Of a DNA stretch of 64,000 nt, positions 1 to 64,000 are shown in pieces (position 1 is the first letter of the stretch; the number at the start of each line of letters is the position of its first letter). Source of the DNA: Mya arenaria (lineage: Eukaryota > Mollusca > Bivalvia > Myida > Myidae); contig NC_069133.1 of the NCBI RefSeq assembly GCF_026914265.1, positions 28,675,772 through 28,739,771 on the forward strand, in the 5' to 3' direction. The translations under genes were made by a program, and so were the position numbers. The notes beneath the pieces were generated by a model. It searched no databases, was not told the origin of the DNA, and saw only the letters and a list, made by a program, of their open reading frames with translations.

Positions 1-1940
1 CTCTGGTATCCTGGATAAAACGTAACTGGTGAATACGGTACTGACGTGATCAATCCCCGATGTCACTCTGGTATCCTGGATAAAACGTAACTGGTGAATA
101 TGGTACTGACGTGATCAATCCCCGATGTCACTCTGGTATCCTGGATAAAACGTAACTGGTGAATACGGTACTGACGTGATCAATCCCTGATGCCATTCTG
201 GTATCCTGGATAAAACGTAACTGGTGAATACGGTACTGAAGTGATCAATCCCTGATGCCATTCTGGTATCCTGGATAAAACGTTACTGGTGAATATGGTA
301 CTGACGTGATCAATCCCTGATGCCACTCTGGTATCCTGGATAAAACGTTACTGATGATTTCGGTACTTAAATGATCAATCCCCGATGCCACTCTGGTATC
401 CTGGATAAAACGTAACTGCTGAATACGGTACTGAAGTGTTAGTGATCAATCCCTGATGCCACTCTGGTATCCTGGATAGAATGTTAATGGTGAATTCGGT
501 ACTGAAGTGATCAGTCCCCGATGCCACTCTGGTATCCTGGATAAAATGTTACTGGCGAATACGGTACTGACGTGATCAATCCCTGATGCCACTCTGGTAT
601 CCTGGATAAAATGTTACTGATGAATACGGTACTGAAGTGATCAATCCCTGATGCCATTCTGGTATCCTGGATAAAACGTTACTGGTGAATATGGTACTGA
701 CGTGATCAATCCCTGATGCCACTCTGGTATCCTGGATAAAACGTTACTGATGATTTCGGTACTTAAATGATCAATCCCCGATGCCACTCTGGTATCCTGG
801 ATAAAACGTAACTGCTGAATACGGTACTGAAGTGTTAGTGATCAATCCCTGATGCCACTCTGGTATCCTGGATAAAATGTTAATGGTGAATTCGGTACTG
901 AAGTGATCAGTCCCCGATGCCACTCTGGTATCCTGGATAAAATGTTACTGGCGAATACGGTACTGAAGTGATCAATCCCTGATGCCACTCTGGTATCCTG
1001 GATAAAATGTTACTGTGAATACGGTACTGAAGTGATCAATCCCTGATGCCACTCTGGTATCCTGGATAAAATGTTACTGGTGAATACGGTACTGAAGTGA
1101 TCAATCCCTGATGCCACTCTGGTATCCTGGATAAAATGTTACTGTGAATACGGTACTGAAGTGATCAATCCCCGATGCCACTCTGGTATCCTGGATAAAA
1201 TGTTACTGGTGAATACGGTACTGAAGTGATCAATCCCTGATGCCACTCTGGTATCCTGGATAAAATGTTACTGTGAATACGGTACTGAAGTGATCAATCC
1301 CTGATGCCACTCTGGTATCCTGGATAAAATGTTACTGTGAATACGGTACCGAAGAGATCAATCCCTGATGCCACTCTGGTATCCTGGATAAAATGTTACT
1401 GGTGAATACGGTATTGAAGTGATCAATCCCTGATGCCACTCTGGTATCCTGGATAAAATGTTACTGTGAATACGGTACCGAAGAGATCAATCCTAGATGC
1501 CACTCTGGTATCCTGGATAAAATGTTACTGTGAATACGGTACCGAAGAGATCAATCCCTGATGCCACTCTGGTATCCTGGATAAACGTTACTGGTGAATA
1601 TGGTACTGAAGTGATCAATCCCTGATGCCATCTCTGGTATCCTGGATAAAATGTTACTGGTGAATTCGGTACTGAAGTGATCAATCCCTGATGCCACTCT
1701 GGTATCCTGGATAAAACGTTACTGGTGAATACGGTACTTAAATAGCTAGCGTTTCTGATCATTCCTAGATGCCAATATGGTATCCTTCATAAAACGTTAT
1801 TGGTAACTATGGTACTGAAGTGATCATTCCCAGATGCCAATATGGTATCCTTGATAAAACGTTATTGGTAACTATGGTACTGAAGATATTAATCCCAGAT
1901 GCCAATCTGGTTTCCTGCGTTACTGGTGAATTCAGTACTG
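1..1940. repeat. Satellite array A, 65-bp unit (about 30 copies)
   Basis: Head-to-tail copies of a unit that begins ctctggtatcctggataaaa and recurs every 65 bp (unit starts at 1, 66, 131). Some copies are 62-64 bp or carry a 6-bp gtgtta insertion. Copies are well conserved to about 1740, then degrade into a diverged tail near 1940. The array is cut by the window edge, so its real length is unknown. The short open frames inside it are repeat artefacts. No gene is seen. Confidence 0.95.
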
Positions 1941-2122
1941 AATTGGTTCCTGACCTGAAACAGATTTACATCAAACTGAAGCTATGCACAAAACAGACTT
2001 CAAAACTCCTATAGTTCATTTTTAGGCTGTATGCAACACATACTGAAATGATATCTTTAACACTTCAAGAATGAGTATTAGCACCAGTGGTGTTTTCATT
2101 AAAGGCAGAAATAGCCATTTCC

Positions 2123-2993
2123 CAGGGTTCGAATTTAACTTTGAGGACCACTCACAAAATTTTGCGAGTGCTTTTTGAGGCTACTTGCAAAATGAAAAAT
2201 CAACTTTTTTATCATTTGCTTTAATTATTCCCTTATAATATTGTCAAATTAAAGTAGAAATTTACACCTAAGACATGTTATGAATATTAAAAAGTATCAA
2301 TCTGAGTGACTCGACTACTAGAACTTAATGATGGCTTATTCTTTTTTGGGGGTACAAAAAGACTCATCAGATGCTGGCCGCTTTTTGATAACAAAACTGT
2401 CCAATAATTTGACATTGTTCACTTTGTATATTTAACCTCGCTATCGGGTAATAACCATTCGGCAAGCACGCTACAGATTTCTTTAAGAATATAAGTATAA
2501 AAAATGATAACATTATAAATTTAAAACAAATAACAGTAAATGTAGCATGGATGCTTTGGACCATAAAAAATATTGATTGACGAAGTCTTAATTCACTTGG
2601 ACAGCTGGGCAGAAATATATTCAAAGGTTGAAGGGGTTGACACAGAGTGTGCGAAAGTTAGCCAATGATTGAGCTAGGTAATTACGTCATTTTAATTCAC
2701 TTTGTATAATGCACGCCTCGGAGCATCCCGGAAAGATTCAAGATAAAACTCGGCTTTTTCCGTATTTGTTCTATTTTTGAAAAAAACTTACTAGAGCATG
2801 ACTCTGTACTGTCTTCTTTATACTGATACTGTAAACATGCCACTTATAGGCTGTTTGCAATTGGTTTTGTAGCGGAGTTAAGTTCATGTTTATTCTACTT
2901 TCCTTTTAACATTTTGTGGTCTCGAAAAAGCCACTCGCAATTTGCAAATGTCGCTCGCATTTTGCGAGTATGCGAGTCTAAGTTCCAACCCTG
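2123..2993. mobile_element. hAT-like non-autonomous element (about 871 bp)
   Basis: The left end starts CAGGGTTCGAATTTAACT and the right end, read inverted, starts CAGGGTTGGAACTTAGACT, so the termini are imperfect inverted repeats. Related 'ttttgcgagtg' and 'gccactcgcaatttgc' tracts lie just inside both ends. The flanks carry TTTCC at 2118-2122 and 2994-2998, which fits a 5-bp target-site duplication. The CAGGG terminus is typical of hAT elements, but those usually duplicate 8 bp, so the superfamily is an inference. No transposase frame is visible. The 85-codon minus frame inside it is unconvincing. Confidence 0.55.
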
Positions 2994-2998
2994 TTTCC

Positions 2999-4195
2999 AT
3001 CAAATGGTTAGCCATTTACTTTTTAAGAGCCATTATTTCCTCATGCATTGGAGTTATTTGACCAAGTAAAGTTCTCCTTGTAGCTTTCAATGGTGTAATA
3101 TAAAACAGCACCACAAAAATGCCTTGCCTACTCTAATATAACATTTTTTCTAAGCAAAATAAGATTTTTCCACTTTATCGACTTAGCTTTGTATATCAAA
3201 AATGACATAGGGCCAAACTGAAATGTTTCAAGTGGTCAAATTTATGCTTTTCTGGTCCAGTTTTATACAAAGGTAACAGAAATGTTCAGTTTAACAAAAA
3301 AAAGTGATCATGAATTTATAGACATTCTAAGCACCACTACATAATGCCAAATTGATTGCTTCCGGGACAAATGGTGCAACATAAGAAATGGCAAAAAACC
3401 CAACCAAAACTGAAAAATTTATGTCAACTGCTAGTGTTTTCATGTATGAGGTGGCTACATGAAGTAGAAAATGCAGCAATAGCATTATTATGCCCATTTT
3501 TATTTTATTTTTTATTTTTTATTTGTTTTGAAGACTAGATTTGGCTTAAAATTAAGAGTACAGCACTTTACCATTGTCTAAAAGTTGCTTATTCACACCT
3601 GATTTGCTATAAATCTCACTCTTTTGAAACACACAAACAAGTACTACAGAGTTTACTAACTTTATTCTTTTGAACTATTGGATTCAGAGCCTCATCTGAA
3701 TCATTGTCACTAAAATGTTGTTTAAAACCATTTTGGGTACATACAATGAGAAACACAACACATCTGAAGATATTTAGTGCCTTTGATATACAAAAAACAA
3801 ACATTGTATTCAGATGCCTGTGGTTATAATTATTTAGCCGTTTTTTTTTATTACTATTGAATAATATTAGTTAATTAACGCTAAATATGTTTAATATGTG
3901 TTCATTTTTTCAGCTACTTGTTTTAATTTTACATATATAAACTCTTTATTGAAATAAATGACTGCATGATCAGTTCAATGTTTCAGTGCCCACTGTACTG
4001 GAAGTGTCCAACGTCCAAATGAAGTGATTACACATGCAATTGAGTTGGTTATGGGCGACAACTCACTGATGACGGTACTTAGCTTGACAGCTGGATTGAA
4101 GAGGGCGATCAAAGTGTATGAAACTTAGCATCTTTAGGTAAATATATAAATAATGCTAGAATTGATGACAAAAATGCATAGTCCGTGTACAAGGG
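2999..4195. other. AT-rich stretch, nothing recognised
   Basis: Only short, low-complexity open frames are present, including the T-rich frame near 3356-3538. No convincing splice-bounded exon, RNA gene or mobile-element end was seen. Confidence 0.6.
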
Positions 4196-4199
4196 TTAA

Positions 4200-4231
4200 G
4201 TATGTAATGGATGGTGATGATGGTCTTGCAT

Positions 4232-4294
<63 letters not shown>

Positions 4295-4314
4295 GTGATG
4301 ATATGATGATGATG

Positions 4315-4368
<54 letters not shown>

Positions 4369-5440
4369 TCGATGATGATGATGGTGGTGGTTGTGGTGGT
4401 GGTGGTGGTTATGGTGGTTGTTATGGTGATGGTGATGGTGGTGGTGATGGTGGTGGTGGTGGTGATGGTGGTTGTGGTGATGATGATAGTGGTGGTAGTG
4501 GTGGTCATGGTGGTGGTTATTGTGATGGTGGTGGTGGTAATGGTGGTGTTGATTGTGGTGGTGGTTATGGTGATTATGATGATGGTGATGATGATGATGA
4601 TGATGATGGTTGTTCGTGATGGTGATGATGGTGGTGGTGGTGGCTGTGTTGATTGTGGTGGTGGTGATGGTGGTGGCGGTGATGGTGATGGTGGTGGTGG
4701 TGGTGATGATTGTGGTGGTGATGGTGGTGGTGGTGGTGGTGGTGATGGTGAGGGTGGTGGCGATGGTGGTGGTGGTGGTGATGATGGTTGTGGTGGTGGT
4801 GGTGGGGGTTATGGTGATGTTGGTGGTGGTGGTTATGGTGATGATGAGTGTGGTGGCGGTAGTGGTGGTCATGGTGGTGGTTATGGAAATGGTGGTGGTG
4901 TTGGTGGTGGTGATGGTGTTTGTGGTGATGATGATGGTGGTGTAGGTGGTTGTGGTTGCTGTGTTGATGGTGGTGGTGGTGGTGGTGGTGGTGGTAGTTG
5001 TGATTATGGTGATGGTGGTGGTGATGGTTGTGGTGATGGTGAGGGTGGTGATGATGATGATGGTGGTGGTGGTGGTGGTGATGGTGGTAGTGGTGATAAT
5101 GGTGGTGGTTATGGTGGTGGTCACGGTGATGGTGGTGGTGATGGTGGTGGTGGTGATGGTGGTTTTGGTGGTGGTGATGGTGGTGGTGGTGGTGATGATG
5201 GTGGTGGTGGTGGTGATAGTTTTTGTGGTGATGGTGGTTTTGGTGGTGGTGGTGATGGTGGTGGTGGAGGTGGTGGTGATGGTGGAGGTGATGATTGTGG
5301 GGATGGTGATGACAATGATGATTGTAGTGGTTGTCATAATGTTTTTGGTTGTGGTCAACTATGATGTTGGTGATGAAGATGAAAATGATGATGATGGTGA
5401 TGATGGTGATGATGATATTGATAATGAATATCCCTAAGCT
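4200..5440. repeat. Compound GAT/GGT trinucleotide microsatellite, 1.2 kb
   Basis: Pure (GAT)n runs at about 4230-4290 and 4310-4370 pass into about 1 kb of interspersed GGT, GAT and TGT triplets. The plus strand is almost all G, T and A; the minus strand is C- and A-rich. Because the period is three, frames stay open on both strands (poly-Asp/Gly, poly-Met/Val, poly-Thr, poly-His), so the roughly 400-codon frames do not indicate coding. A small related patch lies at 5521-5575. Confidence 0.95.
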
Positions 5441-5520
5441 TACCTTTGAAGCTCTTTAAATTTCTTGTCCATAGTTCCTAAGCTGTTTCATTTAGATTGG
5501 TGTACACCGGGAGACATTGG

Positions 5521-5575
5521 CATGATGGTGGTTGTGGTGGTGGTTGTCATGATGGTGGTGATAGTTGTGATGGGG
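5521..5575. repeat. Short GGT/GAT satellite patch
   Basis: An isolated patch of the same GGT/GAT/TGT triplets, about 80 bp beyond the main array and separated from it by unique sequence. It looks like a fragment of the same expansion. Confidence 0.75.
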
Positions 5576-6300
5576 CTACATTGGCAGTCGTGTTCGCAAA
5601 ATAGGCTGTGGACAACATCAATAACAAAGATATGTATTTTTTGCTCACTCCTTTGTATTAAAATTTGTTCAAAGTAAATATTATCTATAATGCATTTTAA
5701 ATTGTGGAGAAATGTCGGATCAATTTTGTTATTTTAAATAGAAAATAAAAAAAAACAGCCACAATTGAAATATTCTTCTTCATGAGCTTATCATTTTTTG
5801 TCTAAAATTTATGGACATAATTCTTTATTATTAAATCAATATTTTTTATTTATTTTTTAAAATGTTCTTTGAATTAACAAATCTGAATTATTTTTTAAGA
5901 AAAACACGAAAACTGAAAATGGCATTTTCTGATGGTTTTTTAAATCTTATAGTGAAAATGCTAAAAGGCACCAGCATTCTTTCCCAAGATTTTCTTAACC
6001 AAACCCAGGTATCAGAAAATGTTTATTTCATATTCGTGTATATTCCTATATACTACCTTAATTTAAAAAGTTGAACAATTATGAGGCTTCATATGTATAA
6101 TTTTGCACGTGGCTTATAATAGACTGGTAGGAAAGACTCATAAGTTGAGAAGTGAAAAACCATTTACAGCAATGTGATGTATTAGTGTAGTGAACATATT
6201 TTAAATTAATTTTAAACAATATTCGTTAAATATAAGCACGTTAATTAATATATTTGATATTTTCTTCTTTAATTATGATATTTATTTGAATCATGTATAA
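5576..6300. other. AT-rich spacer between repeat clusters
   Basis: AT-rich sequence with only short AT-rich open frames. Nothing recognisable was found between the microsatellite and the minisatellite. Confidence 0.6.
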
Positions 6301-6302
6301 GA

Positions 6303-7690
6303 GTTGATGGTGATGAGCACGGTAGATGTGGTGGTCATGCTTGTGGTGGTGATGATAGGGATGAGCACGGTGGAGGTGTGGTCATGATTGTGATGGTCAT
6401 GATGGCGATGAGCACGGTGGAGGTGGTGGTCATGATTGTGGTTGTCAGATGGTGATGAGCACGGTGGAGGTGGTGGTCATGATAGTAGTGGTCATGATGA
6501 TGATGAGCATGGTGGATGTGGTGGTCATAATTGTGGTGGTCATGATGGTGATGAGCACGGTGGAGGTGGTGGTCTTGATAGTGGTGGTCAAGATGGTGAT
6601 GAGCATGGTGGAGGTGGTGGTCATGATTGTGGTTGTCAGATGGGGATGAGCACGGCGGAAGTGGTGGTCATGATTGTGGTGGTCATGATGGTGATGAGCA
6701 CGGTGGAGGTGGTGGTCATGCATGAGTGTGGTGGTCAGATGGGGATGAGCACAGTGGAGGTGGTGGAGTTGATGGAGGTGGCGATAGTGGTGGTGGTAGT
6801 GATTGAGGCTGAGGTGGTGATGATTGCGATGTTGCTGATGATAATGGAGTTGCTGATGCTGGTGGTGAGGGTGATTGAGGTGGAGGTGATGATGGTGTAG
6901 GTGATGGAGGTGGAGGTTAAGGTGGAGGTGATGATGGTGATGGTGATGGTGGAGGTGGTGGTTATGATGGTGGTGGTCATGATGGTCATGAGCACGGTGG
7001 AGGTGGTGGTCATTATTGGGGTGGTAAGATGGGGATTGGCACTGTGGAGGTGGTGGTCATGATTGTGGTGGTCATGATGGTGATGAGCACGGTGGAGGTG
7101 GTGGTCATGATTGTGGTGGTCATGATAGTGATGAGCACGGTAAAGGTGGTGGTCATGATTGTGGTGGTCATGATCGTGATGAGCATGGTGGAGGTTGTGG
7201 TCATGATTGTGGTTGTCAGATCGTGATGAGCACGGTTGAGGTGGCAGTCATGATTGTGGTGGTCAGATAGGGATGAGCACGGTGGAGGTGGTGGTCATGA
7301 TTATGGTGGTCATGATGGTGGTGGTCATGATGGTGATGAGCAAGGTGAAGGTGGTTGTCATGATTGTTGTGGTCATGATGGTGATGAGCACGGTGGAGGT
7401 GGTGGTCATGATTGTGGTGGTCATGATGGTGATGAGCACGGTGGAGGTGGTGGTCGTGATTGTGGTGGTCATGATGGTGATGAGAACGGTGATTGTGGTG
7501 ATGGACATGTTGTTGATAAGCACGGTGGTGATTGTGACGGTCATGATGGTCGTGGTCATGATGGTTGTGAACACGGTGGATGTGGTATTGGTCATGATGG
7601 CGATGAGCACGATGGTGGTGATCGTGGAGGTGGTGGTCATGATGGTGATAAGCACGGTGTTTGTGGTGGTGGTCATGATGGTGATGACAA
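6303..7690. repeat. GGT/GAT-derived minisatellite, 48-bp unit
   Basis: The repeated phrase catgatggtgatgagcacgg followed by tggaggtggtggtcatgatt recurs about every 48 bp, with internal 12-18 bp sub-repeats (ggtggtcatgat). About 6760-6960 is a more degenerate GGT/GAT core. As the unit is a multiple of three, frames stay open on both strands; the plus frame at 7254-7802 reads as a 16-residue DEHGGGGGHD-type repeat. No splice-bounded flanks, conserved domain or clear start context support a protein. Confidence 0.9.
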
Positions 7691-10094
7691 AAAAAATAAA
7701 AAACAAAACGGAAATAGGTATCTGCGGTACAAGTTACCATTTCCTACCTGCTTTTTAATAGACAAAGTGAGTATGTGGCCACACAATTGCTTCATTACCT
7801 AATGATGCATGTTTGAAGGTGAACTCGTTAGAGTTTTCAAGCCTGACTGGTGGTTTAAGTACATGATGTTGATTGCAGACATCCCTTCGATACTGATCGG
7901 ACTATGCGGCTGATTCACCCGATACCTGCTTCAGTATATCTTTTCGTGTATCTTGATCATAAGTTTGGCGTTATGCCCATAAAATACCAGTTTGGCCCCG
8001 TAGAAATAATCCGAGAGGCCCAGTACTACTCCTCGCTAGGACCTCTACAGTAGAGAACCCGCCTTGGAGGGCTCTTAAGGGTGCTGGCAGAGTAATGGTG
8101 TGTAACTTCTCCTTTGTCAAGTGTTTAACCTGACCTAAGCCAGTCACAAGTCTGGTTGAAAAAACAGGGAGTGACCACTTTCATAGGAAAACAGTTCTTT
8201 ATAAAACAAGAACTGTGTTAATTAATTATTAAGTCTAATGAGTGGAGGGTATAGCAGTTATTAATAAATATCCCAATCTGCCCTAAAACATTAACCTTAA
8301 TTCCAAAGTCAATCAAGGGCAATAATGTGTATATAAAGGATAATATGGATTTATCAAACCTCATAACGTCACGGCCCTGAACAACTGTGTGAAGTACTAA
8401 GTAAAGTGAATGAAGGGTATTGAAGTAATAAGTGAAAATCTCAACTTGCCCTAAAACTTGAACCGGACGCCGACGCTGGGGCGAGTAGTAAAGACTTCCT
8501 TATTCCTCGAATAGTCTAGCTGAAAACTATTCTCATATTTATTTCCTTTAAAATTTTGTCATTTTAGCTCTTGTATTTTTTGCTTCTGATTGTGTTTCAT
8601 GAATCAAATTTCTTTTACAAATGTATGTTGTTATGTTTCTATTGATTATGCATGTTTGTACTTTGTCATCTGTTGCCTTCTTTAAATAAATCTGAAACTG
8701 GCATTAGTTGTACATATATATGAGAAATTACCAATGTTATCCAACAACCGAGTGAAAAAGATTTTTAACACCATGAAAACGTTTGTCTTTTTAAATGGGA
8801 GTGATCACTTCACTTAAGCGAGAAAAGCAAAACATAAACGAAAGATATCGGTGTTCCTATTGCATTATAATTTTAAATTCTCAGTGCTTGTGTCTGATTT
8901 ATTCATAAATTCAATTGATGTCAGATGTATTTTAAAACAAATTACAAGCTGTGGCCTCAATTTACTAAGTTATGGCCATTATATAAATAAAGTATACGGA
9001 TGTCACCTCTGTTCCACCGTAAGAAACACATTTTGGATTATTATAAAAGTTTGAGCGTACAGGGAACAAAAAGATTATATAAGATAACACGAGATGATAC
9101 ATTCACTTTTTTTGGATGCTGCTTATGCAAAAACACACTTTGTGACTCTATGGCGAAGAATTAAATGAATGATTTACAAAGTGACAAAAGTATCCTTCCA
9201 AGAAAGAATTGAATGTGCACAGGAGAACAGAATCAGAGGTCATGCAGTAGTATTTGACCAGTTATGCAGTTGGTATAAATATTTATATGAATAACTACAG
9301 AAACAAATCCAGGTACGGAAAATAAGGGTTTTTCATTATTTAGGAACTTCCTTTTACCATTTTCTATATAGCATGATGGTGATATATTTTCGTAGCTATG
9401 ACGAATTTTATGAAAGAATTATCAAAAAGTAGAAAAAATAGGAGACCTTAAAAGTGGGAAGGAAGTGGAAAAAGAAGGAAATGTAGGATCGCTGGAAAGC
9501 ACACTATTTAGTCTAATTCCATTAACTCGTTATTTTATTTCAAACTCATTCACAACTTAACACTATATCAGTTTTATTCCAAAAAGTGATTTATCAACTA
9601 CAAACAGTTTCCAGGCATGTAATGAAAGTTCAAAAGGCACACATCAACAATATTGCAAAATGCGAGTAGCAAACACGTAAAAAAAAGTAACAGAATCTGC
9701 TGGTTCACATTTCATAGGTCATTCCAAAAACATTTTTGATTTGAAAGGCAAACATAATGCTTGCAACAATTATGAAGTATCATCAAAAGTAAAATTAGAG
9801 CTCTTTTGTGTCAGCTATGAAAATTAATAATTTAAATAAAATATTACAGACGACATTTTGCTGTAAAGCATGAGTTACGCTAAAATTAACACAATTCTTT
9901 TTACATGAGTGTCTGCATGTTGATGGCAAGTGATCGATAAAAAGTATGAATATGAGTAAATTAAAATAAATGAACAGATTTTAAAACAAATTCTTAAAGT
10001 GTCCCTTAAAAATGAACAGTTGTAATCATTATCAATAAGAACATATCTTTTGTGAACTAAAAATGTTTGAATTCCGTACAGTTGTAGGCCTACA
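7691..10094. other. Intergenic or intronic sequence, nothing recognised
   Basis: Read on both strands. About 7990-8170 has a locally higher GC content (agaggcccagtactactcct) and may be an old dispersed repeat, but it has no convincing open exon. The rest is AT-rich with short frames only. Confidence 0.5.
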
Positions 10095-11385
10095 TGATAA
10101 CAAAATTAAATAGAGCTATCACTGAAGGTGATTAATTCTCCTGAATGCCGCCTTTCATAATGATTTATCATTGGATGAAGTTTTATAAAATTCCATCTAA
10201 TAGTTTTGAAGTTATTGTCCGGACAAAAGTTTGACAAAAAACACAGAAAAAGGCAATAACTCTATAATTTTCTAAAATAGTGTAATGATTCATGTATACT
10301 GAACTCCTTCTCATTGTGCTGTACAATTGTAGAAAGTTTTATTACATTCCATCCAGTAGTTTTCAAGTAATGCTCCGGACAAGAAAAAAGTAACAAAGGG
10401 AAATTACTCTGTAATTGGCTGAAATAGAATTGCGGTTCCTGTACTCTGCACTTCCTGTCATTATGATCTATCACTGGATGAAGCTTTATTAAATTCCATC
10501 CAATAGTTTTTAAGTTATGCTCGGGACAAGAAAAAAGTATTTAAGGCCATAACTCTGTAATTAGCTAAAATAGAGTTATGGTTCTTATGCACTGTACTGC
10601 CTCTCATTGTTCTTAACCGTTGTATGAAGTTTCAATAAATTATATCTAGTGGTTTGCAAGGTAGTGTCTGGAAAAATATGACAGCAAAAAACATAAAGGG
10701 CAATAACTCAGTAATTAGCTAAAGTAGAGTTATGGTTCTTAAACACTGCACTTCCTCTTATTGTGCTTTACCATTGTATGAAGTTCCAATGAAATCCATC
10801 CAGTACTTTTCAAGTTATACTCCGGACAAAAAAGTAACAAAGGGCAATAACTCTGTAATAAGCAAGAATAGAGTTATGGTTCTTATGCACTGCACTTTCT
10901 CCCATTATGCTTTACCATTGTATGAAGTTTCAATAAATTCCATCTAGAAGTTTGCAAGGTAATGTCTGGAAAAACATGACAGCAAAAAACACAAATAAAG
11001 GGCAATAACTCAGTAATTAGCTTAAATAGAGTAATGGTTCTCGAACACTGCGCTTCCTCTCATTGTGCTTTACCATTGTATGAAATTCCAATGAATTCCA
11101 TCCAGTATTTTCCAAGTTATACTCCGGACAAAAAGTAACAAAGGGCAGTAACTCAGTTATAAGCAAGAATAGAGTTATGATTATTGTACACTGCACTTCC
11201 TCTCATTATGCTCTACCATTGTATGAAGTTTAATCCGATTCCATCTAGTAGTTTTTTAAGTTATGCTCCGGACAAGGTAAGTTGCAACGGACCGACCGAC
11301 GAGCCGACAAACCGACCGACCGACCTCAGTATGACTCGAATATACCACCTTCAAACTTCGTTTGTCGGGGGTATAATAAAAGCCA
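10095..11385 (+). mobile_element. pearl-like element with tandem 145-158 bp cores
   Basis: Seven or eight copies of a core such as tagagttatggttcttatgc ... tttaccattgtatgaagttt ... gggcaataactc. The tagag landmark occurs at 10278, 10425, 10571, 10724, 10869, 11027 and 11170. Spacings alternate between about 145 and 155, so later copies form a roughly 302-bp dimer. A GACC/GACG tetranucleotide tract follows at 11290-11325, then a short right flank ending near tttgtcgggggtataat. This order of core repeats, tetranucleotide microsatellite and right flank is that described for the bivalve pearl family, thought to be Helentron-related. The exact left end was not determined. Confidence 0.75.
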
Positions 11386-13880
11386 ACATAAGCAGCCAGT
11401 TTATTAATATTTTAGAGCAAAAAAAAAGCATTTGTGTTTCTACTTTGTCAATGACCCTTTATACACGTGTGTTTCTAGTATGTCCCTGTCCCTTTTCAAA
11501 GATTCATGCTTTCAAAAATAACTCATTCTACCCACGAGTTATAAGCACAATACATGTACACAAATTAAGATTTGAAATGTAAAGACATATTTATAACTTT
11601 AAATATAATATTGCACAACAGTTTAGTGTTTTTAATATCCTGAAACATTAATTACATTAATTTAAAAAAAAATGTTTATCTTATGTAAGCGGCAACTTCA
11701 AAGGCTTTTATCATGTTGGACTTTAAAGCAGCATTTTGGTTAGGTCAGATAAAATAGGTTTGGTAAGGGTTACATCCTATTTCAAAACAGGTAGGGTAGG
11801 TAGGCATTAGGCCACTCCTTTTTTATTTTTTGGTTTACAAGAATTTTTGGTAAAAATGTCCACCGGGTGGTCGAAAAAAAAAAAAAAAAAAAAAAAAAGG
11901 AAAAAAGTCACAAAACATACTCTTAAAGGGTGAAAATCAGAGAACAACATAAAAACATTGAAAATTTATATCATTTGCTTGACATTTTAACATGTTTACA
12001 CGTATAAACTATCAAAGATACATTGAATATCACTCAGCAAGACATTTGTTTAGCTTTAACGGTATGCTAAAGCAAAAGTGAATGCAGAACACTTAAAAAC
12101 TGACCAATATAAAAAAATTAAAAAAGAAGAAAAAGCGAATTTTACGCATTAAAATATACAAAAATTGCACTGTATTAAAACAATTCATTACATTTTCTAA
12201 ATGTTGTTTCAGTTTTTTCAATATTGGAAAATGTCAATAAAGTGAAATAATTACCAATTTTGAAAATAAGGAAATAACAGTTTATGAAGACATTTGAGTT
12301 TTAATATTATGAAAACAATTCCTGAAAAACTAAAAACAAAACTAGACCTAGATTTGAGTTTTAATAACCCTTACCATGCTTGGTACTAGTTGCATGTTAC
12401 CTGATCCATGCAAAGTCCGGATATTTTCAGACAGGGATAATTACCATGGGATGTTCACCAAATCCATTTCAAATTCAAATCTTGCAGCAAATTACCACAT
12501 CAGTACATAAAAATCACATAGCAAAATAATAAATCTTGTATGTTACTTAACATTATGTACCAATGATAGTAAACTGACAGAGAAATCCATAATTATGTAT
12601 CAGATATTTTCATCTTCTTCCAACTCCGCCATTTTGTGTATACATGCATTCACAGGGCATCTATACTTCATGCTTGTTTATTTTTCATTTTAAAGAGTAT
12701 TCCTTGGTTACAACAACAAATTTTATTAACAGTGAACTATCAAGCTCATTACAAATTGAAATGGACTTATTCAAAATAGTTTTCCGTGTTGTTTTATCTA
12801 AATGTTCTGCACACAACTCGCAGGCATTAGTAAATGTCATTGACACATGTGTTTAACTCTGTCATTGTTTTTACTCTTCTATCCCAAACATGAATAGACA
12901 TGTAATCTAGAATAAACACAAGCTTTACATTGACTCAATGACAAGTATTTCCAAACAATTCTGTGATTTAAAATCCATAAACACCACCGACCGAACTTGT
13001 GAAACTAGGTCACCGGTGTCAACTTAGAAATTTTACTTTCGATTTCACCACTCACACTTAGTGCACTGTTATTTGATATTTAACCATAACATGTTATAAA
13101 ATGTTTTTTCTCACACATTATTTTCAGATATTTGTGTCTACTAATTCGATGGCAGCCGCTGACACTTTTATTTTTTATCTATAAACAACAATATTTTCAT
13201 GACCTAAATTGGCGGGGAAAAACAACAATCACGTGACAGTAATTGTTCGTGTCGGCTGTTAAATTTGCTAGTGTTTATTGCTATTGTTATTTTAACAACT
13301 CCTGCATATTTAAATTAATTATTTCATACAAAGAATGACTGCTATCGTCAATTCTACCATTGCCAACGGCGCTGCCATAACAGTTGACTGGCACACATGC
13401 TATCACTATAAATTGGCGAATACGCCTAAGAAACAACAAACCAGTCGAGATCTACTGCATTCGTACTCTTATCTGTTCGTTTTTCTTTCGTTTCGCACCA
13501 AAATCAATACGGTCGGGAAAGTAATTTTGAAAAAAAAAGTGAAAATCATTTTTTTTTTTTTTGTACTTTTCGGAAAATTAGACCCGCCGGTTTTGTAAAC
13601 CAATTTATATAAAAGAAGTGGCCTTAGGCTTTAAATAAAAACTTTATTGTCATAATTGGAGAATTGATGTTTAAGTTATCTTCTGTATAAAGCTTAAGGT
13701 TTAAAACTCAATATTCATGCATACACTGACTACCAACCGACCCTAAAAACGGTAGGGTCTGTGCCTATTTCGTAGGTAGGGTCTGGTAACCAGAACCAAA
13801 TGTATTTTTAGGCCTTATCAGTATATCTTAATGTTAAAACCATTGTTATATTTAAAAAAAATAACGTAGCATGCTGTTTT
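11386..13880. other. Spacer with an A-tract; no supported gene
   Basis: A 25-28 nt A run sits at about 11874-11898 beside a GT-rich phrase (ggtagggtaggtaggcatta), and a similar phrase (gtaggtagggtctgg) recurs at 13770-13790, suggesting an old dispersed element. An 87-codon plus frame at 13335-13598 starts in reasonable context and follows a CACGTGAC motif at 13230-13237. It then runs into poly-A/poly-T-encoded residues and matches nothing I recognise, so it is not called as a gene. Confidence 0.4.
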
Positions 13881-14950
13881 TAAAGGTCACATATGGAAAA
13901 TTCGACCGCCAAATGTTTGTTTGTGCATGTACACATATGCATCTTAACGACAAACGCTGTTTTAAATCACTTTCATTCGTATACTTGCCAGTCGGATATT
14001 CGACCATTTCCAATCGATTATTCGCAAATATTCAACTTCTTACCAGTCAGTAGTTGGGGATTCAGAGTATGTCTTTATATATAGTTTTAAAGGTCACATA
14101 TAAAAAATTCGACCGCCAAATGTTTGTTTATGCATCTACACATATGTATCTTTGCGGGGATTCAGATTATGTCTATATATACGGTTTTAAAGGTCACATA
14201 TGGAAAAATTCGACCGCCAAATGTTTGTTTATCCATTTATGCATATGTATCTTTGCGACAAACACTGTTTTAAATACCTTTTATTCGTATATTCGCCAGT
14301 CGGATATTCGACCATTTCCAGTCGATTATTCGCGAATATTCAACTACTAACCAGTCAGTAGTTGGGGATTCAGATTATGTCCATTTATATGGTTTTAAAG
14401 GTCACATATGGAAATTCGACCGCCAAATGTGTGTTTATGCATTTACACATATGTATCTCTGCGACAAACACTGTTTTAAATAACTTTTATTCGTATACTT
14501 GCCAGTCGGATATTCGACCATTTCCAGTCAGTAGTTGGTAATTCAGATTATGTCTATATATATATAGTTTTAAAGGTCACATATGGAAAATTTGACCGCC
14601 AAATGTTTGTTTGTGCATGTACACATATGTATCTTGACGACAAACGCTGTTTTAAATCACTTTCATTCGTATACTTGCCAGTCGGATATTCGACAATTTT
14701 CAGTCGATTATTCGCGAATATTCAACTACTAACCAGTCAGTAGTTGGGGATTCAGATTATGTCCATATATATGGCTTGAAAGGTCACATATGGAAATTCG
14801 ACCGCCAAATGTGTGTTTATGCATCTACACATATGTATCTCTGCGACAAACACTGTTTTAAATAACTTTTATTCGTATATTCGCCAGTCGGGTATTCGAC
14901 CATTTCCAGTCGATTATTCGCGATTATTCAACTACTTACCAGTCAGTCCG
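13881..14950. repeat. 207-bp tandem repeat, six copies, two internally deleted
   Basis: The landmark taaaggtcac starts at 13881, 14088, 14188, 14396 and 14571, with a diverged copy at 14778. Intervals are 207, 100, 208, 175 and 207 bp. Full units run from aaaggtcacatatgg through cgaccgccaaatg and cagtcggatattcgacc to agtagttggggattcaga. The 100- and 175-bp copies lost internal segments. Confidence 0.93.
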
Positions 14951-15031
14951 ACTTTCGAAATATGTCCGTTAAATGAAATTATAAAATAAAATATAAATCA
15001 TACTCACCTTTGTTCATGTAAACATAGGACA

Positions 15032-15094
15032 CAGCTCCACCACGGAAGTATCAACAGCCCTTTTTCTTTGCACCACCGTAAAGTGGTGGAGCTG
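15032..15094. repeat. Perfect 12-bp inverted repeat (hairpin)
   Basis: CAGCTCCACCAC at 15032-15043 and its exact complement GTGGTGGAGCTG at 15083-15094 enclose a 39-bp spacer. A canonical minus-strand splice donor (AAAG, then GTGAGTATG) lies just beyond at about 15009, so the stem would sit in a possible minus-strand leader exon. No open frame supports coding there. Confidence 0.6.
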
Positions 15095-15109
15095 GCGTTT
15101 AGAGGCCGT

Positions 15110-16180
15110 GTAATACTATTTTTACTATGAAACGGATAACATCTTAGAAACAGTGAAATTATATTTCGATTCATACATTATTTCAAACGTTGAGATTATC
15201 CAGATATAACCAACCGAATTTCAATACGCCACTGGAAGGCATGGAAAAGATTATATTACCTCGTGAACACCAAGAGAAAATATTTCTCTCGTGGAAGTTT
15301 ACTTTTGGTGCTCACTAGATGAAATACATTGCAATCTTCAACCAAAACAAACAATTATCCTCTATATATTCCGGAACCATCACCAATTCGAAAGTATTCA
15401 TATTATGAATACTGAATCGCTTACTAGTAATTAAAAATCATTACGCTTTTAGTATTCAATTTGGTTTCTATTCAAGACAATAAAATGTAAATGACTTTTA
15501 TATATCCTAGTATGATAAATCTGAATAACTGTCAAAAATATAACGACGACTCACGATGTTGACTCCGTGCGGGAATATTTGTTACTGGCATCTTAGATCA
15601 AATAAAGTAGCATTTGTCCGATTTTTAAGGAACATGATGCAATTATACTGGCGGATTAAAAAAAAACATTGCGTGCACAATAATAATAATAATTGTCCCA
15701 TGGTTGAATACCCACTGTATAACAGTTACATTAAGGATTTAAATAACAAACAATATCATAAAAAATGACATTATTTTCGACAGAGTCTATATAACGCACA
15801 GTTTCTTTTTCCCGCTAACGTATAATCTTGTATATATCTTATCAGCGTTCTGATTTTAAAGGTATTAGTTAAAATAAGGCATTTCAATGATTCATTCGTC
15901 GGACATGCGGGGGCTCGGGCTTTTATGCCCCCTCTCCCTGCTATGATCCCTCAATGGCAGTACCCTAGGCCTATGTCTGCTTAACCTAAGTGACAATGAA
16001 GTCATATAGTTAGAATTGCTCCTTGAACTGCCATAGTACGCTGTCTGTCTGGATGATGTACGACATGATCATGTCTGAGGTCGAATGTACTTGTGAAAAC
16101 GAGGTTTCTTGTATGTCGTATCTGTGGCGTATTTGATTTTACAACAATTGTGAGACAAGTTATTACAATATTACATTAAT
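15110..16180. other. No supported gene
   Basis: The 70-codon frame at 15556-15768 is AT-rich with a poly-Asn run and matches nothing recognised. No splice-bounded exon was seen. Confidence 0.5.
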
Positions 16181-16184
16181 CACT

Positions 16185-16340
16185 CTCGTTGGCACGATGA
16201 TCTGCGAGTTTGTGGTCTTGTGAAATGAAAAGAAACCGTAGCACCCGGAGGAAACCCACTCATGCGGCTTGACGACCACAACCCAAACTCACATTCCCCA
16301 ACACCGGGTATCAGACCCGGACGCCCGCTCTGATATATGT
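16185..16340 (-). mobile_element. tRNA-like SINE relic
   Basis: On the minus strand, ccgggtctgatacccgg resembles the B box/T arm of a tRNA. It is followed by ggtgttggggaatgtgagtt and later gtgggtttcctccgggtgc. The order tRNA-like head then 'ctccgggtgc' body is common in molluscan SINEs. The A box is not clear, and the element looks old and truncated. Confidence 0.4.
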
Positions 16341-17371
16341 GTAAAGGCTCGCTAAGCAAGATTTCTTACTGTTGATATTGACAATGGAGAATTTAAAATC
16401 AAATATTGACACTTATTTTAGCCATAAAACATCAATGAACTTGCAAACAATCAGGTATTTTACACATGAAATAATTAATTACTTTACATTGAAACGTTTT
16501 GATTTTTGTTTCAATTGTAGTTTTCATGCTTGTCTTCGTACATATATAAGAAATCCCGCTTCGGCTGCCTTTGACCGTAAGGTATGTTAGGTATTCCATT
16601 ACCGTTATTAAAACAGAACAACCCAATTTTCGTACGTGTATATATCAATGCTCATAATAAATTATCAGACTTTTATCAAAAGGATGGAACACGTTACTGC
16701 TTCTACAAAGCTCCGATAGCAATAACACTTAAGGAGCAACGCACCTATCCAACTATGTAACGATACAATTGCTATAGACACAATGTCCAAAGGAAAAGAA
16801 ACATCTTACAAACTCGGTTAATTTGTTTTGAATAATGCGGCATGTCGACCTTCGGATTTCAATCTAAATAAATCACAATTGAAATTGTGTGCTTTTCACT
16901 GGCTGAACAATAAATACCCGCCTACTCATGTGCGTCTAGAGACTACCATTTCGATAATGTTATTCCACGTCGAACCCATAACATGTTTGTATTGAAATAT
17001 GTTTTGGAAATTTGTCTGAGATGACTCATGCAATTCAAGGTATACTATTCTTGATTTATGTTACATAAAAACCATATCTTAAAACCAAGATCTTGCTGAA
17101 TGCTTGCATGATTTTGATTGGATGCATACCTCGTTATTCTGATCACTTCAGAGACATGCCCAGTATTCCAATAAAGACGGTCATCGAAGTATTGGTTACT
17201 GGTGACTCGATAAACGGATTGTATAATAAGCAACTGGAGAGTTTGATTCTCAACCGGCGTCTTTGCAACTGCTGCTTTCAAAACAAGACCATAGGCACAG
17301 TGTCTGAAACCATCACCATTTTAATAATCATATATAATTAAGTTCGAATTAAAGGCTTATCATAACTGTCT

Positions 17372-17483
17372 GAGCTTGTGGCATATTGAGCTTGTGGCAT
17401 AATGAGCTTGTGGCATAATGAGCTTGTGGTATATCGAGCTTGTGGCATAATGAGCTTGGGGCATATTGAGCTTGTTGAATATC
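17372..17483. repeat. 16-bp minisatellite (7 copies)
   Basis: gagcttgtggcataat-type units start at 17372, 17388, 17404, 17420, 17436, 17452 and 17468, an exact 16-bp period with few substitutions. Confidence 0.95.
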
Positions 17484-17499
17484 CGTTCACTTAAAAAAC

Positions 17500-18850
17500 A
17501 AGAGGAGGAACGATTGGTATGTTATGGTACACATATTATCGAAGTTAACTTCCCGCAAAGTAAAGAAGCCGTCTAATGTGTCATGTTTTGGTATCAAAGA
17601 GAAACATAGAAGGTCTTCATTTGGCTGTGGTTTATACCATATACATGTTAATTTACGCATGTTGTTATACCATTTTCAGTCATTTTATTTAGTGAACTGC
17701 AGTATAATCTTAATGTAATCTGCGCTTAGCAATCTAAACAACTTTTAAAGCTATTTTGTATTCTTTTTTAAAGCTGAAACTACTTTCAGTTGAAAAACAC
17801 TAGCATAGCAAACAGGTTATTTCAGAAAGATTGAGACCGTTTCGTTTATACTGGCTTATACGTTGTTTCAAGGCGTTATACTGGTCTGGAGATTAATATA
17901 ATATGGAGAAGAGACTTCACTTAATTGTAATGAAAATGAATACATTTCGCTATATCGTTAAGCGAACTTGATTGATGAAATGTCAAACACAGTGTCATAT
18001 TGGCTCTTATTGACTTCGAAACATTGTGCTTCTGTATTAAGCGAACCCCGCCATAACCTATGTAGACACTTCTTTTTAATCAATTTGGATTTTTGTGTGC
18101 AAACATGTTTATGTAGACAGCTCACGAATTGTCTTCAATTGTGAGCAGTATCTAAAGCAACCAAACGACAGGACATTCGTATATATATATATATGCATTT
18201 GGAATTGTATAGAGTAAATGAAATATTAGGATGAAACTGACTGAATCGTTTTCTTTTTCCATCATGTTAACAGGTGACTTTTGTTTTAACTACTGGAAAT
18301 AAGTTGACTTCTTCGTCAGCGTTACTGCAATTATGCAATACTACAGTAACAAACACTCTCGAACTTTTGCATAAAACTAACAATAATCTGTCTGATTCCC
18401 AACTCTAAGAGAAATGACCCTTGAATTGGCAAAAAAAAATCCTCAAAGTGTCTACTCTTTAAATTTTCCTTCACATCGCTAATCACCAAACCTGGTGAAA
18501 TAAAATAAGGAGGGGCATATTTTGTGACAGTCAGTGACCTCATCTTGTTTTTTTATATATTATTGCCCAAGTTTGACCAAGTTGGTGTGCATTACTTTGC
18601 ACATGCTGGTCATTCTGTCAGTAGACCAACGCTTGTGAGGCTGAAATTATAAATGCTCAAGCCTAACTTGGTACTTGCACTTGGTAATGAGATTGGTCAT
18701 GGATACTAGATGACTCCTTATTTGAGATCTTGAGGTTAAAGAAAGAGAAAGGTAAACATAAACACATTAAGCTTGGCCAACTACAGAATGCTATGGCAAA
18801 ATATATCTTCAGGATGACTGAAGCTATAACTACCTTTACCAAACAACAAG
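17500..18850. other. Downstream flank of minus-strand gene; nothing else seen
   Basis: Mostly AT-rich, with a short TA run at 18180-18195. Short frames on both strands have no recognisable content. This stretch lies beyond the poly(A) signal of the minus-strand gene that ends near 18.85 kb. Confidence 0.5.
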
Positions 18851-18871
18851 ACAAAACAAGGACTAAGCCTT

Positions 18872-18877
18872 TTTATT
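18872..18877 (-). promoter_or_regulatory. Poly(A) signal AATAAA
   Basis: AATAAA on the minus strand about 75 nt past the TAA at 18952-18954. Its position fits the 3' end of the minus-strand transcript. Confidence 0.6.
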
Positions 18878-18951
18878 GACAACAATTTTTACATTGTAAG
18901 ATAAATAGATTGAATCTGTGTCTTTGTGCCTGCTCGGCCACATCAGTCATC

Positions 18952-19698
18952 TTACATTTTATCCTGGATCGGAATGGTCATAGCCTCACTGACTGAGCTC
19001 TCTGAACTTGGCACACGTAAACTGAAACAAAAATAGCTTCAAATCTGAGTAAACATAAATTTAATGTTAATTCATCCCCATAACAATCTGCATTGTAAAA
19101 ACATTGTTTTTCTCATACTTACATCTGCTGATACTTATCTCGAGATCTAAAAATAAAATCCTAATATGATTTGCTGAGCAGATTGGTGTGACATAAAAGT
19201 TTTCTGTTGCCAATAAAACCTCGAGTGACAATATTTCCCCCAACATGAAACTGGTTTAAAAATTGAGAAATGAAAATAATTTTAATTAATAGTTTTGAGC
19301 ATGTCTATCTGTAATGTGTTCAGTTCTAAAAAGATCTGGTCTATAAGGAGGTTAAACTCATTAAATGTAGCAGAAAAAATTCAAACAAGAAAACTAAATC
19401 ATCCTGTTGTATCAAGTCTCCATTTGTGCTCAGAAATCAGTAAAAGGTGCATTACGACACCAGACAGTTCTATATGATTCCTTCTGTATCTAGATTTATT
19501 TAACTGCATTTAAAATATAGACACAAGTTTATGTAGATCACAATTATCAATGATGGTCAAGAATGTGTAACATAAGCAGCATTAAGCTCTGTAAAACCTT
19601 TTAGCTCAATTACCTGGTATTTGGACTACAGTTTTGGCCAGACGAGCTATCAAAACTATCCCATTCCAGCGATTGTGTCCCTAGGTTGATCTCTAGGT
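18952..19698 (-). CDS. 3' end of an unrecognised minus-strand gene (three exons, one 24-bp microexon)
   Basis: Three exons read on the minus strand: 19698-19614, 19146-19123 (24 bp) and 19021-18952, ending in TAA. All are bounded by good sites (tttatttttag/ATC and AT/gtaagtatg around the microexon; tttttgtttcag before the last exon) and all join in phase. The first contributes LEINLGTQSLEWDSFDSSSG plus QNCSPNT, the microexon SRDKYQQ, and the last LRVPSSESSVSEAMTIPIQD plus KM. The tail is serine-rich and acidic, without a recognised domain, and could be a cytoplasmic or regulatory C-terminus. Upstream exons were not found; the first exon needs a preceding exon ending one base into a codon. It may be the 3' end of the gene at 28.8-40.0 kb on the same strand. 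Confidence 0.6.
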
Positions 19699-19964
19699 CT
19701 ATGAATAATATAAGAAATGTGTTTAAGTATGCTACGATGCACGAAATAAGCAATACTTTGTTCCTAAATCTTGCATTCTTTAACTATTTCATATAATCCT
19801 TATAATTGCAATTGATCAAATGAGATAGTTAGGTTAGCTAAACCTGTCCAAATACTAGGTAACTGTGGTTTTTAGCAATGAACTTATGTGTAGATTTAAA
19901 ATCTGTTTTGAGTATGTAATAAAGAACCATTTATTGGTTATAACCAGAACTATTATCAACAAAA

Positions 19965-20035
19965 CTCCAGGTGGGAGTCGAACTTGGGACCCTCTGATAC
20001 AGAGTATGATTAGCTAACCTCTCCATTGCCACTAA
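19965..20035 (-). mobile_element. tRNA-like SINE head (relic)
   Basis: The minus strand reads tggagaggttagctaatca ... gggtcccaagttcgactccc, resembling A- and B-box promoter elements of a tRNA gene. The cloverleaf pairing is poor, so it is read as a SINE head and not a working tRNA. Confidence 0.4.
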
Positions 20036-20349
20036 TACACTTAACAAATAAACATTGAACTGTTTTATATTGACATTAATCCAGAGGGGATTTAAACCAA
20101 ACCAGGTCAATGAAATAGTAGTTATAACTGACCACAGGGGCAGGGTGTGTTGTTTGCCACAGCCCTATGGTCCTTATCATTTCCAAAAGGGCAAACTTAT
20201 TCCCAGGCTGATATATAAAGATGGGGGAATTGTTACTAGTCCTAAATCACAATCACATGCCTCTTGTTTCTGTCTAGTCAAGAGTTCACTAAAAATTATT
20301 TGTGCCATTTTTCCTAATATAAAAAGTGTTCAAATACCGTTGTTTAATT

Positions 20350-20530
20350 ATAATGCACCAGTCAATTGTAACCATGGCCTCCCCAGGTCCGGGGAATAGC
20401 GGGGACTTTGACGTTCAGCCAGGCCCTGGTAAAATACCCGCCCTGCGGAGACAAACTGATGGTAAAATCCCCGCCGAATGCCACTGCACCCAAGGGACCC
20501 TAGGTAAGGCCCATTCCCCACTATATTTGG
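20350..20530. repeat. GC-rich dispersed repeat
   Basis: A sharply GC-rich island in AT-rich surroundings with phrases ccccaggtccggggaatagc and cagccaggccctggt, and two copies of ggtaaaat(a/c)cccgcc at 20428 and 20461. It looks like a dispersed repeat. Short frames cross it but make no recognised protein. Confidence 0.5.
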
Positions 20531-20652
20531 AGCGAAGACAAAACAAGCGCATTCAACCCCCGATCAACGTTTACATCTTAATGCCCATTGTTATACCTTT
20601 CAACTATTTCATATTATCTTCATTCACATTACAAATCTAATTGATATATAAT

Positions 20653-22462
20653 TCACTTCACAAGTCTTGGTAGCAAATTTGTGAGGGCAGCACAAATAAT
20701 TAAGATTGAGTCAGCGTGTCTTATCAGAGATATAGGCATGGTGTTTTTCAAGATTTGAAATCGTTTAACTCGTTAAATTGGCCGCTCAACATGAATTCTA
20801 GACTATAAAGTATCCTAGCACATTCTACTTCTTGCTGTGAAAACTGTGTTTTTCCTCTAGCAAATGGCGGTATTGCCAAAGTTGCTCCATGAGCAGCCAG
20901 TTCATCTGAAATAAGGAACCCTCTGTCTGCAAGAACCAGGTCACCTACTTCAAGCTTTTCATAGAATTGTGAGTAAGCTGTTATCTCTTTGTCAGAGATT
21001 CTGCCACCCCAGCACTTAGAAATAAAAGACACAGCTCCATAAGGGGTTATACCAATTAAAAACTTTAAAGTATTATGGTGTTTGTAATTTGACCATGATT
21101 TTGCTCTTGGATCCAGATTTAACTTAAGTCTCATGGCAAGATTTGGTAAACATTGACTAAGAATTCTGGACACTTGTGTCGGGCAGGTATGAAACCTCAT
21201 TGCTAAGTTAATATTAATGAGGTTAAGCCTTAATTTCATTAGAACGCTCAAGATCATGTCACCTCGACATAGCTTTCCGGTTGGTTTAATTAGCCCAGAC
21301 ATTAAAGTCAGCAGCCACAAGAACACTGCCACCGACGGCAGACCAGTCAATGATGTTATTGCATTGTTACTTAGATTCTTGTAAGTAAACTTTTCACTTT
21401 CCATCTTGTCTTTCAAGTCTCTGTTTTCACATAGCAGGCGTTGATACTCTATCTTCAAGGAGGAGTAGTCTGCCTTTAGTTGATCAAACTCTCTTTGTAG
21501 TGGATAAGGGCCTGGATATGTGCCTACAACAGTTGGGAGCAATAACATTTGAACAAAATTTGAGCTGCTATTGTTATGTAATTGGCAAATGTTCGCAAAT
21601 AAAAAGTATCAAATATTCATGCTTCTCGAACATCATCATGTCAACAAACACTGACCAGTTTATTACATCACTAAGCCTTAATATAAAAACCATTAGTGTC
21701 TATTATAGGTTTAACTCCATATACAAATAGATAAGTTGATAATAGAAAAAATATCTTTGTCACATGGATGTGGAAGGTCTTGCCCTAACATCAGGAGTGT
21801 TTCTGCAATATCGGTTGTCTCACTGTGCGGGGGTGGGGGGGGCAATTTTCCTTTTCAAGTGGAGTCAACACAAGTCTGCCCTTATGCAAACGCTTATACC
21901 TCTCCACACGTGCTGGAGTCTGTTGGGGATGTTGAGGAGACGTAAAACTGAAAACACTTGGTGAGTAATCCGGATGGCATGGGTCTTTTGATGGGTTGCC
22001 TGAAATATGCATGAAGCACTCTTTAAAGTTGTTGTACTATTCTGCCTAAGTATTGCAATCACACTTCTGACACGAAAAATTCATAAACCGATTATTAACA
22101 ACAGCTCAACTTTACACAGTATACATTATTTTTTTTAACAAATGAACTACATTCAATTTATTCGTTCATTGATGTTGTGAACATAACTTAGTATTCATCT
22201 TAATGGATTATTATTTGAATAAAATATAACAAAATTCAATAATCAAAAATGATATAAAAATACCAGAGATGAAATGCTGACTGCATAACCGATCATGCTG
22301 GGAAGGCTCCCACAATTTCAGGTAGTTCATAAAGTCACGTCGCCGCAGAGATTTCTGCCATTTCAACCCCCTATCTTTATCTTTAGGGAATCTAAAGAAA
22401 TGAATTCATGAGTTCTTAGTAAAGCGTTGCGTGCATCCATGGTCGCAACAACTCGTCGGCAT
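20653..22462 (-). pseudogene. THAP + DDE (PIF/Harbinger, ISL2EU-like) transposase, broken
   Basis: Minus strand. The start at 22462-22460 opens a THAP zinc-finger exon: CCDHGC, then FFRFPKDKDRG, W, and LCSQHF, with correct C2CH spacing. It is interrupted by a TGA at 22408-22406 after TKNS. The exon ends at 22264 (G/GTATTT) and rejoins in phase at 21999 (tttcag/GC) to NPSKDPCHPDYSPSVF. The next exon (about 21520-20653) holds a coiled coil, SLTGLPSVAVFLWLLTL, then KSWSNYKHHNTLKFLIGITP, SKCWGGRISDKEIT and VLADRGF, a DDE_Tnp_4-type core. The segment that should carry the first catalytic Asp is missing between RLKLNL and DPRAKSWS. RIHVER, which supplies the last catalytic acid, lies in another frame near 20785 and is followed by a stop. 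The C-terminus can be followed to a TGA at 20655-20653. A decayed mobile-element gene. Confidence 0.85.
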
Positions 22463-22741
22463 ACTTTCTGATTGTTTAAGTTGTTATAGATCTTTTATTC
22501 TCACCCATATATGCCAATTTTAAAGTGATAGACAAAACCTCCGGTTAAACAACACTGATTCACTAAACACGGGGAGATAATAATAATAACACAGACTTAT
22601 AATCATGGTTTAAATACCCAGAACCTTCCCATGTAATAACCGAAAAACCGCATAACCGATAAACATGTTAAATAAGGTGTAGTTTGGTGTTTAGGGGCCT
22701 AGTTTGTAGGCCTTTATAGTCGATTATACGTTTTTTTAATG

Positions 22742-22803
22742 CAATGAATCAATTAATTAATCAATCAATTAATCAATCAGTCGATCCATCAATCAGCCAA
22801 TCA
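22742..22803. repeat. AATC tetranucleotide microsatellite
   Basis: Imperfect run of aatc/aatt tetranucleotides (aatcaattaattaatcaatc). No coding potential. Confidence 0.85.
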
Positions 22804-22809
22804 TTACAT

Positions 22810-24135
22810 GAACTAAAATATCTAATGTATTTTCCCTGATTTTTTATAACACTTCATTCGGCCTTTGGCCTTTCCGGAAATTGTTCAGAGTTGCACTTCT
22901 ATTTATGGTTAAAACTAGTACACTCGGACTGTTGACCCAAATGGTACGTCAAAGGTTTGTTGGTCATCTACAGGTTTCCGAGCGTTTTTATTTATTCTTC
23001 AAATAAAAACACGCGTTTTGTTGTAGGATTACTTATTAAAATTCTATATATAAAGGAATTTCCTGTAAACTGTGTTTTTTTCGAAACATGCCTTTCCAAG
23101 GGATTGTGACTCAAAACATATTACGATTTGACTTTATATACAGCAGAATAATAATACAAATATTCGTAAGATTTTTGTAATTAAACACATAATCGACAGG
23201 CACACCCTTAAAATATATCAATCAAATTAAATTATCACATTATAATAATGGCATTGATGCAGAAGTAACAAAACATCTCAGCATTGTTTGTGCATAAGCT
23301 GTCTGCTTAAATCCAGGGACATAAACAAAGGGGTATAAATCCTGTATTTCATTGCAACATGTGAGCAACTAGAGTTTGTGTTCGCATGCGGATGGTTAGA
23401 TCTCAGTGTGAATAAATCGTATAAAACGTATAAAATGGTTTGCAAGTAAGAAGGCGTGTGCCCCTGTAAGCACTAATGAAAAAAAGATTACAGACAGACA
23501 GAAAGACAGAGTTGTAATAAATATGGTCAAAGTCTCACAGAGATACATGGCAAATATTAAGGAAAAGGTTAAAAACATAAAGACAGATAAAAATTAAAAG
23601 ATTACAGCGTGAACACGTCCTTGGGTGGTATTCAATATACAACTTGAGTAAATCTTATGGTCGTACATTATTGACATCTTTCACACTATTGGTCAGTTAT
23701 TAATCACAAATAATCCGATTAGCTACATCGTTCTTAGATCCGATTAAGATCAATATTGAATACCAGCCCTTTACATATTTGCCTAGAGGGTTTCGATTTC
23801 GACAAAAGGTTGGTAAAGGGGACACAACTACTACTAGAATGTTGGAATTAAGTTTTTTGTGGAAGGGGCAGTACTGTATATGAATATTTTAAATAAACAG
23901 TATAAAGTGTACGCTTACGTATTGATTAAATATTATTTTTTAGGATGTTTATAAATACTGTGAGTTATGACTATGTTTATGAACTAATGACCTCTTCATA
24001 TTAGATGCATATATTCCATTCACTAGATTAATTAGTTTTTCAGAATTAGTTGACGAACAATTACCAGTTCAATTAAATGATAATTATTCATAATATGCGA
24101 GCTTGATTTTTGTATTCCAAAGATTTTTAAAATTC
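22810..24135. other. No supported gene
   Basis: AT-rich. A hydrophobic 60-codon minus frame at 23396-23578 has no start or splice support. Nothing else was recognised. Confidence 0.5.
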
Positions 24136-24140
24136 ATCTA

Positions 24141-25065
24141 GGCAAATTCTGATCAAGTTTCACGAAGATTGGAGCAAATATATTGCCTCTGTTTGTTCAC
24201 ACATTTTCTTTTTAGGAGTTTACCTTAAATTCAAGTGTTTGAACCAATGTGACCCACTTATAAAGTCTACCAAGATAAAATAAATGGGAACATTCTGACC
24301 ACAGTTCGACCAGTCAATATCAATAATTTGTTCCGGACATGATATTTTAAGAATTGACCTAGTGATATACATTCTGACCGCAAAAAAAGTCATTGTTTTC
24401 ACCAAGGGTTACATTCTCATTAAGTTTTAAAAGTATTGGACCGGATGTATTGTCTGAAGTATGCTCCCAAGATTTATTCTCAGATTTGACCTAGTTATTA
24501 ACTCTATGTGACCAACTTTTAAATGCAGTGCATTTTATAAAAAGAAACATTTTATCCAAGTCTGAACATAATCTGACCAATCATTACCTTTATATGGTTC
24601 CAGACAAAAAAAACAAAGCTTAGATTTGACCAAGTGACCTATTATTTAAGTTTTAAATTAGTCCAAGAGTTCATTCTGATTACGTAAAATGAATAATGGA
24701 CCATATGTAATGCATCTAGATTGTTTTAAACATTCTTTTAAGATTTGACCCTGTGACCTTGTTTTTACCCTATTTGCCCCGACTTTACAAGCGGATATAA
24801 TATATCTAGTATGTTCCAAAGATTAAACCTTTTGACATAGTTTTTGACCTATTGACCTTGTTTCATGAGAACTTTTTCAAATGGTCGAGATTTCAGCAAG
24901 TGTGTACATTTTTTGAGCAATCCCTATCAAGATAAGGTTCCTGACAGAAAACAACGGATAGACGGACGGACGTACGGAAAGACCGAACTACGGAAGGACG
25001 GACAATGCCAAAACAATATCCCCCTTCCAACCTTCGGTTCGATCAGGGATAATAGATATAAGACA
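24141..25065 (+). repeat. Dispersed repeat, left arm plus tetranucleotide tail
   Basis: About 0.8 kb of repeated 'agatttgacctagtgacct / ccaagatt / gttccagac' phrases, with internal units of roughly 120-190 bp. A GACG-rich tract at 24957-25005 follows, then a tail ending ccttcggttcgatcagggat. The tail resembles the right end of the pearl-like element at 11.3 kb in layout (tetranucleotide tract then cttcg..gggataat). About 24141-24480 is matched in inverted orientation at 25490-25835. Confidence 0.65.
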
Positions 25066-25489
25066 TTTTCATGGTTGTTTTTACCTCAATTTGTTGGTGA
25101 AGAACGTGTTTTAAATTCCGCATAACGTAGTGATACAGCGTATTGTATAATTTTAGCAGCTTTAATTGCCAGGCTTACACGAGCTGTCACAGAGACAAGG
25201 CGCACGTTAAACCAGAATGATAAACCCACCATTTGTAATACAGGCAAATATAAATATCTGACTTGAACTAAGTACATGCAGCTTGTATTGTTTGGAAGCT
25301 GTTGTATAAAGTTCCGATGCAATACATCAAGTAGTTGCTGATGTATTCACATATGCGCGCTAAAGTGCAAAAGTTTATACAGAATATTTTAGCCATACAT
25401 GTTTTATAAAGGGTCATTATTTGTATTAAATATAAAACAGTTAACTTAGTTTAATAGGAGGATTGGATTATTAAAATGGAGACCCTTGC

Positions 25490-26060
25490 ATATAGTATCA
25501 AATTACTTTTGAAACTTAATGAGAATGTTTTCCTTGATAAAAACAATGACTTGTTTGAAACTTGGTCACATTAGGTCAGAAGGTAGGTCACTAGTTTAAC
25601 ACTTTCAAAAAATATTTCCAGAACCAAATATTGATATTGACTGGTGAGACTTTCTTCAAAATTTGGTTAGAATGTTCTCCTTGATTTAATCCTTGTAGAC
25701 TTTAAAAGTGGATCAAATGGGGCCAAACATAAGGAAATAAGGTACAATCCTAAACACTGAAATACTTTAACAAACAGAGGCAATATATTCGTTTCGATCT
25801 TCATGAAACTTGATCGGAATTTGCCTCAATGAAATTTTGGCTTAGTTTGAAACTAGCTCACATGGGATCAAAAACTATGTTACTAGGTCAAATGTAAGAA
25901 ACACCTTGGAAACACTCAAGATGCTATATTTTTGCAATATTTCTGGCACAATCTCCATAAAACGTAAGACAAATGTCTTAATGAAATCTTTCATTAGTTT
26001 GAAAATGTAAACATGAGGTCTAAATCTGGGCTACGGGGTCAAATCTGATTGATTCACTGT
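25490..26060 (-). repeat. Dispersed repeat, inverted right arm
   Basis: Read on the minus strand this repeats the 24141-24480 sequence. For example aacaaacagaggcaatatat ... atgaaacttgatcggaattt at 25771-25835 is nearly the exact complement of 24141-24200, and aaacttaatgagaatgt at 25513 matches the complement near 24420. The arms are about 1 kb apart. Confidence 0.75.
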
Positions 26061-26064
26061 AAAC

Positions 26065-27375
26065 ATTTTGTTTTTAATTAAAAGAGATGCAAACTCATAT
26101 CTCAGAGATAAAGTCCATCACTCTGCAGCCGTATTGGATGTTTCGGTTTGAATATTTTATTAACGCTCATTTCCATGCCATCTTCTTTGCCAAATCTGGC
26201 GGGGATATCAATCTAACGAATTTGCTTGTTAAAAATAGTCTTACAAGAACATTGCTTTTTTGTCGTATCAGTAACGAGACAACAAATTGGCGGCTAGCAA
26301 GTATATCATTTATAATCATGATGATGTACGTTTCTAAAATTAAATATAATGTATTCTTTCATGCTTTTCGATGAAATATGGAGTTTTGTCAGTGAAATAA
26401 CAAACAGTGAAAATATCAAATTTACATTTTCAGTGCAAAATAAGGAGTGGAAATATCAACTTTCAGAACTACTTTTAAAAACCATTGCAGTTACCCTTGA
26501 TCAAAACAGAACACTCAACCACAAAATGTTGGCAAAAACTTTTAAAATCTGAAGAAATTGTAGATAGCTTTAAACAAATATATTTGGAAATTAACAATTT
26601 ACCGTTTATTAGAATATGGTTATCCCGTTGTTTTTTTCAGACATTGTCTTGATATTGAAGCCGAGTGTTCGAACATTTATTGTCATACCAAACAAATTAC
26701 AGACGAATACAACTGTTTGAACATATATAGAATGTTATATCATCGCTCCAATGTATTTTTAACTGTTTGTCCTTGTAATACGACCTTCCCGGAAAATTAA
26801 CACAGATATTTACAGATTAACTGATTTGTTTACCCCACGCGTCAAATTTGTCAAAAAACTAGCGTGGTCCTCATCATTACCGGGAAAAAACGACCTGTAT
26901 TCAAGTGAAACATATTGGTCTCTGACAGTAAGATGACTGAATGTATCATGAAACACACTCTTAAACTAAGAAAAATGTTTTATATCCAATGATTATCCGC
27001 AATTGTTTTGACATCACATTCGACCTTTCATATTTTCATTCAATAAATGGCGGCGTATTAAATTGGTTATGTTTTCATACCACGCTTAAAATAAAAGTGT
27101 TTCCGTTATTTTTTGGAACATGGATGTACTTATAAAACTTCATTGAAAACTGTGCATAAAATCTTTACACTAAAAAACGAGCGAAAAATAAACTATAAAA
27201 AGAATATCAGAGAACTCTTTCTCCACAAACCGGAAATAGAAAATTGACAGTTATAATTTTTGCATGAGAGGCGCCCCACGGGAAACGGTGTAAATAACGC
27301 CCTTTTCAAAAAAGGGGGTATTTTAGAAAATAAATTATGTTTTTGTAAAACTCGGAAATAAGCATAAAAATGACA
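26065..27375. other. No supported gene
   Basis: Two modest plus frames (26087-26374 and 26349-26552) overlap but have AT-driven composition and no recognisable motifs. No RNA gene was seen. Confidence 0.45.
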
Positions 27376-27379
27376 GAAA

Positions 27380-27515
27380 ATTTGTTTATTTCAGTGTGAG
27401 ATCGTATTTTACTCCACTCGTGATCATAGAAAAACTATATTTTCACTCGTGAAAATATTTCTTTATATGACACTTGTGAAATAAAATACGATCTTACGTA
27501 CTGAAATAAACAAAT
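27380..27515. repeat. 136-bp palindrome (fold-back element)
   Basis: The sequence is self-complementary around 27447/27448. Left arm phrases tttgtttatttcag, gatcgtatttta and cactcgtga are mirrored by tgaaataaaatacgatc and ctgaaataaacaaat, with an inner ttttcac/gtgaaaa stem. The two arms keep register without net indels. It could be a hairpin MITE or a recent inverted duplication. Confidence 0.85.
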
Positions 27516-28502
27516 ATCCTCTATTTATCTATCACCTATTACGTATTTGACGCGATATTGGATCAAATGTTGTACTAATATTAGACAATTGACGACAATA
27601 TATGCCAAAACTCGCCCAATATCGACCAAAGTCTGCCAATATGAAATCCACCGTTTTAATTGGCTACTAAACTCGCCAAAGACAGGATTAGAGAAATGGA
27701 CCATTTTCATTGGCTGTCGAAACTCGCCCTAATATGAGAAATATGCCGGAACCTATTTCGCGCTCAGGCAAATACAGCTAGCCTCAGATAAATATCTGGG
27801 CCAATATAAAATAACCTTATTAATAACATTATATTACGAACAGTGTTGAAGTTTGATATTCTCTTGAAGTATGGGATTTCAAACTGGATGTTCATCAAAC
27901 AACACATTGTGGCTGTTTGCCCTCCAAAAAATACCTATTTGTAAGGTTTCATTAAAAGGGACTTGCTAATGTTTTGGCACCAAAAATGAGTTATTGCGGT
28001 AATGCATTTGATAACATTTATATTATAAATATTTTACCATTTCATACCAAAGCTGCAGAACAACATACAATTAAAGTATTAAAACCCCTAGTTGTGGTGG
28101 GGTGCAAACCCACGCCGGGTAAAAAACAACTGATACCGTATACACTTGCCCACAAGAACTAGTTCATAAGCTGATGGATATTTCAACCATATTGATGACA
28201 TTGGTAGCATCACGTGAAAATCAGCCTTTTGCTGAACCGCATTACTAACGCTTTCAAATCGCAGACTTCAAAGACAGTAGTTGAGCATATGTCAACATTT
28301 GTTGGTGTGTTCCAGACGCCAGTATCCTCGCCATACTTTATTTCGTGACATTGTTTTCCCCATAAAAAAGTTCATTTTACAAATTATTATAATTATTTTA
28401 ATATTGCCTTTAACTATTATTTCATATATACTTTTAAAATACAGAATAGTATTTTACAAAACATGACATTGAATAGGACGAGGCGCATCCAACATTATGA
28501 TA

Positions 28503-28545
28503 AAACAACAACACAAATACAAGAACAACAACAACAAAAAGAAGA
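28503..28545. repeat. AAC/AAG microsatellite
   Basis: aacaacaacacaaatacaag followed by aacaacaacaacaaaaagaa; a short imperfect trinucleotide run. Confidence 0.7.
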
Positions 28546-28790
28546 AGAACACACCTAATTTGAAGCATTCTTATAGTTTTATATTCATTCTTCACATGTA
28601 CAATCATATGGAAATATACTTTAAAAGGTAAGGTGGCCAGTACTGAGGTTGCTGATCCTTTTAACCGTTTTTAAAGAAATTCCTGCTAGTGTATGAAGAC
28701 CAGTCAATTCTATTGCACACTGTCCAACACGTTCACAGAGTGAAGCACGCGCATATTACCGCAATTATCGTTGTAACGGTAACATAATAC

Positions 28791-31700
28791 CGTGGCGCAC
28801 TTCCGGTCGGAATGGGCGGGTCGTCCTTCACCACTGCAAACGAAAAAGGGGTGTTCATACATAAATATGCTGCGAGTGTGTCAAAACATAAATGCAATTT
28901 CAGTAAGATTTGATTTTGGACTTGTTTAATGTTACACTTTCATTTATATGTGTGTATAATGAAGATGAATGACAGTTGGTGACTTACTCATGGCCCCGCC
29001 CCTGCTTGCAATGATCCCGGGGGCCGGGGGAGGCTGCTGCGGCTGCTGTGGCTGGCTGCCTCCTACCAGAAACGGGGACCCTGAAACCAACGAATTAATC
29101 GAAGAAATAAATCATGGTCATGACACCCTAAATCAGGTTCACGTGAAACAACAGCCTTAAATCGAATCCATGGATAGGATGCACTGATACCACCACGACG
29201 GCCAACCTAGAATATAAATTTAACAATTTTAATCGAACAAATGGATGGATATATATTCATTTCATAAAAGAATTATTATTTGGAATAAAAGTGTTGAATG
29301 CATTATCGTCAATGTTGAGAGAGTAGTTTAAACTACTTATTAAATCAATTAAGCATGTTATGAGAAGAATTCACGTTAACAACAGCAAATAAAAAATTCA
29401 CGTTAACAACAGCCTCTATTGAAATATCGATATTCATTAAAAGAACTAAAATAAATTTTACAAACAATTCGTTTAATGAATGAAATGAGTAATATCAACA
29501 TATTAACACATGTTTGAGTTCTGAAATATTACTAATTACTAAGAAATGTATACAAAACAAAGACTCACGGCGCAAACAGCGTTGCATCGTTCTACAAAAT
29601 CCTGTCGATTCGACATTTTGGCCAAGGATTCCATCGTTATATTACAAGTAAATCCAAAATATTTCACACTTGTAGAAGCAGAAAATAGTATAGTCTTTTA
29701 TAGGCTAAGAAATATTTACCCATCTTTTCTCTCAAAATAGTTATTTAGAAATAACTGTCACTTTCTTGCTTGTTTACATCGGTTTTGAACCGTTGTGACA
29801 CATGTGAGAACCCCGTTGAAGACACATGATTCCTCACCCTGGATACAGAGTCCTTGGATATAATGCGCTAAAAATGAATCTTCGGATATATCGCCCTTAT
29901 TATCGATTGCCGGGACTTAGCACATTGCAACAGAATCTTGAATATAACGCTGGTATACGCAATCACTGGATGGAATGTCGTGAAACAGACACCTGGTATA
30001 TAACGCCTTAATACAGAATACTGGAATGTGTGTGTGTACATTCGGAACTCCTCGGCAATTTTGATCGAAAACAACCTCTTATGTATATGGACGGTTTACA
30101 ATGACAGAAATCTGGTCATTTTAAGTCCGCTGCAAGTAGATCGCGTAGTAATTTAACATTACAGTTAAACTTGATGACTTACCTCTTTGGAATCATATAT
30201 ATGTTTGCAATAATACACTTCACCGGTAATCAATTTAAACTTAGATAAACAAATACAAGCTAAAACACTAATTTTGATAAATATAATATTTTTTACGAAC
30301 TACTTCAACTGATGTACCGGCAAACATCCGAGGTTGTTTTCGATAAAAATGGCCGAGGAGCTCCGAATGCTGGAATGTAATGCATTGAAACAGACTCCTT
30401 GTATATGAGACCATAAACAGAATCCTTAGATATAACGTCTTAATACAGAATCCTGGGATAGACCGTCCTAATACAGAATCCTGGGATAGACGGTCCTAAT
30501 ACTGAATCCTGGCATGTAACGTTTTAATACAGAATCCTGGGATAGACCGTCATAATACTGAATCCTGGCATGTAACGCCCTAGTACAGAATCCTGGGTAG
30601 ACCGTCCTAATACTGAATCCTGGCATGTAACGTCTTAATACAGAGTCCTGGATAGACCGTCCTAATACTGAATCCTGGCATGTAACGTCTTAATACAAAG
30701 TCCTGGGATAGACCGTCCTAATACTGAATCCTGGCATGTAACGTTTTAATACAGAATCCTGGGATAGACCGTCCTAATACTGAATCTTGGCATGTAACGT
30801 CCTAATACAGAATCCTGGGTAGACCGTCCTAATACTGAATCCTGGCATGTAACGTCTTAATACAGAGTCCTGGTTAGACGGTCCTCATACTGAATCCTGG
30901 CATGTAATGTCTTAATACAGAATCCTGGATAGACCGTCCTCATACTGAATCCTGGCATGTAACGACTTAATACAGAGTCCTGGGTAGACCGTCCTCATAC
31001 TGAATCCTGGCATGTAACGTCCTAATACAGAATCCTGGGTAGAACGTCCTAATATTGAATCCTGGCATGTAACGTCTTAATACAGAATCCTGGGTAGATC
31101 GTCCTAATACTGAATCCTGGTATGTAACATTTAATACAGAATCCTGGGTAGACCGTCCTAATACTGAATCCTGGCATGTAACATTTTAATACAGAATCCT
31201 GGTTAGACCGTCCTAATTCTGAATCCTGGCATGTAACATTTAAAGTCCTAATACTGAATACTGGCATGTAACGTTTTAATACAGAATACTGGGCAGACCG
31301 TCCTAATACTGAATCCTGCGATAGACCGTCCTAATACAGAATCCTGTGTAGACCGTCCTAATACAAAATCCTGGGATAGACCGTCCTAATACAGAATCCT
31401 GGACAGACCGTCCTAATACAGAATCCTGGTATATACCGTCCTAATACAGAATCCTGGGTAGACCGTCCTTATACAGAATCCTGGACAGACAGTCCTAATA
31501 CAGAATCCTGGGATAGACCGTCCTAATACAGAATCCTGGGTAGACCGTCCTAATACTAAATTCTGGCATGTAACGTCTTAATTTTGATACCTGGGCAGAC
31601 CGTCCTTATACTGAGTCCTGCGATCTAACGTTTTAATACAGAATCCTGGGTAGACCGTCCTAATACTGAATCCTGGGATGTAACGTTTTAATACAGAATC

Positions 31701-34700
31701 CTGGGTAGACCGTCCTAATACTGAATCCTGGGATAGACCGTCCTAATACTGAATCAAGGGTAGACCGTCCTAATACTGAATCCTGGCATGTAACGTCTTA
31801 ATACAGATTCCTGGGTAGACCGTCCTCATACTGAATCCTGGGATAGACCGTCTTAATAATGAATCCTGGCATGTAACGTTTTAATACAGAATCCTGGGTA
31901 GACCGTCCAAATACTGAATCCTGGGATAGACCGTCCTAATACTGAATCAAGGGTAGACCGTCCTAATACTGAATCCTGGCATGTAACGTCTTAATACAGA
32001 TTCCTGGGTAGACCGTCCTCATACTGAATCCTGGCATGTAACGTCTTAATACAGAATCCTGGTCAGACCGTCCTAATACTGAATCCTGGCATGTAACGTC
32101 TTAATACAGAATCCTGGGTAGATCGTCCTTATACTGAATCCTGGCACGTAACGTTTTAATACAGAATCCTGGGTAGACCGTCCTAATACTGAATCCTGGC
32201 ATGTAACGTTTTAATACAGAATCCTGGGATTTAATGTCTTAATACAGAATCCTGGGCAGACCATCTTAATACAGAGTCCTGGGTAGACCGTCCTCATACT
32301 GAATCCTGGCATGTAACGTCCTAATACAGAATCCTGGGTAGGCCGTCCTAATACTGAATCCTGGCATGTAACGTTTTAATACAGAATCCTGGGTAGACCG
32401 TCCTAATACTGAATCCTGGGATAGACAGTCTTAATAATGAATCCTGGCATGTAACGTTTTAATACAGAATCCTGGGTAGACCGTCCTAATACTGAATCCT
32501 GGGATAGACCGTCCTAATACCGCATCCTGGCATGTAAGGTTTTAATACAGAATTCTGAATGGACCGTCCTAATACTGAATCCTGATATGTAACGTCTTAA
32601 TACAGAATCCTGGGTAGACCGTCCTAATATTGAAACCTGGGATACACCGTCCTAATACTGAATCCTGGCATGTAACTTTTTTATTACAGAATCCTGGACA
32701 GACCGTGCTAATACTGAATCCTAGCATGTAACGTCTTAATACAGAGTCCTGGTTAGACGGTCCTCATACTGAATCCTGGCATGTAATGTCTTAATACAGA
32801 ATCCTGGATAGACCGTCCTCATACTGAATCCTGGCATGTAACGTCTTAATACAGAGCCTGGGTAGACCGTCCTCATACTGAATCCTGGTATGTAACGTCC
32901 TAATACAGAATCCTGGGTAGAACGTCCTAATATTGAATCTTGGCATGTAACGTTTTAATACAGAATCCTGGGTAGATCGTCCTAATACTGAATCCTGGTA
33001 TGTAACATTTAATACAGAATCCTGGGTAGACCGTCCTAATACTGAATCCTGGCATGTAACATTTTAATACAGAATCCTGGTTAGACCGTCCTAATTCTGA
33101 ATCCTGGCATGTAACATTTAAAGTCCTAATACTGAATACTGGCATGTAACGTTTTAATACAGAATACTGGGCAGACCGTCCTAATACTGAATCCTGCGAT
33201 AGACCGTCCCAATACAGAATCCTGTGTAGACCGTCCTAATACAGAATCCTGGGATAGACCGTCCTAATACAGAATCCTGGACAGACCGTCCTAATACAGA
33301 ATCCTGGTATATACCGTCCTTATACAGAATCCTGGGTAGACCGTCCTTATACAGAATCCTGGACAGACAGTCCTAATACAGAATCCTGGGATAGACCGTC
33401 CTAATACAGAATCCTGGGTAGACCGTCCTAATACTAAATTCTGGCATGTAACGTCTTAATTTTGATACCTGGGCAGACCGTCCTAATACTGAGTCCTGGG
33501 ATGTAACGTTTTAATACAGAATCCTGGGTAGACCGTCCTAATACTGAATCCTGGGATGTAACGTTTTAATACAGAATCCTGGGTAGACCGTCCTAATACT
33601 GAATCCTGGGATAGACCGTCCTAATACTGAATCAAGGGTAGACCGTCCTAATACTGAATCCTGGCATGTAACGTCTTAATACAGATTCCTGGGTAGACCG
33701 TCCTCATACTGAATCCTGGGATAGACCGTCTTAATAATGAATCCTGGCATGTAACGTTTTAATACAGAATCCTGGGTAGACCGTCCTAATACTGAATCCT
33801 GGGATAGACCGTCCTAATACTGAATCAAGGGTAGACCGTCCTAATACTGAATCCTGGCATGTAACGTCTTAATACAGATTCCTGGGTAGACCGTCCTCAT
33901 ACTGAATCCTGGCATGTAACGTCTTAATACAGAATCCTGGTCAGACCGTCCTAATACTGAATCCTGGCATGTAACGTCTTAATACAGAATCCTGGGTAGA
34001 TCGTCCTTATACTGAATCCTGGCATGTAACGTTTTAATACAGAATCCTGGGTAGACCGTCCTAATACTGAATCCTGGCATGTAACGTTTTAATACAGAAT
34101 CCTGGGATGTAATGTCTTAATACAGAATCCTGGGCAGACCATCTTAATACAGAGTCCTGGGTAGACCGTCCTAATACTGAATCCTGGCATGTAACGTCCT
34201 AATACAGAATCCTGGGTAGACCGTCCTAATACTGAATCCTGGCATGTAACGTTTTAATACAGAATCCTGGGTAGACCGTCCTAATACTGAATCCTGGGAT
34301 AGACAGTCTTAATAATGAATCCTGGCATGTAACGTTTTAATACAGAATCCTGGGTAGACCGTCCTAATACTGAATCCTGGGATAGACCGTCCTAATACCG
34401 CATCCTGGCATGTAAGGTTTTAATACAGAATTCTGAATGGACCGTCCTAATACTGAATCCTGATATGTAACGTCTTAATACAGAATCCTGGGATACACCG
34501 TCCTAATACTGAATCCTGGCATGTAACTTTTTTATTACAGAATCCTGGACAGACCGTGCTAATACTGAATCCTGATATGTAACGTCTTAATACAGAATCC
34601 TGGGATACACCGTCCTAATACTGAATCCTGGCATGTAACTTTTTTATTACAGAATCCTGGACAGGACCGTGCTAATACTGAATCCTGGCATGTAACGTTT

Positions 34701-37700
34701 TAATACAGAATCCTGGTTAGACCGTCCTCATACTGAATCCTGGCATGTAACGTCTTAGTACAGAATCCTGGGTAGACCGTCCTAATACTGAATCCTGGCA
34801 TGTAACGTCCTAATACAGAATCCTGGGTAGACCGCCCTAATACTGAATCCTGGGATAGACCGTCTTAATAATGAATCCTGGCATGTAACGTTTTAATACA
34901 GAATCCTTGGTAGACCGTCCTAATACTGAATCCTGGGATAGACCGTCCTAATACTGCATCCTGGCATGTTTTAATACAGAATTCTGAATGGACCGTCCTA
35001 ATACTGAATCCTGATATGCAACGTCTTAATACAGAATCCTGGGTAGACCGTTCTAATATTGAAACCTGGGATACACCGTCCTAATACTGAATCCTGGCAT
35101 GTAACGTTTTAATACAGAATCCTGGGTAGACCGTCCTAATACAGAATCCTGGGTAGACCGTCCTAATATTGAATCCTGGCATGTAACGTTTTAATACAGA
35201 ATCCTGGCATGTAACGTTTTAATACAGAATCCTGGGTAGACCGTCCTAATACTGAATCCTGGCATGTAACGTTTTAATACAGAGTCCTGGGTAGACCGTC
35301 CTAATACTGAATCCTGGCAAATAAAGTTTTAATACTAAATCCTGGCATGTAACGTTTTAATACAGAATCCTGGCATGTAACGTTTTAATACAGAGTCCTG
35401 GGTAGACCGTCCTAATACTGAATCCTGGCAAATAACGTGTTAATACAGAATCCTGGCAAATAACGTTTTAATACAGAATCCTGGGATAGACCGTTTTGAT
35501 ACTGAATCCTGGCAAATAACGTTTTAATACAGAATCTTGGGATATACCGTTTTAATACAGAGTCCTGGGTAGACCGTCCTAATACTGAATCCTGGCAAAT
35601 AACGTTTTAATACAGAATCCTGGCAAATAACGTTTTAATACAGAATCCTAGGATAGACCGTTTTAATAATGAATCCTGGCAAATAACGTTTTAATACTGA
35701 ATCCTGGCAAATAACGTTTTAATACTGAATCCTGGCAAATAACGTTTTAATACTAAATCCTGGCAAATAACGTTTTAATACTGAATCCTGGCATGTAACG
35801 TTTTAATACAGAATCCTGGCAAATAACGTTTTAATACAGAATCCTGGGATAGACCGTTTTAATACTGAATCCTGGGATAGACCGTTTTAATACTGAATCC
35901 TGGCATATAACGTTTTAATACTGAATCCTGGCAAATAACGTTTTAATACAGAATCCTGGGATAGACCGTTTTAATAATGAATCCTGGCATGTAACGTTTT
36001 AATACAGAATCCTGGGTAGACCGTCCTAATACTGATTCCTGGGTAGACCGTCCTAATACTGAATCCTGGCATGTAACGTTTTAATACAGAGTCCTGGGTA
36101 GACCGTCCTTATACTGAATCCTGGGATAGACCGTCCTAATACTGAATCCTGGCATGTAAACGTCCTAATACAGAATCCTGGGTAGACCGTCCTCATACTG
36201 AATCCTGGCATGTAACGTTTTAATACAGAATCCTGGGATAGCCCGTTTTAATACTGAATCCTGGCATGTAACGTTTTTAATACAGAATCTTGGGTAGACC
36301 GTCCTAATACTGAATCCTGGCATGTAACGTTTTAATACAGAGCTCTTGGTAGACCGTCCTAATACTGAATCCTGGCATGTAACGTTTTAATACAGAGCTC
36401 TTGGTAGACCGTCCTAATACTGAATCCTGGCATGTAGCGTTTTAACACAGAGTCCTTGGATATAATACCCTAAAACAGAATCATGTGACATAACGCCCTT
36501 ATACCTACACCTGGGATGTGACGCCCTACAACAGATAAAACTTACATACAGCAGCTTCCACTGAATTAATTGTTCCTGACGTCCGTTGTTTTTTTTATTG
36601 AATTGCATATTTTATAATATATGATAAATATTCGATACATATTGAATCTTTGTCAAAGATATTATACATAACAGTTTTAAACACATTTTCGCCGATTTAA
36701 GCTGTTGTAAATTCATAGTTTTACACTAACCTGGATATAAGGCGCCCATATCTTCAAACGGCCCGTCATCAAACGGCCCATCATCAAACGGCCCATCATC
36801 ATCAAACGGCCCATCATCAAACGGCCCATCATCGAAAGGCCCATCATCCATTGGGCCATCATCTTGATAATGTCAATAAAAGAAGTCAAGGCGTGTACAT
36901 AATTATATCAGTTTACCGTGTGGTTGTCTAAATATGTGAAAGCCATTTCCAAGAAGTGGGCCTGCTGATATAACGTCGGTGTTCGAAAACAAGGTTGAGG
37001 ATTAAGGCAAGTTCTGTTTCTAAAAGTCATTTAACGACGTTGAATATATCGTGTGTGTAAATTTCATTTTCCAATGCCACCGAACGTAAAAACAGCTATA
37101 TTTTTCTTACAATTCTTCATCTCTATATTTAAGAATTGATATGGTTAGTGAGATGATAATCCGTGCAGTGATACATATAGGTGAGCCGTTATTTTGAAAT
37201 ATTTATTATGTATATGTTCACTCAATATTTGCAAATGTTTTCTAAGATAAACCAACTACAACGCTGAAAATAACAGTTCCTATATAATTGTCAATTTGAA
37301 CAGCGACGTCGGCAATAACGCCTATTGTCTCATCTACGTCACATACACGTTACAACGACATGGCCCCATAACGCCACTCACAAGTTTTTCTACGATCAAA
37401 GGTTTCCCGAAGAATACTTGAATTGCAATGTGAGTGTAAATATAACATGCTGTTTCAAAAACCAAGTCGTAAAGTGTTCAATTGAAGCACAAAGCGTACC
37501 TCCTCCCATTGCCATCCACGCGGTGCCGTCTGAACGTCGGAGCATGGAGGCCATGAGATCCGACCGGGCCGCCATCAATGTCGTGATCTTCTGAATATCC
37601 CAGCCGCAGAACGGCGTCTCTGCGGAATTCAGTAGAACAAACAATAATTTGTACAGTGAGACGTTCAACTCCATTTGGGTGCCAAAATGTGATATACCCC

Positions 37701-39989
37701 TTGAACGTTACACACACAAATAAATTGAATGTGGCTAAGTGAGTTTTTGGGCAAAGTATTGATTTGGCATAGACAAAGCCCATGGAAATTTCTATTTCAA
37801 AATGACAGCCTACATGGAAAAGACAAATGCCTTTATTTGAATCCAGCCATCTGATGGGACGGTAATCGGGAAACATCTTACTATAATTAGTAATGTTTAC
37901 GTACGCCTCATAGCGAAGATGGAGGAGAGGACTCGCTGCTGGTCCACGTTCGCCGTACAGCCATCATATTCTGTTTTCATGCATCGTAACATGGCCGTGT
38001 AGTTGCTATAGGGTATAATCACATAGTCGTAAGCAGGGGGTATGATACTACGGTATATTGGACGTACCATATATGATATGTATAGTTTGTCCACTGAAGA
38101 AAAGTGTAAGTCCGGCCAATGCATACTATATAATTGTTCCGATGTTGTTTGCATATGTATGCATGTGTGCGCAATGTAACTCCATTGTTTAATTCTGACC
38201 AAACTTGCTCAAATTAGTCTTATATACTTTATCTCAACAAACATTTTTAATTGCGTGCTTTAATAAGTGTGCCAAAAGTGACGTGATATATTCGGGTCGT
38301 CAAACCTATCAGATTGATTTCAGCAACAACACATCTCGTCATACAAATTTCAAACGTGTGGTCTTCGTAACAAGGTAGTCAATATTAACAACTATTCAAG
38401 AATATAAATTTCACAATAATGAAATATCGAACGGAAAATCTACTACAAGTTATCTCTTTTCTATGTCATTTATTTATTTCATTGTAAATTAGCTCCTTGC
38501 ATGGTCACATGTTTATGCCGTTTCGTTTTTTTCGCCCAAAATATTCTCATACGGAAAATAACCGAAAATGCGCCGATAGGCAAGGCAAAATGACATGACA
38601 TGACAGTTTATTGCCCCGTCATTTACCGTATTTAAGTCGTATTTTCGCCATGCGTATTTGTATTTTTAGTGTATTTTTCAACTTTCGGTGGGCATGCCCA
38701 AACGATTGGGTATCTATCAGTAAAGGATTTAGGTAAAACAAATACATGTTCTCGTTAAGTAACTCGTTGATCAGGGACGCTTGGTCTTGAAATACGTTAA
38801 TGCTAATGTCTGAAAAAACAGCGGTATGATTTGTTTTGTTAGAGATTTGAGCATACCTACGGAAAGTGGCGGGTCGAAAATGCGAAATGTGATAATTAAT
38901 ACATATTTTCGCCCCGCTACATGGCAAATTGTCGTATTTTCACCATGCTCTTTCGGCAAAATACCTGATGCGGGTATATCAAAACTAAAGATAGTAGTAG
39001 CGTTGATACAAATTGATCTTGCATACTGTCAAATTCAAATAATTGGCTTTCACATTAAATAAGTTATGTAAAGAACGTCCGTTTAGACGTTTTGCTTTTC
39101 GCACAGTGGAAACACCTTGGCCATTTATATCCAACAAAAATGACGGGTCTTGAAAATTAGTCCCGCTTGGCGGCCCCATATTGACCACGAGTGGTATTTG
39201 TTTTCAGCTGTCAAAGGAGATATTTAAAGTTTTAGGGATGAGAAGCAGTGATATTAAACCGGTCATGAAACTTTAAATGGATTTCTTCAAAGCGTTATTA
39301 AGATACGAATCCAAATCATTCATTTCAGCACACTGTTCACTTTATCGAATGGGTCTACTTAGCGTAATGATGATTGAGTTAATCGCCGGCAGCCTCATCC
39401 AATTTTGGAACACCTTGAAGTCCATTTTCAAGGAAAATTCCGAACTTGACAAACATTTCGCAAGGCCTTACTTACTTGCGACAATTTTTGCTGTTGTGAA
39501 AATCGCAAAGCAGCATGCAACTGTTTATGACGTCATGCAGCGGCCCATCAAATATTTTGGACAGGTCTGGACCGTCCAAAACTATAGTATGAGTCGCTGA
39601 CGTCATAAAACTGGATTTTGATTAAAATGAAGTGAAATATGGACCTATGAACTATTATAAAAAGAATAGACACTAAGCTTCAGTCAATATACACATCCGG
39701 GGATGAATGGCCGGTACTTATAATGCTATATGACCCTCAGTGGTGTGTAATATTTCGTAATATATATTAATATCAATATAATTGATTGATTCATTATAAA
39801 CTGAACGACAACAAACATGATTAACTTTTAGGGAGAAGAGCGATGAAAACGATTTAATTGGTACAATAAATTCTAAAAAGACGTAAAAGGTCGTTCCGCA
39901 GGATACTTACTCGCAAGAGGTGAATAATGTGAATCCATGGCTACAGTTGTCCGGCTGACAGACGCCGTACACATCCACCAATACCGCTC
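28791..39989 (-). CDS. Unrecognised minus-strand gene: Cys-rich segment, DDGPF repeats, Q/P-rich segment (partial)
   Basis: Six minus-strand exons with consensus splice sites and matching phases: 39989-39911 (VYGVCQPDNCSHGF), 38005-37905 (YTAMLRCMKTEYDGC), 37619-37500 (TPFCGWDIQKITTLM), 36862-36731 (DDGPF repeated about seven times), 29080-28988 (SQPQQPQQPPPAPG) and 28833-28791 (KDDPPIPTGSAP). Donors include GA/gtaagt, G/gttagt and ATGA/gtaagt; acceptors include tttcgtacag and tttgcag. Six cysteines (spacings 4, 9, 8, 7, 21) suggest a disulfide-bonded, probably extracellular segment. An acidic repeat and a proline/glutamine-rich stretch follow. Start, signal peptide and 3' end were not found. 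The intron between the DDGPF and Q/P exons contains the 6-kb array B. I do not recognise the family; a secreted or matrix-type protein is only a guess. Confidence 0.6.
29830..36520. repeat. Satellite array B, 27-28 bp monomers as a 55-bp dimer (over 100 copies)
   Basis: Two alternating half-units, taatactgaatcctggcatg/taacgtt and taatacagaatcctgggtag/accgtcc, repeat from about 30.38 to 36.46 kb. Degenerate units extend to 29.83 kb on the left and 36.52 kb on the right. A block of about 1.8 kb is duplicated in tandem at an offset of 1878 bp (for example 30871 with 32749, and 32521 with 34399). Around 35.3-35.95 kb the half-unit changes to ggcaaataacgttttaatac. Open frames inside it are repeat artefacts. 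It lies in an intron of the minus-strand gene. Confidence 0.95.
30039..30369. mobile_element. MITE with 40-bp terminal inverted repeats, inserted in array B
   Basis: cattcggaactcctcggcaa ... gaaaacaacctc (30039-30078) is mirrored by gaggttgttttcg ... ggccgaggagctccgaatg (30330-30369). The 331-bp element carries no transposase. ctggaatgt lies near both ends (30021-30029 and 30370-30378) and may be the target duplication or just satellite sequence. A good minus-strand splice donor inside it (about 30183) gives no phase-compatible exon. Confidence 0.8.
39277..39600 (+). other. Lone 107-codon open frame, doubtful
   Basis: An ATG-initiated plus frame with mixed composition (MDFFKALLRYESKSF at the start, ending QNYSMSR). 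It lies in an intron of the minus-strand gene. No domain, splice partner or promoter is recognised, and it may be chance. Confidence 0.15.
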
Positions 39990-40378
39990 CTGTACGAAAG
40001 AAAAAACAACAACATAAAGGCATCAATTGATATGACATATAATTATTTGCTGATATATTCTTCATTTACGGACAGTATGTATTTATTGGCTGAGTTCTTG
40101 TCTGAGCTTATCGCACATGTGGGGGTAAGGTGTTTGCCTGAGGGAACAGTTCAGAACCCAAATAGTGGTTGGATTTGATTCGTATTGCCTGTGAACAAAA
40201 TTGTAAGAAGAAGTATTTTTGAAAAATATACTCGGCCGTGGTAAACCAGCGGGGTGACATGTATCGGGACGAATGGTTTGAATGTTCGACATATGGTAGA
40301 GTTTTACAATGTTCGACTAAACACGTGTTATTTTCAATACAGAAATGTTTTCACCGCTAAAGAGTGATGAAACGTTAT

Positions 40379-40829
40379 CACGGTGGAGAACCCACGTGAC
40401 TTATTTGGTAAAGTGCACGGCGACAAATGTCAACAAGTCTCGATTAAGGTAAGGTTTTTAAAGATAACTTTCTTAATATTTGGAGAATGTTTGTGAAATA
40501 AAGACCATAAACCCCGCATTTAAGAGCTCTATCCACAGTAATAAAGAACTTTCTCTAATATTCTAAAGTTTTCCTGAAAATCTTGACCAACTGATTTCTC
40601 AGAGTTGAAATCTAAGGCAAAGTACACGGTTTTGACAAATCTATCGCTTTACTTCATGTTAGCCGTAAATAATTCATACACAAATCTTATTTTAAGCAAT
40701 TTTATGTATTTTAAAGTTTTCAGCGTGTATTGTTGAACTTCTTATAGTTATTTCAAAGGCGAAAATGAACTAAAACCAAATTAATAAAGTACACGGACAT
40801 TTTAGGTTTGATAAAGTACACGGTCATTT
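40379..40829 (+). repeat. Left terminal inverted repeat (451 bp)
   Basis: Runs from CACGGTGGAG to the phrase gataaagtacacggtcattt. Subterminal motif copies end near 40420, 40629, 40796 and 40823. A splice-donor-like AAG/GTAAGG at about 40447 suggests that a transcript could start in the repeat. Confidence 0.9.
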
Positions 40830-41336
40830 ACAACCTTCAGTGTATATACTCATTATTTCACTGACTGGTGCTAAAACGAGTTATTATAGATTTATTTATT
40901 ATTTCTATTCTTCAAATTCATTATTGAACATTGCTCCATGTTTGAAAATACGCATTGTAATGGAGTGACAATGGAAGAATGAACGCGTGTTAACAGTTAG
41001 ACCGACGGAGTCGCCTAAATGATGGGCTCATTTTCATGAATCATGGAAACATGTGTTATCACACTAAAATTCAGTCCCGTATTTTAACAATATATTCGAA
41101 ATTGACATATAAAGGGCTTGAAGTTTTTGTAAAGGGTGTTCCACTTCTCTTTCGTATCGTATATGTAAAACGTGTTTGTATTCATTGTACATGGTAAACA
41201 GTAACACATTTACTGCTTAATAACTTTTCATTTTGTCAATTTTGAGAAAGAAAAGTGTTCTTGTACTTTTAATTTCTTCGATTGCTAGCTGATTTGATAG
41301 ACTTATGATTTTGTGACATTTGTTTCATTTCAGAAT

Positions 41337-42064
41337 ATGAAGACTCCGACTTTATGCAAAGAATGCGGAATGGCATTTCAAAATAAAACAAAAAAACAAC
41401 AACACCTAGTAGACCACGATAGAAGGCATTCTGGTCAATTGCCATCGTTTTTGTGGGAAAGTGTTTACACAGACACAGGTTAGTTTTTAGCATTCTTTTT
41501 TCGCAGAGAAATAAGAATATACTAAAGTTATACTTTTATTATGACTCCCCTCGTGTAGAGGTTAAGATTTGCCGTCGTCTGACTGTGTTTCAACGTTTTT
41601 TAGGAGTTGCGTTATTCACATAATAATGTGGTCCGTGTTTCAGTGGACAGGGTCGTTTAGTTTTATGATGCTGATTACACGATCAAACACTCATTGCGTG
41701 GCAGTAATATAGTGTTTTTTATAAATTATATTCAATTACTGACATTGCCAGCATTTCTCGCTAACTTGTGACAGTACATGTCTTTTTTATAGGTGCAGCA
41801 ATCACGGCGAGACAAAGTTGCACGTTTGCAAATATTGTGCCAAAACTGCTCTTGCAAGACTTGAAAATACACGAAAGACGCGAAAGCGGCCAATTGAAGC
41901 TAACCTGTGATGTGTGTGGGTTCAAATTGGGTGACACGACCAATCTCAGTGACCAGATTTCTACTAGACATAGGGGAATGACACGTCACAAATGTCTACA
42001 GTGTCGCTCAGCATTCAAGTTCAAATCTGGACTCAGCAGGCACGTTAAGGCGAAACACACCTAA
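41337..42064 (+). CDS. C2H2 zinc-finger protein inside the TIR element (two exons)
   Basis: Exon 1 has its ATG at 41337 after an acceptor at 41331-41333 (ttcatttcag) and a donor at 41479 (ACAG/gttagt). Exon 2 is 41793-42064 after tttttatag, with a TAA stop. The join is in phase and gives about 137 residues. Finger 1, CKECGMAFQNKTKKQQHLVD then H, and the last finger, CLQCRSAFKFKSGLSRH then VKAKH, keep C2H2 spacing. The middle finger (CDVCGFKLGDTTNLSDQ) has Gln where the first His belongs. Another finger-like stretch (HVCKYCAKTALARL) lies in a different frame at the start of exon 2, so a fourth finger may have been lost by frameshift. It probably binds nucleic acid; its role in the element is unknown. 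Confidence 0.65.
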
Positions 42065-42547
42065 TCAGGACACATTGAAAGATCACAATGGTCTAGTTAG
42101 AAGTGCATTCCAGTATGTTGCCGAGTTAAAATAACGTTTTGATGAGTTTAACATTTTATTAAGATAAATAGCAAAACGTACTGTTACCAAATGGTGCTCT
42201 TTCAAAATGTTCGTTTGTCTTACAGTACTGAAAAAAATGCTGTGTAAAATTAGTATGAAAACGGATTGAGCATAAAACATTTTCACAAGGTTTAGAGATG
42301 CATTGTTGTCATTATCCCATTGATGTTCTATAAACACTTAACTGCATGTATCTTATATAATTCAGAAAGCTTTGAAACACAATTATTTTGTAATCACATT
42401 TCAGCCTTTAGTCTAGAACATTCTAATGTTCCATGCTCAGCTCTTATCTAGATGTTCAAGTCTTAGTCCTAGCCTGTAAGTTGGTATATAGTGTGCTCTC
42501 ATTCCTCCTTGCTGTTTCACATCTAACTCCGAGCCGCCATCTTTACA

Positions 42548-42649
42548 ATGAGTTCCTGTCTGTTTTGTTCGAACGACCGCAGTTTTACTGATGTAGATCA
42601 GATAATATGTGTTCAGACTGAACCAAATAAAAGATTCAGCGTTACCTGA
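42548..42649 (+). CDS. Short cysteine-containing frame, possible leader exon
   Basis: A 33-codon frame beginning MSSCLFCSNDRSFTDV follows gagccgccatctttacaATG, a context that resembles many animal 5' ends. The stop TGA at 42647 is directly followed by AAAG/GTATGA, which looks like a donor. It could be a micro-peptide, or the start of a transcript leaving the element to the right. No homologue is recognised. Confidence 0.3.
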   Translation: MSSCLFCSNDRSFTDVDQIICVQTEPNKRFSVT

Positions 42650-43123
42650 AAGGTATGAACAATATGCTTTAAATGTGGATATATGTATAAACTAATTGTG
42701 ATGTGCCTATTTTATTGTTTTATATCACATCAAAATAGGAACATTCATGAAATTTATAATCACCACAAACGGGCCGCTAACTACAGATATGTTTTATTCG
42801 CCGTCAGTCCAGATTATAATTTATAAGTAAAACTATCTGATTTTTGAAGAAATGTATGTATGATTCTGTATTGATCTGCATATTTAAAAGTAATCGAACT
42901 TATAATGGCAGACTTTCTCTTAAATTATCACATAGACTATATTTCAACACCTCATTAAATATGATTGCTAAATATTTAGTTATTTAGGTGTGCGTTATAT
43001 AATGCAAAATTTATTGATATAACTTAAATAAAAACTAAACACTATACATTCTGACTTCACGAATAGAAAATGCTTATATAACTATTAATTTGTAAACCGC
43101 ACTCTACTTTCAAACATAAACTA

Positions 43124-43572
43124 AAATGACCGTGTACTTTATCATCCTAAAATGTCCGTGTACTTTATTAATTTGGTTTTAGTTCATTTTTACCTTTGAA
43201 ATAACTAGAAGTTTTACAATACACGCTGAAAACTATAAAATGCATAAAATTTGCTTAAAATAAGATTTGTGTATGAATTATTTACGGCTAACATGAAGTA
43301 AAGCGATAGATTTGTCAAAAGCCGTGTACTTTGCCTTAGATTTCAACTCTGAGAAATCAGTTGGTCAAGATTTTCAGGAAAACTTTAGGATATTAGAGAA
43401 AGTTCTTTATTACCGTGGATAGAGCTCTTAAATGCGGGGTTTATGGTCTTTATTTCACAAAAATTCTCCAAATATTAAGAAAGTTATCTTTAAAAACCTT
43501 ACCTGAATCGAGACTTGTTGACATTTGTCGCCGTGCACTTTACCAAATAAGTCACGTGGGTTCTCCACCGTG
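43124..43572 (-). repeat. Right terminal inverted repeat (449 bp)
   Basis: Inverted copy of 40379-40829, differing by scattered substitutions and short indels such as gattaag versus gattcag and tgtttgtg versus tttttgtg. It ends ctccaccgtg, directly followed by the GTTAT duplication. Confidence 0.9.
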
Positions 43573-43577
43573 GTTAT

Positions 43578-44540
43578 GTATTGTATGCTTATTAGATTTA
43601 TTGTTGGGCGTCACCATATATGACCAAAAGGAATTGGGTTCTTGAGAACATTCATTTAGACTATAATGATCGACCTTGAAGGTAGTAAGCCAGTTTCTTT
43701 GTGGCTTGCAACTAAACACTCTTATAAACTATAAGATATAAGGTATATTGAAATAACAATATAGAGATAATATTTAACAAACTTATAGTACACAATGAAA
43801 CATAAAATAACCCATCATACTACTTTTATTCCATCCTCTTTTTATATCGTCAGCTATTTGGTCAGCACTTTAGCAGTCCCGAAATGATGTTTTGTTAAGT
43901 TGGTCTTAACACATGCAAGAGCGTATTACACAAAAACTCAATGAAGTCCGAAAATAATGTGTAAATTATTTTTAGCATTTTACTCGTTGTGTTTACTCTT
44001 AAATGATGACATTACTTTTCCTGAAAAATCGGTCGCGGTGATATTAAAACAAATCCAGCTTTCAAATAATCAGACATCGTTTCCGATACTCCTTAATTTT
44101 ATTTGACTAATTTTACAACGACCAATGGGAGTTCTGGTTTTATAAAGTTTATAAAGATCAATGGTAATCTAAATGTTATTCAGTTTTGTGTACATTTGAC
44201 AGGAAGTCAGGGTCCCAACGGATTGTACGCAATTTTGTCATCGAAGACCCATACAATATTTGTTGTAACCAGATCTTGCAACATGCGCGAAATCTATCTC
44301 GAGAGGTAGCAAGCGCTACGAAACGTTAAAGATGGTTCGGAGATAGGCACACGCCAGAAAAAATGTCGTTGGTGTGTCGCAAGTCAGACGTGCGACAATC
44401 GTGGGACCATCGTGAGTTTTCTTGTCGTGGGGGCTGTTTTTCACGTGACCAGGTCGTGGGACTGTCGCAAAACAGTCATGAGTAACTCGTGTGACGCTCG
44501 CGCGTCCGTCTCCCGACTATATAACGTGGCCCGGTCTGTT
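43578..44540. other. No supported gene
   Basis: A small plus frame at 44103-44309 has a possible acceptor (tttgacag) and donor (GAG/gtagca), but its content is unrecognised and upstream support is lacking. 44340-44520 is rich in 'cgtggg/gtcgca' phrases and may be an old dispersed repeat. Confidence 0.4.
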
Positions 44541-44552
44541 GCTTGCCATTTT

Positions 44553-44710
44553 TGGTCCGTGGTCTAGTGGTTACACCCTTTACTGTCCAGTTGCAGGTTC
44601 GATTCCCTGCCCCACCACTAAATTACTTATCACATTCCGGGAGGGGCGTTAAAGTGGGATTCCCGTGTGATAGTGCTATTCATTGGTGCAGGTAAAACAA
44701 ACACGGTAGC
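44553..44710 (+). mobile_element. tRNA-derived SINE
   Basis: tccgtggtctagtggttaca (A-box-like) and gcaggttcgattccctgc (B-box-like) form a tRNA-like head. A conserved-looking body follows: gaggggcgttaaagtgggat then gtgctattcattggtgcagg. The T loop would have eight bases and the acceptor stem mispairs, so this is not a working tRNA. The 'gcgttaaa ... ggtgca' body resembles the shared central domain of several metazoan SINE families. Confidence 0.6.
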
Positions 44711-44714
44711 TCTA

Positions 44715-46700
44715 ACCAGAGTTACATTCTGGCTGTGCTTCCTGCCCCCAAAACTTAATATGACTAAAAATCCGAGTGCGAGTATGTACATGTATAAGCT
44801 TACACACTTGTCTGCCATTTGCTCCATATATTTTCACAATGGGAACATTGAAGTTCTGTCCAAAATTTTGAGCTTTGTCTCTCCATTTGAATCTACGTTT
44901 TGTATCCAGGGTGCATCCCAAGAGAAACAATAAGAGAAAGATAGTAACAATAGCTGATGTGCTCAGGTAGAATAGTCATCCTCCCTCAGCACCGACAGAC
45001 AATTTTTATCTCGCCCGAGCTATATATACCTCTCAAGGAAAGAAAAATATTGCAAGACTAACGCACGACAAACTTGCAATGATGTGCGAGCCTCCTATGA
45101 AATTTTATTGTCGTGAGAAAATCTTGCAACGTTCTCACGACTGTCCTACGACAATTGTGATTAAAACATATATTTTTGGTACTCACGATAATATGTTTAT
45201 CGCATGTCAATCGAAATGGTGTGGTTGGACAGGCTCAAGACAACCACACGATATATATATATTATGCCAAAACCTCGTTGAACAAAAACGATGCATGTCC
45301 AATTTTCCTCTGGATGGCAAGTCGATGCCACGAAGCTCAAAATTCCGTAGGAATGTCTTGGGACGTCCCCCGAATACCCACGATTTGCCCAAATGTTCTG
45401 TCGTGTCGTTGCACAGATGCGTCCTGGGCTCTATGTGACCTGGGCTAGTTTTCACTAACGTATTGAGACTAAATTTGAGACTCAGACTAGGTAAAGCAAG
45501 ATTTTAATTACGTGTAAAAATGGTATTACAGGAGCAAAAAGGGTAAAAATTGTTGAATCTGTTACTTAAAAAAGTTGACTATCAGGCACACATCTTTGTC
45601 AAAATTTGTATCATTATAGATAATTTGAAACAATTAAGAATGAATTGTTCTGAGCTTGGGTCTAAAACTCAGACTAAATACTAAAGTGAATACTGCCCCA
45701 GGCTTTAATGGCCGAAAAGAATGTAAATTACGCTTGTCGGACCTGCAGCCTTTAAACGCTTTCAGCGCTTTCATTAAGGTTTTATAATTGTTACATTTTT
45801 ATGCTCATATTGTGTCCTTTTGAATAAAGGAATAAAAGACGTATAGCAGGATTCCGTGCTAAATTATTGCGGTTTTCAATCCATGTTTAATTGTCCATGC
45901 GAAAATGTAACATTTGTCAAACCGATTGTGTACAATTTATCAAAAATTAAATACCAACATCACAGTCGCAGTATCAGTAGGCGGTGCTTAGCAAACTTTA
46001 AAATTAAACATAGATACCGTTAAGCATAATTATCTTCGAAATAATTCTTACCTAGAATTAAAAATAAGACTAAAATTTCCATTTGTTTTCAAATATCTAA
46101 ATCCCGGTTATTTTGTAATTAATAAGGGCACAGGACAGCGATTTGCCTAAAAAAAACACCACATTCCTACATGCTCCAAAGGCTGTTTATGAAACAAAAA
46201 CCTAATTATTTGAATCATTACGAAAGCACATGTAACGATTGGATATGATCATCCCATAAGAGGCCAGGCGCTTTTCTCTTGATTTAAAAAAAACAACGCC
46301 ATGTTTCAACTGACACAAAGCAGTACGTTAATTAGCGTGTATTAAACATTTTACATGATTAGCATGATTAGTAAAAAAAAATCCGACATGCTAATCACAG
46401 AAATTTTGATTTCTTAGTATATGAAGCAGTTATATTTCATACAATTACAAATAAAAGGCCTCCAAATTTCGACGGGCCTCACCGTACTGCGTGAAATTAA
46501 TAAATGATCGGTGTCAATACACAATTCCATTATTGTGTATCGATCAAGGATATCGATCATGGTGATCGCGCTGACGGATGACACTGTTATATATCTTCTC
46601 CCCTCAGGTCACCGTCATTGTCTTCTAAGAAATGTTATGTTGTTTTCGTAATGTTATTTGTTAAAATTATTTATCTAAATTTATACATTTCTTTGTTCTT
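44715..46700. other. No supported gene
   Basis: Several overlapping frames at 45.08-45.46 kb on both strands disagree with each other and match nothing recognised. The rest is AT-rich. Confidence 0.45.
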
Positions 46701-46706
46701 TTTATT

Positions 46707-46836
46707 GGTTCGATCATTCATTCGTTCGTTCGTTCGTTCGTTCATTCATTCATTCATTCACTCATTCACTCATTCATGAGTTCGTTCGTTCGTTCGTTCG
46801 TTCAGACATTCATTAATGCATTCATTCGCTCCGCCA
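46707..46836. repeat. TTCG/TTCA tetranucleotide microsatellite
   Basis: Blocks of (ttcg)n, (ttca)n and ctca variants, then ttcg again, about 130 bp. Confidence 0.95.
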
Positions 46837-46974
46837 CTTATCGGTGGTGCATAGAAAATGAGCTGTTGATAATTCCGAGGTGCAGTTGTGCACTTAGTTT
46901 TCATTAATTCACTCACTTCACTTCCTTTTAACCATTTTCATAACATTCTTTATTTTTTAGGTGAAGCGATTTCT

Positions 46975-49165
46975 GCTTATTCTGCTGTGTTGATGTTTCT
47001 GCTACTGTCGTTGTTGGAGCTATTTCTTGTACTGTCGCTATTAGAGCTATTCCCGTTACTGCCGCTACTAGAGCTATGTCTGCTACTGCTGGTAGTCGAG
47101 CTGCTCCTACCCGTGCCGCTACTAGAGCTATGTCTGCTACTGCTGGTCGTCTAGCTTCTCCTACCCGTGCCGCTGCTAGAACTATTTCATCTACTGCTGG
47201 TAGTCGAGCTGCTCCTACCCGTGCCGCTGCTAGAACTATTTAATATTTATGCTTCTGCTGGTAGTCGAGCTGCTCCTAGCCGCGCCGCTGCTAGAGCTAT
47301 TTATGCTTCTGCTGGTAGTCGAGCTGCTCCTACCCGTGCCGTCGAGCTGCTCCTACCCGTGCCTCTGCTAGAGCTATGTCTGCTACTGCTGGTAGTCGAG
47401 CTGCTCGTACCCGTGCCGCTGCCATAGCTATGTCTGCTACTGCTGGTAGTCGAGCTGCTCCTACCCGTGCCGCTGCTAGAGCTATTTCTGCTACTGCTGG
47501 TAGTCGAGCTGCTCGAACCCGTGCCGCTTCTAGAGCTATTTCAGCTACTGCTGGTAGTCGAGCTGCTCCTACCCGTGCCGCTACTAGAGCTATTTCTGCT
47601 ACTGCTGGTAGTCGAGCTGCTCCTACCCGTGTCGCTGCTAGAACTGATTCCGCTACTGCTAGTAGTCAAGCTGCTCGTTCCCGTGCCGCTGCTATAGCTA
47701 TGTCTGCTACTGCTGGTAGTCAAGCTGCTCGTACCCGTGCCGCTGCTAGAGCTATGTCTGCTACTGCTGGTAGTCGAGCTGCTCGTACCCGTGCGCTGCT
47801 ATACGTATGTCTGCTACTGCTGGTAGTCGAGCTGCTCGTACCCGTGCCGCTGCTATAGCTATGTCTGCTACTGCTGGTAGTCAAGCTGCTCGTACCCGTG
47901 CCGCTACTATAGCTATGTCTGCTACTGCTGGTAGTCGAGCTGCTCGTACCCGTGCCGCTGCTAGAGCTATGTCTGCTACTGCTGGTAGTCGAGCTGCTCG
48001 TTCCCGTGCCGCTGCTATAGCTATGTCTGCTACTGCTGGTAGTCGAGCTGCTCGTACCCGTGCCGCTGATAGAGCTATGTCTGCTACTGCTGGTAGTCGA
48101 GCTGCTCGTACCCGTGCCGCTGCTATAGCTATGGCTGCTACTGCTGGTAGTCGAGCTGCTCCTACCCGTGCCGCTGCTAGAGCTATGTCTGCTACTGCTG
48201 GTAGTCGAGCTGCTCCTACCCGTGCCGCTGCTATAGCTATGTCTGCTACTGCTGGTAGTCGAGCTGCTCGTACCCGTGTCGCTACTATAGCTATGTCTGC
48301 TACTGCTGGTAGTCGAGCTGCTCCTACCCGTGCCGCTGCTAGAGCTATGTCTGCTACTGCTGGTAGTCGAGCTGCTCCTACCCGTGCCGCTTCTAGAGCT
48401 ATTTCAGCTACTGCTGGTAGTCGAGCTGCTCCTACCCGTGCCGCTACTAGAGCTATTTCTGCTACTGCTAGTAGTCGAGCTGCTCCTACCCGTGTCGCTG
48501 CTAGAACTGATTCTGCTACTGCTGGTAGTCAAGCTGCTCCTAGCCGTGCCGCTGCTAGAGCTATTTAATATTTATGCTTCTGCTGGTAGTCGAGCTGCTC
48601 CTACCCGAGCCGCTGCTAGAGCTAGTTATGTTTTTGCTGGTAGTCGAGCTGCTCTTACCCTGCCGCTGCTAGAGCTATTTCTGCTACTTCTGGTAGTCGA
48701 ACTGCTCTTACCCTGCCGCTGCTAGAGCTATTTCCGCTACTGCTGGTAGTCGAGCTGCTCCTATCCGTGCCGCTGCTAGAGCTATTTCTGCTACTGCTGG
48801 TAGTCGAGCTGTTCCTACCCGTCCGCTGCTAGAGCTATTTCTGCTACTGCTGGTTGAGGAGATGTTTCTGCAACTGTCGTTGCTACAGCTATTTTGCTAC
48901 TGTTGTTTCTGCAACTGTCGTTGCAAGACCTATTTCTCCTACTGCTGCTGGTAAACTTATTTCTGCTACTGCTGCTGGTAGACCTGTTTTTGCTACTGCT
49001 GCTGGTATGCCTATTTCTGTTACTCTATTTCTGCTACTGCTGCTGGTAGACCTATTTCTGCTACTGCTGCTGGTATACCTATTTCTGCTACTCTATTTCT
49101 GCTACTGCTGCTGGTAGACCTGTTTTTTGCTACTGCCACAGCTACTGCTACTGCTACTTTTTAAA
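46975..49165. repeat. 54-bp minisatellite, Ala/Arg/Ser-type frame
   Basis: The unit tctgctactgctggtagtcg then agctgctcgtacccgtgccg and ctgctatagctatg repeats every 54 bp between about 47.07 and 48.83 kb. It passes at both ends into simpler CTGCTACTG triplet repeats. One frame reads SATAGSRAARTRAAAIAM (18 residues) and another reads LLLLVVELLVPVPLLELC. A one-base deletion near 47795 shifts the frame. Upstream, no open frame joins the acceptor-like tttttag at about 46962 to this frame, so coding is not supported. Confidence 0.85.
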
Positions 49166-49274
49166 TTTCATGTACCATAGTTTATAAATATGTAAAACAA
49201 ACTGTTTGATATTGCTTAAATTCATGCCTTTAAATAAGGTGTATTTGCTATACACAAGTGAATATGTGTTATGC

Positions 49275-49302
49275 AATAAACAGAGTTGAGTTGAGTTGAG
49301 TG
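49275..49302. repeat. (GTTGA)n tract after AATAAA, retroposon tail
   Basis: caataaacagagttgagttg with repeated GTTGA units; the same arrangement (gaataaagttgagttgag) occurs at 60.65 kb. This fits the 3' tail of a retroposon family ending in a pentanucleotide repeat. Confidence 0.6.
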
Positions 49303-49309
49303 GAAATAA

Positions 49310-50800
49310 AAATATTTTTCAGTCTATAAGTAAATTTCAAATGTTCCATCGGTATAAACAATAACCAATCAGATCTATAATGTCTGTACCTTGAGGCCAG
49401 AGGCGGAGTGGACCCAGTGTTGTCCGGAGATCAAACGATTGCAATCGATAGTCTATCAACAAATCGAACGTTTGGTCACATTAAAAGTTTATGGTGTTTT
49501 GGGATACTTATATATAGAATGAACTGTTAAAGGCAATATTTTGTTTAATTTAACGCATTGTATTTACTTAAAATATATATGTTCTAAACAATAAACAGTC
49601 CCGGAATAAGTGGCCACAACCCTGTTGCGCACTGCAATAGTTAAGGACACTGCAGGTTACTGTGATATATTGTTGGACACTTTAGGACATTGTGTTTTAG
49701 GAAGAAGATACGTACACTTTACATGCAGATTTTGTAATAAGGTATGTTTTTACGAAATTGTTTCATATAAAGCAATGTGCAAACCGACCAACGCTATATT
49801 GATCACTCATACCGGTCAACGCCTCCACTTTACCCTAAGTGTTCTGGTTCGAGCATTGGCACCGGCGTTACTAAGTGAGTTCGGTTGGTCACATACACGA
49901 ACAAGGGGGGGGGGGGGTTCTGTAGAAGCTGCTTACCGTCCAAATAATGGACTCCACTCTCTCGTACCATCGTGCCAGCGAGTGGTGTTGGTATTTAGTT
50001 GCATAAATCAATATTTTGTACTTAAATGGTGATCTTTGAATATAGAACGGACATAAAACTGAAATAAGCGCAGATAAATGCGGGGTTGCAAATTCATAAT
50101 AATATCATAACACGCGACGAAGACTGTAGTTCATTCCGAAATAAAAATAATAATAAATAATTTGCATCGATCTCAAACATTAATAATTAATTTTAATATA
50201 TAACTTAATTTATGGTGAATAAATCTTTTTTTTAACTCTCTTATTCGCAGTTTGAATTAAAAGATTAGTTCGTGTATTTACTAGTTGGCGTGTTTTAACT
50301 ACGTACGTTAAATGGGATAAAACCTCGCCGAAAGTCGCGAGTTTCAAGTTGCACAAACAAATAAATAATATGAGTAATTAAGAAAGAAAACTGAATTAAG
50401 AAAAAGCAACAAAAACACCGTTTAGTCACCATCTGAAATTGTGTTTCCCGCGCACGTTACCGTAGTCAAGGGCAGCTGATCTTAGGTGAAGGTCAATAAT
50501 TACCTAAGATATGACTTATTTGCCACGGTGGGACATAGATAAGATGCCGGAGATACTTAAAACAGACGCATATACAAGCGCTCCGGGTGATACATTTAGA
50601 CGCACATGGGATTGTTAACGCTTCGGTTGTCCATATCCCAGAATGGGACGGGCCCTGTTATAACAAGAATAAACAACTGTAAACTTGATTTTAACCTAGC
50701 ACTTTAAAATCAGTAAGCAAATAATTCTTTAATTTGGTTTAAAAGACATAGTGTGTTCTGGGTTTTATGTCGTCTTGCATATACTGATATAGGGATCATT
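49310..50800. other. No supported gene
   Basis: A 140-codon plus frame at 49610-50032 crosses a run of about 11 G near 49905 and ends in unremarkable sequence. No domain or splice support was found. Confidence 0.45.
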
Positions 50801-50859
50801 TTGCCCGGCGTCGACGTCCGCTGCGTACCACAGCTTTTGTCCGCCCTTTAACCAAAGTA

Positions 50860-51200
50860 GCGCATTTGTCATCCAATCCTAACCAAACTTGGGTGCTAGT
50901 TTTATTGGCGTCATATCTTGACCAAGTTCAATGAACAGCCAACGTACTATTTACTCCTAAGTTAAAGCCAATTATCAGCACTCTTACATGCTCATTTCTT
51001 ACCCAACCTTTACCAAACATGGCTTCAATGTGTATGGGTGTAATATATCAACTGAGTTAGCCGTAGTTCTGGCCATTTATTCATCAAAGTTTCATTATTT
51101 TCCACTCACCAAACTGTGCATTTCTTATATTTACTAAACTTGGTTACAATATTTATGGGCACAACATCTCGATTTAGTTGGATTTACAGCCAGAAGTTAC
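50860..51200. repeat. Degenerate tandem dispersed repeat, three units of about 125 bp
   Basis: aaccaaacttgggtgctag ... gaccaagttcaatgaacagcc (50880-50942), a diverged copy at 51013-51075 and another at 51130-51193 (aaacttggttacaatattta ... agttggatttacagcc) share the layout 'aaactt-gg ... atgggcgtaatatct ... agttcg ... cagcca'. Not coding. Confidence 0.6.
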
Positions 51201-51984
51201 AGCTGGAGTTGTCATGAAACGTTTTACCAAATTATTTTTGACTTTCTCCGTTTCTTGACTTTCTTGTGCATATGTTGTACAATCTGCACTGATTAAAGCA
51301 TGTTTAAGGGAAACAATTTTCAAACAAATCTGATCAACTATATAACAAAACATAACTAAACATATTAAACTTAAGTTAACAACTGTATTGCAAATGTTTT
51401 ACTTTTTCAAATGTCATTGCCTTTCTGGAAATAAGCGAGGAATAAGTGCTGTCGTTAATATTTTACTCTTTTTAGACTATGTTATAAAAAAGGTACTGGA
51501 TGTAGTATAAGGAATTATCTGCGTTCGCTTTTGCGCGTATTTCTTTACCACTTAATTTGGTTCGGCATGGATGGTCACTCTGGAAGTGCGACCTATCCGA
51601 TTCGCGGAATTCTAAAATAATTGTTATTATTAATATATTCCACAATAGTTTAGGGCTAATGTCATTATCAATTGCATTGTTGTTGCTGCTGCTGTTGTTA
51701 TTGTTAAACTATTGCATTTATCCATTGTCATGACTAACATCAGTTCAGTTTGTCAATATCAGTATGAGTAATGAAATACAAACATTCGTAGGGTTGTTAC
51801 GAGTTTTGGTAGTCACCATACCAACAACCGGTACCGTAAGGGTTACTAATGTTGTTAGAACTTGTGTCCAACTCATTTGCTTTTTGTATACTCTATATCA
51901 TTGTTGTAAATACCGATCATGTTGAAAGAAAAAAAGGCAATACAATATGTTAAAATCATCCTGGCAAATACCCGCGTACTTCTT

Positions 51985-52108
51985 ACAGCCCTGTAACGTC
52001 TTCCCCATAGTAACCCCATAGTAACGTCTTCCCCATAGTAACTTCTTCCCAATAGTAACGTATTCCCCATAGAATCGTCTTCCACATAGAAACTTCTTCC
52101 CCATAAGT
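51985..52108. repeat. About 18-bp minisatellite
   Basis: Units like tagtaacgtcttcccca recur at 17-19 bp (agtaacgtcttccccatagt, agtaacttcttcccaatagt). The minus-strand frames across it encode GKK/GRR-type repeats and are artefacts. Confidence 0.8.
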
Positions 52109-52109
52109 A

Positions 52110-52945
52110 GCACAATATTTTAAACTGTATTTTTTCTTCATTATTATTTTTCCTATACAATATATCATTTTGCTTATTGAAAATCCTATCAGTACACGGT
52201 ATATCTTTATAAAACGGTAATAGTAAGTGGGGGAAATCGCCTGATCGGGAAATTGCTAAAGGGGAATCCCCTATAGTGTTGTCAATTTATTGCATTAACA
52301 GGGCAGACATTTCTTTTTTGTATACGCCCAAGGAAAAATAGCATATGCATATGCATGGATATTTAGTCTACGAAAATGTAAAGCCATGATTATGAATAGA
52401 AAGACAGATTTCAAATCAACCGTTATGCTTTTTTTAATTTCCCCACTCTTGAGATATCGAAAACAATTCAACTTATTTCCTGATTTTGAAGCACTTTCAT
52501 CACGAAAGGGAAGCAAAATCAAGAAGGCGGTGAAACCAGCTGCAGTTCTATGTTGCTTCTATCACATATATATAGAAATCGGGAAAGTGTTTGAAGTATT
52601 TCGACACATGTTATTTGGCATAGTGAATGGCAGTTACTATTCTGGATAAAGTGTACAGAGATCGGCGTTACACCATTTTCTTACTGTAGTGGCTGTCATT
52701 TGTTCGCTGTTCTAATTGTGGTAAGAATAGTGTGACATAGCAGATGTCGGCAAACAAACAGTTCATGCACATATTGAAATCAAGGTACAGGATTAAATCC
52801 ATACTCAGCATTTAAAATCAAATTCGACTCTTCTTAAAACGTAATGTTAAAAAGACTTGATAAATAACATCTTACAAAAAAGATTCTAAACATAAAAGAC
52901 GCAACACAAAACGGATTTCTGATCAGGATATGTTCTATTCCTGAG
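52110..52945. other. No supported gene
   Basis: An 87-codon plus frame (52386-52649) has no recognised motif or splice support. Confidence 0.5.
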
Positions 52946-52948
52946 CAG

Positions 52949-55345
52949 TTAACACGAAATAGCTGTTGTCACTGCCTATTTGGGTCAACTTAACGCTAGT
53001 GCTTTTAAATCATGAAACGCTAAACAGCTGTTTCAACTGCCTGGTACTGTTTACTTCATGAAAGTGCTTCTAAATCATAAAGACACCGAACAGCTGCCTC
53101 CACTTCCTGGTACGGTTTGCTTCACAGTAGTGTTTCTAAATAATGAAACGCTAATCAGCTGTTTTCACTGCCTGGTTTGGTTAACTTCACAATAGTGCTT
53201 CTTAATCAGGAAACGCTAAACAGCTGTTTCCACTGCCTGGTAGGGTTAACTTCACGATAGTGCTTCTAAATCATGAAACGCTAAACAGCTGTTTCCACTG
53301 CCTGGTAGGGTTAACTTCACGATAGTGCTTCTAAATCATGAAACGCCGAACAGCTGTTTCCACTGCCTGATAGAGTTTGTTTCACGGTAGTGCTCCTAAA
53401 TCAGGAAACGCTAAACAGCTGTTTACACTGCCTGGTAGGGTTGACTTCACGATAGAGCTTCTAAATCAGGAAACGCTAAACAGCTGTTTCCACTGCCTGG
53501 TTTGGTTAACTTCACAATAGTGCTTCTAAATCAGGAAACGCTAAACAGCTGTTTCCACTGCCTGGTTGGGTTAACTTTACGATAGTGCTTCTAAATCAGG
53601 AAACGCTAAACAGCTGTTTCCACTGCCTGGTTGGGTTAACTTCACGATAGTGCTTCTAAATCAGGAAACGCTAAACAGCTGTTTCCACTGCCTGGTTTGG
53701 TTAACTTCACAATAGTGCTTCTAAATCAGGAAACGCTAAACAGCTGTTTCCACTGCCTGGTTGGGTTAACTTTACGATAGTGCTTCTAAATCAGGAAACG
53801 CTAAACAGCTGTTTCCACTGCCTGGTTGGGTTAACTTTACGATAGTGCTTCTAAATCAGGAAACGCTAAACAGCTGTTTCCACTGCCTGGTTTGGTTAAC
53901 TTCACAATAGTGCTTCTAAATCAGGAAACGCTAAACAGCTGTTTCCACTGCCTGGTTGGGTTAACTTCACGATAGTGCTTCTAAATCATGAAACGCTAAA
54001 CAGCTGTTTCCACTGCCTGGTTTGGTTAACTTCACGATAGTGCTTCTAAATCAGGAAACGCTAATCAGCTGTTTCCACTGCCTGGTTGGGTTAACTTCAC
54101 AATAGTGCTTCTAAATCAGGAAACGCTAAACAGCTGTTTCCACTGCCTGGTTGGGTTAACTTTACGATAGTGCTTCTAAATCAGGAAACGCTAAACAGCT
54201 GTTTTCACTGCCTAGCTGGGTTAACTTCACGATAGGGCTTCTAAATCAGGAAACGCTAAACAGCTGTTTCCACTGCCTGGCTGGGTTAACTTCACGATAG
54301 TGCTTCTAAATCAGGAAACGCTAAACAGCTGTTTTCACTGCCTGGTTGGGTTAACTTCACGATAGTGCTTCTAAATCAGGAAACGCTAAACAGCTGTTTT
54401 CACTGCCTGGTAGGGTTAACTTCACGATAGTGCTTCTGAATCAGGAAACGCTAAACAGCTGTTTCCACTGCCTGGTAGGGTTAACTTCACGATAATGCTT
54501 CTAAATCAGGAAACGCTAAACAGCTGTTTCCACTGCCTGCTTGGGTTAACTTTACGATAGTGCTTCTAAATCAGGAAACGCTAAACAGCTGTTTCCACTG
54601 CCTGGTAGGGTTAACTTCACGATAGTGCTTCTAAATCAGGAAACGCTAAACAGCTGTTTCCACTGCCTGCTTGGGTTAACTTTACGATAGTGCTTCTAAA
54701 TCAGGAAACGCTAAACAGCTGTTTCCACTGCCTGGTTGGGTTAACTTCACGATAGTGCTTCTAAATCAGGAAACGCTAAACAGCTGTTTCCACTGCCTGG
54801 TTGGGTTAACTTTACGATAGTGCTTCTAAATCAGGAAACGCTAAACAGCTGTTTCCACTGCCTGGTTGGGTTAACTTCACGATAGTGCTTCTAAATCAGG
54901 AAACGCTAAACAGCTGTTTCCACTGCCTGCTTGGGTTAACTTTACGATAGTGCTTCTAAATCAGGAAACGCTAAACAGCTGTTTCCACTGCCTGGTTGGG
55001 TTAACTTCACGATAGTGCTTCTAAATCAGGAAACGCTAAACAGCTGTTTCCACTGCCTGGTTGGGTTAACGTCACGGTAGTGTTTCTAAATCATGAAACG
55101 CCGAACAGCTGTTTTTACTGCCTGATAGGGTTTGCTTCAGGATTATGCTTTTAAATCATGAATCATCGGACAACTGTTTTCACTGCCTTTAGGGATAACT
55201 TACCGATTGTGCGTTTTAATAATGAAACGCAGAACGGCTGTTTCCACGGCCTGGTACTTCACGATAGTGCTTCTTAATCATGAAACGGTGTACAGTTGTT
55301 TAGTTGCAACTACCTGATAGGGTTTATTTCACGAATTGATTGTTT
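52949..55345. repeat. Satellite array C, 65-bp unit (about 36 copies)
   Basis: The unit aaacgctaaacagctgtttc then cactgcctggttgggttaac and ttcacgatagtgcttctaaa repeats every 65 bp with very high similarity in the centre and degraded edges. Variants (tttgg/cacaatag; ttggg/tttacg; ttggg/ttcacg) recur in sets of three at 53.5-53.95 kb and pairwise at 54.5-55.0 kb. Almost every unit contains the 12-bp palindrome AAACAGCTGTTT. Confidence 0.96.
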
Positions 55346-55406
55346 ATGGTAATTAATTGAGTAACACAAACAATAACACGTATACTTTACTTTTAATTAT
55401 AAACCA

Positions 55407-55436
55407 ACGTTTCGGCGCCAAGCGCCTTCTTCAGGG
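55407..55436 (-). ncRNA. Hammerhead-ribozyme-like core in Penelope 3' region (degenerate)
   Basis: On the minus strand CTGAAGA (55434-55428) is followed by an A, a GGCGC/TTG/GCGCC hairpin (55426-55414) and GAAAC (55413-55409). The order CUGANGA, stem II, GAAA is that of hammerhead ribozymes reported in Penelope-like elements. The extra A before stem II and the lack of clear stem I pairing suggest an inactive or diverged copy. Confidence 0.35.
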
Positions 55437-55654
55437 TTATAATAACAAATACAAACGGACGTTACGTCAAGAACGACGCAATGTCGTTTGGCGGGAAAAC
55501 GTGTCATATTACTTTTCACAAAACTTTGTGTAAAAATAATTGTTATAGATGCTTTCGGATTAAATAAATACAAAAATTTCCTATAGAAATATATTATACA
55601 AAAACATATATAGGAAAAAACGAAAGCAAGCCAAACTTATTTTTAATTGCAAAG

Positions 55655-56045
55655 CTATTCTTTAACGTAAAAAATAGCTTTAGAGTTCATTCCCTGAGGA
55701 TATAAAGTTTTGAGTTTGTGAATCCAATAAGTCTCTTTAAATAAACGATTTATGTTATTCCTAACAATTTCAATAGGCATAAAACTAAAGTCATTTATAC
55801 TATGCGACACGCTATTAAAATGCGCAGCAACTAATGATGAAGACATAGGGTCCGTAAAATTACAAATATCAAATCTGTGACTATTCATACGTTTTGACAC
55901 GGCTTGTGTAGTTTGACCCACATATTGTTCGTTACATCTTTTGCATGTAATTAAATATATTACATCTTCTATTGCACAATTGGTTTCGCAGCAAAGTCTG
56001 TTATTGATGTTCTTTAACAATAATGATGAGAACAGAATCGGGAAT
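55655..56045 (-). pseudogene. Penelope-like element 3' fragment: GIY-YIG nuclease domain
   Basis: The minus frame, 121 codons from its first ATG and open slightly upstream, contains VIYLITCKRCNEQYVGQT, the GIY-YIG signature region (YLI...YVGQT), then SKRMNSHR, VAAHFNS and WIHKLKTLYPQGMNSK, a typical end of Penelope-type proteins. Cysteines just before the domain (CCETNC) match the zinc-binding segment of such proteins. The reverse transcriptase that should precede it is absent, so this is a 5'-truncated insertion. The ribozyme-like motif lies about 220 nt downstream on the same strand. Confidence 0.8.
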
Positions 56046-56047
56046 TG

Positions 56048-56610
56048 TTAACTCGCTTTGGTCAAGAGTTCCGTCAACAAATGAAACAGATGGAATAACC
56101 GGATATGGTTGATATTTACATCTGTCCTAGTGACGTGGACGTGGTTACTTATGTAAATGTCACGTGACCAGTGGTCAGCAGATGGCCGTGGTCTGTCCTT
56201 CTGTGGAACCAACCGCCGGAGGTAATGGCTCGACACAATTGTTACTATGCCGTATTAATGAAACACCGAGATTCAAGTCCGATTGTTATATTAATGAAAA
56301 CTTTTAACATTTCAATTCTATGTATTCTATCTTATTATGTCGCTGAATGCAGGGTTCAACATGGTTAAAATTAAACAACCGTTGACTTGTGACCGAGGGG
56401 ACTCCTGAAATTATATTCCTATTGCCGTACTTATCTAGTTCTGCAGCTGTTCATATTTGTAGTATTGTTCATACCTACGAACAGGTCATCTAAATGCTGA
56501 AGATTGTAGTCACCGTAATAGTAAATTACTTTTATTTGATTTTATCAACAACAAATCACATGCATACACCCTGCTGCTGCTGATGATGATGTTACATCGC
56601 ATGTATACGT
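56048..56610. other. Chitinase upstream region
   Basis: Contains part of the dispersed sequence next to the Penelope fragment (to about 56.23 kb) and AT-rich sequence before the TATA box. No separate gene was seen. Confidence 0.4.
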
Positions 56611-56614
56611 GTCA

Positions 56615-56622
56615 TATATAAA
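56615..56622 (+). promoter_or_regulatory. TATA box of the chitinase gene
   Basis: TATATAAA. Transcription would start near 56645. An untranslated first exon appears to end at 56711 (ACTTTG/gtatgt) and join the coding exon after ttgttttcag at 56890. Confidence 0.55.
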
Positions 56623-56902
56623 GGTTGACTTTATCCGAAACTTGAGGACTCATTAGAAATTTAAATAGTCACAACGATCTTTGTTCTTTTCTTGATCGGT
56701 TTTCTACTTTGGTATGTTCAAATGTTAAGCTAGGACGATTTAAAATACATTTTCATTTTCAATATTTCTGAAAGATTATGGTTCGTACATTACAAACAAA
56801 ACGAGTTTATTTCAAGGGAGCGATAGCGACCGATGGAATACTTATTTGTATTTATGTGTAAATGCAACTAATTAGTAATATTGTTTTCAGGACTCTTGCA
56901 CG

Positions 56903-59900
56903 ATGAAGTGTGTGATCGCATTTTTGGCTGCTTTCATAATGGTGGCACATGGCGACGGTGAGAAAAGTTTACAATCATAGCGATACTTTGTTCAAAGCGC
57001 ATATGCATACAGTTCAAGGCTAGGGGCACCCAATATTTTTGTTTATTATCATGAATACATTTAAATACAATACGTTATTTTATTCAAATTTATTCAAATA
57101 CAATACTTTGTCTTTTTCATGTTTAAAAGGCTCCTCTTAGTTGGATTTTCCCCCCGAAAGAGTTACATAAGTATGTTTAACTTGTATATAATAATGTTAG
57201 CTGCAATTGCTTGATATGTTCTCACGCTTATTTTGTCAAGTATTGGTGAATCGATTTTGATTAAGAAAATTGGAAGCTTGGAAACGTTATTGTCAAACTG
57301 ATTTTTTTAATTAGATATAGATCTAGCTGTTGATCATTTATTTAAAGCTATTTCCACGACGGGAGTAATTTTATAAAAAACAAACAACAAAAACACATTT
57401 ACTGGTGACATCGGATTTCAGGCCGTAAGCGAGTGTGTTACTACAGCAACTGGTCCCAGTACCGACCGACAGGGGGCAAGTTCTTCCCCACGGACATCGA
57501 CGCCTCCCTATGCACCCATCTCATCTACTCCTTCGCCAAACTCAACACTTCCGGCGAAATGGATATGTATGAATGGAATGACCCCAAACAGTGAGTAACT
57601 AAACACTTCACTTACTTAGTAGACTGTTACGCTGACAGTGGCCAAATGGTTAATCGCATCGGACACTTTATCAGTGGTTCTGTGGTTCGAAATTCACTCG
57701 GAGCTTCGTCGATGATAAGTACTGGGCCCAATTTCTTGAAAATAATTAAGCGTAATAAGCTTTTATACCTAATTTCTTTGTGTCAAATCACTTACACGAA
57801 CCTAATTTCACATGATCAAAATACTCTTTAAATAAAAAGTGAGCTTAGCTTGTTCCTGTTAAAAGGCAATTATTTCAGAAATTGGGGCTAGAAAAAGTAA
57901 AGGGTTCTTAACCATATCTACATACAGATTTCAAAAATGTGTTCATACGTTCGTGGTTATGAAGCTCGACGGGTGTTGATCATTGCGACATAAAATCAAT
58001 GTTACCAGTACACGCATAATGTTGTAAATGATGGCAACCAGTTATGTGATCTGCCTCTGTGCCATGTCTCAATAACGACCGTAAGACTTAAGATCGTAAA
58101 TTTCCAGGCGTTACCTCGTTTGTTTTTTTCGCGTGAACTGAGTTTCAATAAAAAAATATTTATCGCATAGATTATGGCCGTACCGTTACGGGTGCACAAG
58201 AGCTTTTAGCAGCGTAAGGTTTACGGCTGGGCTATCTTTTGAAACTGGGACCATATTTGTAAGAGTTATAAGAATAAGAATCAAATGATATTTTATTTGT
58301 ATTTAGACATGTAGTTTAAAACTAAGTCATAGATTTGTGATTGGTTAATAACGATCGAGTTTCCATACGCTTTTACTACTGGAGTTTTCTGCCCCTAAAT
58401 GTTGTGAAACTTGGTACACTTGTTGACTTTGACCTATAACAATACGCACGTGTTACAGATGTATGACGTTTTATTGCTACATAATACATGTGTGAATAAA
58501 GTTAATTCCTTAATCGAAAGAAATGCGAAAAAACAATCGGACGTTGACATGCGCGAGCGTTTACTACATACGTTTAAGTGTAATAATTCAATCGGAATAT
58601 AATACAACCATACGATATTGAAGTAGGCTATTCTCTAACTAACAATTATAGCTACAAGGATTTCAACGACCTGAAAAAGTCTAACCCGGGGCTAAAAACG
58701 CTGCTGGCGATTGGCGGCTGGAACGCCGGAAGTACAGACTACTCCAGTCTTGTAGCGGTCCCCGCAAAGCGGCGGAACTTCGCGGTGAAGGCGGTCGAGA
58801 CTCTGGTAAGGTGGAACTTCGACGGCCTCGACCTCGACTGGGAGTACCCGGCCAGGCGAGGAGGAGCTGCAGCCGACAAGGAAAACTTCATCCTCTGGAT
58901 AAAGGTAGAAACTTGCTTACTGGGCCAACGGCTGTTTTACAGGTTAATTTGAATGTATGGTTATAAATCTATCATGTTGGAGTTGTAGAAATAACACATT
59001 TATAAAAATAATCAACATGTACAAAAGTTACCAAAAACGTTCTTCCCAAGATTTCCCTGTAATATATATCTTCTTCCAAGTGGGTTTTTGTTGCGGGGAA
59101 GGGTATGATCCTGGATCTACCGATCCGCTTGTGTTTTAAATGGACTCTCTCAAAGACTTTATGGAAAGTTTAAACTCATTGCTTTTGCTCGATTGTGATG
59201 AAAGCTAATAGCTATAGCTTATAGAATCACGCTCGAGTCTGTTTCCTAGGTAGAAACCAGTACTGCTGAAAATTGCGAGACACCTTGAGAAGGTACCTTT
59301 AGTGCGGGGATCGAACCCACAACCTCTTGGTTAATAGACAGACACCAATTGATTTCATGTTGGTGGCAATGTTTTCATAATGTGTTCGAATTGAATTATT
59401 TTATCTATTATAAGGAACAAACACCGTAATATTATATAAGTTGATAGATACTTATTTGATTCGAACTTTAAGCCGTGATTAAATCCATTTTCAATATCGT
59501 TATATACTTAGTATTTCTGGTAAGTGATGTATTTTCTGTCCCATTTTGTAATACTTAGGTGCAACCGAACGTTAATCTCAACTTCTTATGACGATTTACC
59601 ATTGTCTGAGGCAGTCTGCTTACATCATTTTTTAATAACTCATGCTATACTGGCTCGCCCGTACCAAATGTTTTTGAATTTGTTTTGTTCATGATGTGCA
59701 CGTGGATGATTCTGTTACAGGACATTCTAGTCGAATTTAACAAGCATCAGCCGCGGCTCCTGCTGACGGCGGCGGTGGCCGCGGGGAAGGAGAACATTGA
59801 TAACGCATACGACATCCCGGAAATGGCCAGGTAAGATTTCACACCCTCAAATCAAATGTATTCAACTGTTTCATGTACTGTATGTAGGTCTATCGAATGT

Positions 59901-62800
59901 GTTCTCTACGTTGTTAATCTGTGTATTTTTTTTTGCTTAAACCACTTTCTCCAAACCATGGTGGCAGATATATTTCTTTTTTTTTTTTCGTTTTTTTTCG
60001 GACAGAAAGTACACCACGCGAAAATACGAAAAAGTAGCGGATGTCCCTTAAGTGCGCGCACACGATTGTATATTCAAAAACACATGTACATTCTTGAATT
60101 TACAATGGGGGGAAAAGCTTTAAAATTGTCATCTTTGCGCCCTTTCGATGCGGCGTCAAGCGTACGACGACTAGCCACCACATAATTATATCATTAATCA
60201 CCCTGAAGGCTGAAATTGGTAACTGAAAAGGCGAAAACACGAACGTCAAGATTGAGCTGTTATTACAGGTACCTAGATTTTATCAATCTGATGTCGTACG
60301 ATTTGCACGGTGGCTGGGAGGATGTGACGGGCCACAACAGCCCGCTGTACAGCCATTCGGGGGAGGAGGGCGATGACACCTACCTTAACATGGTAATACT
60401 CGTACGCGTAGGCCTTGGAAATGTCATGTTTAATCAACATTCTTCTTGAGGTACAGACGCCTAAAGCGTCATTTAAAAAAAAGTAACTAAAGGAAGAACT
60501 TACATCAACAGACGTAAGGCCTGACAACTTCAAAACACCACAAGCTTGATATATTTTATCGATTAGAAGATAAGAAAGAAGTAACAACTATTATATATTA
60601 TAGTATGTATATATTATAGTATGTATTTTGGGCCGGAGGCCTTTATGTACTGAATAAAGTTGAGTTGAGTTGAGTTGAGTTGAGTTATTGTTAAGCAGTA
60701 AATTCGAAACATTTAAAAGAAATTATGTTCAACGCATATGTTTTACATTGTGTACTTCAATACCAATACCCTTAGACCTCCCATGCTATAAATACCTTTC
60801 TTCTAAGTATGGCTTGTTCCCTGTATTAGGACTGGGCCGCCAACTACTGGGTGAGCCAGGGCTGCCCAAAGGAGAAACTCATAGTCGGCCTCGCCACCTA
60901 TGGACGCTCCTTCCAGCTGACGAACGCAGTAGACTGGGAAATGGGGGCGCCGGCTAAGGGAGCAGGACCTCAGGGGCGGTTCACTAGGGAGGGCGGCTTC
61001 CTCGCTTACTTTGAGGTAAATTAAGCATGTGAGAGAACAAATTTCAATTGAAAATAATAAAAATAAACAACAACAACAACAACAATAATAATAATAATAA
61101 TAATAATGATAATAAATGTACTACTGCTATGACTACTACTACTACTACTACTACTACTGCTACTGCTACTGCTACTGCTACTGCTACTGCTACGGCTACT
61201 GCTACTGCTACTGCTACTACTACTACTACTAATAATAATAGTAATAATAATCCCATGCACTCGCCCGCTTCTTAAAACAAAAATGAATAATTACTGTTTC
61301 AAATAACATTTAAGAACTTAATAATGTGTATTAAGTTTTGAAATTATTTCAATGTTTTATTCAAAAGAAGAGAATTTATACTTTCATATTGCATGCTAAC
61401 TGGACATCTCTAAGTTAATTCAGGACTATTTAGCTACCTGACAACATGTACCGTGCTGATGCCCGCTTCATTGCAGCATCTTAGATGTACATGTAACTTC
61501 AAAAATCTTAAATCGGTATAAACGTCACAATATAGTATGTTTCGTACGTAAACAATAGTTTAATATAACAGCAAAAAATCTACTTCACACTTGTAGGTGT
61601 GCGCGATGTTGGAGGCGGGCGCCACACGGCGATGGGAAGAGGAACAACGCGTCCCTTACCTAACACTCGGGGACGTCTGGGTCGGCTATGATGACAGGCA
61701 GAGCTTTATAGAGAAGGTAAACTGTCTACGCCTATTGACGATGGGTCTATTTGGACGACCTCCTGCCTCATAGACAGTGTCACTTTGCTTATATTGCATG
61801 CGCTTTCGCTTTCGCCTTTTTACCCCGAGTACACCAAACTGAAGACGAAAAAGCGCGAAATAGGGAGCGAAAATTTGTCGACTGGTGGTGGATATACATT
61901 TGTAAACACGACTAAATATCTAATACTGCAAAGGAAAAATGACAGAAGCAATTTTCGGGTTTCAGCATACCACCGTGCAAACATTTACAGCGTGAAAACC
62001 CACCACACGTATTAGCAAAATTCATAACATATAAGTCAATTTAATAAAACATGAATAATAAAACACGTTTCACCTTTGGTCTGATATATATCTATGATTT
62101 TATGCTAATCTGACTAATGCACTCCATAATGCGCGAAAAGTATTATATTGAGGATGTGTTTATGCTAAAAAGTTATCTTTAACATTTTATTCCTAACCGT
62201 TTTAACAGCTTGAGTATATCCGTGACAATGATTTTGGCGGAGCTATGATTTGGAACATTGACCTGGACGACTGGAATTCCATCTGCGCGTCTTCCGGTGG
62301 CCCTTACCCATTAATGCGCCTCATGGAGCCCGTCCTTGGAGGATACACACCGCCGGACACCACCGCCGCCCCCACATCGACTACACTGGAGCCGGGTAGC
62401 AGCACAACACAGGAAGTGACAGAAACAACAACAAAAGCCCCAACAGGCCCTCCATCATCTGGTAAACACGCGTATTTTTTTTAATAATTTGTAAACATTC
62501 CATCAAACGTCTATACTTATTTATAAATGTTCAATTAAATACATATAGTCATAAGTTGCAAATGCCGGTTGTAGCTTGATTTTTAATAATTTACTTACTG
62601 TTTCATTAATAATCTACTGAATTGTTTCTTTAAACAGATTGTTCTGGCCTGCCCGAGGGCACCTACTTTCCAGACCCAAGCGACTGCAGAAACTACTTCC
62701 GGTGCTCACAGGGACGTCCGGTCCGTAGCACGTGCGTTGAGTCGCTTCGCTGGAACCAGGGTCGTCTATACTGCGACTGGCCGGCAAACGTCGACTGCAG
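56903..62800 (+). CDS. Secreted GH18 chitinase with CBM14 domain (nine coding exons; 3' end possibly beyond)
   Basis: Hydrolyses chitin outside the cell. Coding exons: 56903-56957, 57422-57590, 58652-58904, 59721-59830, 60269-60392, 60830-61015, 61597-61716, 62209-62461 and 62638-62800; all GT-AG, all in phase, 477 residues so far. Residues 1-17 ([17 protein letters not shown]) form a signal peptide. The GH18 barrel starts at [14 protein letters not shown] and has LLAIGGWN, the catalytic motif [11 protein letters not shown] (Asp132, Asp135, Asp137, acid Glu139), MSYDLHGGW and [13 protein letters not shown] Thr/Pro-rich linker spans about 386-421. The CBM14 domain (424-477) has all six cysteines ([17 protein letters not shown], then CSQG, CVES, CDW, DCR). 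All key residues are present, so it should be active. The last donor (CAG/gttagc) requires another exon; a candidate acceptor is at 63781, giving R-LIRFT then TGA. A digestive, immune or shell/cuticle role cannot be told apart. Confidence 0.95.
57637..57900 (+). mobile_element. tRNA-headed SINE in chitinase intron 2
   Basis: gtggccaaatggttaatcgc then atcggacactttatcagtgg and ttctgtggttcgaaattcac resemble a class-II (Leu/Ser) tRNA gene with A and B boxes. A body follows (tcgatgataagtactgggcc). The right end was not fixed. Confidence 0.5.
59285..59345 (-). mobile_element. tRNA-like SINE head in chitinase intron 3
   Basis: On the minus strand, ttaaccaagaggttgtgggt then tcgatccccgcacta resembles the T-arm/B-box region of a tRNA. 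The rest is too diverged to fold, so it is read as a SINE relic. Confidence 0.4.
60600..60690 (+). repeat. (GTTGA)n retroposon tail in chitinase intron 5
   Basis: gggccggaggcctttatgta then ctgaataaagttgagttgag with about six GTTGA units. The AATAAA plus GTTGA arrangement matches the tract at 49.28 kb. Confidence 0.6.
61066..61252. repeat. AAC/AAT/CTA/CTG trinucleotide microsatellite in chitinase intron 6
   Basis: (aac)n, then (aat)n, then (act)n and (gctact)n, then (act)n and (aat)n. The block is nearly symmetric around the centre, and frames on both strands are artefacts. Confidence 0.95.
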
Positions 62801-64000
62801 GTTAGCATATACCTGTCCTTGATAATATAGAACACACCAGTTATGTACAAGACGAATGTTGATGTTAGGCATAAAAGACGCGGCTGAATGGGTTTTATTG
62901 AATATTAATACATATCTGTTGATGTTCATGAAACATTCTGATTAAGTTTCATGAATATTAGACCAAACATAATATGCAACCAGAGCCATAGCGGTACATT
63001 GCATGCCATTGTATGGAGAAAACAAAGTTTGCCCTTGGTGAAAATGTCCTAAAACACCTCTTACCATAGTGAGTTTTCGCGTTTTCTTTCCCCGCAAAAA
63101 GATGGAGGAGGATGCTGAATCGTTGTGTCACGTGAAAAATATCGATACCCAATTGACTCAATAAAGTCATGTGACAATATATACAATTGTTAACATTCCG
63201 AATAAACACGGACATAGCCGAACTATGACGGTTTAATTAACTTTATAGATCGCAGTTAATCGGTTGTATCCGGCATATGTAAATTATTTAGACTGGTACC
63301 TTGCATTATTACCGATAAAATTATTGGTGTCGGGTCGATTCGGCCGAGATATCATTTCGGCCTGATCCTTTTCGGCCTACTTTTATTCATTAAGGTTTGT
63401 TTTAAATCGTGTGAATTACGCTTTGAACTTTCATTTTATATCAGTTAAATTTAAATTGTGTTAATTTCGTTATTGCGACTTATATTTGTTAGTAAAATCG
63501 TGTGAATTAAGCCTTGTACTTCCATTTTATATCACTTAAATTTAAAATAGTCAATTAATGTCGTGTTCAGGCACTTATATTTGTTATCAAATGCGTAATT
63601 TAAACTATTATTCACAATATGCCCGTAAATTCTCACATGCTTATTTACTACCACAGCGTGTATATAAATCGTTTTCACAGAAAGTAAATTTCTAAAATAA
63701 CGAACTCGTATGACCGGCGACCAGTCAATACAAAAACACAGAGAATAACTTTTTTTTTTAATTTCCTGTTTTAAACATTAGGCTTATTCGTTTTACATGA
63801 CGTTTTGGAAGTTTTACGCGCATCAAAACGGTTATTGACTACAAATTTTAAGTAAAGTTGAATAAGAGTTGATATCATTAACATATCTTCTTTTTTTCAT
63901 AATTAAAATTTATCCGTATACACTTCCCCAACATATATCCCTATAGACGAGTCCAGGCCGCATCTAATGAAGTATAAATAAAACTAAAATGCTGACTGCG
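62801..64000 (+). other. Chitinase 3' intron/flank
   Basis: AT-rich. A pyrimidine-rich acceptor (aatttcctgttttaaacattag) ends at 63781 and would add five residues and a TGA, with AATAAA-type sequence near 63973. It may be the last exon, or the gene may continue past the edge. Confidence 0.35.

Follow-up and report, generated by a model that had tools for sequence, protein, structure and literature searches.

The 64-kb stretch of the Mya arenaria genome analyzed here, referred to as the window, carries at positions 40379-43572 a 3,194-bp element with the outer ends CACGGTGGAGAACCC...GGGTTCTCCACCGTG, the outer 67 bases of which form a perfect inversion at both ends (Table 1). Its inverted arms, 451 bp on the left and 449 bp on the right, share 96.2% identity across 453 alignment columns and contain four copies each of the motif AAAGTRCACGG, which occurs nowhere else within the window. 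The pentanucleotide GTTAT lies directly outside both ends, where a 5-bp flank match at the same spacing arises by chance at 321 of 200,000 random window positions (0.16%). Between the arms reside the two exons of a C2H2 zinc-finger gene, and no transposase is found among the element's listed open frames. A sequence-only reading of this DNA had described CACGGTG ends one base off the RAG recombination heptamer CACAGTG, a GTTAT duplication, and near-identical terminal repeats of about 450 bp: the heptamer-like ends are seen on both sides of the window copy, and the description as a whole is confirmed almost to the base.

Several unrelated features share the window. A 286-aa open frame on the minus strand (20751-21608) with DDE_Tnp_4 (E 1.2e-23) and HTH_Tnp_4 matches is probably a PIF/Harbinger-type transposase fragment, a GIY-YIG open frame (55658-56047, minus strand, E 1.7e-06) may form the tail of a Penelope-like element, and a further frame (58587-58949, plus strand, E 1.8e-23) matches the chitinase-like glycosyl hydrolase family 18. 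Repetitive DNA comprises GGTGAT-rich simple repeats (4232-7647) with long accidental open frames and extreme GC skew in 2-kb steps (0.71 over 4001-6000 and 0.56 over 6001-8000), a tandem array of about 6 kb with a 28/55-bp unit (30417-36456), a 54-bp minisatellite (47060-48902; 28 copies between 47341 and 48854) across which several frames stay open on each of the two strands, and an array of 36 copies of a 65-bp unit (52957-55301).

Table 1. Coordinates of the element's features within the window
Feature	Position	Strand	Basis
Left target-site duplication, GTTAT	40374..40378	.	sequence, comparison of copies
Left inverted terminal repeat, outer end CACGGTGGAGAACCC	40379..40829	+	alignment to right arm; 15-mer end 468x genome-wide
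Subterminal motif AAAGTGCACGG, first of the left arm's four	40410..40420	+	motif scan
GTAAGG after AAG, candidate 5' splice donor within left arm	40449..40454	+	read by eye
AAAGTRCACGG, left arm, remaining starts	40619, 40786, 40813	+	motif scan
C2H2 passenger exon 1	41337..41478	+	splice sites picked by eye
A-rich tract in exon 1, length varies among copies	about 41381-41405	+	copy alignment
C2H2 passenger exon 2, including stop; first finger split over two frames	41793..42064	+	splice sites picked by eye
AATAAA, candidate polyadenylation signal of passenger gene	42626..42631	+	motif scan
Right inverted terminal repeat, four AAAGTRCACGG motifs	43124..43572	-	arm alignment, motif scan
AAAGTRCACGG, right arm, minus-strand starts	43541, 43332, 43166, 43140	-	motif scan
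Right target-site duplication, GTTAT	43573..43577	.	sequence, comparison of copies

Copies, target sites and derivatives

Used as query against the assembly (1,216,080,610 bases in 18 contigs), the left arm picked up 719 first-look candidates. Scoring 40 of these returned 41 rows, of which 40, including that of the window copy, are full-length at 96-100% over 462 bp and one is partial (query 1-172, 95%). The exact terminal 15-mer occurs at 468 places genome-wide (241 forward and 227 reverse, vs. 0 and 2 for its reversed control), with T as the base immediately outside the end at 224 of them. The exact 20-base end had no occurrences in either the viral_contigs or the genome_contigs collection, and nothing in the literature consulted on mollusk or 5-bp-duplication elements was recognized as the clam family.

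Twenty loci (L009-L028) were read as 10-kb stretches, having been taken by best-scoring arm and hence biased toward close copies. Both ends are present in 16 of them (L009-L019, L023, and L025-L028), 15 of which measure 3.14-3.20 kb while L025 is interrupted and spans 3,922 bp; the right end is missing in L020, L021, L022, and L024. The copy in L009 does not differ from that of the window. The window segment 40229-50231 recurs in inverted orientation about 154 kb away on the same contig (C12:28860713-28870712, 99.87% identity over 10 kb), reflecting either a recent segmental duplication in inverted orientation or a duplicate made in assembly; because L009 lies inside this duplicate, its GTTAT pair is not independent. 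The flanks of L011 and L012 are likewise identical, and the two thus represent one insertion.

Among 24 two-ended copies, the target-site duplication is 5 bp long in 21, 6 bp in two (L010 and L014), and absent in one (L016); this set combines 17 complete copies (14 with five bp, two with six, one with none) with seven further ones, all with five. Counting duplicated loci once leaves 22 copies with 19 five-bp duplications, two six-bp ones, and one without, and copies other than the window's bear their own, different duplications. The 19 independent 5-bp sites have a GC content of 30.5%, vs. 35.1% for the loci retrieved from L009 onward, and lean to A-T-N-A-T. Among 5000 random sets, 4 attain their nTNAn score, a count that gives no fair probability since the pattern was picked after the base counts had been seen. 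Target palindromy exceeds that of random genomic 11-mers (51 of 2000 as high) without exceeding that of half-shuffled sites (1097 of 5000 as high).

For estimates of divergence we aligned 17 copies (the window copy, L010-L020, L022, L023, and L026-L028), without L009, which is identical to the first, or L021, L024, and L025, each of them incomplete or interrupted. The aligned copies lie 0.85-3.35% off their majority consensus, with a mean pairwise distance of 2.9% (105 pairs from 15 copies, L020 and L022 dropped), and all eight AAAGTRCACGG motifs are intact in 12 of the 17, with at least one absent in L013, L020, L022, L023, and L028. It is important to note that the consensus arms themselves already differ at 7 of 448 sites and by 5 gap columns, so that arm divergence provides no clock for the window insertion. 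Judged from the copies' sequences, the family is a recently active or amplified one with many members.

Convergent terminal 15-mers were further paired by hand at the first 100 of the 468 places, yielding 28 pairs: 19 of 2.97-3.23 kb, of which L014, L015, and L018 were read and the others assumed ordinary from their size, and nine of other sizes, of which seven were read (the remaining two measure 3,678 and 3,932 bp). When 100 of the 224 T-flanked places were paired by eye, eight more pairs emerged, seven measuring 2.8-3.2 kb and one 0.8 kb. The candidates for a large autonomous copy proved to be the same element with a nested non-LTR retroelement (L029) or a nested Penelope-like one (L031, with RVT_1 and GIY-YIG matches under the curated cutoffs), a rearranged element (L030), and a family member with extra DNA (L035, 3,679 bp). 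Short derivatives of 1,135, 282, and 511 bp (L032, L033, and L034, respectively) were also found, and short or rearranged derivatives keep the family's ends and duplications. Twenty unpaired ends on C1, followed for 1.5 kb each, lead into truncated or paired arms, pieces of ordinary copies, older relatives, and segmental duplicates, and past the arms only three matches between loci, of 61-172 bp, fall outside family or duplicated DNA.

The sequence-only reading had suggested a genome-wide search with the terminal repeat, an alignment of copies for the duplication length, and a hunt for autonomous copies sharing the repeat. The first two yield the many copies and the predominant 5-bp duplication described above; the third returned no transposase-bearing partner with the same ends among those read, a minority of the 468, and neither the window nor L001-L028 and L036-L055 contain a Transib-like tblastn match.

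Older relatives of the family are also present (L032, L034, L039, L050, L052, and L056), in which the outer 15 bases are shared and the arms are about 77-90% identical to those of the window copy, with divergence from the window arm starting at about base 28 in those aligned. Next to the old copy in L056 lies an open frame (L056 2154-2423, plus strand) without a Pfam match, which we take to be tyrosine-recombinase-like from its HSFRRGG...GNWKSD...Y motif. It was rejected as a partner: the sequence to the left of the element recurs, by eye, at about L056 2719-2763, so the frame seems to be part of a flanking repeat element.

The C2H2 passenger gene

The two exons that the sequence-only reading had noted in the interior are co-located in all 17 aligned copies, but the finger frame itself is interrupted in the window copy, where CKYC lies in a different frame from the remainder. 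The same split of the first finger between frames is seen in both annotated Mya arenaria proteins that match the passenger, and the fingers score weakly, with no C2H2 profile above its own cutoff (the best, zf-H2C2_2, scores 29.2 of 40 bits). These two proteins, which are named zinc finger protein 805-like and PR domain zinc finger protein 13-like and match at 94% and 89% identity, respectively, are the only matches at E<=10 in the protein collection (7 candidates), and their genes are probably copies of the transposon passenger.

Once joined, the exons contain stops in 13 of the 17 aligned copies, with frame breaks mostly at the A-rich tract of exon 1, and are open in four (window, L017, L019, and L022). 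The pooled dN/dS, a value that includes inherited changes, is ~0.81. Exon 1 is the most divergent of all parts measured (2.52%), ahead of the 5' spacer (1.97%), the intron (1.73%), the 3' part (1.63%), exon 2 (1.47%), and the two arms (1.17 and 1.34%). The gene reads as a decaying hitchhiker under little or no selection and outside the transposition machinery. That it would instead do work for the element, for example as a repressor or an end-binding accessory protein, is very improbable and largely refuted by the frequent stops, the dN/dS value, the divergence of exon 1, and the frame-split first finger in the window copy and both annotated proteins, although the equivalent position of the exons throughout the alignment, the slightly lower divergence of exon 2 relative to the intron, the candidate splice donor within the arm, and the annotation of two copies as genes speak for such a role. 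Together, the four open frames and an exon 2 slightly less divergent than the intron and 3' part make function in a few copies possible.

Mobilization and affinities of the family

The family combines inverted ends, near-fixed duplications, copies at unrelated sites, and no transposase of its own, as do nonautonomous transposons with terminal inverted repeats, and the window element is very probably a full-length copy of such a cut-and-paste DNA transposon family, mobilized in trans and carrying the C2H2 gene as a passenger. We infer movement in trans, as the search for a transposase flanked by such ends, which covered a minority of the 468, came up empty. In the mechanism we propose, a DDE transposase made elsewhere would bind the repeated AAAGTRCACGG motifs in the long arms, which by analogy with Galileo are candidate transposase-binding sites, cut at the CAC ends, and join them across a 5-bp stagger to target DNA, with a preference for AT-rich sites; the long arms may in turn give rise to the short, foldback, and rearranged derivatives. 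Candidates for the superfamily are a Transib-type, a hAT5-type, or an unsampled CAC-ended group.

A nonautonomous Transib or RAG-like element, mobilized by a RAG1-type transposase that nicks at CAC, forms hairpins on the flanks, and leaves a 5-bp stagger, is a tentative possibility only. The CAC...GTG ends and the one-base distance between CACGGTG and CACAGTG favor it, and the ends of Helicoverpa Transib likewise start CACGGTGG, with no report of CACGGTG together with Transib found in the literature searched. Genome searches, run without a Transib positive control, returned no matches with the Transib-like protein P0070 (E<=0.01, 2 candidates), a typed Transib core (E<=1, 4 candidates), or the RAG1 profile PF12940 (1 candidate). 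The typed core itself matches PDB chain 6pqn (DNA-mediated transposase, E 4.5e-87), presumably the Helicoverpa Transib, and 1,443 Transib-like proteins were recorded among 1,746 candidates, those named among the best 120 being from insects and most being unnamed; mollusk members may rank below these 120. The RAG1 profile, which matched in none of 14 control genomes, is a weak Transib detector: P0070, a protein that matches the typed Transib consensus and weakly the RAG1 profile, scores 20.8 of 25 bits, under the cutoff. In a mollusk survey Transib accounted for 1 of 14,275 ORFs (PMC10294476), which makes a Transib partner unlikely beforehand, if still possible. The 5-bp duplications in 21 of 24 copies have the length reported for Drosophila hopper and transib2, but the AT-rich target sites (30.5% GC) sit poorly with the GC-leaning ones of Transib and RAG, as hopper and transib2 favor CCANTGG, called GC-rich for hopper (PMC3276498), and a GC target bias is stated for ProtoRAG, Transib, and RAG (PMC8289069). 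Heptamer positions 4-6 are dispensable in ProtoRAG (PMC8289069), and by hand count the element's end fits the protostome RAG-like consensus CACTWMCAAACKTYKBB at 6 of 17 positions, three of them the CAC, with GAG vs. AAA at positions 8-10 (PMC7204232). Of the sequence-only proposal of a nonautonomous RAG/Transib-type family, nonautonomy, CAC...GTG ends, 5-bp duplications, very long inverted ends, and a C2H2 passenger in many copies stand, whereas membership, for which CAC, the one-off heptamer, and the duplication length are the shared features found, is not supported.

A hAT5-type origin, that is, from the hAT elements with 5-bp duplications, appears unlikely. Repeated subterminal motifs, like those of the arms, are common in hAT elements and agree with it, but hAT ends usually start CAG and the clam element starts CAC. 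Flank hairpins are formed by hAT as well as by Transib/RAG transposases. Matches to the hAT domain PF05699 are abundant in the clam genome (943 candidates, 150 scored, at least 150 matches), which also establishes that the profile search engine works there, yet none of 68 hAT matches on C1-C6 lies within 20 kb of 155 listed ends (68 of the 943 candidates and 155 of the 468 ends; nearest 24 kb). The literature describes hAT groups that duplicate 5 or 6 bp, hAT5 being defined by the former length (PMC12730594), and the clam family shows 5 bp and occasionally 6; its lean to nTNAn, a pattern recognized post hoc, recalls the NTNNNNAN of hobo (PMC3276498). Alternatively, the CAC...GTG ends, 5(-6)-bp stagger, AT-rich ANNNT-like sites, and 450-bp arms with CACGG repeats could mark an undescribed animal superfamily whose transposase is lost or cannot be recognized as Transib/RAG or hAT, an improbable reading. 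IS481EU was rejected for its ends and duplication lengths (PMC10045372).

Whatever the superfamily, the element belongs to a recently amplified, sharply bounded transposon family, the exact end of which occurs 468 times in a single genome, and its passenger probably explains two annotated clam zinc-finger genes. The exact ends offer a handle for finding a possibly RAG-like transposase in a bivalve; the present evidence does not speak to how V(D)J recombination arose.

Among known systems, hAT5 and hAT6 resemble the clam family in duplication length, 5 and 6 bp, respectively (PMC12730594), and, post hoc, in an nTNAn-like target, and differ from it in their usual CAG start, with no partner found among the ends read. 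The RAG-like and ProtoRAG transposons of bivalves, nemerteans, and lancelets, for which nonautonomous derivatives are known (PMC7204232), share the CAC start and 5-bp duplication, whereas the clam element is without AAA at positions 8-10, fits their consensus poorly, and has no RAG1 profile match. Transib targets are CCANTGG-like (PMC3276498) and those of the clam element AT-rich. The likeness to Transib, as represented by hopper, transib2, and the Helicoverpa element, resides in the CAC...GTG ends and the 5-bp duplication. Transib ends nevertheless span tens of bases, compared with clam arms of about 450 bp with repeated motifs. Galileo, of the P superfamily, has a 7-bp duplication and other ends, in contrast to the 5 bp and CAC ends of the clam element. 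It nonetheless resembles the clam family in having long inverted ends that are internally repetitive and contain several binding sites (PMC3688188, PMC3573991).
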